Source: Mytilus galloprovincialis (lineage: Eukaryota; Mollusca; Bivalvia; Mytilida; Mytilidae). From it: a DNA stretch of 64,000 bases. Below the pieces are notes generated by a model. It ran no database searches and was not told the DNA's origin. It was given only the letters and a program-made list of their open reading frames with translations. Shown piece by piece: positions 1 to 64,000 of this stretch (position 1 is its first letter; each line of letters opens with the position of its first letter). A program made the translations under genes and the position numbers. The DNA lies in assembly GCF_965363235.1 (NCBI RefSeq), contig NC_134849.1:48182122-48246121 (forward strand), read 5' to 3'.

Positions 1-724
1 ATTCAATGTTTTAAAAAGGCGAATTTTCTTTATAAAGTCAATGATTATGTTGACTTTTGAAGGCCAAACTTTCTACAGCCTTAAATACGCTAATGAAAGA
101 TCCAAAAACTATACCAATACATAACGACATGTTTATGAAATTATAACAAATCTATTGGTTAACAAATTTTTAAAAAGTCGTAAGGCAATTTGATTGGATT
201 AAGTTGTTATTAGTTTACCTTCAAACTTGTTTATGCTTTTCATACATGACTATTGATTAATTAGAACGTGCATGAATGTGTACGGTAACTAAAATGACCT
301 TCAAACTGGACACTGGACGAGTCAATATTATGTTTTATCAATGAAAGTTAAGGTATGAAAGGTAAGAATTGCCACTTATTCGATTTTAACAAAATTTTCG
401 GAATATACAGTTGAAAGGTTATTTTTTAAAAGCCTATTGTGAAGAGTAAAAAGAAATTTTACAAATAATACGTTTTGTTCTGTTAAACAAGTCATTTTCG
501 TAAGAGAAATACCGAAATATATTTTACGCACGACTACGGCAGGTAAAATTATTATTTATCATAATAAAAAAAAGCATTTTTCAGTCTCATTGGAATATGT
601 TGATTACAATTAATCCCAAACTTAAGAAGTAAGTAACTAAAGTCAAAATATGTCCGATCTGCCTATTTCTGCACATCAAAAGTCAATACGATCGTTTTAA
701 AGTCAATATCGTCTACCTCACAAA
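1..724. other. AT-rich sequence without a recognised gene
   Basis: I see no convincing coding exon, RNA gene or repeat in this stretch. It ends where the open frame of a truncated LINE begins. Confidence 0.5.
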
Positions 725-2368
725 ATCTTGTTAGGCACTATAGCAAACAACAGGACACAAATCAACGCAAACTTCAAAGAAATATTAGGACCCAATTTAG
801 GGAACAGTTTAAGTCCTACTTTGTTTAATTGTTATATAAATGATTTACATTCAATTTTTGATGTAAATTGTAACCCTCCAGCTCTTGATACTTCAAGTAT
901 CCAAACTCTCAACTATGCAGATGAATTAGTGTTACTGTCCGAGACAAACCAGGGGCTTCAAATCGCATTAGATAAACTAAATAAATATTGCACTAAATGG
1001 CAGTTGAGTGTTAATACAAACAAGACTAAAATTCCAGTTTTTCAGAATATTTATAAACAATCTCCACCCCTCTTGTTCAATAATAAATTTTTGACTGAAG
1101 TTAAGGACTTTAAATTTTTAGAGAATATTATTAACTATAGGGGAAATTTTACAAAAACTACTGAAGAGCTGTCTAAAAAAGGCATTAAAGTTTTATTTTT
1201 ATTGAGAAAATATTTTGTTCCCACTAATTTGTCATGTAAATTATTTGATACTCTTATAAGACCTATTTTGACATACAACTCTGAAATTTGGTTTATGGAT
1301 AATTTTCAGTCAGCTTTTAGGGCATCTAATAGAGCTGCAGTAAATAATACATTTTGTGATACTCTTGCATTAGCAGAAAAATATCCCTTTGAGAAGGTTC
1401 ATTCTAAATTTTGTAAAGCAGTATTAGGACTGAAAAAGACAGCCACTAACATAAGAGCTAGATCAGAATTAGGTAGATCTACTTTGGACTCCTATATAAA
1501 AACTCAAACACTCATGTATTTTTATAGAATAAATTGTAATGATATTAACCCCCTGGTTAAAGAATCTCTACAAACAAACATAAATTTACATTCCGCAGGA
1601 ATTTATTCTTGGTACTCATTTGCAGATAAATTTTTTAAAGAAATGAAAATAAACCCAGAAAATTACTCTAATAATAATGTACCTTTTAAACAATCAAAAA
1701 ACATGTTAAAATGTAATTTAAAAAAGTGTGTTTCAGAGGAATATGAAAAAAATACTTTAACTAAACTTTCAAAAATGGATTCCTCATCCAAACTTTGTCT
1801 TTATGGGAAATTAAAAAATAATTGTCAGTCTGAGGAATATTTAAATTGCAATAATTTTATACATAGGCAGTTACTCTCAAAATTTAGACTAAGTGATCAT
1901 TACCTAGGCATTGAATTCGGAAGGTACAGAAACATTCCAAGAGCACAAAGATTATGTAAAAAATGTGAAGTCCTAGATGATGAATTTCATTTCTTTTTGT
2001 ATTGTGACATTAATATATCTTTGCGTTCTAATCTTTTTGCTTATCTAAAAGTCTATGTACCATTATTTCAACATCTTGATGCATTCAATAAACTTAAACA
2101 CATTCTAAACCCCATCCCTGAACTTGTTTGTCATATTGGAGTCTTCATCAAACAGTCTTTAGAACTGAGGGAGTCAGACCCGTGTCAGGCAAGGTTATGA
2201 TGGTGTTTTTTTACATACATTTATAATTGAACTCTAATGTTCTATTATTCTGTATATTGTATTGTATTATTTTGTATTTCATTGTATTGCATTGTATAGT
2301 ATAAAATTATTGTTTGATTGTATTGCTTGACCCTCATGGGTGTAATTTTGCAATAAAGATTATATAAA
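725..2368 (+). mobile_element. 5'-truncated non-LTR retrotransposon (LINE): C-terminal reverse transcriptase part plus 3' UTR
   Basis: An open frame of 490 residues (728-2200) starts inside a reverse transcriptase. It opens just before the motif that normally reads QG..LSPTLF (here LGNSLSPTLFNCYIND) and continues through the active-site box NYADELVLLSET, the thumb, and a C-terminal zinc-knuckle-like C-x2-C...H...C segment (LCKKCEVLDDEFHFFLYCD). The endonuclease and the N-terminal half of the reverse transcriptase are missing, as expected of 5' truncation during target-primed insertion. The catalytic YADD reads YADE and the QG of the B motif is lost, so the protein is probably inactive although no stop interrupts it. 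The 3' UTR is rich in TATTG repeats and ends with CAATAAAG near 2350. The family is in the Jockey/CR1/I-like part of the LINE tree; I cannot name the clade. A related copy lies at 34050-36800. Confidence 0.85.
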
Positions 2369-3860
2369 GCTAGCCACAAAAACCGGGTTTGTATGTTGTC
2401 ATGTGATACGGAAGTTATTATAACCTCTCTATAGTGTAAATTTTCCGCTCAATCGTTAAAACAGGCATACGCTAGTAGGGGCGTATGACATTTGCGCCGA
2501 TTATATATTTGCTAGCTCCTAATTGTATTTTCAGGTTAACGCAGGTGAGTAAATGCTGGTACATGAACTATAATTTGAAGTTATATTGGGAAAACTTAGT
2601 TAAAATGCGAACTCTAGAAATGCCCGCATCAGTACATAAGGAAAGAGAAAAGATGCACTTAAGTCTTCGTTATTGACAATACAGAAGAGACGAAATCACA
2701 AGAAAGGAATAATAATTAAATGTGTTGCCTATAAATACTCGACAAGAACAGATTTATGATTTTAATGTATTTCGTTTTTATGGACTTACATGTTGTAAAT
2801 AGATTTTTAATTCGTGATTTTAGTATAAACAGACTGAGTATAAGCAGAGAGCTTTTATCATAGGTTTTTACGTCTTTATTTTAAAGTATGAGACATAGAA
2901 CGATCCTGCTCGACATCCTACTTCCACCTCTCTGTGGTGAGCAGAGGACAACAGTCATATACATAATGATAATATGATTGACAATTCATATAATTTATAC
3001 CTGTAATTTACCTGTAAAAAAATTGGCGCAAATGGAAAGAAAAATCGCCGCAAATGAAAGAAAAAATCGGCGCAAATAAAATGCAGATCGGCGGCTAGTA
3101 CATTGTAGTTTGTAAAACCCTAAGTATACATCAACATTTTTGTTATTCTTTAGTCAATGATAGCGTTCATTAAAAGTGTCCTTTATATATTTATTTAATT
3201 GTTCTTATGTCACACATTTCTCAGACTAAGTATGACGTCTTTAAACTAAATCTATTGGTTGTGTAGTGACTGGTACTTCAGTCTTTGGGAAAAAGATTTA
3301 CTTAGTAGTTGGTATTTACTTGGAACTAGCTCATCATAACCTCTAGTACACTTAGATCGGTACAACATGTTTGTTTTATTTATGCAACTTTTTTGGTACT
3401 TCAATTCTAAATAATTTTACAGTTTGTAACCATCCTGCACCACTCTCCCGTGTTTGGGAAGTTAACAAACATGTTTTACCTGTCACAATCTATTTTTGTC
3501 TGTCTCAAAGACCCAGTGGACTGTAGCCAGATATATCATCACTCGCTTATCGTCGTCGAAGTATTATGAGCATAACGAAATCAGAGATGTATTGACTATT
3601 GTATTCCATACATTTACCATGTATCAATCAAAAGAAAAAAAATATATAATTATGTCTTCAATAAAGTCTTAATTTACGACTATCCGTACTGCAATTCTGC
3701 ATTATATTTTTTTAAGGAAGAAATTCGAGATTTTTTTCAACTCATCTGCTTCACATCGAAATGACATGAGCCTAAATATAGAAAAGACGAACCGAACGCA
3801 ACAATCCCTGTCACCACAGAATTACACTAAATAAGAAGTATAAAATCGTGAATATTAATT
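2369..3860. other. Intergenic sequence, no gene recognised
   Basis: No coding exon can be supported. The motif GCGCAAAT and close variants occur several times (about 2490 and 3025-3080), which hints at an old short repeat. The 63-codon open frame at 2485-2676 has no recognisable domain. Confidence 0.4.
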
Positions 3861-3870
3861 TTTATTTATT
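3861..3870 (-). terminator. Overlapping poly(A) signals of the myosin light chain gene
   Basis: Two overlapping AATAAA hexamers on the minus strand (TTTATTTATT on plus) lie about 50 bases past the stop codon of the myosin regulatory light chain. Position and sequence fit the cleavage/polyadenylation signal. Confidence 0.6.
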
Positions 3871-3919
3871 AATGATAGATGTAAACATGGAAAGTCGATA
3901 CAAATGATTATATATGTGT

Positions 3920-5995
3920 TCAAGTTTGTTCATTTTCCTTGCCAATCTGTTTGAATCCTTGAAGTTCTTCTGGCGAGAGTGACGGAACCTCGTCGTCTTT
4001 TTCTTTACTACCATGTTTCAGCATCCGTGTAAATTCTATATAATCAAACATTCCATCTCTTATAGGAGCACCGTGGAATAAATCATCTACCATATCTTCT
4101 GTCCATCTGTCTCCCATTGTCATCAGACATTCCTTCAAATAATCCTCGTGAACAAAACCTTGAAAAGACAGAATCATACAGTTGATGGTTCTAGATTATA
4201 CAACTTTATACGGTACTCGAAATACTTATATGTGCTCGAAACAACAAATGCAGTATTTTGGTTGGTTCATTTACGAGTCTGAGCAGGATAATCGTGCTCG
4301 ATTGTTTTATGACCACAAAGGAGTTTAAATAAACTTTAACATTCTGACTATATTTTTCAATCTGATAACGGTTTCCAAAACATTAGAGAAAATACTTGCA
4401 TATAACCCTTATGTTCTATTTCTAACCATTTAAAAAATATTTTGATAGACCAGATTTGAATTCATACACATCTTCATGCATAATCCCTTTCACTTTTTGA
4501 TTTTTGGCGTTTTGTTAAACTGATCTTTGAAAAAGTTAACGTCTATCGACGGACGAATAAAAATACCGAAAGGCAGATATACCCCCAATTAAATTATTCC
4601 CTATGAGCCAAATAGTACAAAAGTCGTGTGATATCTGTAACTGCTAGTGATACATTTGAATGCCAAATCATGGTTGAAATATTCAGATATTTGCAAAAAC
4701 GAAAAAGAATGCAAAATAGTCTATTCAACAAGTTGGGGTATGGTTGTAAATGCCGTATTGCGGTAAGATGGTGGTCAACTGTTACACCGATTTTTTTTAA
4801 AGTACGTTTATAGTTTAAAGTTCCAGTAAAGGAGGGGTGGTTGATTATCCAAAAACTTACGACGATACACATTTATTTTAAGTGAAATTGCAGTGACCAA
4901 GATTTTAATATAATAACATTAAGTTCAAGTGAAATTGCAGTGACAAAGGTGTTAAAATGAAGGAGTCCATGTGATGACAATATTAGCTCATACAGACAAG
5001 TTTACTGCAAAAGATAAGTGAATTGTATCCATTTTGTCTGCATGGGTATGGAGAAAGGCTTACCATTATTAACTGTGTCGAACATTGCAAATGCATTTCG
5101 AATAACTTCCTCTGGATCTGTCCCATTTAGTTTCTCTCCAAACAAAGTAAGAAACATGGTAAAATTAATTGGTCCCGGTGCTTCTTTTATCATCTTTTCT
5201 AAGTATTCATTAGGCGGATCCTTTCCTAGAGATGTCATCATATCTAAGAGATCATCTTTGTCAATATATCCATCTCTGTTCTGGTCAATCATATTGAAAG
5301 CTTCCTAAAAAAAAACATTAGATAGTCACATTTGATTATGTTTTCTTTTTATTTGCTGACCTACAACGTATTAAAAATTTCCATTAATTAAATTTTAGTA
5401 TAGCAGTTTGGATAATTTATATCGATTTTTTTATATACTAAATCACACTGCCGTTGATGAGCTTTTTTGCCAAAGTGTTTTCCTCTCTGACGTTCAATGA
5501 ATTGTATATACCTTGGAGTAACGAAATTCTAATTCAGAGTCCAAAATTAGGACGAAAATTAGCTTTAATTAGATTTTGAACGTGCATGGGTCCGATATTC
5601 TCTTATATGATTTCAAAAGAAATTAAAAAATATATGCATTAATTGATAAGTAAGAAATCTGATAACATCAGCTATGATTAAAATGATTAAAGGTCGTAAA
5701 AAGACAATTATAGTTCATCAGACAAAATTTGGGCCATGCAAAATTTGTTATGCAAAATAAACAAACATTGAAGTAATGGAGATTTTCAAGGCGTGCTAAA
5801 AATTATACTGATGAAACTTTCAGCTAGAATTATCCTGAATCTCCCCTATTTTATGTTTTCTGTCAATAAAAAGGATATTTAAAGGATACTTACCTTAAAC
5901 TCTTGTATCTGTGTTTGATCAAACATTGCAAACACATTTGATGTGTAGCGTTGCGCACGTGTGCGCTGACGCTTTGTTGATTTCCGTGCTGACAT
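3920..5995 (-). CDS. Myosin regulatory light chain, non-muscle/smooth-muscle type (three coding exons)
   Basis: Coding exons on the minus strand are 5995-5894 (34 codons), 5304-5064 and 4158-3920. All junctions are GT-AG (AAG|GTAAGT, TTTTAG|GAA, AATG|GTAAGC, TTCAAG|GT) and phases agree (0, then 1). The product is 193 residues. Residues 16-21 read RYTSNV, giving Thr18-Ser19, the pair phosphorylated by myosin light chain kinase and Rho kinase in vertebrate MRLC. The first EF-hand loop (residues 41-52, [12 protein letters not shown]) keeps all metal ligands, and the hallmark [12 protein letters not shown] follows. The protein should bind the IQ motif of a myosin II heavy chain and control motor activity. 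It matches the phosphorylated non-muscle/smooth branch rather than the short-headed molluscan adductor RLC. Vertebrate members end about KHGAKDKDD at 171-172 residues; this one runs some 20 residues further (from [10 protein letters not shown]). Confidence 0.95.
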
Positions 5996-6801
5996 TTTGA
6001 CCACCTGTTACAGAAAAAAAATCTTACCCATTTTAACAACTTTAATTATATATCTAAATTCCAAGAAAATATATATGATATTTCTCCAAAAAGTAAAATA
6101 ACTACTAAATAATTATGAAAAACAACGATACAAATACTGAAATAGGTTGTTCGGCAAATTTCTTATATATAATTTTCACAAAAAGGGCATCACTTTAATA
6201 ATTGTCCAAATTCGCATCTGTTGCATTGGTACATGTACCGTTAATCGGTTATCAAAGCTTTTGTTATCGTTTAATCTATGAATATACCGAAATTATCGTG
6301 GGCACAAGAGGAATATAGAAAAAAAACAAAAGAGAAACGATTTCGCCAAAAGGTGGTTGATATCTGTTTGTTTATTTATTTTTTATAATTTTTTTTATTT
6401 ATTCGCTCATCTATTGGACAATACGAGCTCCTATTATATCCCCATTTTGAGTCCTCATCTATTTTCTGCGATACTTTTTTTATGTTATCATGCCGTACCT
6501 TTTTTGAGGTAGATACTTTTTTTAAATTCTTTTGAATTCTTTAACCGTATATACATGTATGTATGGCTGTAAACTGTGCGTGTATATATATATGTAAAGT
6601 TAATACATATCGTCGAAACTTTCGAAATGCATGAAATAAGACGAACTTAATTACATGACCTACATAACCTAAATACTATCAAAAATAGCTTGGAACACAC
6701 AAGCTAAACGTCACTCGCAGTCACTTAACACATTAATATATTACATTCGAAAAACTATGAAATGATATACTTTAATCTTAAGAAATTAATAAAATTGTTA
6801 C

Positions 6802-6870
6802 CTGAAATTTTCAAACGAGGTTACTCCCTAAACAGTTAAAACATGCCAATGAATCAGACATCTGGAGAAA
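6802..6870 (-). other. Probable non-coding 5' UTR exon of the myosin light chain gene (right end approximate)
   Basis: The first coding exon has an acceptor (CTGTAACAG|GTGGTCAAA) nine bases before the ATG, at 6004, so a leader exon must lie upstream. The best candidate ends at 6802 with a canonical donor (TTTCAG|GTAACA on the minus strand). The transcription start is not visible, and I saw no clear TATA box. Confidence 0.4.
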
Positions 6871-7844
6871 AACTGATATGATAAGTTATGGTTGCCATGG
6901 TATTGCATGATCGAGGTGCTATAAAGGATACTTTTCACCTAGAAATTAAATATGTGTTTATATAAAGATAAAAGATTAATAGATGTGGTATGATGTCAGA
7001 GCCTGGTAAGAGACAAATAGATGAGGATGGACTTTTTTAAATTAAACTTTATTGCAGAAAGTAAAACCCTGAAGAGTTCAAATGCAAACATTGTACATGT
7101 GCGGTACCCAAGAACATGCAATATATCTGAGCAATACATGAAAAGTTCTAAACAAGTCAATTTAATATTAAAAATATTATAAGTACTGGTACATAGATAA
7201 TTGACCAATGTGCACCCTATTTTCGCAACTCCGTGGAAATTGATTTGTTATGTAGCTTACAATTTAAACAATACTAAAACATAAATGCCAGGAATAAAAA
7301 TGTCCTCATCGCGGTCCGCGTTTAAACTATGTCGATTTCTTTGAAAAAATATACAATGATTTAGTTTTTAACAACTTATTGTTTCAAGTTGTGGGTGTAA
7401 ATTTCAGGATAAAAAACAATATAATTATATTTTCGGAAAATTAAAAAAAAATGTACTCGCTACGAAACAGGAGAAAGGTTTGCTTGTTTCGTTTTAGGCT
7501 GCCGTTTCTAAAGCTTGAAAACTAATAAATCTTATATTTTCTGACAATGAAACATACATTGTATATTTACGAGTTATTGTTCGCCGGTATACAGTGAGGT
7601 CGAAATTTAAGAAATTAATACCCAACATGTGATCCTTCTCTGATCGGAAAAATTAATAAAAAAAAATCAATCGGCGCGTCTTTTTTAAAACGTTTTCATA
7701 TATATCTCAATTGACCGCGGTTTATACGCAGTTGCATGTTTACATCGCATGGTCTGTATTTGCGGTAATGTGTTCTCTTATTACTCGACACCGGCTCTTT
7801 CACTGACAAACCCCGTTTACACTTGTACGAAATTAAACCGATTT

Positions 7845-8112
7845 TGATATGAAAATGTAAAAACACAAAAATACTGAATTCAATGGAAAATTCAAAACGG
7901 CAAATCAAAAGCTCAAACACATCAAACTTTGTACAGGCATTTTCTTAAATGGTGGATTAAACCTGGTTTTATAGCTAGTTAAACCTTTCACTTGTATGAC
8001 AATCGCATCAAATTCCATTATATATTGACAAAGATGTGTGTGAATCGATCTTAATAAGACCAGTTCGTGTTTCCCTTTCTCCTTTCTGTGAGTGAAACAA
8101 CCACAGTGCAAA
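7845..8112 (-). repeat. Interspersed repeat R1, reverse orientation
   Basis: Read on the minus strand, this segment matches 12805-13035 over most of its length. Shared words include GGAATTTGATGCGA, CTATAAAACCAGGTT, CCACCATTT, AAAATGCCTGTAC and TTCAGTATTTTTGTG. Two diverged copies in opposite orientation show a dispersed repeat. The short open frames here are by-products of it. The class is unknown. Confidence 0.7.
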
Positions 8113-8141
8113 CAACTTTGTAATTGTTTGGCTTTATAAAT

Positions 8142-8204
8142 ATTTAGATATGAGCGTCACTGATGAGTCTTATGTAGACGAAACGCGCGTCTGGCGTACT
8201 AAAT
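8142..8204 (+). ncRNA. Type I hammerhead ribozyme
   Basis: All core elements are in order: stem I 3' strand GCGTCA (8154-8159), catalytic box CTGATGA (8160-8166), stem II GTCT/AGAC closing loop TATGT (8167-8179), GAAA (8180-8183), a minimal stem III from A8183 and CGCGCG, and cleavage triplet GTC (8189-8191). The stem I 5' strand TGGCGT (8192-8197) pairs with GCGTCA through Watson-Crick and G-U pairs. An outer helix ATTTAG (8142-8147)/CTAAAT (8199-8204) extends stem I across an internal loop, as in natural type I hammerheads with loop-loop contacts. Stem III is very short, which is typical of ribozymes in retrozymes and Penelope-like elements that cleave best as dimers. Cleavage is predicted after C8191. 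Bivalve genomes are known to hold such ribozymes in small retroelements. Confidence 0.85.
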
Positions 8205-8574
8205 TATAATCCTGGTACCTTTGATAACTATTTCAACATACCTCTTTATTTCAACGTTTATATCTTTATTTTAAAACTTAATTCATTCGTTTGTTCCAAA
8301 TGTGTTGGTATGATATTCATTAAAACTAGATGCTTACAAGATTAAAAAAAGAGGATAGATGACTAAATATTTCTTGTAATCGTGGAAGCGGTACTATATT
8401 GATTTAGACAAGATACTAAAGTTAGTACTTCTTTAATTGATATGATTTATTTCAATACGTTGTCCAGCCTATACCACTGATATCTTCCGAGCATGTGCAG
8501 CATTGTTGCTGCATTCAAATTATCAGTCCTGCTCCATGATATATATAGTGTTGTATATATATATTCGAATTCTG

Positions 8575-8790
8575 AGATATGGACTTATCCACCTAACTTT
8601 ATTTAGTTTTGCTCACTAATCCATGAAATGAGTTCGAGGTCAGTTGAACTGTACCTGACAGACATGTAGACATTCTATTTCTCATGATAAGTAAGTATTT
8701 CACTTGACAAAAAAATAACTAAACCATGAACATGAGGTCAAAGGACAATGGATATATGACAGACGGAAACTGGGGAAAAAACGGACACAA
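8575..8790 (+). repeat. Degenerate fragment of HL-1
   Basis: Words typical of HL-1 are present in the usual order: GATATGGACTT, TTGCTCACTAATCCATGAAATGAG, GACAGACATG, CATGAACATGAGGTCAAAGG and TGACAGACGGAAACT. It is an old, partial copy with neither terminus. Confidence 0.65.
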
Positions 8791-9080
8791 TATATATTCA
8801 AGCCTGATACAGGTCTAAATTTGGATTGTAATTAAATATTTGACACATTATAGGTTTTCTGACACAGAATAAATGCAGTCAAACAACTTGAAATTGTTTA
8901 TATGATTTAAATGTATATTCAACTAAAATTTTCTTGCTTTTGTGCAATACACAGTGCTGTTGTGCAATATTTAGTAAATCTTTTTTGAAACCACATACGA
9001 AGAATTTTCCAAATAAGTTGTGACCCCCAATTTTTTTTAAATCTTGGAGGGAAAAAAATGCACCCTCTCCCCCTCCTTTT
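8785..9080 (+). repeat. Interspersed repeat R3 (copy 1)
   Basis: The segment matches 14558-14840: GGACACAA, TTTGGATTGT, ATTAAATA, TTGACACA, TCTGACACAGAAT and ACTTGAAATTGTTT occur in the same order, followed in both by a tract of runs of T, C and A. Class unknown. Confidence 0.6.
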
Positions 9081-9174
9081 TCTAAAATAACATTTGAAGA
9101 TATTTTCTTTTTAATTTCTTAAATCTTGAGAAGAAAAAAAATTGCGCCCCCCTCTTTTCTCTAAAAAAAAAACC

Positions 9175-9980
9175 AGCTGCGCCATGAGCGCATGATTCGC
9201 CCGTCGTCTTGTATGTAAGTTTTATGCAATAATTAAAAATAGTTTCTGAGATACAGCGACATGTGAAAACACACCTTTTTTTAACAAAAAACTCAATAAC
9301 TTTTAAATAAAATTTTGAATCATCACCAAAAATTATACAGATCTTAAAATTAAGAAAACTAAAAAGTGTGTATATTCATAACTTGTTTTGAGATGCGGCG
9401 CGACATGTGAACCCCCCCCCCAAAAAAAAAACCTTTTTGTTTTACAAAAAACTAACATAAAATTTTTAAAAAAAAGTATACAGATCTTTATATTCATATA
9501 ACTAAGAAGTGTGTAAAGTTTTAAGCAATAATCATAAATTGTTTTTGAGATACGGCGCAACATGTAAATAAAACCTCCCCCTTTTTTACAAAATACTCAA
9601 TAACTCAAATATAAAATTTTAAATCATCACCAAAACATATACAGATCTTTAGATTAATATAACTGAGAAGTGTGTAAAGTTTTAATCAATTATCATAAAT
9701 CGTTTTTGAGATACGGTGCGACGTGAAAAAAAAACACCCCTGTTTTAGTTACAAAGTCCCGTAACTCAAAAAGTTTAATCTAATTTTCACCATAAAGTAT
9801 ACAGATCGTTTGACCATCATTAGAAACAACTATATTAAGTTTCATGAAATTTGGATAAGTCGTTCTCAAGTTACGGTGCGACATATTTACGCCGGACAGA
9901 CAGACGTACTGTAGACGGCCGGACGCCGGACATTTGTATACCATGATACTTCCCGTCAAAATTTTGACGGGCTTATAAAA
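9175..9980 (+). mobile_element. HL-4 element: five core repeats of about 155 bases ending in a 20-base palindrome
   Basis: Five diverged units share GTGTGTAAAGTTTTA...ATAAAT.GTTTTTGAGATACGG.GCGACATGTGA, with the GAGATACGG word near 9249, 9390, 9547, 9709 and 9868. The right end carries a perfect palindrome CCCGTCAAAATTTTGACGGG (9953-9972). Tandem core repeats plus a terminal hairpin is the layout of Helitron-type non-autonomous elements (HINE). No protein is encoded. A second copy is at 22115-23090. Confidence 0.65.
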
Positions 9981-10093
9981 ATACATTTGATGACAGTTTC
10001 TTTTCAGAAAATGTGGTATTATTAAACAAAAACACTAAATATAGTTGACCAATTGCTTATAAATTGAATAAACTGCTATCACAGAGATATATA

Positions 10094-11235
10094 TGGCACG
10101 CCGTTTTTATATTTATTCAAATTTGAAGATATCTTATTTATTTAACAAGATATCTTATTAAGTATTAAGATATCTTTAATTAATAAGATATCTTATTAAG
10201 TATTAAGATATCTTTAATTAATAAGATATCTCTATTAGTTTATAAGATATCTCTATTAATTAATAAGATATCTTATAAAGTATATAAGATATCTTACTTC
10301 TTTATAAAAATATCTTTTAAATACATACTTTATAAGATATCTTATTAATTAATAGAGATATCTTATAAACTAATAGAGATATCTTATTAATTAATAGAGA
10401 TATCTTATAAACTAATAGAGATATCTTATTAACCAATTAAATAAGATATCTCTATAAGTTAATAAGATATCTCTAAAAGTTTCTAAGATATCTCTATTAG
10501 TTTATAAGATATCTCTACAAGTTAATAAGATATCTCTATAAGTTAATAAGATATCTCTAAAAGTTTATAAGATATCTCTTTTAGTTTATAAGATATCTCT
10601 ATAAGTTAATAAGATATCTCTATAAGTTAATAAGATATCTCTATTAGTTTATAAGATATCTCTATAAGTTAATAAGATATCTCTATTAATTAATAAGATA
10701 TCTTATAAAGTATATAAGATATCTTACTTCTTTATAAAGAAATCTTTTAAATACATTCTTTATAAGATATCTTATTAATTAATAGAGATATCTTATAAAC
10801 TAATAGAGATATCTTATTAATTAATAGAGATACTTTATAAACTAATAGAGATATCTTATTAATTAATAGAGATATCTTATAAACTAATAGAAATATCTTA
10901 TTAACTTATGGAGATATCTTATTAAGTAAATAAGATATGTCTATTATTAAATATATAAAAGATATCTTATATAGTTAATAAGATATCTTATAAATTAATA
11001 GAGATATCTTATATTTTAAATAAGATATCTTATATATTTAATAAGATATCTTTATAAACATTTTAATAAGATATCTCATTTAATATATAAGATATCTTAT
11101 TTAATAAATCAGATATCTCAATTAACATATAAGATATCTCGTTTTGTTATTAAGATATCTCAATTAGTTTATAAGATATCTTATTTAACTAAATAAGATA
11201 TCTCGAAATTGAATAAATATAATAACAGCGTGCCA
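10094..11235. mobile_element. Inverted-end element filled with about 46 GATATC palindromes
   Basis: The ends are inverted repeats of roughly 45 bases beginning TGGCACGC.GTT (left) and finishing AAC.GCGTGCCA (right); the base pair TA flanks both sides (10092-10093 and 11236-11237), as in TA-inserting transposons. Between them lies almost nothing but AAGATATCTT-like palindromes separated by A/T spacers, about 46 copies of GATATC in 1.14 kb. A block at about 10245-10440 recurs at 10680-10910. There is no coding capacity. The copy number is my hand count and may be off by a few. Confidence 0.75.
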
Positions 11236-11329
11236 TAGATATATCTTGCTTTTTTTGTTATATCGATAATGCAAATGTTGAAATTAAAACAGCAACACTT
11301 TAGACATGTAAGTTTTGCAAATATTCAAA

Positions 11330-12311
11330 GTCAATGAACCATTAATGAAGGTACATGGCTAAACAATCGCCATGAAAATGAGATGTGCCAATGCCAATAC
11401 AACTGCATAACAAATACCATTGACTCATACTGACATAAGTAGTTTCCTTTAAACAAACTTAAACACAAACTAATACATGTAAACTAATGTGTAACCCCGC
11501 CGCATGTTTGCGCCTGTCCCAAGTCAGGAACCTCTGGCCTTTGTTAGTCTTGTATGATTTTTAATTTTAGTTTCTTGGTATAATTTGGAGTTTAGTATGA
11601 CGTCCATTATCACTGAACTAGTATATATATTTGTTTAGGGGCCAGCTGAATGACCTCTGGGTGCTGGAGTTTCTTGCTGCATTGAAGACCTATTGGTGAC
11701 CTTCTGCTGTTGTCTGTTCTCTTTGACGCATTCCCAATTTCAATTCTCAATCTTAAGTAAAATTTCTAAGTCAATAAACCATAACTGAGGGGTTGTGGTC
11801 AAATAATCTCCATGGTAATGAGATGTGTCAATGCTAATACAACTGTATACCAAATATCTTTGACTTACCACTAGCGGGACCTATAAACCCATTTAATCAC
11901 AAACTAATACATGAAAACTAATCAAAAGTTTCAAAGTCAATAGACCATGACTGAGGAGACTGGGCCAAATAATCTCCATGGAAATGAGATATGCCAATGC
12001 TTATACAACTGCAATACCAATTATCACTAACTTACCATTAGTGGTTCCCCATTATCTTTCCTAATCACTAACTTATACATTAAAACTAACCAAAAATTTC
12101 AATAGACTATAACTGATGGGGTGGGGTCAAATAATTTCCATGGTAATGAGACGTGCCAATACTAATACAACTGCATACCAAATATATTTGACTTACCACT
12201 AGTGGTTCACCATAAACTAGACCTAATCACAAACTAATAACATTGTTGATGCTGACGCTGGAAATAGCATAACTATGTCTCACTTTTTGACTCTGTCAAG
12301 CGAGACAAAAA
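11330..12311 (+). mobile_element. HL-5 element with about five core repeats, split by repeat R2
   Basis: Units share TCAATA.ACCAT.ACTGAGG, AATAATCTCCATGG.AATGAGA, GCCAATGC.AATACAACTG, GACTTACCACTAGTGG and AATCACAAACTAATACAT. The right end (12277-12311) holds a hairpin, GTCTCACTTTTTGACTCTG pairing with the following GTCAAGCGAGAC. An R2 repeat (about 11485-11765) interrupts it. An opposite-orientation copy is at 54793-55775. Confidence 0.6.
11485..11765 (+). repeat. Interspersed repeat R2
   Basis: The segment holds GCGCCTGTCCCAAGTCAGGA, GGCCTTTGTTAGTCTTGTAT, GGGGCCAGCTGAATGACC and GTTCTCTTTGACGCATTCCC. Its right half recurs reverse-complemented at 47860-48045. It interrupts an HL-5 array. The class is unknown; no coding potential was seen. 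Confidence 0.65.
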
Positions 12312-13462
12312 ACAGACCAAAACACAAAAACTAAACACTGAGCAATGAACCATGAAAATGAAGTCAAGGTCAAATAAAACCTGCAAGACTGACATATGTA
12401 ATCATAGAATATTTCCATACACCAAGTTGACAAATTGCACATAATACTGTAAAGTTATTAGAAAAAAAGACAAAAACTCAAAAACTTCTGAATCAAGAAA
12501 ATGTGGTCAGGGTCTGACGACACTTGCCAGTTGGATATGTACACCTCACATTCATTCCAAACACCAAATTTAGAAGACCAGTAATGAAAACCTTCTTTCA
12601 TTTATGGGTAGACTTTACATAGATAAATTCAGCCGTATAAGAAAAGCAAAATGAGAATGTTAAATTTGATGTATGCCTTTTTGTGCTACTTTGTTACATT
12701 TGTTGTTTATGTAGTGATATTAAGATGATAACACAATATTGACTGTTGTACCCCTATTTTTGACATTTTTACTCTTTGAGTATGTTTGTTTTGTTCATGC
12801 ATCGTTGACAATGTAATGGAATTTGATGCGACTGTCATACAAGTGAGAGGTTTAGCTAGCTATAAAACCAGGTTCAATCCACCATTTTCTACATTAGAAA
12901 ATGCCTGTACCAAGTCAGGAATATGACAGTTGTTATCCATTCGTTTGATGTGTTTGGACTTTTGATTTTGCCTTTTGATTTTTGATTTTCCTTTTTGAAT
13001 TTTCCTCGGAGTTCAGTATTTTTGTGTTTTTACTTTTTGCTTATAGTATCTAACATATGGACTTGACAGCCAAAACCTAACTTTGTTCACTAATCCATGA
13101 AATGAGGTTGAGGTCAAGTGAAAACTGTCCGACAGGCATGAGGACTTTGCAAGGTACACACATACTAAATAAAGTTATCCTATTTATTACTCATAATAAG
13201 AAAGAACTTAACAATACAAAACATCTTAACTTCTTTTTCAAGAAGTCACTGAACCATGAAAATGAGATAAAGGACAATGGACTAATGACCGACTGAAACT
13301 GTGTAGCATAAGGCATCTATAAACAAAGTATGAAGCATCCAGGTCTTCTACCTTGTTCAATGAAAGGTTTTAAGAAGTTAGCTCACGCTGCTCCCAATCC
13401 CTCAGCAGATCAATATCCCTATGTCAAGCTTTCTACGACAGTCGCAGGTTTAACAAAAACTA
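12312..13462 (+). mobile_element. Older HL-1 copy interrupted by repeat R1
   Basis: The typical HL-1 units (ACCATGAAAATGA.GTCAAGGTCA, CAGACCAAAACACAAAAACT) run from 12312 to about 12575 and resume near 13043, ending with the HL-1 3' region (GAAGCATCCAGGTCTTC, TCCCTATGTCAAGCTTTCT). The 3' hairpin is decayed. R1 sits between. Confidence 0.65.
12575..13042 (+). repeat. Interspersed repeat R1 inserted in an HL-1 copy
   Basis: The HL-1 flanks stop and resume around it, marking an insertion. Its right part matches the minus strand of 7845-8112. It includes the module GCCTGTACCAAGTCAGGA also found, diverged, in R2-type repeats. Class unknown. Confidence 0.65.
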
Positions 13463-13800
13463 GAAAAATGTTTGTTTTAGACCAATTCAGCCCTTAATTC
13501 CTGAACAGTTTAGGCAATTACCCCCCAAAATGAATACAAAACTTCTACTTGTGGTATTGAACCTTCAGAGAAATCAATATACTTATGTACACAATTTAAT
13601 GTTCTGAAACTAGTGAAATGATTGTTTTGATCTTTTGAGCCCTAATTCCTAAATGAGACCTCACCACCAAAAACGATTCCAGACTTCCTTTTATGGTATT
13701 GAACTTTTTGTTTAAATTTAATTGAGACTCTTACACCTTAACATAAGTTATGGTCCATAAGCCAAACATCTGAGGACAATGTGAAAACAGCATACAACCC
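13463..13800 (+). repeat. Fragment of HL-2
   Basis: Diverged HL-2 words occur: AGCCCTTAATTCCTGAACAG, AAACGATTCCAGACTTCC and TTATGGTATTGAAC, as in the right half of 16375-18430. No terminus is present. Confidence 0.5.
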
Positions 13801-14557
13801 CAATTTTTTTTTATGTCGTAGAAAAAAGTACTGGCAGACTTTTAATAGCAAGACATGTAGCTTAACTTGGACTACTCCACGGACTAGCAGAAATTGCAAA
13901 TAATGTGGACATTTTATTTAAGATATACGGAACCATCAAATTAAGTGTGTGCATAAAACTTTTATAACTGTACAATGTATATGCATATTGTCAATCTTCT
14001 ATAGGAGAACATAACGTATGATGATGATGGTTGTTTTTCAATTTTCTTTAGAAGCATTACATAGGGTTGATTGGATAAAATTTAAAATATACAAGTACTG
14101 TTATTCATTTCAGTTTTTGATCAGTTGAATTTGGACAATTTGAGTCTTAGAGGATTAATAAAAAATCACAATTGACATTGAAAAAAAAAACTAAGACAAG
14201 TTGGGTTCACTGTCCTTGTTTTGGGCAGTATCATAATCCAATGATCCAAAGTATTGTGAAATTATGAGGATTTTACAGGGAAATCCTAGTTGAGAAAAAT
14301 TCCACGAGAAAGATTTTTCTTATTTTCTCTAAAATTGTAGTCAAAAAAGATTTAGATTAAAAAAAAATAATAAAAAACATAGGGTCACTGTGCATTTTAA
14401 AGAGATATTGCATTATCTGCTTAATTATTTTTTTCGAAATTCAAAGAAGGGGAGATATTTCTATCTAGATCTATCTGCAAAAAAGATAACCAGATGTTCC
14501 GCAGGGCGCAGCTTTCTACGACCGCAGTCGTCGAACCCTGAATGGTGGGGGCTAGTA
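13801..14557. other. No gene; mixed old repeat remnants
   Basis: I see no exon. The stretch at about 14360-14440 (GGGTCACTGTGCATTTTAAA, then GATATT) resembles the body of the TTAA element at 23693-25342. Confidence 0.35.
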
Positions 14558-14840
14558 TGGACACAACATTCAAAGTGGATACAGCTTTGAATTTGGATTG
14601 TGATTAAATAGTTGACACAGCATAGGTTTCTGACACAGAATGAATGTGGTCTAATGAACTTGAAATGTTTTTTTTTAGCAATTCACTATGCTGTTGATTA
14701 TTAATCCTTTGATATTTGAAGAAATTTTCTTTTTTCATTTCTGAAATCTGAAATAGAAAAAAATTGAACCCACCAATATTTTTTTCACCTCCCCCTTTCC
14801 CTTATTCCAAAAATGATCTCAATTTAAACTTCTAATGGAG
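14558..14840 (+). repeat. Interspersed repeat R3 (copy 2)
   Basis: It aligns with 8785-9080 over GGACACAACATTCAA, TTTGGATTGTGATTAAATA, TTGACACAGCATAGGTTTCT and GACACAGAATGAATG. It is preceded by GCAGCTTTCTACGACCGCAG, which looks like the terminal hairpin region of another Helitron-like family. Confidence 0.55.
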
Positions 14841-14962
14841 TTTTCAACAATAGCTACTCATTTAAATACATCATAAAATATAAAATGTCATAGACATGAT
14901 TTAAGTTGATTTGACTACTATTCTGGACAAAGAAAGATAACTCCAATGCAACATTTTATATT

Positions 14963-15100
14963 GGCAAATTTCCAATGAAGTTCAATAAACTTAAGTTTTT
15001 GGCAAATTTCCAATGGAATTTATCAATAACAAAGTTTTTGGCAAATTTTCAATGGAATTTATTAATAACAAAGTTTTTGGCAAATTTCCAATATACATAA
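14963..15100. repeat. Short tandem array, about 39-base period, 3-4 copies
   Basis: TTTTTGGCAAATTT.CAATGGAATTTAT.AATAACAAAG recurs with starts near 14969, 14999, 15037 and 15076. No function is apparent. Confidence 0.6.
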
Positions 15101-15128
15101 TTTAAGAGCAGTTTAGGTGAGCTATTAA

Positions 15129-16290
15129 AGGGGCACTAGCTGTCAAATTCGTGGTCACCGATTTGACTCAAATTTTCATATTTGATTTATAATAATGTAA
15201 AACATTTATCCAAACTACCAAAAGTCTAAAATAAACAGTTTACAGAGCATGGGGTAGATGATCGTAGGTTCGTTTCGTGTGTATTTTAGTCCAGACGCCA
15301 TCTAATTAACTATCGATTTGACCTCAGATGACCATATAAGCGATGTAAACATGAAAAAGATATGAACAATCTCTTGACGTTTTTAAAAAGGATCTTAAGA
15401 CATATTTTTTCCGAAGTGCTTTCATTGATTTTTTGTAAATTTTGAAATTTATGAACAATTTGTTTTACCAGTTGATTGTATTGTGAACTTTTACTTAATA
15501 ATTTTTAATACTTGAGTCACTGTGGTTTAATGATAATCATTATTTTAAATTTATAGAGGAAATTTTAAATTTTTCTTAACTCATTTTTATTTTTTGAAAC
15601 TTTTTACTTTTCTTTCATTTTGATTAATTTTAATTTTTTGATATTTTTTGTGTGGGTTGTACATTCTTTTATATTATTCTATTTAACCGACAATCAATGT
15701 TTTCATTTTACACGCCACTGCTCAGAAATTGTATTTATGTGATTGTATATTTTGCTTTTACCTTATGTATCTTATTTTTTGTTAATTCATGTTAAGCGCT
15801 TAGGGTAATTTTTCAAATTATATAATGCGCTATATAAATATTGTATAATAATGAATAGATTAAACCAACACGTGCAATGGGATTTTTTTAGGTCTGTTTG
15901 AGTTTATTTTATAGATAAAACTATATGTTTCTCATTGTTTTTAACCGTATAAGAATGATTTTATATGGATCGAATCGGTAATCAAATGATTTACCGTAGT
16001 TTCACTTTCATTGTTGACATTCTTTTTCTTTAATAACCGTACAATGCATGCTTTGTCAATCTCTAGCAAGGGGTTAAATTGAACTTCACATGAATACGGA
16101 TTTAATGAGGTCGACTAATTCACTTGCAAGTGAATGAGCAATTATCAATGTTTCTTCGCTTAATTTGACAAAATTTAACCATTTTGGCTGCTAAAAGCGA
16201 ATTATTATTTCACTTTTTCACTTTCATTATTGATTGAACAAAAAAAAATCTTACTTTTGGTTTTTTATGTATCTCGTAGCTAGTGCCCCT
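15129..16290. mobile_element. TTAA-flanked element with inverted ends (piggyBac-type MITE), carrying a nested LINE tail
   Basis: Terminal inverted repeat AGGGGCACTAGCT at 15129 and its complement AGCTAGTGCCCCT ending at 16290 are each flanked by TTAA (15125-15128; 16291-16294), the target duplication of piggyBac transposons. There is no transposase. A LINE 3' fragment (about 15375-15850) is inserted inside. Confidence 0.7.
15375..15850 (+). mobile_element. LINE 3' end fragment nested in a TTAA element
   Basis: The left part encodes FKKDLKTYFFRSAF in frame with a stop, resembling the FKSKLKTHLF..AF ending of many CR1/L2-type ORF2 proteins. The right part ends with ATGCGCTATATAAATATTG and a short A/T-repeat tail, as LINE 3' UTRs do. 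Only the last few codons and the UTR were inserted. Confidence 0.6.
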
Positions 16291-16374
16291 TTAAAATGAG
16301 TTTCAATTACCAACCTTATACTGCTTTTAAATTATGTTTTGTACTAATTGTCCATTAACCTGGAAACCCTTTCC

Positions 16375-18430
16375 CCCCCTCCTTTTTTGCACCTTATTCC
16401 TTAACGGTTTGAGCCATAACTCCCAAAGACAATTCTTACCATCCCTTCGTGGTATTCCAATATCCAAAATCTAAATACATGGTTAGAATCATCATATCAA
16501 AGAACCCCAAGAATTCAATTTTTGATGAAATCAAACAAAAGTTCAATTTTGGACCCTTTAGACCTCAATGTGGACCAATTTGATAACCGGTCCTAATTAT
16601 AAAAAATCTAAATACATGGTTAGATTCGGCATATTGAAGAACCCCATATTGAATTTTTGATGAAATTAAACAAAGTTTAATTTTGGACCCTGATTTGGAC
16701 CAACTTGAAAACTGGGCCCATAATCAAACAAGAGTGCACACACTGAAATGTCTCGCCTTCTTTACTAATCATTGATATTGTGTTGATAGTCCTAAGTATA
16801 AAGCTTTATTACAACTGTCACATAAACGTTACATTAACCAAGATAACTAAACAAAGACCAATGAACCATGAAAATGAGGTCAAGGTCAGATGAACCATGT
16901 CAGGCTGACATGTACAGCTAACAATGCTTCCATAAAACAAATATAGTTGACCTAATACTTATAGTTTAAGAAAAATAGACCAAAACACAAAAACTTAAGA
17001 CTGAGCAATGAACCGTGAAAATGAGGTCAAGGTCAAATAAGACCTGCGCGACTAATATATAAATCATAAAATATTTCCATACACTAAATATAGTTGACCT
17101 ATGGCGTATAGTATCAGATAAAAAGACCAAAACTCAAAAAACTTAACTCTGACCACTGAACCATGAAAATGAGGTCAAGGTCAGATGACATCTGTCCGCT
17201 AGACATGTTCACCTTACAATTATTCCATACAACAAATATAGTAGACCTATTGCATAAAGTATGAGAAAAACAGACCAAAACACAAAAACTTAACTATAAC
17301 CACTGAACCATGAAAATGAGGTCAAGGTCAGATGACACCTGCCAGTTGGACATGTACACCTTACAGTCCTTCCATACACCGAATATACTAGCCCTATTGC
17401 TTATAGTATCTGAGATATGGACTTGACCACCAAAACTTAACCTTGTTCACTGATCCATGAAATGAGGTCAAGGTCAAGTGAAAACTGTCTGACGGGCATG
17501 AGGACCTTGCAAGGTACGCACATACCAAATATAGTTATCCTATTACTTATAATAAGAGAGAATTCAACATTACAAAAAATCTGAACTTTTTTTTCAAGTG
17601 GTCACTGAACCATGAAAATGAGGTCAAGGACATTGGACATGTGACTGACGGAAACTTCGTAACATGAGGCATCTATATACAAAGTATGAAGCATCCAGGT
17701 CTTCCATCTTCTAAAATATAAAGCTTTTAAGAAGTGAGCTAACACCGCCGCCGCCAGATCACTATCCCTATGTCGAGCTTTCTGCAACAAAAGTTGCAGG
17801 CTCGACAAAAACTAAGTACATGTTTAGATTCAGCATATCAAAGAACCCCATGAATTAAATTTTTGTTAAAATCAAACTAAGTTTAATTTTGGACCCTTTG
17901 GACCTTAATGTAGACCAATTTGAAGAACGGGACCAAAAATTAAGAATCTAAATACACTGTTAGATTTGGTATATCAAAGAACCCTAATAGTTCAATTTTT
18001 GATGAAATCAAACAAAGTTTAATTTTGGACCCTTTTGGCCCCTAATTCGTTGGGACCAAAACTCCCAAAATCAATCCCAACCTTCCTTATGTGGTCATAG
18101 ACCTTATGTTAAAGTTTCACAGATTTCTGTTTACTTATACTTAAGTTATTGTGCGAAAACCAAGAAAAATGCTTATTTGGGCCTTTTTGGCCCCTTATTC
18201 CTAAACTATTGGGATCAAAACTCCCAAAATTAATCCCAACCTTCCTTTTATGGTCATAAACCTTGTGTTTAAATTTTATAGATTTCTATTTACTTTTACT
18301 AAAGTAAGAGGTCGAAAACCAAATGTCTTCGGACGACGACGATGATGACGACGACGACAACGATGACGACTACGATGCCAACGGGATACCAATATACGAC
18401 CAAAAAATTTCAATTTTTGCGGTCGTATAA
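16375..18430 (+). mobile_element. HL-2 element, interrupted by an HL-1 copy
   Basis: Core repeats share TCTAAATACATGGTTAGATT, CATATCAAAGAACCCCA, AATTTTTGATGAAATCAAAC and TTTTGGACCCTTTGGACC, followed by units with CCCAAAATCAATCCCAACC. Near the right end is a GAC-rich simple-sequence tract (about 18330-18375), then a hairpin formed by ATACGACC (18396) and GGTCGTAT (18421). The internal repeats break off at 16727 and resume at 17809 around an HL-1 copy. No protein is encoded. Confidence 0.65.
16728..17808 (+). mobile_element. HL-1 copy A (Helitron/HINE-like)
   Basis: The element starts ACAAGAGTGCACAC and ends GCAGGCTCGACAA. Just before the 3' end is a hairpin CTGCAAC-AAAA-GTTGCAG, and before that a CCG-rich tract. 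The body has about five core repeats of roughly 150 bases, each with ACCATGAAAATGAGGTCAAGG. It lies inside HL-2. Hairpin plus core repeats suggests a non-autonomous Helitron relative. No target duplication is evident, as expected for that group. Confidence 0.75.
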
Positions 18431-18452
18431 AAACAGAAAAAACAACTCTTAA

Positions 18453-18843
18453 GGATGTACTTGGGTGAGGTTAGGTAAAAATTAAGAAATTAAAATTTAT
18501 ACTATAAGCTGATAGAGCATCAATTAGGATAAAGATAAGCTTAAAATATTGATAGGTCATGGACCTCCTTTTCGAGATATTTGAGATTTAAAATATGGCG
18601 GGAAAAGGCTGACTCGGACATTTACCTTATATTTGCATTGGTATTATCTGGGTCTCAAAACAAAAGAAAGAAAATCAAGAATCTTGTAAAATTTTGGTAA
18701 ATGACCTTTCATGTGCTATTAAGTCTTACATGAAAAAATAAAAGGGTGTTATGGGGCAAAATATTTTACATTGTATTGTATGGAAAAATACCAAGGAGTC
18801 CGAACATTTGGCACAAATTCCAAAACCTCACCTAAGTACATCC
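18453..18843. mobile_element. 391-base TTAA-flanked MITE
   Basis: Inverted ends GGATGTACTTGGGTGAGG and CCTCACCTAAGTACATCC differ at one position and are flanked by TTAA on both sides (18449-18452 and 18844-18847). This fits a piggyBac-mobilised MITE. No coding capacity. Confidence 0.85.
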
Positions 18844-18847
18844 TTAA

Positions 18848-20527
18848 GACACTAAAAAACAATCCTGTTTTAAAATAATACAAGACTGATGATGGTTGTA
18901 TATCAGTGTTTATTGTAGTCTAATAAGCATTATAATACTTTGTTACATGTAGCAGCTATATTGTGGGTCTAATACTCTATGTACAATTATCTGCACTTGG
19001 CCTGCAGTTGCACAAGCCCATATATTAAATTCTGTATTATTGCATCTGGGATCAATAAAGTTTTATTTTATAATCACCATTACCTTTATTTTAGAATTCT
19101 ATAAATTATTACTATGAAAGTAGATTTCATGCGGGAAAATAATAAACTTCTTTTGTAGGTTAAAGTTTGGAATCCAGTCAACTTTAGATGACAGATGATT
19201 AAACAAAACATATGACTATACAGTATTTACAATTTGGTATATAAAGCATACATTCTATCAATTAATAATATACATTGAAATACATTCCAAAGAACTGAAT
19301 ACTTACATTTTTAATGGTACAATTATCTATGATAAACTTGACTAGCGTCAGACTTTCAATATCTTAATATCCCATAGGAGCTGGATTTCTTAAATTCAAG
19401 ACACTTTTAATGCAAAAATATTTTCTCTAATGCTATGACTTTTCATTCTATTATATATTTTGACATAGGAATTTTATGTTCCATTACATATTTAGGTATT
19501 TTGCTTGTTACAAGAATTGTATTCTATTAATCTTTTCTACTATAAGGTGCCTATAGTGCTTAGTGGGAAAAAGAATAAATATAGTGAAGCAATAATAATT
19601 CCTTAAGGATCAGTTACATCAATTTGGTGATCCGAACTACCAGATGTTTGTATACATTTGCACTAGTCATCATGACTATCATGCATCTGGGTGGTTGATA
19701 AACCAAATACGGGACCTCCCACCAAATTCATTTGTAAAGTGTCTGTGCAAAGTCCTCTATGAATAATGACTGTTTGAAGACATTTTTTTTTAAAGTAACA
19801 GCATGTAGTTAATTGATGTTTCATTTCAAGGTCAGCATATTAATTATTCGACATGTATATTCTAAAAAACAAATGCAAATATTTTTAAAGAATTAAAAAA
19901 AAAAGAAGGTTTTACTTTTTCTTTTAATAACAGAAGTATATAAATAAGCAGTTAATTATTCTTGAGACATAAATACTGAGACAAAGTTCTCTAAAATGCA
20001 ATGTACCCAACATTGTTGAAATTATAAGTCATTCACAGACAGGATATATACCCTGTTATTTAAGTAGAGAAAATACATAAACAATAACATAATATTATAT
20101 CACAGTCAACAGCTTTGTATTTACTATAAATTTCATATACAACAAGTTCTTTTTATTCTTGATATTCATTATTCCTTTTACTGTATTATAGCACAAAGCC
20201 TCATCTCACCAGACTCTTAATGACATACTGGTATTTCATCCATCTTGACAAATAACTAATAATGTTAAATTTGTAAATCATTACCAATTTTATGAACTAT
20301 AGTATAAACATTAAACCTTTGTCAATACATTCAATCAGGAGTAATATAAATCTATACCGGACTGTTGGAGTATCACAATCCCACTACTTAACATCCTTAA
20401 TGTTTTACATACACCAGATGTATATCAACAATTATGGGCAGTATAGTACCAAATATGGCAGAATATTCACATGTAGAATCATGATTGTTTTTCAGTGATA
20501 TGTGATGCTGAGTACTTTTCTCTTTCA
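18848..20527. other. 3' flank of the gene at 20528-32335, no other gene seen
   Basis: The stretch probably includes the 3' UTR of the minus-strand gene: AATAAA on the minus strand occurs at 20157-20152, about 375 bases past the stop. The open frame at 20292-20498 shows no domain. Confidence 0.4.
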
Positions 20528-23500
20528 CTAGTGAATTCTGTTTGTTAACAGTCCTTTCTCATCTTCCAATAAGCATTCGATTCTTTCTCGCTACAAAATA
20601 AATATCAGTTCATTAATTCTGTGGTATTGTAATTCAACAGTTTTGAAAGATGTTTCTAAATTGTCTAACCATTGTATTTTTGAATGATAAAATATGAGAT
20701 ATGAATAAAGAGAGGTCTAAATTAAATTAAAACAGATTTTTTTAATTTTTGCTTGTGGACTTAAATTCATATGATAGCGAATAAAAAAAATATGCAGAAA
20801 TGTAGTTTATAAAATGCTATTTAGATAAATATAATAAAAAGTAAGGGTCACTGGACTTTTTAAAGCTACTAATTTATAAATGGAATAAAATTATATTATA
20901 TTTGAATGGAAAAAAAATCTAAATGATAAAATTCTAGAAAATTAAATTCTGATTTTGTTGCTACCTATCAAAATATGTATGTCTCTGAGTTATCTCCCCT
21001 AATATAACCAAAAAAAATATATTTTGAATTAAACTATATTTTTAAGTTAAAGGAAATGTAACTGCATGTAAAAGATAAAATTTTAAATAATTGGGAAATT
21101 TCAGTATAAGTCTGATACATTTCAGCTTGACAGTAATAAAATTATGACTGTTTAAAAATTTTAAGTTTTGAATAATGAATTTTAGAGACCCTGTTTCTTT
21201 TGCCTGAAACTTTGACTAAAATTTAAACCAACATAGTCGTCTCGAACTTTAACACAAACAAAAAAAACCAATGTTAATTAGTTTATCCATTACCAATTTT
21301 ACAACATATCAACAATTAAAAAAAAGGCTTAAAAATTTAAAAAAAAAAGTTTCTCCCACTTTTAAAAAAAAATGACCATCACCACCAATTGAATTCAGTT
21401 GTTGTCATACACTAAGTTAACAAAAAACAAATTAATAAAACAATTTCTGTAACTTCTTTTCTAGTCAGAAACCAACAGTTTTCTATACATACCCGTCTAG
21501 CTTCATCAAATGCATTCAATTTCTAAATATAACATCAACAATTTTTTTTTTAATCAATATCAAGTACAAACTTCCATTCTTGGTAAAATATGCTTTTGTC
21601 AAATCTTTGGATCTTCTTTGAAGCTTTTATTAAGCTCTTTTTAAATTGTTATATGCCTTCATTATATATATTATATACAGATTATTAGTCTTGTCTGAAA
21701 GTAATAGAGATCAAAGTGAAAGGTCTGTTGTTTTTATAGTCTACATTTAAAACTTGAATTTACAATTTTCTTTAGTCTGCATTATATATCAAAATATTTT
21801 ACAAGCATATTTAATAACTTAAAACATACATCTAAAGGCATGAGTCTGTCTCTCCTATCTCCTCGGTCTGGATATGCTGGTACTAAGGCTTGTAAACGAA
21901 CAGCTTTTAGAGCTGTGGGCTGGCAAGATATCAAGTGACTGATTTCTTGTGCCTAAAAACACATTACATGTACAAAATAATATAAATAAATTATCAATTT
22001 GTTTTCTTCTTTAAAAGATGCTTTTATAATGCACTACAATGTAGTAATCTAAGATAAAAATATACTTATATTTTGTGTCATTTGATGTGCCCAACATCTC
22101 CTTTTATTCATAAATAAACATCTCCGTCATGAGCACATGATAAGCTCAATGTCTTGTGTGTGAAGTTTTATGCAATAATTATAATTAGTTTCTGAGTTAT
22201 AGCGCTACATGTGAAAACCATCCCTTTTTTTAACAAAAAAACTCAATTACTCTAAAATAAAATTTTAAAGCATCATCAAAAAGTTATCAGATCTTCAGAT
22301 TAATATAACTAAGAAGTGTGTAAAGTTTTAAGCAATAATCATAAATAGTTTAAGAGATACGGGGCGACAGGTGAAAACCCTCCCTTTTTTTAAACAAAAA
22401 ACTCAATATCTCTAAAATGAAATTCTAAATCATCACCAAAAAATATATAGATCTTAAGATTAATAGAACCAAAAAGTGTGTCAAGTTTTAAGCAATAAGC
22501 ATAAATCGTTATTGAGATACAGCGCAACATGTGAACCCCCCCCCCCCCCCCCCCCCACTTTTTTTACAAAAAAAACTCAATAACTCTAAAATAAAATTTT
22601 GAATCATCACCAAAAAGTATACAAATCTTAAGATTAATACATGTATAACTAAGAAGTGTGTAAAGTTTTTAACAATATTCATAAATTGTTTTTGAGATAC
22701 GGTGCAACATGTGAAAACCCTCCCTTTTTTTAAACAAAAAACTCAATATCTTTTAAATCAAATTTTTAATCATCACCAAAAAATATACAGATCTTTAGAT
22801 CAATATAACTAAGAAGTGTGTAAAGTTTAAAGTAATAATCGCGAAATTTGAAAAAAAAACACCCGTGTTTTAGTTACAAAGTCCTGTAACTCAAAAAAGT
22901 TTTAATCTGATTCTGACCAAAAAGTATACTGATTGTTTGACCATCATAAGAAACAACTATGTTAAGTTTCATGAAATTTGGGTAAATTGTTCTCAAGTTA
23001 GGTGCAACATGTTTTCGCCTGACAGATAGACGACAGACATTTCATGGTTTGTATACAATAATATGTCCTGTAAAAATTTTGACTGGTGTATAGAGAAAAG
23101 ACAAATGTGCATATTTTATTTCATATTCAATTATCAGTTATTATTAGTTGTTAATATGATACCATCATAATAACTTATAAATTAATTACTTTACATATAG
23201 CCATTTTTAGATACTGAAGAATTCAGAATAAAATGTAAAGAATTGAAAAATGATAGTTACATCTTTATGTCTTCTCTTAATTGAACCAAACACACATAAC
23301 TCCAATAAACAAAATTAAAGAAGATTTGTTATTTGTCTTGCACTATTAAATTGGCAGCACCATACTTTTGCACCTTTTATAGGACATTTCTGCTTTTTCT
23401 CATTTTAGTGTTACTGCTTTATAGTTCACTTTTATGTTTTATTTTTGGTAAAATGAAATGTTTATATTAATCAATTATTCTTGTACTTACTCTATTAGCT

Positions 23501-26500
23501 TGGTACCTTAATCTCATAATTCTTAATCTGTTTCTAGCCTCTGCAGCTCTACAAAATCATAATTATTTTAAATCTCAACAAATGGTAAATTTTTTGCTGT
23601 GTGTTGTTTTTTACAGCTTATCAAAGTAAAACAATAACTGAAGCTACATGTGTGCATGATCAATAAAACAATAATTCATTTAAGGGGGCTCCTGGGTATA
23701 AATCAAATTTTTTTTCTAATATAGGATTTCGCTATATTTTTTTATAAATGAACTTTATCATATACTTAAAAGAACAAGAGTGCACACACTGAAATGTCTC
23801 GCCTTCTTCACTAATCATTGATATTATGTTGATAGTCCTAAGTATAAAGCTTGATTACAACTGTCACATAAACTTAACATTAACCAAGATAGCTAAACAA
23901 AGACCAATGAACCATGAAAATGAGGTCAAGGTCAAATAAACCATGCCAGGCAGACATGTACAGCTAACAAAGCTTCCATACAACAAATATAGTTGACCTA
24001 TTACTTATAGTTATAAGAAAAATAGACCAAAACACAAAAACTTAACCTTAAAACTTAAAATAAAACTTAAAATAAAACCTGCAGGACTGACATATAGATC
24101 ATAATATATTTCCATACACATAATATAGTTGACCTTTGGCATATAATATTAGATAAAAAGACCAAAACTTAAAAACTTAACTTTGACCACTGAACCATGA
24201 AAATGAGGTCAAGGTCAGATGATATCTGCCCGTTAGACATGTACACCTTACAACCATTCCATACAACAAATATAGTAGACCTATTGCATAAAGTATGAGA
24301 AAAACAGACCAAAACACAAAAACTTAACTATAACCACTGTACCATGAAAATGAGGTCAAGGTCAGATGACACCTGCCAGTTGGACATGTACACCTTCCAG
24401 TCCTTCCATACACCAAATATACTTGCCCTATTACTTATAGTATCTGAGATACAAATGTATGGACTTGACCACCAAAACTTAACCTTGTTCACTGATCCAT
24501 GAAATAAGGTCAAGGTCAAGTGAAAACTGTCTGACGGGCATGAGGACCTTGCAAGGTACGCACATACCAAATATAGTTATCCTATTACTTATAATAAGAG
24601 AGAATTCAACATTACAAAAATTTTGAACTTTTTTTTCAAGTGGTCACTGAACCATGAAAATGAGGTCAAGGACATTGGACATGTGACTGACGGAAACTTC
24701 GTAACATGAGGCATCTATATATAAAGTATGAAGCATCCAGGTCTTTCACCTTCTAAAATATAAACCTTTTAAGAAGTTAGCTAACGCCGCTGCCGCCGCC
24801 GTAGCCGCCGCCACCGGATCACTATCCCTATGTCGAGCTTTCTGCAACAAAAGTTGCAGGCTCGACAAAAATGAAATTAAAAAAATGGGGTCACCATTCA
24901 TTTAAGCTCAAATCTGCCTCCGGAATAAGCATACATTTTTGTTAATGTCCTTTTTTTCTGTTGAACTAATAGGCGAAATAGAGGTAATATCGAAATAAAA
25001 AAAATAACTTAATTACAGAAATCGCTTAAATTTTACAATTATTTAGTTTATGTACAGCTTATATGAAAACAATAATAAAAAATATAGGTCACCGATGAGT
25101 TTAAAAAGATATTTCAAATTTAATGCAAAAAAATGGGATTTTTGCACCAAAGGGAGATAATTTGGAGCTTTTTCAATGATATAAACATTTTAAAAGTCAT
25201 CTGGGGCCAAACCGAATCGATTTTTGGGGTTGATTTTTTTTACCATATCATAAAGTAATAACTAATAGTGTAATAAATAAAATTTGTAATGAAAAAATAA
25301 AGGTTCAATTTTTTGCTGAAATTTTTGTACCCACGAGCCACCTTAATAGGTAAAAAAAAATTGTAAGGGTTCCACAGAACCCAGTGTCTCGCCTACTTTT
25401 GCTGTTAATCACAGGTTTAACAAAATGAGGAAAAAAACTGATAACTGATCAAAATGGAATTTTATTTTTACAAAATTTCCTTTTGGATACTATCTTATGA
25501 TCATAAACAAGCTTCTGTCAAAGTTTGGTAGAAATCCAGAATAGTTTAAGAAAATTATTAAAATTTCAAAAACTTCGACCACAGATGAATTTTGTGGACG
25601 CCAACAACGCCGACAGAATGTAGGATCGCTATGTCTTGCTTTTTCGACTAAAGTCGAAGGCGCAACAAAAAAATGAAACATTTTAGATTTTAAGACTTAA
25701 AAGTATTAACAAAAACAAATTATGGAAATAAATATCCATCATAATCATTATTCTGTAGGTAACACAGTTATGGTTTTTCCCTGTGTAGTCTTACTTGAGT
25801 TGTCCAATAAGTTTAGCATGCTTATCTCTCTCTGATATATCTTCTTCTGGTGTTGATGCATGATCTCTGAAAATGATGTAAGGAAATGTGTCAACAATAT
25901 AATTCTACACATGTAGCACCAAACTCAGTTTCTTTAGAAAATAACTGTAAACCTGCAACTTTAAGCGAAAGGAGAATGCTTTACTAAAATGTGAAATGTA
26001 TTAATGCAATTCTGATACAAGCAAAGCCTCTACCTGGAAAATGACTTCATTAAGGCCCAGACCAACTTAACTGGTGAAGGAGAAGTTAATGACACGAAAG
26101 GGGTCTATTCTGAAGATACTTTACATCTTTTGAGATTTGATTTGTTTTATTTGAAATGGGGCTTTCATAATTACATCTTGAAAATGGAAACACTGACCTA
26201 CTCATGTAACTTTAACCTTGATTACTGATCCATGAAATGAGGTTGAGGTAAGGTGAATTCTGCCAGATGAACATGTAAACATTGCAAGGAACCCTTATAT
26301 ATGTTACAGTAAATAGATGAAATTAGGAATTACATGTAATTACTAAAATTTAGGAATTACATGTAATTCCCAATGCACTTAGTAAATACAAGTAATTCCT
26401 GAAACGGCCCAGTTATTACCAGTAATTACTAATTTTAAAATGATTTTTTACACTTATTTACTAACTGTTATAACAATGTCGTAATATGGTCAGCTGATCA

Positions 26501-29500
26501 AAAGTTATGGTAATACCAACTATAGAAGATTAGTGAGTACTCTTAAAAAGTGATTAGCCTTCTGTCCAAGTTTGGTAGAAATCCAGGATATTTTGAGAAA
26601 GTTATTAAAATTCTAAAATCTTTAACCACAATGTGAATGTAATGTTAACTGACACAAGAGTGCACACGCTGAAATGTCTCGCCTTCTATACTAATCATTG
26701 ATATTATGTTGATAGTCCTAAGTATAAAGCTTAGTTTTATTACAACTGTCTCATAAACTTAACATTAACCAAGATAACTAAACAAAGACCAATGAACCTT
26801 GAAAATGAGGTCAAGGTCAGATGAACCATGCCAGGCAGACATGTACAGCTAACAATGCTTCTATACAACATATATAGTTGACCCATTACTTATAGTTTAA
26901 GAAAAATAGACCAAACACAAAAACTTAACACTGTGCAATGAACCGTGAAAATGAGGTCACCGTCAAATAAAACCAGCGCGACTGACATAAAGATCATAAA
27001 ATATTTCCATACACCAAATATAGTTGACCTATGGCATACAGTATTAGATAAAAAGACCAAAACTCAAAAACTTAACTTTGACCACTGAACCATGAAAATG
27101 AGGTCAAGGTCACATGACATCTGCCCGCTAGACATGTACACCTTACCATCATTCCATACAACAAATATAGTAGACCTATTGCATATAGTATGAGAAAACA
27201 GACAAAAACACAAAAATTTAACTATAACCACTGAACCATGAAAATGAGGTCAAGGTCAGATGACACCTGCCAGTTGGACATGTACACCTTACAGTCCTTC
27301 CATACACCGAATATACTAGCCCTATTGCTTATAGTATCTGAGATATGGACTTGACCACCAAAACTTAACCTTGATCACTGATCCATGAAATGAGGTCGAG
27401 GTCAAGTGAAAACTGTCTGACAGACATGAGGACCTTGCAAGGTACGCACATACCAAATATAGTTATCCTATTACTTATAATAAGAGAGAATTCAACATTA
27501 CAAAAAATTTGAACTTTTTTTTCAAGTGGTCACTGAACCATGAAAATGAGGTCAAGGACATTGGACATGTGACTGACGGAAACTTCGTAACATGAAGCAT
27601 CTATATACAAAGTATGAAGCATCCAGGTCTTCCACCTTCTGAAATATAAAGCTTTTAAGAAGTGAGCTAACACCGCCGCCGCCGTAGCCGCCGCCGGATC
27701 ACTATCCCTATGTCGAGCTTTCTGCAACAAAAGTTGCAGGCTCGACAATAAAAACTAAGTCCATTTATAAGTAAAAAACGGAAAAAATAATTTTATTTTT
27801 ACAAAAATTACTTCTTGCAAATTATCTTATGATCATAAACAAGCTTCTGTTCAAATTTGGTAGAAATCCAGGATAATTTAAGAATGTTATCAAAATGTAA
27901 AGAACTTTAACCACATAGTGAATATGTGTGGACGCTACTGACGACAGATTTGTTTGCTATGTCTTGCTTTTGCGACAATAGTCGCAGTTCGACAAAAAGA
28001 AACAGAATGACAACATTGAAAGTAATACAAAAGGGATGAACCAATTAGTTGACTTATACGATCCACAAAAAGATGATTTTTATACTGGTAAAAACGATGA
28101 TAAAATTTTGCTGCAGGTTTATAAGCTTAAGTTTGGAGGTCTTGAAAAAGAGAAACACAGAAATATGAAATGTGACTCTTAACACCATCAAAGTGTATAA
28201 ATTTGTTGTGAAGAATGTCAGCATCATCGCAACAGTCTGACAAATGAAGTTTTAAATAAACCCATTTTGTAAAAGGAATTTAACTTGTGGCATTGGGCAA
28301 GTATGCCTGATGGAGATTTTGATTTAAAGAAATTATGAGATTTTAAGCACTATCAAGATTATTCAACCAAATTTGGCATTATAGAATGTCTATCAGCAAA
28401 AAGAGGTGACGAAGTTGCCTACAAACTTCTCACAATTTAATGCATTTCTCAATAGTGGATTGATAACATTGTCTTGCATGCGGAAAATGATTTTTAGGGA
28501 GTTCCAAAACTGTTAAAACAACCATTTTCCAGTTTCAGTTACAAACACTAAATAGTATACACTTTTGATGTGCCTTATATTCCGTAATCCTTAATTAAGT
28601 AAGCCCTTAAATACATACCCTTTTACTTTCTTATTTGGTATCTTGAATTATATCTTTAATTTTATAACAAAAATATCAAGTTAGTAAATAGCTGTAAAAA
28701 TGACCAAAAAAATCAGTGAATACCAGTAATCACTGAAACAATTAGTAAATACATGTAATTACTAAATCGGCTAGTAATTACAGGTATTTACTGAAATGTT
28801 TAGTAATTACGTGTAATTCCTAATTTCACCTATTTACTGTAACATATATATCAAATACAGTTATTCTATATATTACTCATAACAACCAAAAAAAAATTTC
28901 AAGTAGTTGTTGAACCATGAAATTGAAGTCAAGGACAATAGACTTTTATTCAGTATACAATGCAAAATCTATGTTAATATATTATACTTTTCACAGACAT
29001 TTTAGGAACAGATAAATATATATATGTTACAATGTATAATTTAAGATATGTAACAACACTCACCTTTGATATTGCTTTTTCCTATCCGTCAACATCTTTT
29101 TAGAATATGCCATACCCTCTGATGCTTTCTTTGGGGGATCTTCATACTAGAATATATCATAAATATTCATTTCAAATATCAACATTAGTTTCAGGATGCT
29201 AGAATAAATCTGAAATCATTATACAGGGTGTAAAAAAGTAGTCAATTCAAAACGACAGTATACTAATGTATATGGTCAACTGTACACGATGACACACAAT
29301 CTAACAAACTGAGTTAGTTAGTTTCCTAGTCTACAGTCTCTGAGGAGTATCACGAAAATGTGTCAATAATCAATATCACCAAAAAAATGGTCAAAACTAA
29401 AAAAAACGTTGTACAATATGATCAGCAACACATAGTTGCATATAGCATTCTAATCAAATATGAGAGCTTTTAGCATTTGGTTTCAAATAAGTTGCATTTA

Positions 29501-32335
29501 CAAGGTGTTCATGTATCACTACTATTTTTTTTCTCAAAGCCCCACAAAAAATTGTCAAAATGGCAACTCAATATTTTCAAATATGCATGGTGGAAAACAG
29601 TCCTACGTACTAAGCATGTGAATTTTCTGCCAGTCTCACAAAAATTTTGTAAATTTTATTATTAACAAGGTGTTATAGACTGAGAAACGACTGCATAAAA
29701 ATCTTTTCCAATTACTAGTACAAAAACCAATATTCCAAAATAAATTCTTAGGTACCTAAACAAATTCTTTTTAAATACTATATACTAGTCCAATTTTTGT
29801 TTACTAGTCTGTCAGTCTGGGATACTGAGACACTATTACCATACAATTGTCACCTGGGACAATAACCAGTGGCGGATCCAGAATTTTTCATAAGGGGGGG
29901 GGGGGGGGGTGGAGGGCAGGCTCCCTGAAAAAAACCTCTAAATCATCCTTTTCTATATTTCTATATATAAATATCATATTTTCTAGATCTATAAAGCAGA
30001 CAATAAACATAAGCTTCATTTTTCAAACAAGTTGCCAAAGTGATTAAATGCAAAGGACACCGTGTTGTTGGCATTTCCATTGATGTTAAACAGCATTTCA
30101 GGATCCTACATAGTGAATATGAGAGGTGTGTTTAGTAAAGGAAAACAACTATGTATAAGAAAAAATTTAAAAAATTGTGTCTGTACATGTATGAGAAGAA
30201 ATATTTTCATCCTTTATAATTCATAATAACAAATTAAAGAACTGCAATATATGTGTCCAAAATGTTCCGTCTCTGACCAAGCTTTTTGTACATGTTCATT
30301 GAATGGAAATAAATGGCAACGCAGTTTAGTTCAAAAGCATTTTAATCTTGGTTGATAAATTAATTATAGAAATGAAGACTTATAGACATATATGCATACA
30401 GCTAAATATCTACTTCTTTGTTGAGGTGCCAATTTTTTCAAGTCAGCTGCATCAATTTTCTTCTTGTTCTTGGCTCTGAATTTGCCATCACCATCATCAT
30501 CTATGGGTGGAAGGTCCTATAAAAAAAAAATTGTATAGATATGTATGAATGCAATGCACATGTACAATGTAACATAGTTTATCAACTGCCTATTCAGAAA
30601 TATGTGCCAACTGAACTTTTGTCGTACCTCATACAATAATTTTCAATTGTGGCATCAGATATTTTGTACTTATTATAATGTCAAGATTTTACGGGAACCT
30701 GCAATAATGGCAGACAAATAGGCCAGTTCCAGGATATGGTTTTTAGGAAGAATCTCTCATGTACGTGACTTCCATCATCATGTGACAAAAATGTATGCCA
30801 GTGTTCTCCCCAGGGCCATTTTGCATCATGGTAATGTGATGCTGTATTTCTAAATGTGATGCTATCTGAATTGATTTTCTTATAGATTGTTTTAAGGGTG
30901 TGACGCTATAATTTTTAAAAACAAGATGGTATTTCCAGGATGCAATATGAAATATCTGGGGTGAACACTGTATGCATTGCCATTTCCAACACATGTTGAG
31001 CAAACGGGTGAAAAAGTTTGATTTTCTACTGCACAAAATATTTGGGAAATTATAAATAATTAAGTCTAATAAGATGGTCACCCTCCCTCAGTCTTTTTCT
31101 TCTTCTTTTAGGTGAACAAGGCTTCAAAACTGAAGAATACATGTTGTTGCGCATGCATGACTGACAAAAATCTATACAAATTCATAAAAATATTTCATAA
31201 CAATTTAAGGGTTTTGTATACATACATAAACCAAAACATGTACATTAAATGCATATTTTTACTCACAATCTGTGTACATGTACACAGATTGTGAGTAAAA
31301 ATATGCATTTAATGTACATGTTTTGGTTTATGTTTATTTGAAGCTCGAGAGAACAGCTGGTGTTTGTCAATCTCTAAAGCTGTCACCCAGTGGTGGTTTC
31401 AATAACAAGTTTGTGGTAGTAAGTTCCATTGAATTATTGTTTGCGGGAAGTATGACCATTTTTACACGTACATGTATGTGTCCTTGAAAGTTTGGTGTCT
31501 GTCTGTCTGAGTACAGTTTTGTCTTATTCTGCTGTCTGTAGTGTTTGTTCAAGAATACAAATGTATGCTATGGAATGGCTATATGATAGTGTATTTCTTT
31601 ATAAAGTCGTATTGGAATCAAGATTACGTACTGACTGAACATAAATTATTTTTATACTACCCTACAGAACGACCATTATGAATGTGCTGGAAACTTTTAA
31701 TCGTGCAATGATACAGGCCAGGGCCTGCCTTCTATCTGTTAAATGACAACGTCATAAACATAAAGGTGTGCAAAATTAAGGATCTTTTTCTGTAAAAGAC
31801 ATAGTTCCAGAAATGATGTATAGGCTACATTCGGCAATCCTCGATAGAATCCGCTATTCTCCTTCTATCCCTGGGCTGTAATACTGTATGTGATATGTGT
31901 CTACGCCTTACATTTCTTCGCCAGAGGATGAACCGGTTTACTACTAGTGCTAATATTTTTAATACTTTATTCCTCTTCTTTACAGGAGATCAGTAATGGA
32001 AACCTACGTATCACAGACGAGGTTAGTGAGGTAAAGAATCAGTCAAGTTGAGACGAATGGTATAGGCTAGTGATAAGGTGTAAAGGAAGTGACCACCCCC
32101 CCGGAATTATCTAACATGAGTGTCGGAATAACTTCAACAAAAGCCAATTTGACTATACCTGGTGCCGATTTGACCAGATAAAGATTTTACCAGGTGTTCA
32201 TTTGACGATACTTCGGTTCGGGATATAAACAACCACTGCAGAAGACAAAATAGTAAGAGGTTCACACTTATTGTCTTTTTTATAATGTGGCAAATTATAT
32301 AAGTTCAATGTATGCAAAAATAATCTCACCGGCAT
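20528..32335 (-). CDS. Unrecognised conserved-looking charged helical protein, probable ciliary gene (nine coding exons)
   Basis: Minus-strand coding exons: 32335-32330 (Met-Pro), 30516-30400, 30105-30061, 29146-29064, 25866-25795, 23548-23491, 21952-21830, 21522-21493 and 20590-20528. All have AG acceptors and GT donors, and the phases join into one 198-residue frame with stop TAG. The N-terminus has an acidic DLPPIDDDGDG followed by a Lys-rich stretch; the middle (KAAEARNRLRIMRLRYQ) and the end (ARRRERIECLLEDEKGLL) are Arg/Glu-rich and likely helical or coiled coil. No catalytic motif, signal peptide or membrane segment is seen. I do not recognise the family. An RFX X-box 95 bases upstream suggests a cilium or flagellum role, which is inference. 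The weakest calls are exon 1 (six coding bases, donor CCG|GTGAGA) and the donors GCT|GTATGC and ACG|GTGTCC. Confidence 0.75.
22115..23090 (+). mobile_element. HL-4 element, second copy
   Basis: It has the same start (CGTCATGAGCACATGATA) and core repeats as 9175-9980, with GAGATACGG-like words near 22191, 22351, 22512 and 22697. The end palindrome is decayed (CCTGTAAAAATTTTGACTGG). It contains a run of about 20 C near 22537. It sits in an intron of the minus-strand gene. Confidence 0.65.
23693..25342. mobile_element. TTAA-flanked element with inverted ends, hosting HL-1 copy B
   Basis: Left end GGGGGCTCCTGGGTATAAA and right end TTTGTACCCACGAGCCACC are inverted repeats with a few mismatches, flanked by TTAA (23689-23692; 25343-25346). 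Without the nested HL-1 the element is about 555 bases. No coding capacity. Confidence 0.7.
23774..24868 (+). mobile_element. HL-1 copy B, nested in a TTAA element
   Basis: Same termini (ACAAGAGTGCAC...CTCGACAA), 3' hairpin CTGCAAC/GTTGCAG and CCG-rich tract as copy A, with five to six core repeats. One unit is damaged (AAAACTTAAAATAAAAC repetition near 24045-24075). Confidence 0.75.
25366..25672 (+). mobile_element. HL-6 element, about 307 bases
   Basis: It begins with hairpin-forming GGGTTCCACAGAACCC and ends with TTCGACTAAAGTCGAA, another hairpin, then GGCGCAACAAAA. The inner text GTTTGGTAGAAATCCAG recurs at about 26570 and 27855. The short body with end hairpins resembles a minimal Helitron-like element. 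Confidence 0.6.
26190..26301 (+). repeat. HL-1 fragment (left part of an interrupted copy)
   Basis: CTTGATTACTGATCCATGAA, GAACATGTAAACATTGCAAGG is HL-1 sequence. It continues at 28845-28950 on the far side of a 2.5-kb insertion. Confidence 0.6.
26654..27748 (+). mobile_element. HL-1 copy C, nested
   Basis: Full-length HL-1 with ACAAGAGTGCACACGC start and GCAGGCTCGACAA end, hairpin and CCG tract, six core repeats. It is close in sequence to copy A. Confidence 0.75.
27775..27998 (+). repeat. HL-6 3' part
   Basis: It matches the right two thirds of 25366-25672 (TTATGATCATAAACAAGCTT, TTTGGTAGAAATCCAGGAT) and ends with a hairpin GCGACAATAGTCGC. Confidence 0.55.
28845..28950 (+). repeat. HL-1 fragment (right part of an interrupted copy)
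   Basis: TCAAATACAGTTATTCTATA and TTGAACCATGAAATTGAAGT continue the HL-1 unit broken at 26301. Confidence 0.55.
29866..29950 (+). mobile_element. Fragment of a CAGTGGCGGATCCAG-type MITE
   Basis: It starts CAGTGGCGGATCCAGAATTT, shared with 48718 onwards, and carries a run of 16-17 G. This end sequence is common to MITEs of many invertebrates. The right end is not resolved. Confidence 0.55.
31224..31333. repeat. Perfect 110-base palindrome with no spacer
   Basis: The two 55-base arms are exact reverse complements around 31278/31279 (centre TGTGTACATGTACACA). It may be a very recent inverted duplication, a cruciform-prone site, or an assembly/library artefact. No protein role is proposed. Confidence 0.85.
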
Positions 32336-32429
32336 TTTCACTATGTAATAGTAATGACAGCGAACAATATTATAACTACATCATCGATAAAAAGAAAATT
32401 GTAGCTAAATAGCGGCCATTTTGTTGTAT

Positions 32430-32442
32430 GTTGTCTAGCAAC
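32430..32442 (-). promoter_or_regulatory. RFX X-box in the promoter of the minus-strand gene
   Basis: GTTGTCTAGCAAC fits the RFX consensus GTNRCC(0-3)RGYAAC except at one position of the left half-site. It lies 95 bases upstream of the predicted start codon (32335) in a short CG-richer patch (TGCGCCCTCTCGCGGG, 32447-32462). RFX factors drive ciliary genes from X-boxes at such distances across animals. Confidence 0.55.
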
Positions 32443-33174
32443 ACATGCGCCCTCTCGCGGGAAAGGCCGAATTTATTTCCGCTAAGAAAGTCTTAGTTCA
32501 CAAAACGATTATTACAATGAAAAACTAAACGTAATAACCATAATTCATTTCTACATTGAACATTTTCGTGGACAAAATTTTGGATTGCTAAACAACATAT
32601 TTTGATAGCACTAAACATCAAAAAGTCTAAGAAAGGCATCTATTGATCTAAACGATGAATCAATAAAGGCTGGAGATCGCAGGACAAGTTTCTGTACCTG
32701 TAAAGTGTAAGGCTGTATGTGTCTTCAATCTTCAATCTTTGTCGTGATGACAGAGTAATCTCTCTGTATGTGTTCTTCACCTCCATAGAAATCGAGTAAC
32801 CCACATGAAATCACAAATCATTGTCATTGTACATTGACATTCATAAAAAAACTTGTAATGTAATACTATATATAACTTCCCTTGAATTGTTACTAGATAC
32901 CATTTCTGTTCGCTATCTTCAATCTTAATCCTGATGGCTGGGTAATCTCTCTTGTCTTATCTTAAAAATGACATAATGTAACGACAATACTAGACAACTT
33001 TTGAGTTTGATGCATTTCCGTAAAACACTTTAGTGTTAGTGGACGTCACTCGTGCGTTTAGGTGCGTCTTGACTTCCGTTTCAATGTTGAGCGAGTTGTT
33101 GAAAAACTATAAAGCTATATTGCACGAATTATTCAGCCTTTCCTGCAAGAGGGCCCATGTGAATTCGAATTATA

Positions 33175-33831
33175 GTTAACCCGTACCAATGTAAACTTGT
33201 ACCAACGTCAACTCGTACCACTAAAAAAAATCTCGTACCAATGTAAACTCGTACCACTGCTAACTCGTACCAACTTATTTAAATGCATTTGATTGGTGTT
33301 TAATTATGATTAAAGTCTGTAAAATGTATATAATTTGAAAGTACAATGACCAATCTGTAGCTAATGTTCCATGTGTATTAGATATAGACTTGGCATTAAC
33401 ATCCATTCAATCCAGTCACATCTCAGTCATTACAGCTGAACGGACATGCTGGGCCAGCTCTCCTGTACCCGCTATCTTCGATGAGGGTTTACAGTTAGAT
33501 ATCAACGACTTACTACTTAAGATGACAGAAACCAATCAATGCCGTACAGATAGACGTAGTAGTTGGCGTACCTGCGTTAACATGCACTCCAAAACCATTG
33601 TATCATGGGGAGTGTTATGCCGATTAACGTCCGACCTAGCGGGCTGTATCCTAGGCTGTTGGGTGATACGACCTTTATTTCACTGCCTCACGAAAAAACA
33701 CCACAAAACATTCATATTTTTTAATATATTTTTAATGGTACAACTTCCCAGTGGTACGACTTTACGTTGGTACGAGTTAACTTTTTTGGTACGAGTTAAC
33801 ATGGTACGAGTTTCCGTTGGTACGAGTTAAC
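33175..33831. mobile_element. DNA element whose inverted ends are clusters of a CTCGTACCA motif
   Basis: The ends are GTTAACCCGTACCAA and TTGGTACGAGTTAAC. About six copies of C.CGTACCA-like words stand at the left and six of the complement at the right. The centre (33390-33720) is distinctly richer in G+C and open for 146 codons (33390-33830) with no domain I recognise. Similar words, GTGAATTCGAATTAT and GTGAATTCTCATAATT, lie just outside both ends and may be a degraded target duplication. Confidence 0.55.
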
Positions 33832-34049
33832 TTGCTTCCGTGAATTCTCATAATTGACAATCTGCCACGCTATCATTAGGGAATTGTTATTAATTACCTA
33901 CTGAACAAACTTTATTTCTAGTTTATCGTGCACAATGACGATCACTAAGACGCTTGATGAACGTTTATAGTGCAGGGATACAGGCGAGCCCCTCTATCTG
34001 GTAAATGACAGCTCAAAGGCACGTATAATTGACAAGTTTTTTCCGGTGA

Positions 34050-34330
34050 CGGATGAACTCAAAAGTGGTCTATTGGTTGGGAAGCATTTATTCATTATTC
34101 AAATACCTTAACTTAACCCCAGAATATTTGTTAAAATACAAAGGTCATATAAAGTCAATTTTCATTAGAAAACTCCACATTAAATATGATGAAATTTGGC
34201 TCAACCAATTAAATAATGACAAACCTGGCATGGCGCAAGGAAATAAATTAAGAACCTATAGACTATTTAAAAATAATATTGGCCCTGAAAAATATTTATT
34301 GTTAAATAATTGTAAAGGGTACAATCAACA
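34050..34330 (+). mobile_element. LINE fragment, piece 1 (C-terminal domain)
   Basis: Encodes the helical domain that follows reverse transcriptase in the LINE at 725-2368. KLRTYRLFKNNIGPEKYLLL here corresponds to KLCLYGKLKNNCQSEEYLN there. The frame then runs into foreign sequence of about 640 bases before piece 2. Confidence 0.65.
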
Positions 34331-34970
34331 GTTTTTTTCTATGACGTCACATTTTGAGGGACCATGCAGAAGTGACCCTTAGTGGTGGACTGATTAATAA
34401 AGATACTTGTATAAAACTAGATATCACTGGAATCAGAATGTTCTCTAGTTTATAATGAAATAAAAATAATGTGTACTTTTAATATATTAAAAATATTCCA
34501 TCCAATGAACATGGGGAAAAAGAGGTCTAATTTGAACATAAAAAACTTGAAACCAGGTCATGTGCACACCCATGAAGACATGATCCATGCACATTTTACA
34601 TAATCAAAACTGTATGAAATTTGTAGGTTTTTACCTGGCCTTTCAAAAAAATCTTGTTTCAGGGTACGGTTTCCTGCTCCGAAAAGAGCTACATTGGCTG
34701 CAAATAAGTTCAATTTTCACTGCCAAAAAAACAGGATGTTTACAGTGTTGTCTCCCCTCAAAACATGTAAAGTTAATATAATTTTTAAAATTATTTCAAT
34801 CATTCAACCTGTTTTAATTGAAAGCTAATTAACTAATTTTTACAATTAAATACAAAAAACATGATACTTTTTCACCAATTGAGTAAATAAACAGGGGTTT
34901 CCCTCCATGGTTGTTTTTAGTCGGGGAATAACCCCTAGTTTTTTATACGAAACTGTTTATAGCACCCAAA
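34331..34970. other. Insertion within the LINE, nature unknown
   Basis: LINE coding sequence stops near 34330 and resumes near 34970. The intervening 640 bases have no clear inverted ends and no recognisable protein. Confidence 0.4.
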
Positions 34971-35138
34971 ACATTAAATGAGTTAACCAAATTTAGAATC
35001 AGTGCCCATGAACTTGAAATAGAAAAGGGAAGACATAAAGGAATACCCTCAGACAAAAGATTTTGTAAACTATGTAATAATGACATTGCTGAGGATGAAA
35101 TTCTACTTCAATGTCCATCAGGCCAAAAATAAAATATT
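34971..35138 (+). mobile_element. LINE fragment, piece 2 (zinc-knuckle-like C-terminus)
   Basis: LTKFRISAHELEIEKGRHKG, then RFCKLCNNDIAEDEILLQCP, reproduces the C-x2-C...C segment near the end of this LINE type. It is cut off at 35138 by an inverted-end DNA element. Confidence 0.75.
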
Positions 35139-36331
35139 GTTTGTTTCCCCTCACACGACCGACCCGGAAAATTTTATTGGCCATTCTTGTCCACTATTTT
35201 TTTTTTTGCTATGTTGGTTATTGGTGTTATCTTTCCGATGCTGTAGTCAACGAGCGTTGGTTTTTGGTGATACCTTTATGGTGCTGTAGTCAACGAGCGT
35301 TTTAAATCAAGGCATTTTTGCAAGGAAGCGTCTACATGATTCGGAATCAAGGAAACAAAGCCACACGATTTGTGTGCAAGGGTGATCTTTTTTGAAAATA
35401 AAAAAAACCTGAAGCATCTTTCAATCCGCTGAGTGCATCTTGATTTGTTTTGTATCTAACCTCTGTTCCTGAATCGTGCTTTCAAATCTATCTACTTACT
35501 TTGTCTTTGAACAGGTTGGGCACAAGTCAGGAAATGTGGGATACATGTATTCCCTGCTTTCAGGGAACGTCCCTGTTTTCTGGTGTAAAAAAAAACAGTT
35601 TAAATGGGATTTCCTTTTTCAATTTATGGCATGAACATTACAAAAGGGCATGTTTTAACGTTATAACTGCATCCGTAGAATTCGTAAATACTTATTAAAA
35701 GTATTTTAGGAAATACAAAACATGAATATAAAGTGAAGCCGTATTTCTTCTAGAACTCGAAAAAAACATACAAATCTTTGTTTAGGAATCAATTGACCAA
35801 GCTGCATGATCCAGGTGTAACTGAACGTAACTAAATTAATATGTTCACTTCTATTGAAAATTTTTATTCATTGAATTTTAATTCCCAAGTGATTAACATA
35901 CATGTATCTTTTTGTCATCTCATAATTGATGATCAAGGTATGAATTGGTGAACAAAGGAATTGTTTTGTTGTGAGTTATGCATCAAATTTGACTTGAAAT
36001 AAACTTGATTTTTTAACTAAAAAACACTTGCTATCATTAAGCATTGTTATCACAAGTAGAATATGCGCTTTTGCAGATTTCATTACATTAACATGATTAA
36101 ATGAATAGGAAAAAAGGAGGTCCCTGTATACTGTTTTGTTTTAACACCAGAAAACTGGGGTGTACACTGAATTAGAATACAGGGAATACCCCACTTTTCT
36201 TGACTTGAGTCTTACCTGTTGAATTTTATACAAATTCAATATAGAAAACCATATCAAGGAATAAAATAAAATAATTTGCCTACCTACCTACCCATACCCT
36301 AACAACCTCAGTCGGGTGAGGGGAAACAAAG
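35139..36331. mobile_element. 1.19-kb inverted-end DNA element inserted in the LINE
   Basis: Left end GTTTGTTTCCCCTCACACGAC and right end GTCGGGTGAGGGGAAACAAAG are near-perfect inverted repeats. ATATT flanks both sides (35134-35138; 36332-36336), a plausible 5-base target duplication. LINE protein sequence continues directly on the far side. The interior has a 19-base direct repeat GCTGTAGTCAACGAGCGTT (about 35240 and 35283) and no transposase. Confidence 0.7.
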
Positions 36332-36802
36332 ATATTTTTAATGTTTGCCTCAATTAAAACTGAAAGGTCGAGTTTAATTTTAGATTTACATGTATCCTTT
36401 AAATTTACTAATTTTAAAACTTTAAATGAAAAATCTAAATTTGTATGGTTGATGTCAAATGAAGTTCCATTTGTTAATAACATAATGATTAAGTTAATAG
36501 ATAATTTAATAAATACTAGAAGAGTAGAATTAAGTAATAAAACATGAGATGCCCCAGCCCTTCTTCTCACTATACAACGGTACTGATTGTGTTCACTCAC
36601 TCATTATCTTTGAGAAAATATACTGTATTTGTTGTCTCCCTTCTCTTGTATAGTTTCAGTTTTATTGTCATGTATTGTAATTTCAAATAGTTCAATGAAA
36701 AAAATCACCACAATTATTTGTACACTTTAATTTAAACTGTAATTGTACTGCTCCTCAGGGTGTCTTGATTGACAAATAAAAATTGTTGTTGTTGTTGTTG
36801 TG
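36332..36802 (+). mobile_element. LINE fragment, piece 3 (last codons and 3' end)
   Basis: Encodes FASIKTERSSLIL...NEKSKFVWLMSNE, the final segment of this LINE's protein. The 3' UTR ends GACAAATAAAAATTG followed by a (TTG)n tail at 36783-36800, a simple-repeat tail used by many LINEs. Confidence 0.75.
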
Positions 36803-36929
36803 AAGTCTTAATCACTAATGTTTGCTTTGGAGATTCTTTATAATGTCGGGCTACCCTAACTCCCATGGGGACTAACTGTGCACTAATGCTATTGTTTCAT
36901 AAAAAGGGAGAAGGTTTGATACCATTAAA

Positions 36930-37240
36930 ACGTTTATCCTGCTGCAAATGTTTGCACCTCTCCTAAGTCAGGAATCTGATGTACAGTAGTTGTCGTTTGT
37001 TTATGTAATTTATACATGTTTCTCGTTTCTTGTTTTTTTATATAGATTAGACCGTTGGTTTTTTTGGTTTGAATGTTTTTACACTAGATATTTTGGAGCC
37101 CTTTATAGCTTGTTGTTCGGTGTGAGTCAAGGCTCCGTGTTGAAGGCCATACATTGACCTATAATGGTTTATTTTTTTAAATTGTTATTTGGATGGAGAG
37201 TTGTCTCATTGGCACTCACACCACATCTTCCTATATCTGA
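36930..37240 (+). repeat. R2-type interspersed repeat
   Basis: It carries GCACCTCTCCTAAGTCAGGA at the left and GGATGGAGAGTTGTCTCATTGGCACTCA at the right. The latter recurs reverse-complemented at 56545-56580 and, diverged, at 61250. Class unknown. Confidence 0.6.
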
Positions 37241-37383
37241 CCACTTATTGAGGACCTGTTTCTGTATTGTTGTGACTGAAATCAGCAAAGACCCATCGGA
37301 TTAAAAAATTTTATAACAGTAATAGATATTTAGATGTTAAATATTGGCTCTCACTAATCATGCTAATGAAGACGGGTAACAAG

Positions 37384-37829
37384 AATGACCGAATAACACT
37401 GTTATTATCCGAATAACACTTGTAATGACCAAATAACAATTGAAATTTTGATATTATCACATATTGGTGACTTTTAAACATTGATTATTAAATAATAATA
37501 TATAATCGATGTATTTTATAACTTAAAATTGATTTACAGAAAGCAGATAAGTTCATAAAGATCATTTTAAATTTAGTGTGTACATCCAGCATGGTGGCCA
37601 TTGTGATTTCCGTGGTCACCATGTTGGATGTACACACTAAATTTAAAGTTATTTATGAACTTATCTGCTTTCTGTAAATCATTATTAAGTTATAAAATAC
37701 ATCAATAATATATACATTTATTTAATAATCAATGTTTAAAAGTCACCAATGTGTGTAAATATTACAAATTTAAGTGTTATTCGGTCATTACAAGTGTTAT
37801 TCGGATATTAACAGTGTTATTTGGTCATT
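37384..37829. mobile_element. Fold-back element with arms of about 215 bases
   Basis: The whole segment is an imperfect palindrome. The left arm starts AATGACCGAATAACACTG and the right arm ends CAGTGTTATTTGGTCATT; the inner arms share AAATTTAGTGTGTACATCCA and its complement. Only about 20 bases separate them (37595-37615). No coding capacity. Confidence 0.8.
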
Positions 37830-38323
37830 TGAGGCACCGAATGAAGACTTCAGTATAATTTTGTTTCTATGCTGTAACTTAAGTAGTCTTGACTAAATGT
37901 TATGAAACTGAAACACAATGCTTATTAACACAAAAACTCAGATCAAGTACAATTTTGGATAACGTCTATGTTACAGTCGTCATGTTTGATAAATTCAGAA
38001 TTCTGTCACATTTTACTGAAAATTATAGCGATGCACCTATTTGAGCATAGTTTAAACATCCAAACTTTTACTGTTAACAATCATTCCAAAAAACCTTCCT
38101 GTTTTAAAGAGAGTGTTTCCAGTAAACTAATTGAAGATGAATCCATGACAATAATATACGAGACGAACAGTTGCAACCTGAATATTTTTGATAGAAAGAT
38201 TGTGTTTTATTATATGCATGGTGTGTGCATAAGAACTGCTTGCATTTATATAATTTTTATTTGTCACTTCACAAAAGTCATTATAAATGTACATTTACTT
38301 CTTTTTCAGAATTGCGGAGAAAG

Positions 38324-41300
38324 ATGTTCAAAGTTGTGTGGAACATAATTAAGTCAATATTTTGTTTCATATTCCGTATATTTTCTCCATTGAAGAGATT
38401 AATCTGTAGAAGAAAAAGAAGAGATTCTGATACTATTTTACCATTAACTAATCATTATACAATACCAGAGGACTTTACTACAATACCTAGTAATCAGGTT
38501 AGTATGAGTAATTATGTTTTCTAAAGCCTACAATTCTATTGACTTGTGTTATGTTTAGTTTCTGTGTTCCTTTCTCAGGTACTAAGTGACTTTTTTTTTA
38601 CCTGATCTTGGCAATTTTGCAAACATTAATAAACTATGTTATTTTTCATCTTGCACATTTAACAATACTTTTTTTTTTCTCAGCGATTTTTGAGAGATAA
38701 TTGAGACATGTACAAAACGTTTAAATTCAAATTTGTATATTAATAATTTAAGTTACAATTGAACTTAAAAAAAAGGTCTTTTTACCCACAGTCTGAACTT
38801 CAAGCCTGGGATAGTTGGGAAGCTGATGAAAACAAACAAAAATATAATCAGAATGGGAGGAGCTATCCACATGCCAATCAGAGACAAACATCACATGAGG
38901 AAGAGCCTGAACCAGATTATTTTACAGATATGGTGCCAAAAATTAAAAAGCAGAAAAAAGTAATAAAAAAAATCTTTAATTTTATATTGTAGTTCAAAAT
39001 GTAAAAAAAAAGATTTTTTTTTCGATATCTGTCAGACACATGTCAATTTTGTGACTCATCTTATATAAAAAGTATACACTATTCTGGCAGGCAATGTATT
39101 ATAAAGACTAACTACAATTTCTGTTTGAAAATTATTTAAAGCCACAAAATCAAATGTAATCATAATGCATTATGTTGTGTAGGTCCAGTTTAGTACATGT
39201 ATGCCAGTTTAATGGTCCAGGAACTGTGTAAAATTTTGTTATCTTTTTAACGCTTTATATTAAGTCATTTTAAGTTATTAAAATATAGTTCTCGAGAATA
39301 ATAAGCTTTTCTATTAATACAATTTGTAGAGTCAATGATATTTGGTGCATAGAATTGCTGAATAATAGCACAATTTTTTTTAGGACACCTGACTTTGTAT
39401 TTAATTTTATAGTTCAAAAATTCTGTTTGAGTTTTCAAGATAAATTAGTGTCCAGCAACTTTTAGTTTTAGATCTAATGTAGTTCAGGCCTCACACTACT
39501 TGGGTTGCTGGGTGGTTTAAGTACAATGCAGTACATGTTTATCTAGTGTAACCACTACCCTGTCAATACTCATATCCAGGTGTGTTTGACTCCAAGCTTT
39601 GAAGCATTTCTGATGTGATTAATATTTTTAAGATTGTTTCAAGTTGTTGTAAATGGCAAATAAACATTATTCTAGAATTCTGCAGCTGGAGTGAAATGAG
39701 AAGTGAACTTTATTGTTAATTCTTGTTTCCACAGGTGTTTATAGGAGGAAATAAGAATTCCAATAAATCATCCAACATGTTTGCTGTTAGTAATGATGGA
39801 CCAATTGTTACAGTAAGTATTACAGTGAGTAATGATGGACCAATTGTTACAGTAAGTATTACAGTTAGTCGTGATGGACCAATTGTTACAGTAAGTATTA
39901 CAGTTAGTAATGATGGACCAATTGTTACAGTAAGTATTACAGTGAGTAATGATGGACCAATTGTTACAGTAAGTATTGCAGTTAGTAGTGATGGACCAAT
40001 TGTTACAGTAAGTATTACAGTTAGTAGTGATGGACCAATTGTTACAGTAAGTATTACAGTTAGTAATGATGGACCAATTGTTACAGTAAGTATTAAAGTT
40101 AGTAATGATGGACCAATGGTTACAGTAAATATAACAGTTAGTAATGATGGACCAATTGTTACAGTAAGTATAACAGTTAGTAGTGATGGACCAATTGTTA
40201 CAGTAAGTATTACAGTTAGTAATGATGGACCAATGGTTACAGTAAGTATAACAGTTAGTAATGATGGACCAATTGTTACAGTAAGTATTACAGTTAGTAA
40301 TGATGGACCAATGGTTACAGTAAGTATAACAGTTAGTAATGATGGACCAATGGTTACAGTATGTATAACAGTTAGTAATGATGGACCAATGGTTACAGTA
40401 AGTATAACAGTTAGTAATGATGGACCAATTGTTACAGTATGTATTACAGTTAGTAATGATGGACCAATTGTTACAGTAAGTATAACAGTTAGTAACGATG
40501 GACCAATTGTTACAGTAAGTATTACCGTTAGTAATGATGGACCAATTGTTACAGTAAGTATTACAGTTAGTAATGAGGGACCAATTATTACAGTAAGTCA
40601 TACAATTAGTAATGATGGACCAATTGTTACAGTAAGAATTACAGTTAGTAATGATGGACCAATTGTTACAGTAAGTATTACAGTTAGTAATGATGGACCA
40701 ATTGTTACAGTAAGTATTACGGTTAGTAATGATGGACCAATTGTTACAGTAAGTATTACGGTTAGTAATGATGGACCAATTGTTACAGTAAGTATTACGG
40801 TTAGTAATGATGGACCAATTGTTACAGTAAGTATTACGGTTAGTAATGATGGACCAATTGTTACAGTAAGTATTACGGTTAGTAATGATGGACCAATTGT
40901 TACAGTAAGTATTACGGTTAGTAATGATGGACCAATTGTTACAGTAAGTATAACAGTTAGTAATGATGGACCAATTGTTACAGTAAGTATTACGGTTAGT
41001 AATGATGGACCAATTGTTACAGTAAGTATTACGGTTAGTAATGATGGACCAATTGTTACAGTAAGTATTACGGTTAGTAATGATGGACCAATTGTTACAG
41101 TAAGTATTACGGTTAGTAATGATGGACCAATTGTTACAGTAAGAATTACAGTTAGTAATGATGGACCAATTGTTACATGTTACAGTAAGAATTACAGTTA
41201 GTAATGATGGACCAATTGTTACAGTAAGTATTACGGTTAGTAATGATGGACCAATTGTTACAGTAAGTATTACGGTTAGTAATGATGGACCAATTGTTAC

Positions 41301-44300
41301 AGTAAGTATTACGGTTAGTAATGATGGACCAATTGTTACAGTAAGTATTACGGTTAGTAATGATGGACCAATTGTTACAGTAAGAATTACAGTTAGTAAT
41401 GATGGACCAATTGTTACAGTAAGTATTACAGTTAGTAATGATGGACCAATTGTTACAGTAAGTATTACGGTTAGTAATGATGGACCAATTGTTACAGTAA
41501 GTATTACGGTTAGTAATGATGGACCAATTGTTACAGTAAGTATTACCGTTAGTAATGATGGACCAATTGTTACAGTAAGTATTACCGTTAGTAATGATGG
41601 ACCAATTGTTACAGTAAGTATTACAGTTAGTAATGAGGGACCAATTGTTACAGTAAGTATTACCGTTAGTAATGAGGGACCAATTATTACAGTAAGTCAT
41701 ACAATTAGTAATGATGGACCAATTGTTACAGTAAGAATTACAGTTAGTAATGATGGACCAATTGTTACAGTAAGTATTACAGTTAGTAATGATGGACCAA
41801 TTGTTACAGTAAGTATTACGGTTAGTAATGATGGACCAATTGTTACAGTAAGTATTACGGTTACGGTTAGTAATGATGGACCAATTGTTACAGTAAGTAT
41901 TACGGTTAGTAATGATGGACCAATTGTAACAGTAAGTATAACAGTTAGTAATGATGGACCAATTGTTACAGTAAGTATAACAGTTAGTAATGATAGACCA
42001 ATTGTTACAGTAAGAATTACAGTTAGTAATGATGGACCAATTGTTACAGTAAGTATTACAGTTAGTCGTGATGGACCAATTGTTACAGTAAGTATTACAG
42101 TTAGTAATGATGGACCAATTGTTACAGTAAGTATTACAGTGAGTAATGATGGACCAATTGTTACAGTAAGTATTGCAGTTAGTAATGATGGACCAATTGT
42201 TACAGTAAGTATTACGGTTAGTAATGATGGACCAATTGTTACAGTAAGTATTACGGTTAGTAATGATGGACCAATTGTTACAGTAAGTATAACAGTTAGT
42301 AATGATGGACCAATTGTTACAGTAAGTATTACGGTTAGTAATGATGGACCAATTGTTACAGTAAGTATTACGGTTAGTAATGATGGACCAATTGTTACAG
42401 TAAGTATTACGGTTAGTAATGATGGACCAATTGTTACAGTAAGTATTACGGTTAGTAATGATGGACCAATTGTTACAGTAAGAATTACAGTTAGTAATGA
42501 TGGACCAATTGTTACATGTTACAGTAAGAATTACAGTTAGTAATGATGGACCAATTGTTACAGTAAGTATTACGGTTAGTAATGATGGACCAATTGTTAC
42601 AGTAAGTATTACGGTTAGTAATGATGGACCAATTGTTACAGTAAGTATTACGGTTAGTAATGATGGACCAATTGTTACAGTAAGTATTACGGTTAGTAAT
42701 GATGGACCAATTGTTACAGTAAGAATTACAGTTAGTAATGATGGACCAATTGTTACAGTAAGTATTACAGTTAGTAATGATGGACCAATTGTTACAGTAA
42801 GTATTACGGTTAGTAATGATGGACCAATTGTTACAGTAAGTATTACGGTTAGTAATGATGGACCAATTGTTACAGTAAGTATTACCGTTAGTAATGATGG
42901 ACCAATTGTTACAGTAAGTATTACCGTTAGTAATGATGGACCAATTGTTACAGTAAGTATTACAGTTAGTAATGAGGGACCAATTGTTACAGTAAGTATT
43001 ACCGTTAGTAATGAGGGACCAATTATTACAGTAAGTCATACAATTAGTAATGATGGACCAATTGTTACAGTAAGAATTACAGTTAGTAATGATGGACCAA
43101 TTGTTACAGTAAGTATTACAGTTAGTAATGATGGACCAATTGTTACAGTAAGTATTACGGTTAGTAATGATGGACCAATTGTTACAGTAAGTATTACGGT
43201 TACGGTTAGTAATGATGGACCAATTGTTACAGTAAGTATTACGGTTAGTAATGATGGACCAATTGTAACAGTAAGTATAACAGTTAGTAATGATGGACCA
43301 ATTGTTACAGTAAGTATAACAGTTAGTAATGATAGACCAATTGTTACAGTAAGAATTACAGTTAGTAATGATGGACCAATTGTTACAGTAAGTATTACAG
43401 TTAGTCGTGATGGACCAATTGTTACAGTAAGTATTACAGTTAGTAATGATGGACCAATTGTTACAGTAAGTATTACAGTGAGTAATGATGGACCAATTGT
43501 TACAGTAAGTATTGCAGTTAGTAGTGATGGACCAATTGTTACAGTAAGTATTACAGTTAGTAGTGATGGACCAATTGTTACAGTAAGTATTACAGTTAGT
43601 AATGATGGACCAATTGTTACAGTAAGTATTAAAGTTAGTAATGATGGACCAATGGTTACAGTAAATATAACAGTTAGTAATGATGGACCAATTGTTACAG
43701 TAAGTATAACAGTTAGTAGTGATGGACCAATTGTTACAGTAAGTATTACAGTTAGTAATGATGGACCAATGGTTACAGTAAGTATAACAGTTAGTAATGA
43801 TGGACCAATTGTTACAGTATGTATTACAGTTAGTAATGATGGACCAATGGTTACAGTAAGTATAACAGTTAGTAATGATGGACCAATTGTTACAGTATGT
43901 ATTACAGTTAGTAATGATGGACCAATTGTTACAGTAAGTATAACAGTTAGTAATGATGGACCAATTGTTACAGTAAGTATTACCGTTAGTAATGATGGAC
44001 CAATTGTTACAGTAAGTATTACAGTTAGTAATGAGGGACCAATTATTACAGTAAGTCATACAATTAGTAATGATGGACCAATTGTTACAGTAAGAATTAC
44101 AGTTAGTAATGATGGACCAATTGTTACAGTAAGTATTACAGTTAGTAATGATGGACCAATTGTTACAGTAAGTATTACAGTTAGTCGTGATGGACCAATT
44201 GTTACAGTAAGTATTACGGTTAGTAATGATGGACCAATTGTTACAGTAAGTATAACAGTTAGTAATGATGGACCAATTGTTACAGTAAGTATAACAGTTA

Positions 44301-47300
44301 GTAATGATAGACCAATTGTTACAGTAAGAATTACAGTTAGTAATGATGGACCAATGGTTACAGTAAGTATTACAGTTTAGTAATGATGGACCAATTGTTA
44401 CAGTTAGAATTACAGTTAGTAATGATGGACCAATTGTTACAGTAAGTATTACAGTTAGTAGTGATGGACCAATTGTTACAGTAAGTATAACAGTTAGTAA
44501 TGATGGACCAATTGTTACAGTAAGTATAACAGTTAGTAATGATGGACCAATTGTTACAGTAAGTATAACAGTTAGTAATGATGGACCAATTGTTACAGTA
44601 AGTATAACAGTTAGTAATGATGGACCAATTGTTACAGTAAGAATTACAGTTAGTAATGATGGACCAATGGTTACAGTAAGTATTACAGTTTAGTAATGAT
44701 GGACCCATTGTTACAGTAAGTATAACAGTTAGTAATGATGGACCAATTGTTACAGTAAGTATAACAGTTAGTAATGATGGACCAATTGTTACAGTAAGTA
44801 TAACAGTTAGTAATGATGGACCAATTGTTACAGTAAGAATTACAGTTAGTAATGATGGACCAATGGTTACAGTAAGTATTACAGTTTAGTAATGATGGAC
44901 CCATTGTTACAGTTAGAATTACAGTTAGTAATGATGGACCAAATGTTACAGTAAGTATTACAGTTAGTAGTGATGAACCAATTGTTACAGTAAGTATTAC
45001 ATATTATTATACTTTACTATATCAACCACTAATCAAATAATTCAGACAGTATTCTAGCCAGGATTTGAAAAGGGCAGGGTGCTAGTCAGAAAAAGGGCAA
45101 TTTAAAGCATAAATGTCATTGAAAAAAGGGCAATTATTTAAGTAAAACATAATTAATTAGCATTTAACTTAGGCACTATGGTATAATCAAGATTTTGTTA
45201 AAATTGAGTGATATAATTTAACATTTTTGGCATCTTCTCTTTAACTTTAAACATCTGGGGTCATTTTATGTATACACTCTTTCACACCTATTGAGGCCTT
45301 AGTCTATAGTTTTATTCATTAAGTAACATTCTCTACAGTTTAACCTAGGATGTGTTTGGCAAGCAACATCAAATGAAAGATTTTAACAACCTTTATCAAC
45401 TGGCTTTACAGTCCTTGCTCAGTTGCTCTTCATACAAAATTTAATAATTATCACATTTATACACTTGATAAATCAATTAATGGAAGTTAAGATGTAAAAA
45501 ACAGTTTTCAAAATATATATTATGTAGATGTTTAGGTGAAAAAAAAATTAATGTAATATTCTGATTTCCTGTTCATGAAAGAATTACGAATTTGCTGGTA
45601 TTTCAAAGGCAGAATTGCTGCCATTTTTGGAAAGATTAGAACTTGTTCTAAATCTTTACTAAGGCACTGACCTCCCTAACAACGTGACAGGTTAGCTACT
45701 GTTACTAAATGTATTCACACTGAAATATAGTTCCCTATAGTTCTCATGTATGTGCACATATTTAATACACATATATATGAACTGAAAAAATTGGTATATT
45801 TTTGGAGCAGTTCATCCAAGAATGTATGTAACTAAGGTGTGTTAATGTGCAGGCTTTTTTTTTTATAACATTTTGATTAAGTAATGGGTATTGATACAAT
45901 ACTATAATGATTGACAGCTGTCATTATCACCAAACAATCAGAGACAAGGTGGACCTTTGATTACAATGCCTCACCTCCTAGACTGTCAATCAAATTGACC
46001 ACATTACTTATCAACCTCAGTCTTACATAATTAGAACCTTCAATATACAAATATTTGACCTCATAATTGAATACACAAATGTATATATTAGATATTTGAT
46101 ATATATAAGGATGATAGATTTATTTATTGCCTATTACTTTTGATCAACAATACATAAAGTGATTCTGTAAATTATGTCTGAAAGATAAATGATCAATGGA
46201 TTAACAAGATCTTTAAAAAAATGAAATATGATATAAATATGAATATATAAAAGATATTCAAATTAGGCCTATAATTTACTTTATAAGTATCCAATAATCA
46301 ACTGTAATTAATCAACAATTTAGATTAGTTCACTTATTTTTTTTATGCAGTTAAGCTGCATTATGCGAGCACCCTAGATTTGTGTTCTACCCAATAAATG
46401 CTGAAATACTTGCCATTGTTATTATCTAGCTCGCTTCTATGTTATATATAACTAATTGAACACTTTTTTAATACTTTTTATTCTGGATTACAAAAAATAT
46501 GACCAGAAAAACCTTAAACGATCGTCGATTTATCCAAAAGTTTTGAAGTTACACATAGGAAGTAGTGCTTATTAAGAATCCTTGTGTAGTTCATTATGAC
46601 TTGTGCTTTTGGCCAAGATGTCAAAGAACAATCGTATGAAATATTTAATCGCCGAAAATCTCTAAAGACAAGTAGTTTAAATTTCCCAAATGGCAAAAGT
46701 CGTAGGTATATTGTTTGTCATCAATACGTAGTACAACTACGTCAGTAGTCTATTATATAATAAGTTCAACTGTTCATGCTGTTGGCGGCAATTTCAAATT
46801 AGAAAGAAAATTTTCGTATCTTTTCAATTTGGAGGCAGGTGTGCAAATAAGCGTTGTTCCGAGGTCCGCGACATTCCACTTTTGCAAGCGGAATTTCGAC
46901 TAGGATAGTTGGTTTCTAGCTACGCCCGACGTAGTCACCTTCCACTTGAAAGAAAATAAGAATTAACTTTGCAAACCTGTTCACCAAAGTCTCCAATTAA
47001 ACGAGCTAAAAACTTATTATTATCATTATTATTCATGACAGCGATGTTCATTTTGTTCAACCGCTAGCTTTATACAGAAAATCGCCGATAAATATTGTAT
47101 AAATTCGAGTAAAATCGTATCTGATTGCAAAAACAACATTGTAAACACATAACAATGGCGGCTGTAAAGACACAACTTTACAATATCGGATCCGATTCCG
47201 GAAGCGAATAAGGGTAATTCTGGGTTTGGCGGTCAATTACAAAATAAATCCAAACAGGTGAAAAAATACATCCATGCATGGTAAATGAATATAAACACTA

Positions 47301-50300
47301 GAATTGTAAACCAAAAGATATATGTAAAAGAAAGAAAAAGCAGAAAAAATATTCAATACAGAAACTCAAAATTCTTTTTGACAAATTTCAATTTAAAAAT
47401 CCAATACAACGTGACAGCTGGGAACAGTATATCTAACAATATACATGTTCATGGTCACAGTCTAAATTTTCTTTATCAGTGATAAATGATGATAATGCAT
47501 GTGAGATGCTTTTTAAGTTTAAACATATTACTGCAATTTCGAAGGGTTATTTTTTTATCTCAATTTTGAAGGGTCAATTAAAGTATCTGAAAGTTTCTTT
47601 CTTTATTTTCACAAATAATGCAACTATATTATATATACCTGAATGTAAGTAAATCATATGATATATAGGTAGCATCCTTTGGGCCACTCTACCCCCTCCT
47701 GTTTAATAACTTGGAAACGGTCGAGCTACCCACCCCTAATCCATATGAGGGGCAGATCCAGGATTTTAGGTTAGGAGGGGCGCAAACTTAAATTTTCTTC
47801 GAGCCGAGCGAGGCAAAAAAAAAATTGAGGTAAAATTATCGGAATATTCTTTATTAAGCTGAGAACAACCCATGCTTTGCATACATAAAATTGAGAAAGG
47901 AAATGGTGAATATGTCAAAGCGACAACCATCCGACCATAGAGCAAACAACAGCCGAAGGCAACCAATGGGTCTTCAATGTAGCGAGAATTCCCGCACCCG
48001 TAGGTGTCCTTCAGCTGGCCCCTAAAATATGCATAATAGTACAGTGATACATGTATATATTCATGTTTGTGACAATATAACAAATCAGATGAAATATAGG
48101 GGGAGTCCCTTGGGTCACCCCACCCCTCCTGTTTTATAATTCAAAAATGGTCGAGATCCCCACCCCTAAACCATATATTCATGTATGGGACAATATAACA
48201 AATCAGATGAAATATAGGGGGAGTCCCTTGGGTCGCCCCACCCCCTCCTGTTTGTGAATTTGAAACCCGTTGAGATCCCCACCTCTTAACCATATATATT
48301 GATGTACGGGAAAATATAACAATTCAAATGAAAGATGGGGGAGTCCCTGGGGTCACTGTACACCCTCCTGTTTGAAAACTTGGAAATGGTCAAGATCCTC
48401 ACCCTAAACCATATATACTCATGTATGGGACAATATAACAAATCACATGAGGGAAGTCCCTGTGGTCACCCTAACCCTCCTATTTGAGAACTTGGAAACG
48501 GTCGAGATCCCCACACCAAAACAATATATATTCATATATGGGCCAATATAACTAATTAAATGAAATATAGGGGGAGTCCCTGGGGTCACCCTACCCCTCC
48601 TGTTTGAGAACTTGGAAAGCAATGAGATCCCCACCCCTAAACCATATATATTTATGTATGGGACAATATAACAAATAAAATGAAATGTAGGGGAAGTCCC
48701 AAGGGTCACCCTAACCCCAGTGGCGGATCCAGAAATTTTCATAAGTGGGGGCCCACTGACTGACCTAAGAGGGGGCTCGCTCCCAGTCACGCTTCAGTGA
48801 TTCCCTATATAAGCAACCAATTTTTTTCCCAAAAAAATCCTCTCCCCTCCTACCTGTTTGAGAACTTTAAAACCGTTGAGATCCCCACCCCTAAATTATA
48901 TATATTCATATGTATTGGACAAAATAAAAAATCATTTACATTTACTATGGGTAAGTCGGTCAGACCTCACCTTTGATCCCTGTTGTAGTGAACATTTGTC
49001 TGATTCGTGTCTCATAACTTTTGTACTATAGAACACAAATTCAGTTTTCTTTTCAGGGAAACCAGTCCATTCATACTATTACATGTTCATACTAAGTCAA
49101 CTTGAACTTCTAGCAGTCAAATAAAACCAAGGTTAACTACCAAGTAGAACAACTGCAATCATTGGGAACTTGTACCACTGCCGACTCACCATAAAAAATA
49201 TACATTGCTATATGCATTGCTTTTGAAACCTTGATAACGTATAAATTATTTGCCTTAATAAATAAATCATTAGATAAACATAAATGTAATTTATATGAAT
49301 GTTTAATGTTGAGGCAACTTTGCCACAGTTTTCATAATTACGGTTGCCTTGGTTTTTGGTTAACTGCCTTCAGCGCTTACAGCGCTTTGATTTATTAACA
49401 GGAACTGGCTTGAAACAGTTTTAAAATTGTAAAACTTTTAATTAAAACAAACCATTGTTTATTAATTTATTCCCCGTCAATCATTATGTCTATTTTAGTC
49501 ATTTGAATTTTTATTGTCGAGCCTGCAACTTTTGTTGCAGAAAGCTCGACATAGGGATAGTGATCCGGCGGCGGCGGCGGCGGCGGCTACGGCGGCGGCG
49601 TTAGCTAACTTCTTAAAAGCTTTATATTTTAGAAGGTGGAAGACCTGGATGCTTCATACTTTGTATATAGATGCCTCATGTTACGAAGTTTCCGTCAGTC
49701 ACATGTCCAATGTCCTTGACCTCATTTTCATGGTTCAGTGACCACTTGAAAAAAAAGTTTAAATTTTTTGTAATGTTGAATTCTCTCTTATTATAAGTAA
49801 TAGGATAACTATATTTGATATGTGCGTACCTTGCAAGGTCCTCATGTCTGTCAGACAGTTTTCACTTGACCTCGACCTCATTTCATGGATCAGTGAACAA
49901 GGTTAAGTTTTGGTGGTCAAGTCTATATCTCAGATACTATAAGCAATAGGGCTAGTATATTTGGTGTATGGAAGGACTGTAAGGTGTACATGTCCAAGTG
50001 GCAGGTGTCATCTGACCTTGACCTCATTTTCATGGTTCAGTGGTTATAGTTAAATTTTTGTGTTTTGGTCTTGTTCTCATACTATATGCAATAGGTCTAC
50101 TATATTTGTTGTATGGAATGATTGTAAGGTGTACATGTCTAGCGGGCAGATGTCATGTGACCTTGACCTCATTTTCATGGTTCAGTGGTCAAAGTTAAGT
50201 TTTTGAGTTTTGGTCTTTTTATCTAATACTATATGTCATAGGTCAACTATATTTGGTGTATGGAAATATTTTATGATCTTAATGTCAGTCGCACAGGTTT

Positions 50301-53265
50301 TATTTGACCGTGACCTCATTTTCACGGTTCATTGCACAGTATTAAGTTTTTGTGTTCTGGTCTATTTTTCTTAAACTATTAGTAATAGGTCAACTATATA
50401 TGTTGTATAGAAGCATTGTTAGCTGTACATGTCTGCCTGGCATTGTTAATCTGACCTTGACCTCATTTTCAAGGTTCATTGGTCTTTGTTTAGTTATCTT
50501 GGTTAATGTTAAGTTTATGGTACAGTTGTTATAAAGCTTAGCTTTATACTTAGGACTATCAACATAATATCAATGATTAGTATAGAAGGCGAGACATTTC
50601 AGCGTGTGCACTCTTGTTATTGTCGAGCCTGCAACTTTTGTTGCAGAAAGCTCGACATAGGGATAGTGATCCGGCGGCGGCGGCGGCTACGGCGGCGGCG
50701 TTAGCTAACTTCTTAAAAGCTTTATATTTTAGAAGGTGGAAGACCTGGATGCTTCATACTTTGTATATAGATGCCTCATGTTACGAAGTTTCCGTCAGTC
50801 ACATGTCCAATGTCCTTAACCTCATTTTCATGGTTCAGTGACCACTTGAAAAAAAAGTTTAAATTTTTTGTAATGTTGAATTCTCTCTTATTATAAGTAA
50901 TAGGATAACTATATTTGATATGTGCATACCTTGCAAGGTCCTCATGTCTGTCAGACAGTTTTCACTTGACCTCGACCTCATTTCATGGATCAGTGAACAA
51001 GGTTAAGTTTTGGTGGTCAAGTCTATATCTCAGATACTATAAGCAATAGGGCTAGTATATTTGGTGTATGGAAGGACTGTAAGGTGTACATGTCCAAGTG
51101 GCAGGTGTCATCTGACCTTGACCTCATTTTCATGGTTCAGTGGTTATAGTTAAATTTTTGTGTTTTGGTCTGTTGTTCTCATACTATATGCAATAGGTCT
51201 ACTATATTTGTTGTATGGAATGATTGTAAGGTGTACATGTCTAGCGGGCAGATGTCATGTGACCTTGACCTCATTTTCATGGTTCAGTGGTCAAAGTTAA
51301 GTTTTTGAGTTTTGGTCTTTTTATCTAATACTATATGTCATAGGTCAACTATATTTGGTGTATGGAAATATTTTATGATCTTAATGTCAGTCGCACAGGT
51401 TTTATTTGACCGTGACCTCATTTTCACGGTTCATTGCACAGTATTAAGTTTTTGTGTTCTGGTCTATTTTTCTTAAACTATTAGTAATAGGTCAACTATA
51501 TATGTTGTATAGAAGCATTGTTAGCTGTACATGTCTGCCTGGCATTGTTAATCTGACCTTGACCTCATTTTCAAGGTTCATTGGTCTTTGTTTAGTTATC
51601 TTGGTTAATGTTAAGTTTATGGTACAGTTGTTATAAAGCTTAGCTTTATACTTAGGACTATCAACATAATATCAATGATTAGTATAGAAGGCGAGACATT
51701 TCAGCGTGTGCACTCTTGTTAGATATAAATATATATTTTTGCAATCAAGAAAGAATTCAAATTATAATAAACTATTTTTTTTTAATTTGTTTATGTTGAA
51801 AAGTACATTTTCAATGCCCTGTTTTGAGAAATACGCTACAACTTTTAATCTTCAATGTCATATAACCTAGATGTTTCAACTTAGACAAAATGCCCCAAAA
51901 CAACATATTCAAATTATTTTTGTTGACACTTTAAAGTTCTTAGCTGTTGATCTAGATTTTATGTCTTACAATGATAATTGGAAGCATTTACTAGTACTAG
52001 AGAAATTTTTGATTTGCAATTGTTTGTTTTTTTGAAACATGTTCAGAACAGGCAATATTATTTGGATAAGATATAAACTACAGTTTAAATAAAATTGTTC
52101 AAATTAATAGACCTATATTACTTAATTAAATGAGCTCATTTTATCCTCATACTGGAAAAGCACCTTTCCTTCTAAAGACCTGCTGTTAATCCAATTTTCA
52201 GCAATAGTGCTTTTAAATTATTAATGTTCATTTCCCCCCACCATACCTTAATATGAAATTTTTCAAACTACACTTCTTATCTTTCCATGAGTGATTTCCA
52301 TCACTTTGATTGCCATAAAAACGGCAGGCACCTGAGAAACGACAGAAAAAAGGCAAGGGGGTCAATAAAAAATCTTTGTAGCTAGAACAATGACAGATAT
52401 CACTGTATGCTTCATTCCTTCAAGAAGAATAACCCTTTTTCCTGCAGCAAATATCACATTGATGAAATAACTGTTTTGGCATATCTTTGTAGGGAAAATT
52501 TGTTTTTGGCGCACATTTGCATGTCAAAATATTGATTTGCTGGTTGACGTAATATCGTTAGATTACATCTGTAAACTGAAGTAACTGCCTCAACATTTTG
52601 CTCATTCTCCAATCTAGACACAAAGATTCAAAAAGTGCTAAACAAGTTTGTATACTTTACCGAGTATGCAATAAGTACAGATAGATGAAAAATCTTGACT
52701 TTTCAAGTAAAAGTCTAGAGAAAATTTGCAAATTAATGTCAAATTTTTATGTTTGGTCAAGGAAAATTTAATACATATATCCAAAATTATCAAATCTTTT
52801 TTTCTGTCATGATGTTATACTTCTTTTGACCTGATCATCATTTTTAAGAATAAGTGTATTCTATTTTATATTAATTTTCAAAGTAATTAAAAAAACAAAT
52901 ACTCTTAATCATTTGCTTGAAATAACTTCATTCTCTCACTGAGTAAACAATGGTATGAAAGGAGTTGTTACTTTTAAGTTCTAAAGATTGGTATTAAATA
53001 TTTAATGCAATTTTGATATATGGTATGAAGATTTTTCAATTTTTCTTGATGTTTTTAGGGATCTGAATTAGGAGCATGGGATGATACTCAGACGACTGGA
53101 TGGGAAGGGGAAGGAAATGAAGATTTATCAACGCAAGCTGATGCAGAATTAAGAGAAAAAAGACGACAAGAAAGAGTATATCAACAGCAAAAGAAAAAAC
53201 AGGAGCGAGACTCATCAAGAGGACTACGAAAAGACAAACACTTAACAGCAGTTAAATTATCATAG
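38324..53265 (+). CDS. EBAG9: EBAG9/RCAS1 orthologue (four coding exons)
   Basis: Exons 38324-38497 (58 codons; acceptor at 38310), 38792-38959 (56), 39735-39812 (26) and 53059-53265 (68 plus stop) join in phase 0 into 208 residues; human EBAG9 has 213. Recognition rests on the N-terminal membrane-proximal segment followed by LKRLICRR, on W-D-S-W-E and EPDYF.DM, on SELGAWDD, on the Glu/Arg/Gln-rich C-terminal coiled coil and on the terminal VKLS. The start gives an N-terminus of almost the same length as human, with the hydrophobic SIFCFIFRIF stretch and its cysteine. Known family role: a Golgi/vesicle-associated membrane protein that modulates regulated secretion and binds Snapin. Exon 3 ends in AVSNDGPIVT at ACA|GTAAGT, and that exon end and its donor are the seed of a 5.2-kb tandem array that opens intron 3. 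A candidate AATAAA is at 54036. Confidence 0.9.
39786..45001 (+). repeat. About 134 tandem copies of a 39-base exon-3/splice-donor unit of EBAG9
   Basis: The unit is the end of EBAG9 exon 3 (encoding VSNDGPIVT) plus the donor and the next bases, GTAAGTATTACA. Unit 1 overlaps the real exon end, so the array grew from the exon-intron boundary. With 39 bases (13 codons) and no stop, exon 3 reads on in frame to about 41199 (consensus VSNDGPIVTVSIT). Most units keep ACA|GTAAGT; variants have GTAAGA, GTATGT or GTAAAT. A 7-base insertion near 41180 and again near 42519, a 6-base insertion near 41860 and 43200, and 1-base insertions near 44378, 44690 and 44887 shift or preserve frame. Long antisense frames (TYCNNWSIITNCN) are by-products. 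Confidence 0.95.
45002..46990. other. EBAG9 intron 3, no further gene seen
   Basis: Only AT-rich intron sequence was recognised. A short AAGGGCA-rich stretch at 45068-45135 looks like an old repeat. Confidence 0.4.
46957..47212 (-). promoter_or_regulatory. Promoter-like patch with possible antisense first exon inside EBAG9 intron 3
   Basis: The patch has several CpGs, a YY1-like CAATGGCGGC (47153) and an ETS-like CCGGAAGC (47200). On the minus strand an ATG at 47051 opens 25 codons (MNIAVMNNNDNNKFLARLIG, then DFGEQ) ending at a possible donor CAG|GTTTGC. I found no second exon, so the gene is unproven. Confidence 0.25.
47775..48060 (-). repeat. R2 repeat, reverse orientation
   Basis: On the minus strand it reads TTTAGGGGCCAGCTGAAGGA, GGGAATTCTCGCTACATTGA and CTTTGACATATTCACCATTT, matching the right half of 11485-11765 but less decayed. 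It splits the 120-base array. Confidence 0.65.
48718..48840 (+). mobile_element. MITE with CAGTGGCGGATCCAG end, partial
   Basis: CAGTGGCGGATCCAGAAATT, then GGGGGCCCACTGACTGACC and TTCAGTGATTCCCTATATAA, are typical of a widespread invertebrate MITE. The right inverted end is missing, and 120-base array sequence resumes after it. Confidence 0.6.
49514..50619 (-). mobile_element. HL-1 copy D, first of a head-to-tail pair
   Basis: Complete HL-1 in reverse orientation (TTGTCGAGCCTGCAAC ... GTGCACTCTTGT). It is followed without spacer, apart from TA, by a near-identical copy. The CGG-rich tract is longer than in copy E. Confidence 0.8.
50620..51719 (-). mobile_element. HL-1 copy E, second of a head-to-tail pair
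   Basis: It is nearly identical to copy D (a handful of substitutions, a shorter CGG tract and a 2-base indel near 51173). The same private variants, for example CATTGTTAATCTGACC, show that the two copies share a recent source. Confidence 0.8.
51720..53058. other. End of EBAG9 intron 3, nothing recognised
   Basis: AT-rich intron sequence leading to the acceptor TGTTTTTAG|GGA at 53058. No exon or repeat was identified. Confidence 0.45.
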
Positions 53266-54790
53266 CATTGTATATTAATGTCTTCGGTGATGTCATTTCT
53301 AGTGTGGGATTATTGATAGTCTTAGAAACCTTGATTTTTAAGACTTCATATAAGCACAATTCTTTGGCAGTCTATATATGATCCTGTAAATTGAAATTGT
53401 AACACAAAAAAAGTCCAGTGATATTTTTACCACACATTTTATGTTGATTGACAATTTGCATTTAGTATGAGAAGCATAGGTCCACATAAAGGTGGAGAAA
53501 TTTGTACATGGGGCATCTTTCACCAGTCCAGATGTTTGAATATCAATTATTACAAAAGGCAGATAAATAGAAGTTTCATTGTATAGAGTGTTCAACTGGA
53601 CACATACTTTAAAAAGGGGGATCAAAAGAATATTAATCATACAGTAAATCTATTACTTCCTTAATTAATACTTCTGTATGGGATAGAAATATTATCCTCA
53701 TTATTTTTGTTGATGGATATTGTCTGACATGAACTGTCTGTTAATATCAAATGTTACTGTGAATACTATTTTGATTTAAAGATTTGTCTTCTTTCATTGT
53801 TTTCACCTTTAGTTTTGTTAGCAAAGTTGTAGATTTTAGGCAACATATTACCTACATCTTGTTTATTAAGTGTAGACTTGATAAGAATTAGTTCAAGTGA
53901 TGATATTTATAATGAAAGTTTAATCATTAATTTACTTTTTTTTAGAAACATATATTTGTGTAAGAGAGATGTTTAAATGATACAATTGAGAGATTAAAAA
54001 GACTTAACAAAATTGCCAACTTAAACCTTCACTTCAATAAAAGACAGTGATATTATTTCTTTTTAAGAAAGCAACCTGTCCAAGTTTTTGTTATTGACTT
54101 GATATCTAAATCTTCCACTACCTTTTTATACACAAAATATACATTGATCATAGCATTCTACACATCCTATCTATGAACATTTCCAGAAATTCATCAGTGA
54201 AATATATGCTCAGATATTCAAGGCACAAAATGATATCATACTTGTCAAGAAATTTACATAACTTTTGCAAGGTGCAAAAATCTAATATCTGTGCTAAACA
54301 TATATAAATGATGTCATTATCAAAGTCATTTTTAAAAATTGGAGTTATCTCCCATTGTCCAGAATTTTAGTTGAATCAACTACTACTCATGCTTTATACA
54401 AAGCAGTGTTTAATTTTACTTCCCACTGATAATTTAAAGCAATCTTCACCATCCAGTGTTTACAAGCACTATGGTTATTTTATAGAAAAACTTTTTTTTA
54501 TAATGTCAAAATTATAAATATTTAAAATCATGTAGAATTTTTGCAGATGAATGTGTACAGTAGTATCAAGGAATATTCTAATTATGACCTTAAAGAAGAA
54601 TTATTTTTTAAATTGAAAGATAGATTTGTCTGAAATCAAAGGATATCTGCATCACACAACAACACATGCATTGTGGCAACTGAAATGTATAGAAAATTGC
54701 ATGAAAGTAACAATTGTTTGTTATTTGTCTTTTGACATCTTTATTTGCCCATGGTGTTGTTTGTACTCTTTTTACTTTTGGGTTTTTTTT
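53266..54790. other. EBAG9 3' UTR and downstream sequence
   Basis: No coding sequence. AATAAA at 54036-54041, about 770 bases after the stop, is the best poly(A) signal candidate. Transcript end unknown. Confidence 0.4.
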
Positions 54791-54792
54791 AT

Positions 54793-55775
54793 CATCTGTT
54801 TTTGACTTGCCTTGACGGAGTCAAAAAGCAAGACATAGGTATGCTGTTTCCGGCGTGGGCGATATTGGTTTCTGATTCCGTCTATTTTATGGTGAACAGC
54901 AAGTGGTAGGTCAATCATATTTGGTATGCAGTTGTATAAGCATTGGCACATCTCATTTCCATGGAGATTATTTGGCCCTGCCCCCTCAGTCATGGTCTAT
55001 TGACTTCAAAACTATTGCTTATTTTACATGTTTTAGTTTGTGATTAGGTCAGTTTATGGGGAACCACAAGTGGTAGGTCAATGATATTTGGTATGCAGTT
55101 GTATAAGCATTGGCATATCTCGTTTTCATGGAGATAATTTTGCTCTGCCTCCTTAGTCATGGCCTATTGACTGAAAATTTTTCTAAGTTATCATGTATTA
55201 CATGTAGTTCGTGATTAGGTCAGTTCAAGGGAAACCATTAGTGGATGGCCAATGTTAATTGGTATTCAGTTGTATAAGCTTTTGCACATCTCATTTCCAT
55301 GGAGAATATTTGGCCTTGCCCCTCAGTCACAGTCTAATGACTGAAACTTATCTTAGTTTACATGTATTAGTTTGTGATTAGATCAGTTTAAGATGAATTG
55401 CTTATGTTAGGTCAATAATATTTGGTATGCAAATTTATTGGCATTTGCAAGTATTGATTCCATGGAGATTATATAGCCCACCCCCTCTTCATGGTTCATT
55501 GACTTGAAACTTTTACATAGTTTACAAGTTAATATTTGTATTTAGATATGGGACTGACTTATAATAAGTCAATGGTATTTAGTATGCAGTTGTATTAGCA
55601 TTGGCACATTTCATTTACATGGAGATTGTTTAGCCATATAACTCAGTCATGGTTCATTGACTTTTAATATTTGCATAACTTGTGTAAGATGTTAGAGTAT
55701 TAATTGCTATTTGGATTTCAAAATTTGCATAATCAAAATTACAAAAAGGTGAGACATATCTGTGTGATAACAGTT
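54793..55775 (-). mobile_element. HL-5 element, reverse orientation, about six core repeats
   Basis: It starts with a hairpin (TTTTTGACT at about 54798 pairing with AGTCAAAAA at 54820), then units with AAGTGGTAGGTCAAT.ATATTTGGTATGCAG, TTGGCACATCTCATTTCCATGG and GTTTGTGATTAGGTCAG. It ends ACAAAAAGGTGAGACATATC. The same family lies at 11330-12311. Confidence 0.65.
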
Positions 55776-56352
55776 TATGCTTCTTTGGTTTTGTCTTTGC
55801 TTAATCTGTAAAAATGCATCATTGAGGAACTTTGAAGAAATGAACAACTCAGTAATTCCCACTTAATTTTTATATAAGACAAAAATTATTTACTTTCCTC
55901 TATGTGTTTGTATGTAGATTTTCTTAGTGAAAGCAAATAAAATCTGTAATAAATATTAATTGAATCATCATGTCCAAATTATCACACTAGTTCTAGAACT
56001 AATTGCCATTAAATGGTGTTTTATTTTATCTAAAAAAACTTTAAGAGTTGTTTATGAATATTTGACCTACTAATAAAAACACTAAATAAATGTAAGATCT
56101 ACTTAAAAGGCAAACATAACTGAGTGCAATGAAGAAAAAAATAAATATAAAAATGGCAATTTTTTTTACATATGAACAATTCATTTAGGATCTCTTGTTT
56201 TTCTAATACTAGTTGTTTTACAATTTAAATCAAATTATTTATTTTTTAGATACAGTTTCATTAATTATCACATGAGTCCACAAATAAAGCATGTCGGAAA
56301 AGTATTTAAGAGTGAAGAAGAATTTTAAAAGTCTGAAAAACAAAGTTTTAAT

Positions 56353-56470
56353 ACGACCACAAAAAAATTTTGCGGTCGTATATCGGTATGACATTGGTAT
56401 AGTTGTTGACGTTGTCATCGTTGTCCGAAGACACTATAACTTTGGAGCATCTGGTGTTATTTAATTTTAA
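56353..56470 (-). repeat. HL-2 3' end fragment
   Basis: The HL-2 terminal hairpin (ATACGACCACAAAAAAAT/TTTTGCGGTCGTAT) and the adjacent TTGTCATCGTTGTCCGAAGA region occur in reverse orientation; the rest of the element is absent. Confidence 0.6.
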
Positions 56471-56517
56471 GAATTCTACAATAAAATATAGACCAGGATC
56501 ATCTTGATCAGATCAAG

Positions 56518-56600
56518 TTTTCTACACCTAATAGATATAGGAAGATGTGGTATGAGTGCCAATGAGACAACTCTCCATCCAAATAACAATTTAATATTAA
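56518..56600 (-). repeat. Short R2-type fragment
   Basis: The minus strand reads ATTTGGATGGAGAGTTGTCT, then CATTGGCACTCATACCACATC, as at 37180-37230. Confidence 0.6.
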
Positions 56601-56849
56601 AGGAAACTAGTACCTGAATCGTAATTTCATATTTATTTTTATGGTTTTTATTATACATTTGGAAAATATTCTTGACATTTATGTATAAACCATCAAATGT
56701 TCATTTTGGGGGAAATTGGGTTATGTTGATATTTTTGTATATTTTTGTCACATCGCTGCTTGTTTAAAATTAAAATACAAGAAATACTAGATATTTGTAT
56801 TTTTAACCGAATTTTGGTCTAAAATACTGGTTAATGATTTGGGGATTCA

Positions 56850-57365
56850 GGCGTGTGGTTGGCGGGCAACAGCCAAATGTTGTCTGTGCATCTACTCATG
56901 GACTGTTTAACCAAAGCTTTCAAATTTTAATTTGTTGTTACTGACAACAAAATGGAGGTCATGTTCAAAAATGACGATTTTGACTTTTACCTTTCAGGAG
57001 TTATGGTTCTTGAAAGATTGAAAAATGGTGTTTCCAGTCATGTCTGTGCATTTACTCATGAACCTTTCAATCAAAGCTTTTCAAACTTTGATATGTTGTT
57101 ACTGACAAAAAAATAAAAGTCAAGTTTAATAATGACTATTTTGACTTTTCCTGTTCTGGAGTTATGGTTCTTGAAAGATTGAAAAATGGCGTTTCCAGTC
57201 ATGTCCGTGCATTTACTCATAAACCTTTCAACCAATGCTTATTTAAATTTAATATGTTGATACTGATGACAAAATGGAGGACAAGTTTGATATTCATTTT
57301 ATTGATCAGGAGTTATGGTTCTTGAAAGATTTAAAAATTGTGTACCATAACTCGGAAACGTAAAA
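56850..57365. repeat. HL-7: three core repeats of about 162 bases
   Basis: GTCTGTGCAT.TACTCATGAAC recurs at 56881, 57042 and 57204 with GACAAAATGGAGGTCA and GGAGTTATGGTTCTTGAAAG between. Termini are not clear; the layout resembles the other core-repeat families. Confidence 0.55.
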
Positions 57366-57494
57366 TCTAAAATTTATAAAAACAAAAGAGAGCTCTTGTC
57401 AATAGATATAAACAATTAACCAAAGTACCGTATTTTGTGTCACAAACCCATGCTGTGTCAAATATTCAATCACATTCAAAATTCAGAGCTGTTT

Positions 57495-59771
57495 TTGTCA
57501 AGCCTGCGACTTTAGTTGCAGAAAACTTGACATAGGGATAGTGATCAGGCGGCAGTGTTAGCTCACTTCTTAAAAGCTTTATATTTTAGAAGGTAGAAGA
57601 CCTGGATGCTTCATACTTTGTATATGGAGGCCTCATGTTACGAAGTTTCAGTCCATCACATGTCCAATGTCCAATGGTATGTGCGTACCTTGCAAGGTCC
57701 TCATGCCCGTCAGACAGTTTTCATTTGACCTCGACCTCATTTCATGGATCAGGGAACAAGGTTAAATCTTGGTGGTCAAGTCCATATCTCAGATACTATA
57801 AGCAATAGGTCTAGTATTTTCGGTGTTTTGAAGGACTGTAAGGTGTACATGTCCAACTGGAAGGTGTCATCTGACCTTGACCTCATTTTCATGGTTCAGT
57901 GGTTATAGTTAAGTTTTTGTGTTTTGGTCTGTTTTGCGTATACTGTATGCAATTTGTCTACTATATTTGGTGTATGAAATGATTGTAAGGTGTACATGTC
58001 TAGTTGGTAGGTGTCATCTGACCTTGACTTCATTTTCATGGTTTAGTGGTCAAAGTTAAGTTTTTGAGGTTTGGTCTATTTTTTTAATACAATAAGCAAT
58101 AGGCCAACTATATTTGGTGTATGTAAATATTTTATGATCTATGTCAGTCGTGCAGATTTTATTTGAAATGATTGTAAGGTGTACATGTCTAGCTGGTAGG
58201 TGTCATCTGACCTTGACCTCATTTTCATGGTTTAGTGGTCAAAGTTAAGTTTTTGAGGTTTGGTCTATTTTTTTTAATACAATAAGCAATAGGCCAACTA
58301 TATTTATACCCCACGCAACGAAGTTGCGGAGGGTATAATGTTTTTGACCTGTCCGTCCGTCCGTCCGTCAGTCCTGTTTCTTGTCATCGCAACTCCTCTC
58401 AAACCACACAACAGAATTTCAGATAATAAGGACATACTATGTAGTTGTGCATATGGACGGGAAATTGCGTTTCAATTTTTTTTCTAGGAGTTACGCCCCT
58501 TTGAACTTATTTACTTTAATGTACTACTGCAACAGTTTGTCATCGCAACTCCTCTCAAACCACACAACAGAATTTCACGAAACCTTTTCAGATAATAAGG
58601 ACATACTATGTAGTTGTGCATATCGACGGGAAATTGCGATTCAATTTTTTTTCTAGGAGTTACGCCCCTTTGAACTTATTTACTTTAATGTACTACTGCA
58701 ACAGTTTGTCATCGCAACTCCTCTCAAACCACACAACAGAATTTTACGAAACCTTTTCAGATAATAAGGACATACTATGTAGTTGTGCATATCGACGGGA
58801 AATCAGATTCAATTTTTTTTCTAGGAGTTACACCCCTTTGAACTTATTTACTTTAATGTTCTACTGCAACAGTTTGTCATCGCAACTCCTCTCAAACCAC
58901 ACAACAGAATTTCACGAAACCTTTTCAGATAATAAGGACATACTATGTAGTTGTGCATATCGACGGGAAATTGCGATTCAATTTTTTTTCTAGGAGTTAC
59001 GCCCCTTTGAACTTATTTACTTTAATGTACTACTGCAACAGTTTGTCATCGCAACTCCTCTCAAACCACACAACAGAATTTCATGAAACTTTGTAGATAA
59101 TAAGGACATACTATGTAGATGTGAATATCAACAGGAAATTACGGTTCAATTTTTTTTCTAGGAGTTATGCTCCTTTGAACTTATTTGCTTCAATGTACTT
59201 CTGCAACAGTTTGTCATCTCAACTCCTCTGAAAACACACAACAAAATTTCATGAAATTTTATAGAAAATAAGGACATACTATGTATATTGACAGGAAATT
59301 ATTATTCAATATTTTTTCTTATACAATTTTTTTTTCTTATACTTATTTAATTTCTCCAATGACAATGTGGGGACGTGGGGTATGTGAGCGTGCTCACTAA
59401 GGTTCTTTAATTGCTGTATGTAAATATTTTATGATCTATGTCAGTCGTGCAGATTTTATTTGACCTTGACGTCATTCTCACAGTTCAGTGTTAAGTTTTT
59501 GTGTTTTGGTTTGTTTTTCTTAAACTATAAGCTATAGGTCAACTATATTTGTTGTATGGAAGAATGGTTAGCTGTACATGTCTGCCTGGCATGGTTTATC
59601 ATGTTAATCTGACCTTGACATCATTTTCATGGTTCATTGATCAATGTTTGGTTTTCTTAGTTAACCTTAAGTTTATGTGACAGTTGTAATAAAGCTTTAC
59701 ATTTAGGACTATCAACATAATATCAATGATTAGTAAAGAAGGCGAGACATTTCAGTGTGTGCACTCTTGTT
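57495..59771 (-). mobile_element. HL-1 copy F, interrupted by HL-3
   Basis: Reverse-orientation HL-1 with both ends (TTGTCAAGCCTGCGAC ... GTGCACTCTTGT), more diverged than copies A-E. One core segment is duplicated internally (57985-58105 and 58168-58303). HL-3 is inserted at 58305. Confidence 0.7.
58305..59406. mobile_element. HL-3 element with about six 168-base core repeats, nested in HL-1 copy F
   Basis: The left end TATACCCCACGCAAC pairs with GTTGCGGAGGGTATA to form a strong hairpin; next come a (GTCC)n tract (58350-58368) and repeats beginning TTGTCATCGCAACTCCTCTC at about 58380, 58536, 58706, 58876, 59042 and 59210. The right end has GTGAGCGTGCTCAC (59384-59397), a perfect hairpin. 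The small open frames here come from the repeat. Confidence 0.7.
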
Positions 59772-59899
59772 AGCTTAAATGTTGTGTATATACTTGCTCA
59801 ACTGTTCAGGGTTTGACCTCTGCAGGAAAATCCAGTTTGCTGTCTCTCAGATAGCCTCTTGTTATGTTATGTCTAAGGGGCTTTTTTTTTACCCTTGAC

Positions 59900-60436
59900 T
59901 GTCCTTCTGTCTTTCTGTCTTTACTCCCTTCCACTGTTCACCAGAGTTCAAATGAAGTGAATGTAAGCAACCTAAGTCCTTCCAAAATGAGAGAGAAAAA
60001 ACATACTGCATAGTCGGCTATAAGAGACCTGGCAGATTACATTTGACCTTTGTCCTCAATTTCATGATTAGTTGGAAAGGTAATGATTGTAAGGTGTACC
60101 TTTCTGCCTTGCAAGGATTCATCTGACCTTGACCTCATGCTCATTGTTCTTTGACCAATATTAAGTTTTCATGGACAGGTTTTAGTGCCTAAGTGGATAC
60201 TTGAAGCAGAAGGTCAAATATATTTGGTGTATGAAATGATTGTATTTTCTGTCTGGCAGTGGATATCTGACCTTGACTTCATTGCCATGAACCATTCAGG
60301 CATTCTCCATAAGTATCAATGTCTGATTTGATGACATACCACTTCCTTGTCCTTTTGCACGGTCCTTACAGATAACTACTCTCAAGACCTTTCATCATAT
60401 AATCAACCATGGTTAGTGAAGTAAGCGAGACATGTT
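59900..60436 (-). repeat. Diverged HL-1-related fragment
   Basis: Words such as ATCTGACCTTGACCTCATG, ATTGTAAGGTGTACCTTTCT and AAGTAAGCGAGACATGTTAC show kinship with HL-1, but the units are rearranged. Confidence 0.5.
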
Positions 60437-60560
60437 ACAGTGGCTGATCCAGGGGAACGGGTCAAGGGTTGAACCCCCCCCCCCCCCCCCCTGGCCCCCT
60501 TTTTTGGACAATCAATGCATTTGAATGGGGCGTATAGTTGGAACCCTTCTTTTATCCTGG
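60436..60560. repeat. Fragment of a GGATCCAG-type MITE with a poly-C run
   Basis: CAGTGGCTGATCCAGGGGAA is a variant of the CAGTGGCGGATCCAG end, followed by GTTGAACC and about 20 C. Confidence 0.5.
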
Positions 60561-61327
60561 GTTTAGTGAGCTACTATCAATAGATAGAAAATGATAAATA
60601 CAACTGAGGATACATAAGACAAGGTTAATATTAAGATACTGAGACGTAACCAATATATGAGAGAAACAGTACTAGTGTGTTTCATGCTTTCCATTCTTGC
60701 AGTTGTTGGAAGTTCCATTTCAGTTACTCTTTTTGATTTTGGTTTTCCGTCCTCAGTATAAACCTACCTTTATGAAATTAAAAAAAACGAATGTATAGAA
60801 AGTGATATTATTCAAATGAAAATACTGAAAACATGATTTAGACGGTCTCGATTTCATTCTTTATCATCAGGGAAGTGGATCATAACTCTTGGCTAGCGAA
60901 GATGATTCCTTATCTGAAAAAGTTTTAAAAAAATAGCGTGCTTAAAAGGTCAGCACAGTGAAGTTTACCTAATACATGTTATCACAATGAATATAAAGGA
61001 TAAAGTCGGTTGTTTTGCAAAGGTCATAGTACTGGCTTGTAAGTTTGATGGTACATTCAGAAAACTTATTTCATACGGAATAGCACATCTTCAATTTACG
61101 GTGATGTTGTTACCCGAGCCTGGAAACTAAGATACGATTCAGGTAAACTTGTCAATCCTTTCAATACATTTACTCTAAAAGGTGACCAATGCAAGACTTT
61201 AGTTATATCTTTGAATATTGTTTTAATTGGTATTAATAAATAGATCTGGGTTGAGAGTTGTCTTATTGACATGCATTCCACATCTCCACATGTCTATTTG
61301 TTATCAGTAAAAAAAAACGTACTAGAT

Positions 61328-61748
61328 AGAATCATATTCAAAACAGTGTGGCTGTGGCCATTGATTGACAACCTAAATTATCCCATTGACTGGGTCAGAT
61401 TATGTGAACGTTTGTCTGTAACGACCACTGCTCACTATGTACTTGTTAAAGACACTTAAACTGTGGGGTCACCAAAGGTTCTCAACACCTAAATGAAGTT
61501 ATTCGAAAAATTAATCAGGTATAACACGATGTTATGATTTATATCAATAATATTCCTGATTAATTTTTCGAATTATTTTATTATGAAGGCGTTAAGAACC
61601 TTTGGTTACCCCACAGTTTAAATTCTATAATAAGTAAGTAGTGAGCAGTGGTCGTTACAGACAAACGTTCACCTAATATGTCCCAGTCAATGGGATAATT
61701 AAGGTCGTCAATCAATGGCCACAACCACACTGTCTTGAATATGATTCT
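61328..61748. mobile_element. Fold-back element, arms of about 192 bases
   Basis: The left arm (61328-61520) and right arm (61557-61748) are inverted copies with roughly 90 percent identity by eye. The outer ends are AGAATCATATTCAAAACA and TGTCTTGAATATGATTCT; the inner ends are AAAATTAATCAGG and CCTGATTAATTTT. Each arm is open for about 45 codons in the same reading (VWLWPLID.LNYPIDW), a by-product of symmetry or the relic of one source. Confidence 0.8.
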
Positions 61749-62129
61749 AAAAGTGTTAAACACACATGCATGTACTACGGCACTACAATCTGTTAATATC
61801 TATATATTTTGGCATTGCACACGGTCGTGTGTTTTCTCTGACTGTTAATGACGTATTAACACTAAATCCACCGAATGTGTACTGCCTGGTCTTAGATACA
61901 GGATGAATTTTATTAGCTTTGAACTAGCTGTCTCTAGTCTGTCAGTAACGAGTTCTCAGAAATCTTTACGTATGGTCTTTTTTGTTGTTATTGATGGGGG
62001 ATGGTTTAAAAATACTCCGCTACGCCCAGTTTGTGATATTGTTTGATGTTTTTTCTGATTTGTATCGATCTGATGAGTTAAGCCTTTTTTATCTGATTTT
62101 TATGGTTTGATCTTATGTTCAGCTGTAAC

Positions 62130-62360
62130 ACCACTGTTGCAGGTTAAGCCTAAAGGGAGGGTTGAGGTCTCACAAACATGTTTTAATCCCGCCTAGTTCT
62201 ATATATGCCTGTTCCAAGTTAGGAGTCTGTAGTTTATTGGTTGTAGTTGGTTCATGTTTGTCTTTTTCATTGATTTTTTGTGTTTCATCATTTCTTTTGT
62301 TCTGTTTGTTAAATATTATATCTACATTGTGTATATTATTACTCTCTTACATCAGAGGTT
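62130..62360 (+). repeat. R2-type repeat
   Basis: GGTTGAGGTCTCACAAACATG, GCCTGTTCCAAGTTAGGAGT and TTGGTTGTAGTTGGTTCATG follow the R2 layout. The open frame at 62162-62374 lies in this repeat. Confidence 0.5.
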
Positions 62361-62399
62361 TCTGTGTTAGTTAATGAAGTTACTATAATCGTTATCAAT

Positions 62400-64000
62400 A
62401 GTTGATGGCAAATATTTTGGAAAGGAGAATGATCAATCCGAGTTGTCATTTTTATGAATCATTAAGTAAAACAAAACGAAGGGCCATCTACAATATGCTC
62501 AATGTTCCAGAAAAACACCACAACAAATAATATATACTTATACATAAGTCAAACTCACACAACAAACAAAACTGTAACTATGTTTTACTTTTAAAATAAC
62601 TGTACGCAATCTTAATTATTTATCTAATTGAATATATATCTTACTAGCTGGAGGCCTACAGATACGTTTTGTATGACTCTGATCTAGTGGAAATAAATAT
62701 TATCTGTTTAAAAGTTGTTCAATTTACCTTTTCAATATATACAACCGACAGATAAATTTGTATGTTATATTTACTTTATAGGTAAAAACTATACCGAAAA
62801 CTAGTATTACCTTTAAATGTTTTGGTTGAATAGTTCATAATTCACTATTGTATAGTACTCGGAGCTCTTCAATCAATGGAGTTTAATAATTTCATAGCAA
62901 CGTACGTCACCAGGGCCGCTTTGGTTTTAACTTTGGATAGATATAATACACTACAAAACAAATGTTGACCAGGAAAAAGTAGATCTATCTCCAAGTTGAA
63001 TAAAATGAAATTGTGGATTTTGTAAATGATAACTATCAAAGGAAACATAGGTAAGTTAAAATATTCGACAATTAAATAATAGACTTTTAATTCACGTAAA
63101 TATCATTTAGTGTGAAAGAACATGTTGGTATGCACTCGTTAATTTAAATGACTAAAAGTCTTGGCCATGAATGTTCTCGTTGATCTCTCCACACTTAATG
63201 CAGTTTGAGCTATTTTGATAATTCAAAAAAAATCCCTAAAGTTTTTATGACGTTTTTTTCGCTAAACGCTATGGTATGGTAATTTTATGTTACATCTGTC
63301 CGCCCGCTCTTTCCCTCACTCTCGACCAAATTATAGAATATATATAATATGGTCAAATTAGCATTAAGCTGTCACTTTGCTCTTTTTAAGACTAAACAAC
63401 TTTTTTTGAAACTGACACCAAGTTTTGGAATCGGATCAGTATACATTTGTTTTAGCACAAATCATCCCATGATATGTTATTGAACATCAAGTTACAGAAT
63501 ATCAAAGCTGTATAAATTGCATGAAATAAAGTATTATAAATGAAAAATTATTGTTTACACAAGTATTTCAATTGGCATGCTTTATGGGTAATATAAGGGT
63601 TGATATTTTGGTAAATAAATCAATCAAATTTTAATTTCCACACCTAGTCCCTACGAGACTAACTGAATTGGTATAAAGTACACAGTTAACTTTTTGTGGC
63701 ACAGATTTATAAACGCACGGACCCAATTAGACGTATTTAATATGATTAATATAAAGATCAATGTTTAAGCTTGGTTTAACCTAATTTGAAACATTTAATA
63801 TCATATATTATTTAGTAATCCGATCTATATTATTGTAATGATTACTCAGTTTGATTTAAATTTTCGTAATAAATGCAAAAATTAAACCCCAAGTGGTTTT
63901 ATGTATATTATGTTGCAATGAAGTCTTATTCATTTTACATTCATGGCATAAGCTATGACTGTCCTACTTAAGATATATAACAAAACATGTTTTAACAACG
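62400..64000. other. No gene recognised
   Basis: AT-rich sequence without an exon, RNA gene or repeat that I can support. It may hold the start of a neighbouring locus outside the window. Confidence 0.4.

What the first reader, a model, noticed from the sequence alone, without database searches (positions are those of the whole stretch)
39735..45001. An exon end and its splice donor amplified about 134-fold inside EBAG9
Seen: exon 3 of EBAG9 ends ...VSNDGPIVT at ACA|GTAAGT, and that 39-base boundary unit then repeats about 134 times. Because 39 is 13 codons and the unit has no stop, each of the first 35 or so donors (to about 41190) leaves exon 3 in phase 0 with exon 4. One gene could thus make a ladder of isoforms differing by 13-residue VSNDGPIVTVSIT steps. 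The array is also a dense run of U1-binding 5' splice sites near the start of a 13-kb intron, which could buffer splice choice, block premature polyadenylation or trap U1. I know of no described case of a minisatellite seeded from an exon-donor boundary at this scale, but could not search.
Basis: partly seen in the sequence, partly recalled or inferred. Interest (0 to 1): 0.92.

Follow-up and report, generated by a model that had tools for sequence, protein, structure and literature searches.

The report
Exon-edge minisatellite with repeated splice donors
The end of one exon of an EBAG9-like animal gene, together with its splice signal, is repeated in tandem 133 times at the start of the next intron; a similar case is known in a human gene, and whether the extra splice signals are used here is untested.

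Summary
The window carries a four-exon EBAG9-like gene whose exon 3 (39735-39812) ends inside the first unit of a 39-bp minisatellite. I count 133 units, 39786-45001, and both edges fall on unit boundaries. Unit 1, which contains the exon end, is identical to the array consensus, as are 18 other units. By alignment all 133 units keep the main donor GT; 110 have exact GTAAGT. Most units also have a second donor-like GTTAGT in the same phase, 12 bases further on. Of 258 donor-like sites tallied, 69 would join exon 4 in frame, the last at 41151. Two perfect 1,346-base head-to-tail stretches show block duplication or over-assembly.

Donor bases change at the average rate (4 distinct changes, 3.7 expected), and an open ladder is about a 0.29 chance outcome. 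I found no clear sign of selection. Most likely this is a large, young, near-neutral minisatellite, with splicing mainly at the first few donors. No transcripts, related species or reads were available.

The parts
38324..38497 (+). EBAG9-like exon 1 coding part (174 bases), donor CAG|GTTAGT, phase 0
38792..38959 (+). EBAG9-like exon 2 (168 bases), donor AAA|GTAATA, phase 0
39735..39812 (+). EBAG9-like exon 3 (78 bases); its last 27 bases are the first part of array unit 1
39786..45001 (+). 39-bp minisatellite, 133 units, 27 exon-like + 12 intron-like bases per unit; main donor-like site in every unit by alignment (exact GTAAGT 110, GTAAGA 15, GTATGT 4, GTAAAT 2, GTTAGA 2) and a second donor-like GTTAGT at the start of 122 units
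39813..41151 (+). stretch in which all 69 donor-like sites tallied leave an open frame into exon 4 (35 main, 34 secondary)
40839..42184 (+). first copy of a perfect 1,346-base stretch repeated at offset 1,339
42178..43523 (+). second copy of the perfect stretch (overlaps the first by 7 bases)
41151..41196 (+). unit 36 with a 7-base insertion that shifts the frame; donor-like sites tallied from 41185 on do not give an open frame
53059..53265 (+). EBAG9-like exon 4 (207 coding bases to the stop)

Best explanation
This is a minisatellite that arose across the exon 3/intron 3 junction of an EBAG9-like gene and grew to 133 units, partly by duplication of whole blocks. Shown: the anatomy, the clean unit edges, the intact first donor and the perfect repeated blocks in this assembly. 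Inferred: an ancestral single 39-base stretch (27 exonic, 12 intronic) was duplicated. Because the first copy kept the exon, its acceptor and its donor, the gene tolerated the growth. Splicing mostly uses donor 1 and perhaps the next few, giving small amounts of isoforms with 13-residue (or 4-residue) steps. The rest of the array is spliced out as intron and is close to neutral.
For: The array is 133 units with clean edges, and unit 1 equals the consensus, as do 18 others, sharing the lowest mean distance to all 133 units (1.20). Distinct single-base changes: 24 at 23 of 39 positions; 4 fall in the donor hexamer (3.7 expected), and the chance of both GT positions being missed is 0.28. Synonymous changes: 8 of 24 (25% expected; P = 0.23), so there is no clear constraint on the peptide. 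A unit length divisible by three (1 in 3) and four stop-free intron codons (0.87) make an open ladder about a 0.29 chance outcome (my arithmetic). Perfect repeats of 1,346 and 456 bases fit growth by block duplication. In human IFI6, two downstream repeat units are used as donors, giving three mRNAs (passage of PMC4526556).
Against: The five bases ACA|GT are invariant in the 133 aligned units (chance of being missed about 0.037 for a block chosen after the fact), a weak hint of constraint. The array is too homogenised for substitution tests to have much power. No transcript, related species or population data were available. The comparison with the recalled human EBAG9 does not single out donor 1: scores are 241 for donor 1, and 242, 238, 239, 228 and 215 with 4, 13, 17, 26 and 39 extra residues; exon 3 left out gives 200.
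Confidence: 0.62

Rival explanations
1. A used isoform ladder: many of the 35 main (and 34 secondary) in-frame donors are spliced, so one gene makes EBAG9-like proteins with a variable run of VSNDGPIVTVSIT repeats.
For: 69 of 258 donor-like sites tallied join exon 4 in frame; 30 main donors in the first 35 units, donor 1 included, share its 9-base context exactly; IFI6 uses two downstream units as donors, giving three mRNAs.
Against: An open frame here is about a 0.29 chance outcome (and arithmetic); the array breaks frame at unit 36, and 185 of the 258 sites would give a stop more than 50 bases before the last junction; no clear sign of selection on codons; no RNA data.
Confidence: 0.2
2. The array acts on the pre-mRNA as a dense U1-binding tract near the start of a long intron, guarding against early polyadenylation or buffering donor choice.
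For: 106 of 651 array GT sites, donor 1 included, pair with U1 as well as donor 1 does, against 2 in the remaining 8,057 bases of intron 3. The array has no AATAAA (but two ATTAAA); the rest of intron 3 has ten AATAAA, two of them overlapping.
Against: The ten AATAAA lie at 46393-52364, the nearest about 1.4 kb past the array, beyond the roughly 1 kb reach of U1 protection that I recall. Donor bases change at the average rate. The predicted pairing is moderate (-7.5 kcal/mol; the exon 1 donor is -10.1, U1 end recalled).
Confidence: 0.08
3. Copy number is wholly or partly an assembly product: a real but shorter array was lengthened when repeated blocks were joined.
For: Two perfect 1,346-base head-to-tail stretches that include the 7-base and 6-base insertions, and a perfect 456-base stretch repeated 3,536 bases away.
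Against: Recent block duplication gives the same pattern. The two ends of the array differ in unit types, and 30 unit types are present.
Confidence: 0.1

Closest known systems
[quoted passage not shown] title seen in the reference lists of two papers, the paper itself not held)
   Same: By its title, a minisatellite that provides multiple splice donors; two downstream repeat units are used as donors, giving three mRNAs (passage in PMC4526556). That it spans the exon end and keeps frame is recalled.
   Different: By recall, its unit is 12 bases and the array about 26 units; here 39 bases and 133 units, most with two donor-like sites. Use of several donors was reported there and is not shown here.
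Notothenioid antifreeze glycoprotein repeats from a trypsinogen intron-exon junction
   Same: A short, partly non-coding sequence straddling a splice junction was amplified in tandem (passages of PMC3449122 and PMC8622921).
   Different: There a 9-base unit at the first intron-second exon junction became the main coding sequence; here the donor side, with the copies mostly in the intron by the simplest gene model.
Ordinary intronic minisatellites (VNTRs)
   Same: Unit length, array length and repeated blocks.
   Different: This one starts inside an exon and repeats the splice donor.

Membership tests
Minisatellite | Head-to-tail units of about 10-100 bases over 0.5 kb or more (definition recalled) | tested here: met
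   39 bases, 133 units, 5,216 bases
Minisatellite | Copy number differs between individuals | not testable with these tools
   No whole genome or reads held for this window
Donor-supplying minisatellite (IFI6 kind) | Array starts in the exon end and each unit carries a donor GT | tested here: met
   27 exonic bases in unit 1; main GT kept in 133 of 133 aligned units
Donor-supplying minisatellite (IFI6 kind) | Longer exons stay in frame for at least the first units | tested here: met
   35 main and 34 secondary donor-like sites open to the natural stop
Donor-supplying minisatellite (IFI6 kind) | More than one donor is used in mRNA | not testable with these tools
   No transcript data
EBAG9 (RCAS1) | Protein similarity over most of the length, including LKRLICR, EPDYF.DM and a C-terminal VKLS | tested here: met
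   73 of 215 aligned positions identical, E 1e-27, against a human sequence typed from recall; Pfam-A gave no family
Junction-seeded coding repeat (AFGP kind) | The repeats are translated as a main product | tested here: inconclusive
   Frame open for 35 main donors, but no clear codon constraint and no expression data

The most novel reading that the evidence does not exclude
EBAG9 in this animal makes a real ladder of isoforms whose length distribution is set by a hypervariable array of tens of nearly equal in-frame splice donors, so that splice-site choice, protein length and minisatellite copy number are tied together and differ between individuals.
Probability: 0.15. Interest if true: 0.75.

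Novelty: new member of a known kind. Interest (0 to 1): 0.45.

Why it matters
If the array is real at this size, it is a natural experiment on donor choice: over a hundred nearly identical 5' splice sites at regular 39-base spacing behind one acceptor. It would show directly how far exon definition reaches and how a gene survives such growth. It also adds a large animal example to the small group of splice-junction-seeded repeats (IFI6, AFGP).

Tried and rejected
Pfam gave no family for the exon 3/repeat peptide or for the spliced protein, so gene identity rests on a recalled human sequence. Exact search for a 23-base core of the unit gave 0 matches in viral contigs and 0 in genome contigs. 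With the spliced protein, 6 viral and 38 genome stretches matched a short pattern, none of them a relative by tblastn. These collections are viral and prokaryotic, so the misses say nothing about related animals. No further unit copies (ungapped, 24 of 39 matches or better) lie elsewhere in the window on either strand.

RNA folding of 39735-39930 gave z = -0.79, so no special structure there. The reverse-strand open frames of the unit were set aside as by-products of its composition. Homology as a way to polarise exon versus array was tried and failed: nine random residues in place of the exon-end nine scored as well as the real ones in 93 of 1,000 trials, and the human comparison does not separate donor 1 from the next few. 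Paper searches gave nothing that I used; 35 (telescripting) gave background listings only; 34 led to prawn lectins with tandem repeats (PMC7536079, passages), which lie inside an exon and not at a splice junction, so I do not count them as a precedent.

Full report
What is there. The window contains a four-exon coding model for an EBAG9-like gene: exon 1 38324-38497, exon 2 38792-38959, exon 3 39735-39812, exon 4 53059-53265, all introns phase 0, a 208-residue product. I built the model by eye from frame, splice signals and similarity; no transcript supports it. The product aligns over most of its length with human EBAG9 (73 of 215 aligned positions identical, E 1e-27), but the human sequence was typed from recall, and Pfam-A gave no family.

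The array. Exon 3 ends ...GTTAGTAATGATGGACCAATTGTTACA|GTAAGTATTACA. These 39 bases are unit 1 of an array of 133 units from 39786 to 45001. The left edge (TTTGCT|GTTAGT) and right edge (ATTACA|TATTAT) both fall on unit boundaries, so one unit in place of 133 would read as a simple exon-donor-intron sequence. There are 30 unit types, counting insertions. Unit 1 equals the consensus, as do 18 other units, and these share the lowest mean distance to all 133 units, 1.20 changes. This fits seeding from the exon but does not prove it; conversion of the exon end by array units is not excluded.

Donors. As exact letters the main donor hexamer is GTAAGT in 110 units, GTAAGA in 15, GTATGT in 4, GTAAAT in 2 and GTTAGA in 2. 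The alignment scores GTAAGT in 112 and GTAAGA in 13, because it hides the altered donors of units 36 and 70 in their insertions. Donor 1 is weaker than the exon 1 donor (-10.1) and stronger than the exon 2 donor (-3.2) by this measure.

Predicted products. I tallied the 258 GT sites from 39813 on with one of seven donor-like hexamers (of 651 GT sites in all; the others were left out). Of these, 69 join exon 4 in frame with no early stop: 35 main sites, the last at 41139, and 34 secondary sites, the last at 41151. A 7-base insertion in unit 36 then breaks the frame, and no tallied site from 41185 on is open to the natural stop. Of the 189 that fail, 185 place a stop more than 50 bases before the last junction, which by the usual rule (recalled) would target the mRNA for decay.

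Is the open ladder special? A unit length divisible by three has a prior of about one third, the nine exon codons are stop-free because they code, and 87% of GTAAGT plus six window bases are stop-free. The product, about 0.29, is unremarkable.

Selection tests. Counting each distinct base change once, insertions left out, gives 24 changes at 23 of 39 positions. Four fall in the six donor positions (3.7 expected). The chance that both GT positions are missed is 0.28. Eight of 24 are synonymous against 25% expected (P = 0.23). Against the neutral reading, the five bases ACA|GT are all untouched (0.037, block chosen after the fact). So there is no clear sign of constraint, with low power because the array is homogenised.

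Growth. Among offsets of 30-3,999 bases scanned, the longest perfect repeat is 1,346 bases at offset 1,339 (40839-42184 and 42178-43523), carrying the 7-base and 6-base insertions; the next is 456 bases at offset 3,536. Growth was therefore by recent block duplication, or was exaggerated in assembly.

Most likely working. I commit to a near-neutral minisatellite tolerated because donor 1 and the upstream acceptor stay intact, with splicing at donor 1 and perhaps the next few. The IFI6 case, where two downstream units act as donors and three mRNAs result (passage, PMC4526556), is the model. Use of any donor here is inferred, not shown. The human EBAG9 comparison fits donor 1 and the next three donor-like sites about equally (241, 242, 238, 239) and longer forms less well (228, 215).

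Precedent. Searches of open PMC papers (some listings were partial, as 24 of 26 and 8 of 20) showed no report of this array. They did lead to IFI6 (passages in PMC4526556 and a reference entry in PMC2572611; [quoted passage not shown] I had recalled both cases before searching.

Limits. No genome, reads, transcripts or related animals were available. The search misses in viral and prokaryote collections carry no weight.

Noticed in passing
37384-37829: Fold-back element about 446 bases long: 121-base arms 88% complementary, with further nested inverted repeats down to a 12-base centre; the outer arms hold 20-base tandem repeats.
   Followed up: partly
33178-33831: Stretch bounded by inverted tandem repeats of a 16-mer (AACTCGTACCAATGTA and its near-complement) at both ends, with a 146-codon open frame that runs into the right arm; Pfam gave only a below-cutoff match.
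   Followed up: partly
31224-31333: Perfect 55-base inverted repeat with no spacer, possibly natural, possibly a sequencing or assembly fold-back.
   Followed up: no
728-2197: Open frame with a partial reverse transcriptase match (PF00078, E 1.7e-11), probably a retroelement remnant.
   Followed up: partly
16856-17476, 24110-24443, 26787-27428, 49867-50495, 50967-51597, 57793-58123: A tandem repeat of about 147 bases, alike by eye (TGACCTTGACCTCATTTTCATGGTTCAGTGGTCA or its complement), occurs six times in both orientations.
   Followed up: no
58417-59285: 168-base tandem repeat, 5.2 copies, 94% matches.
   Followed up: no
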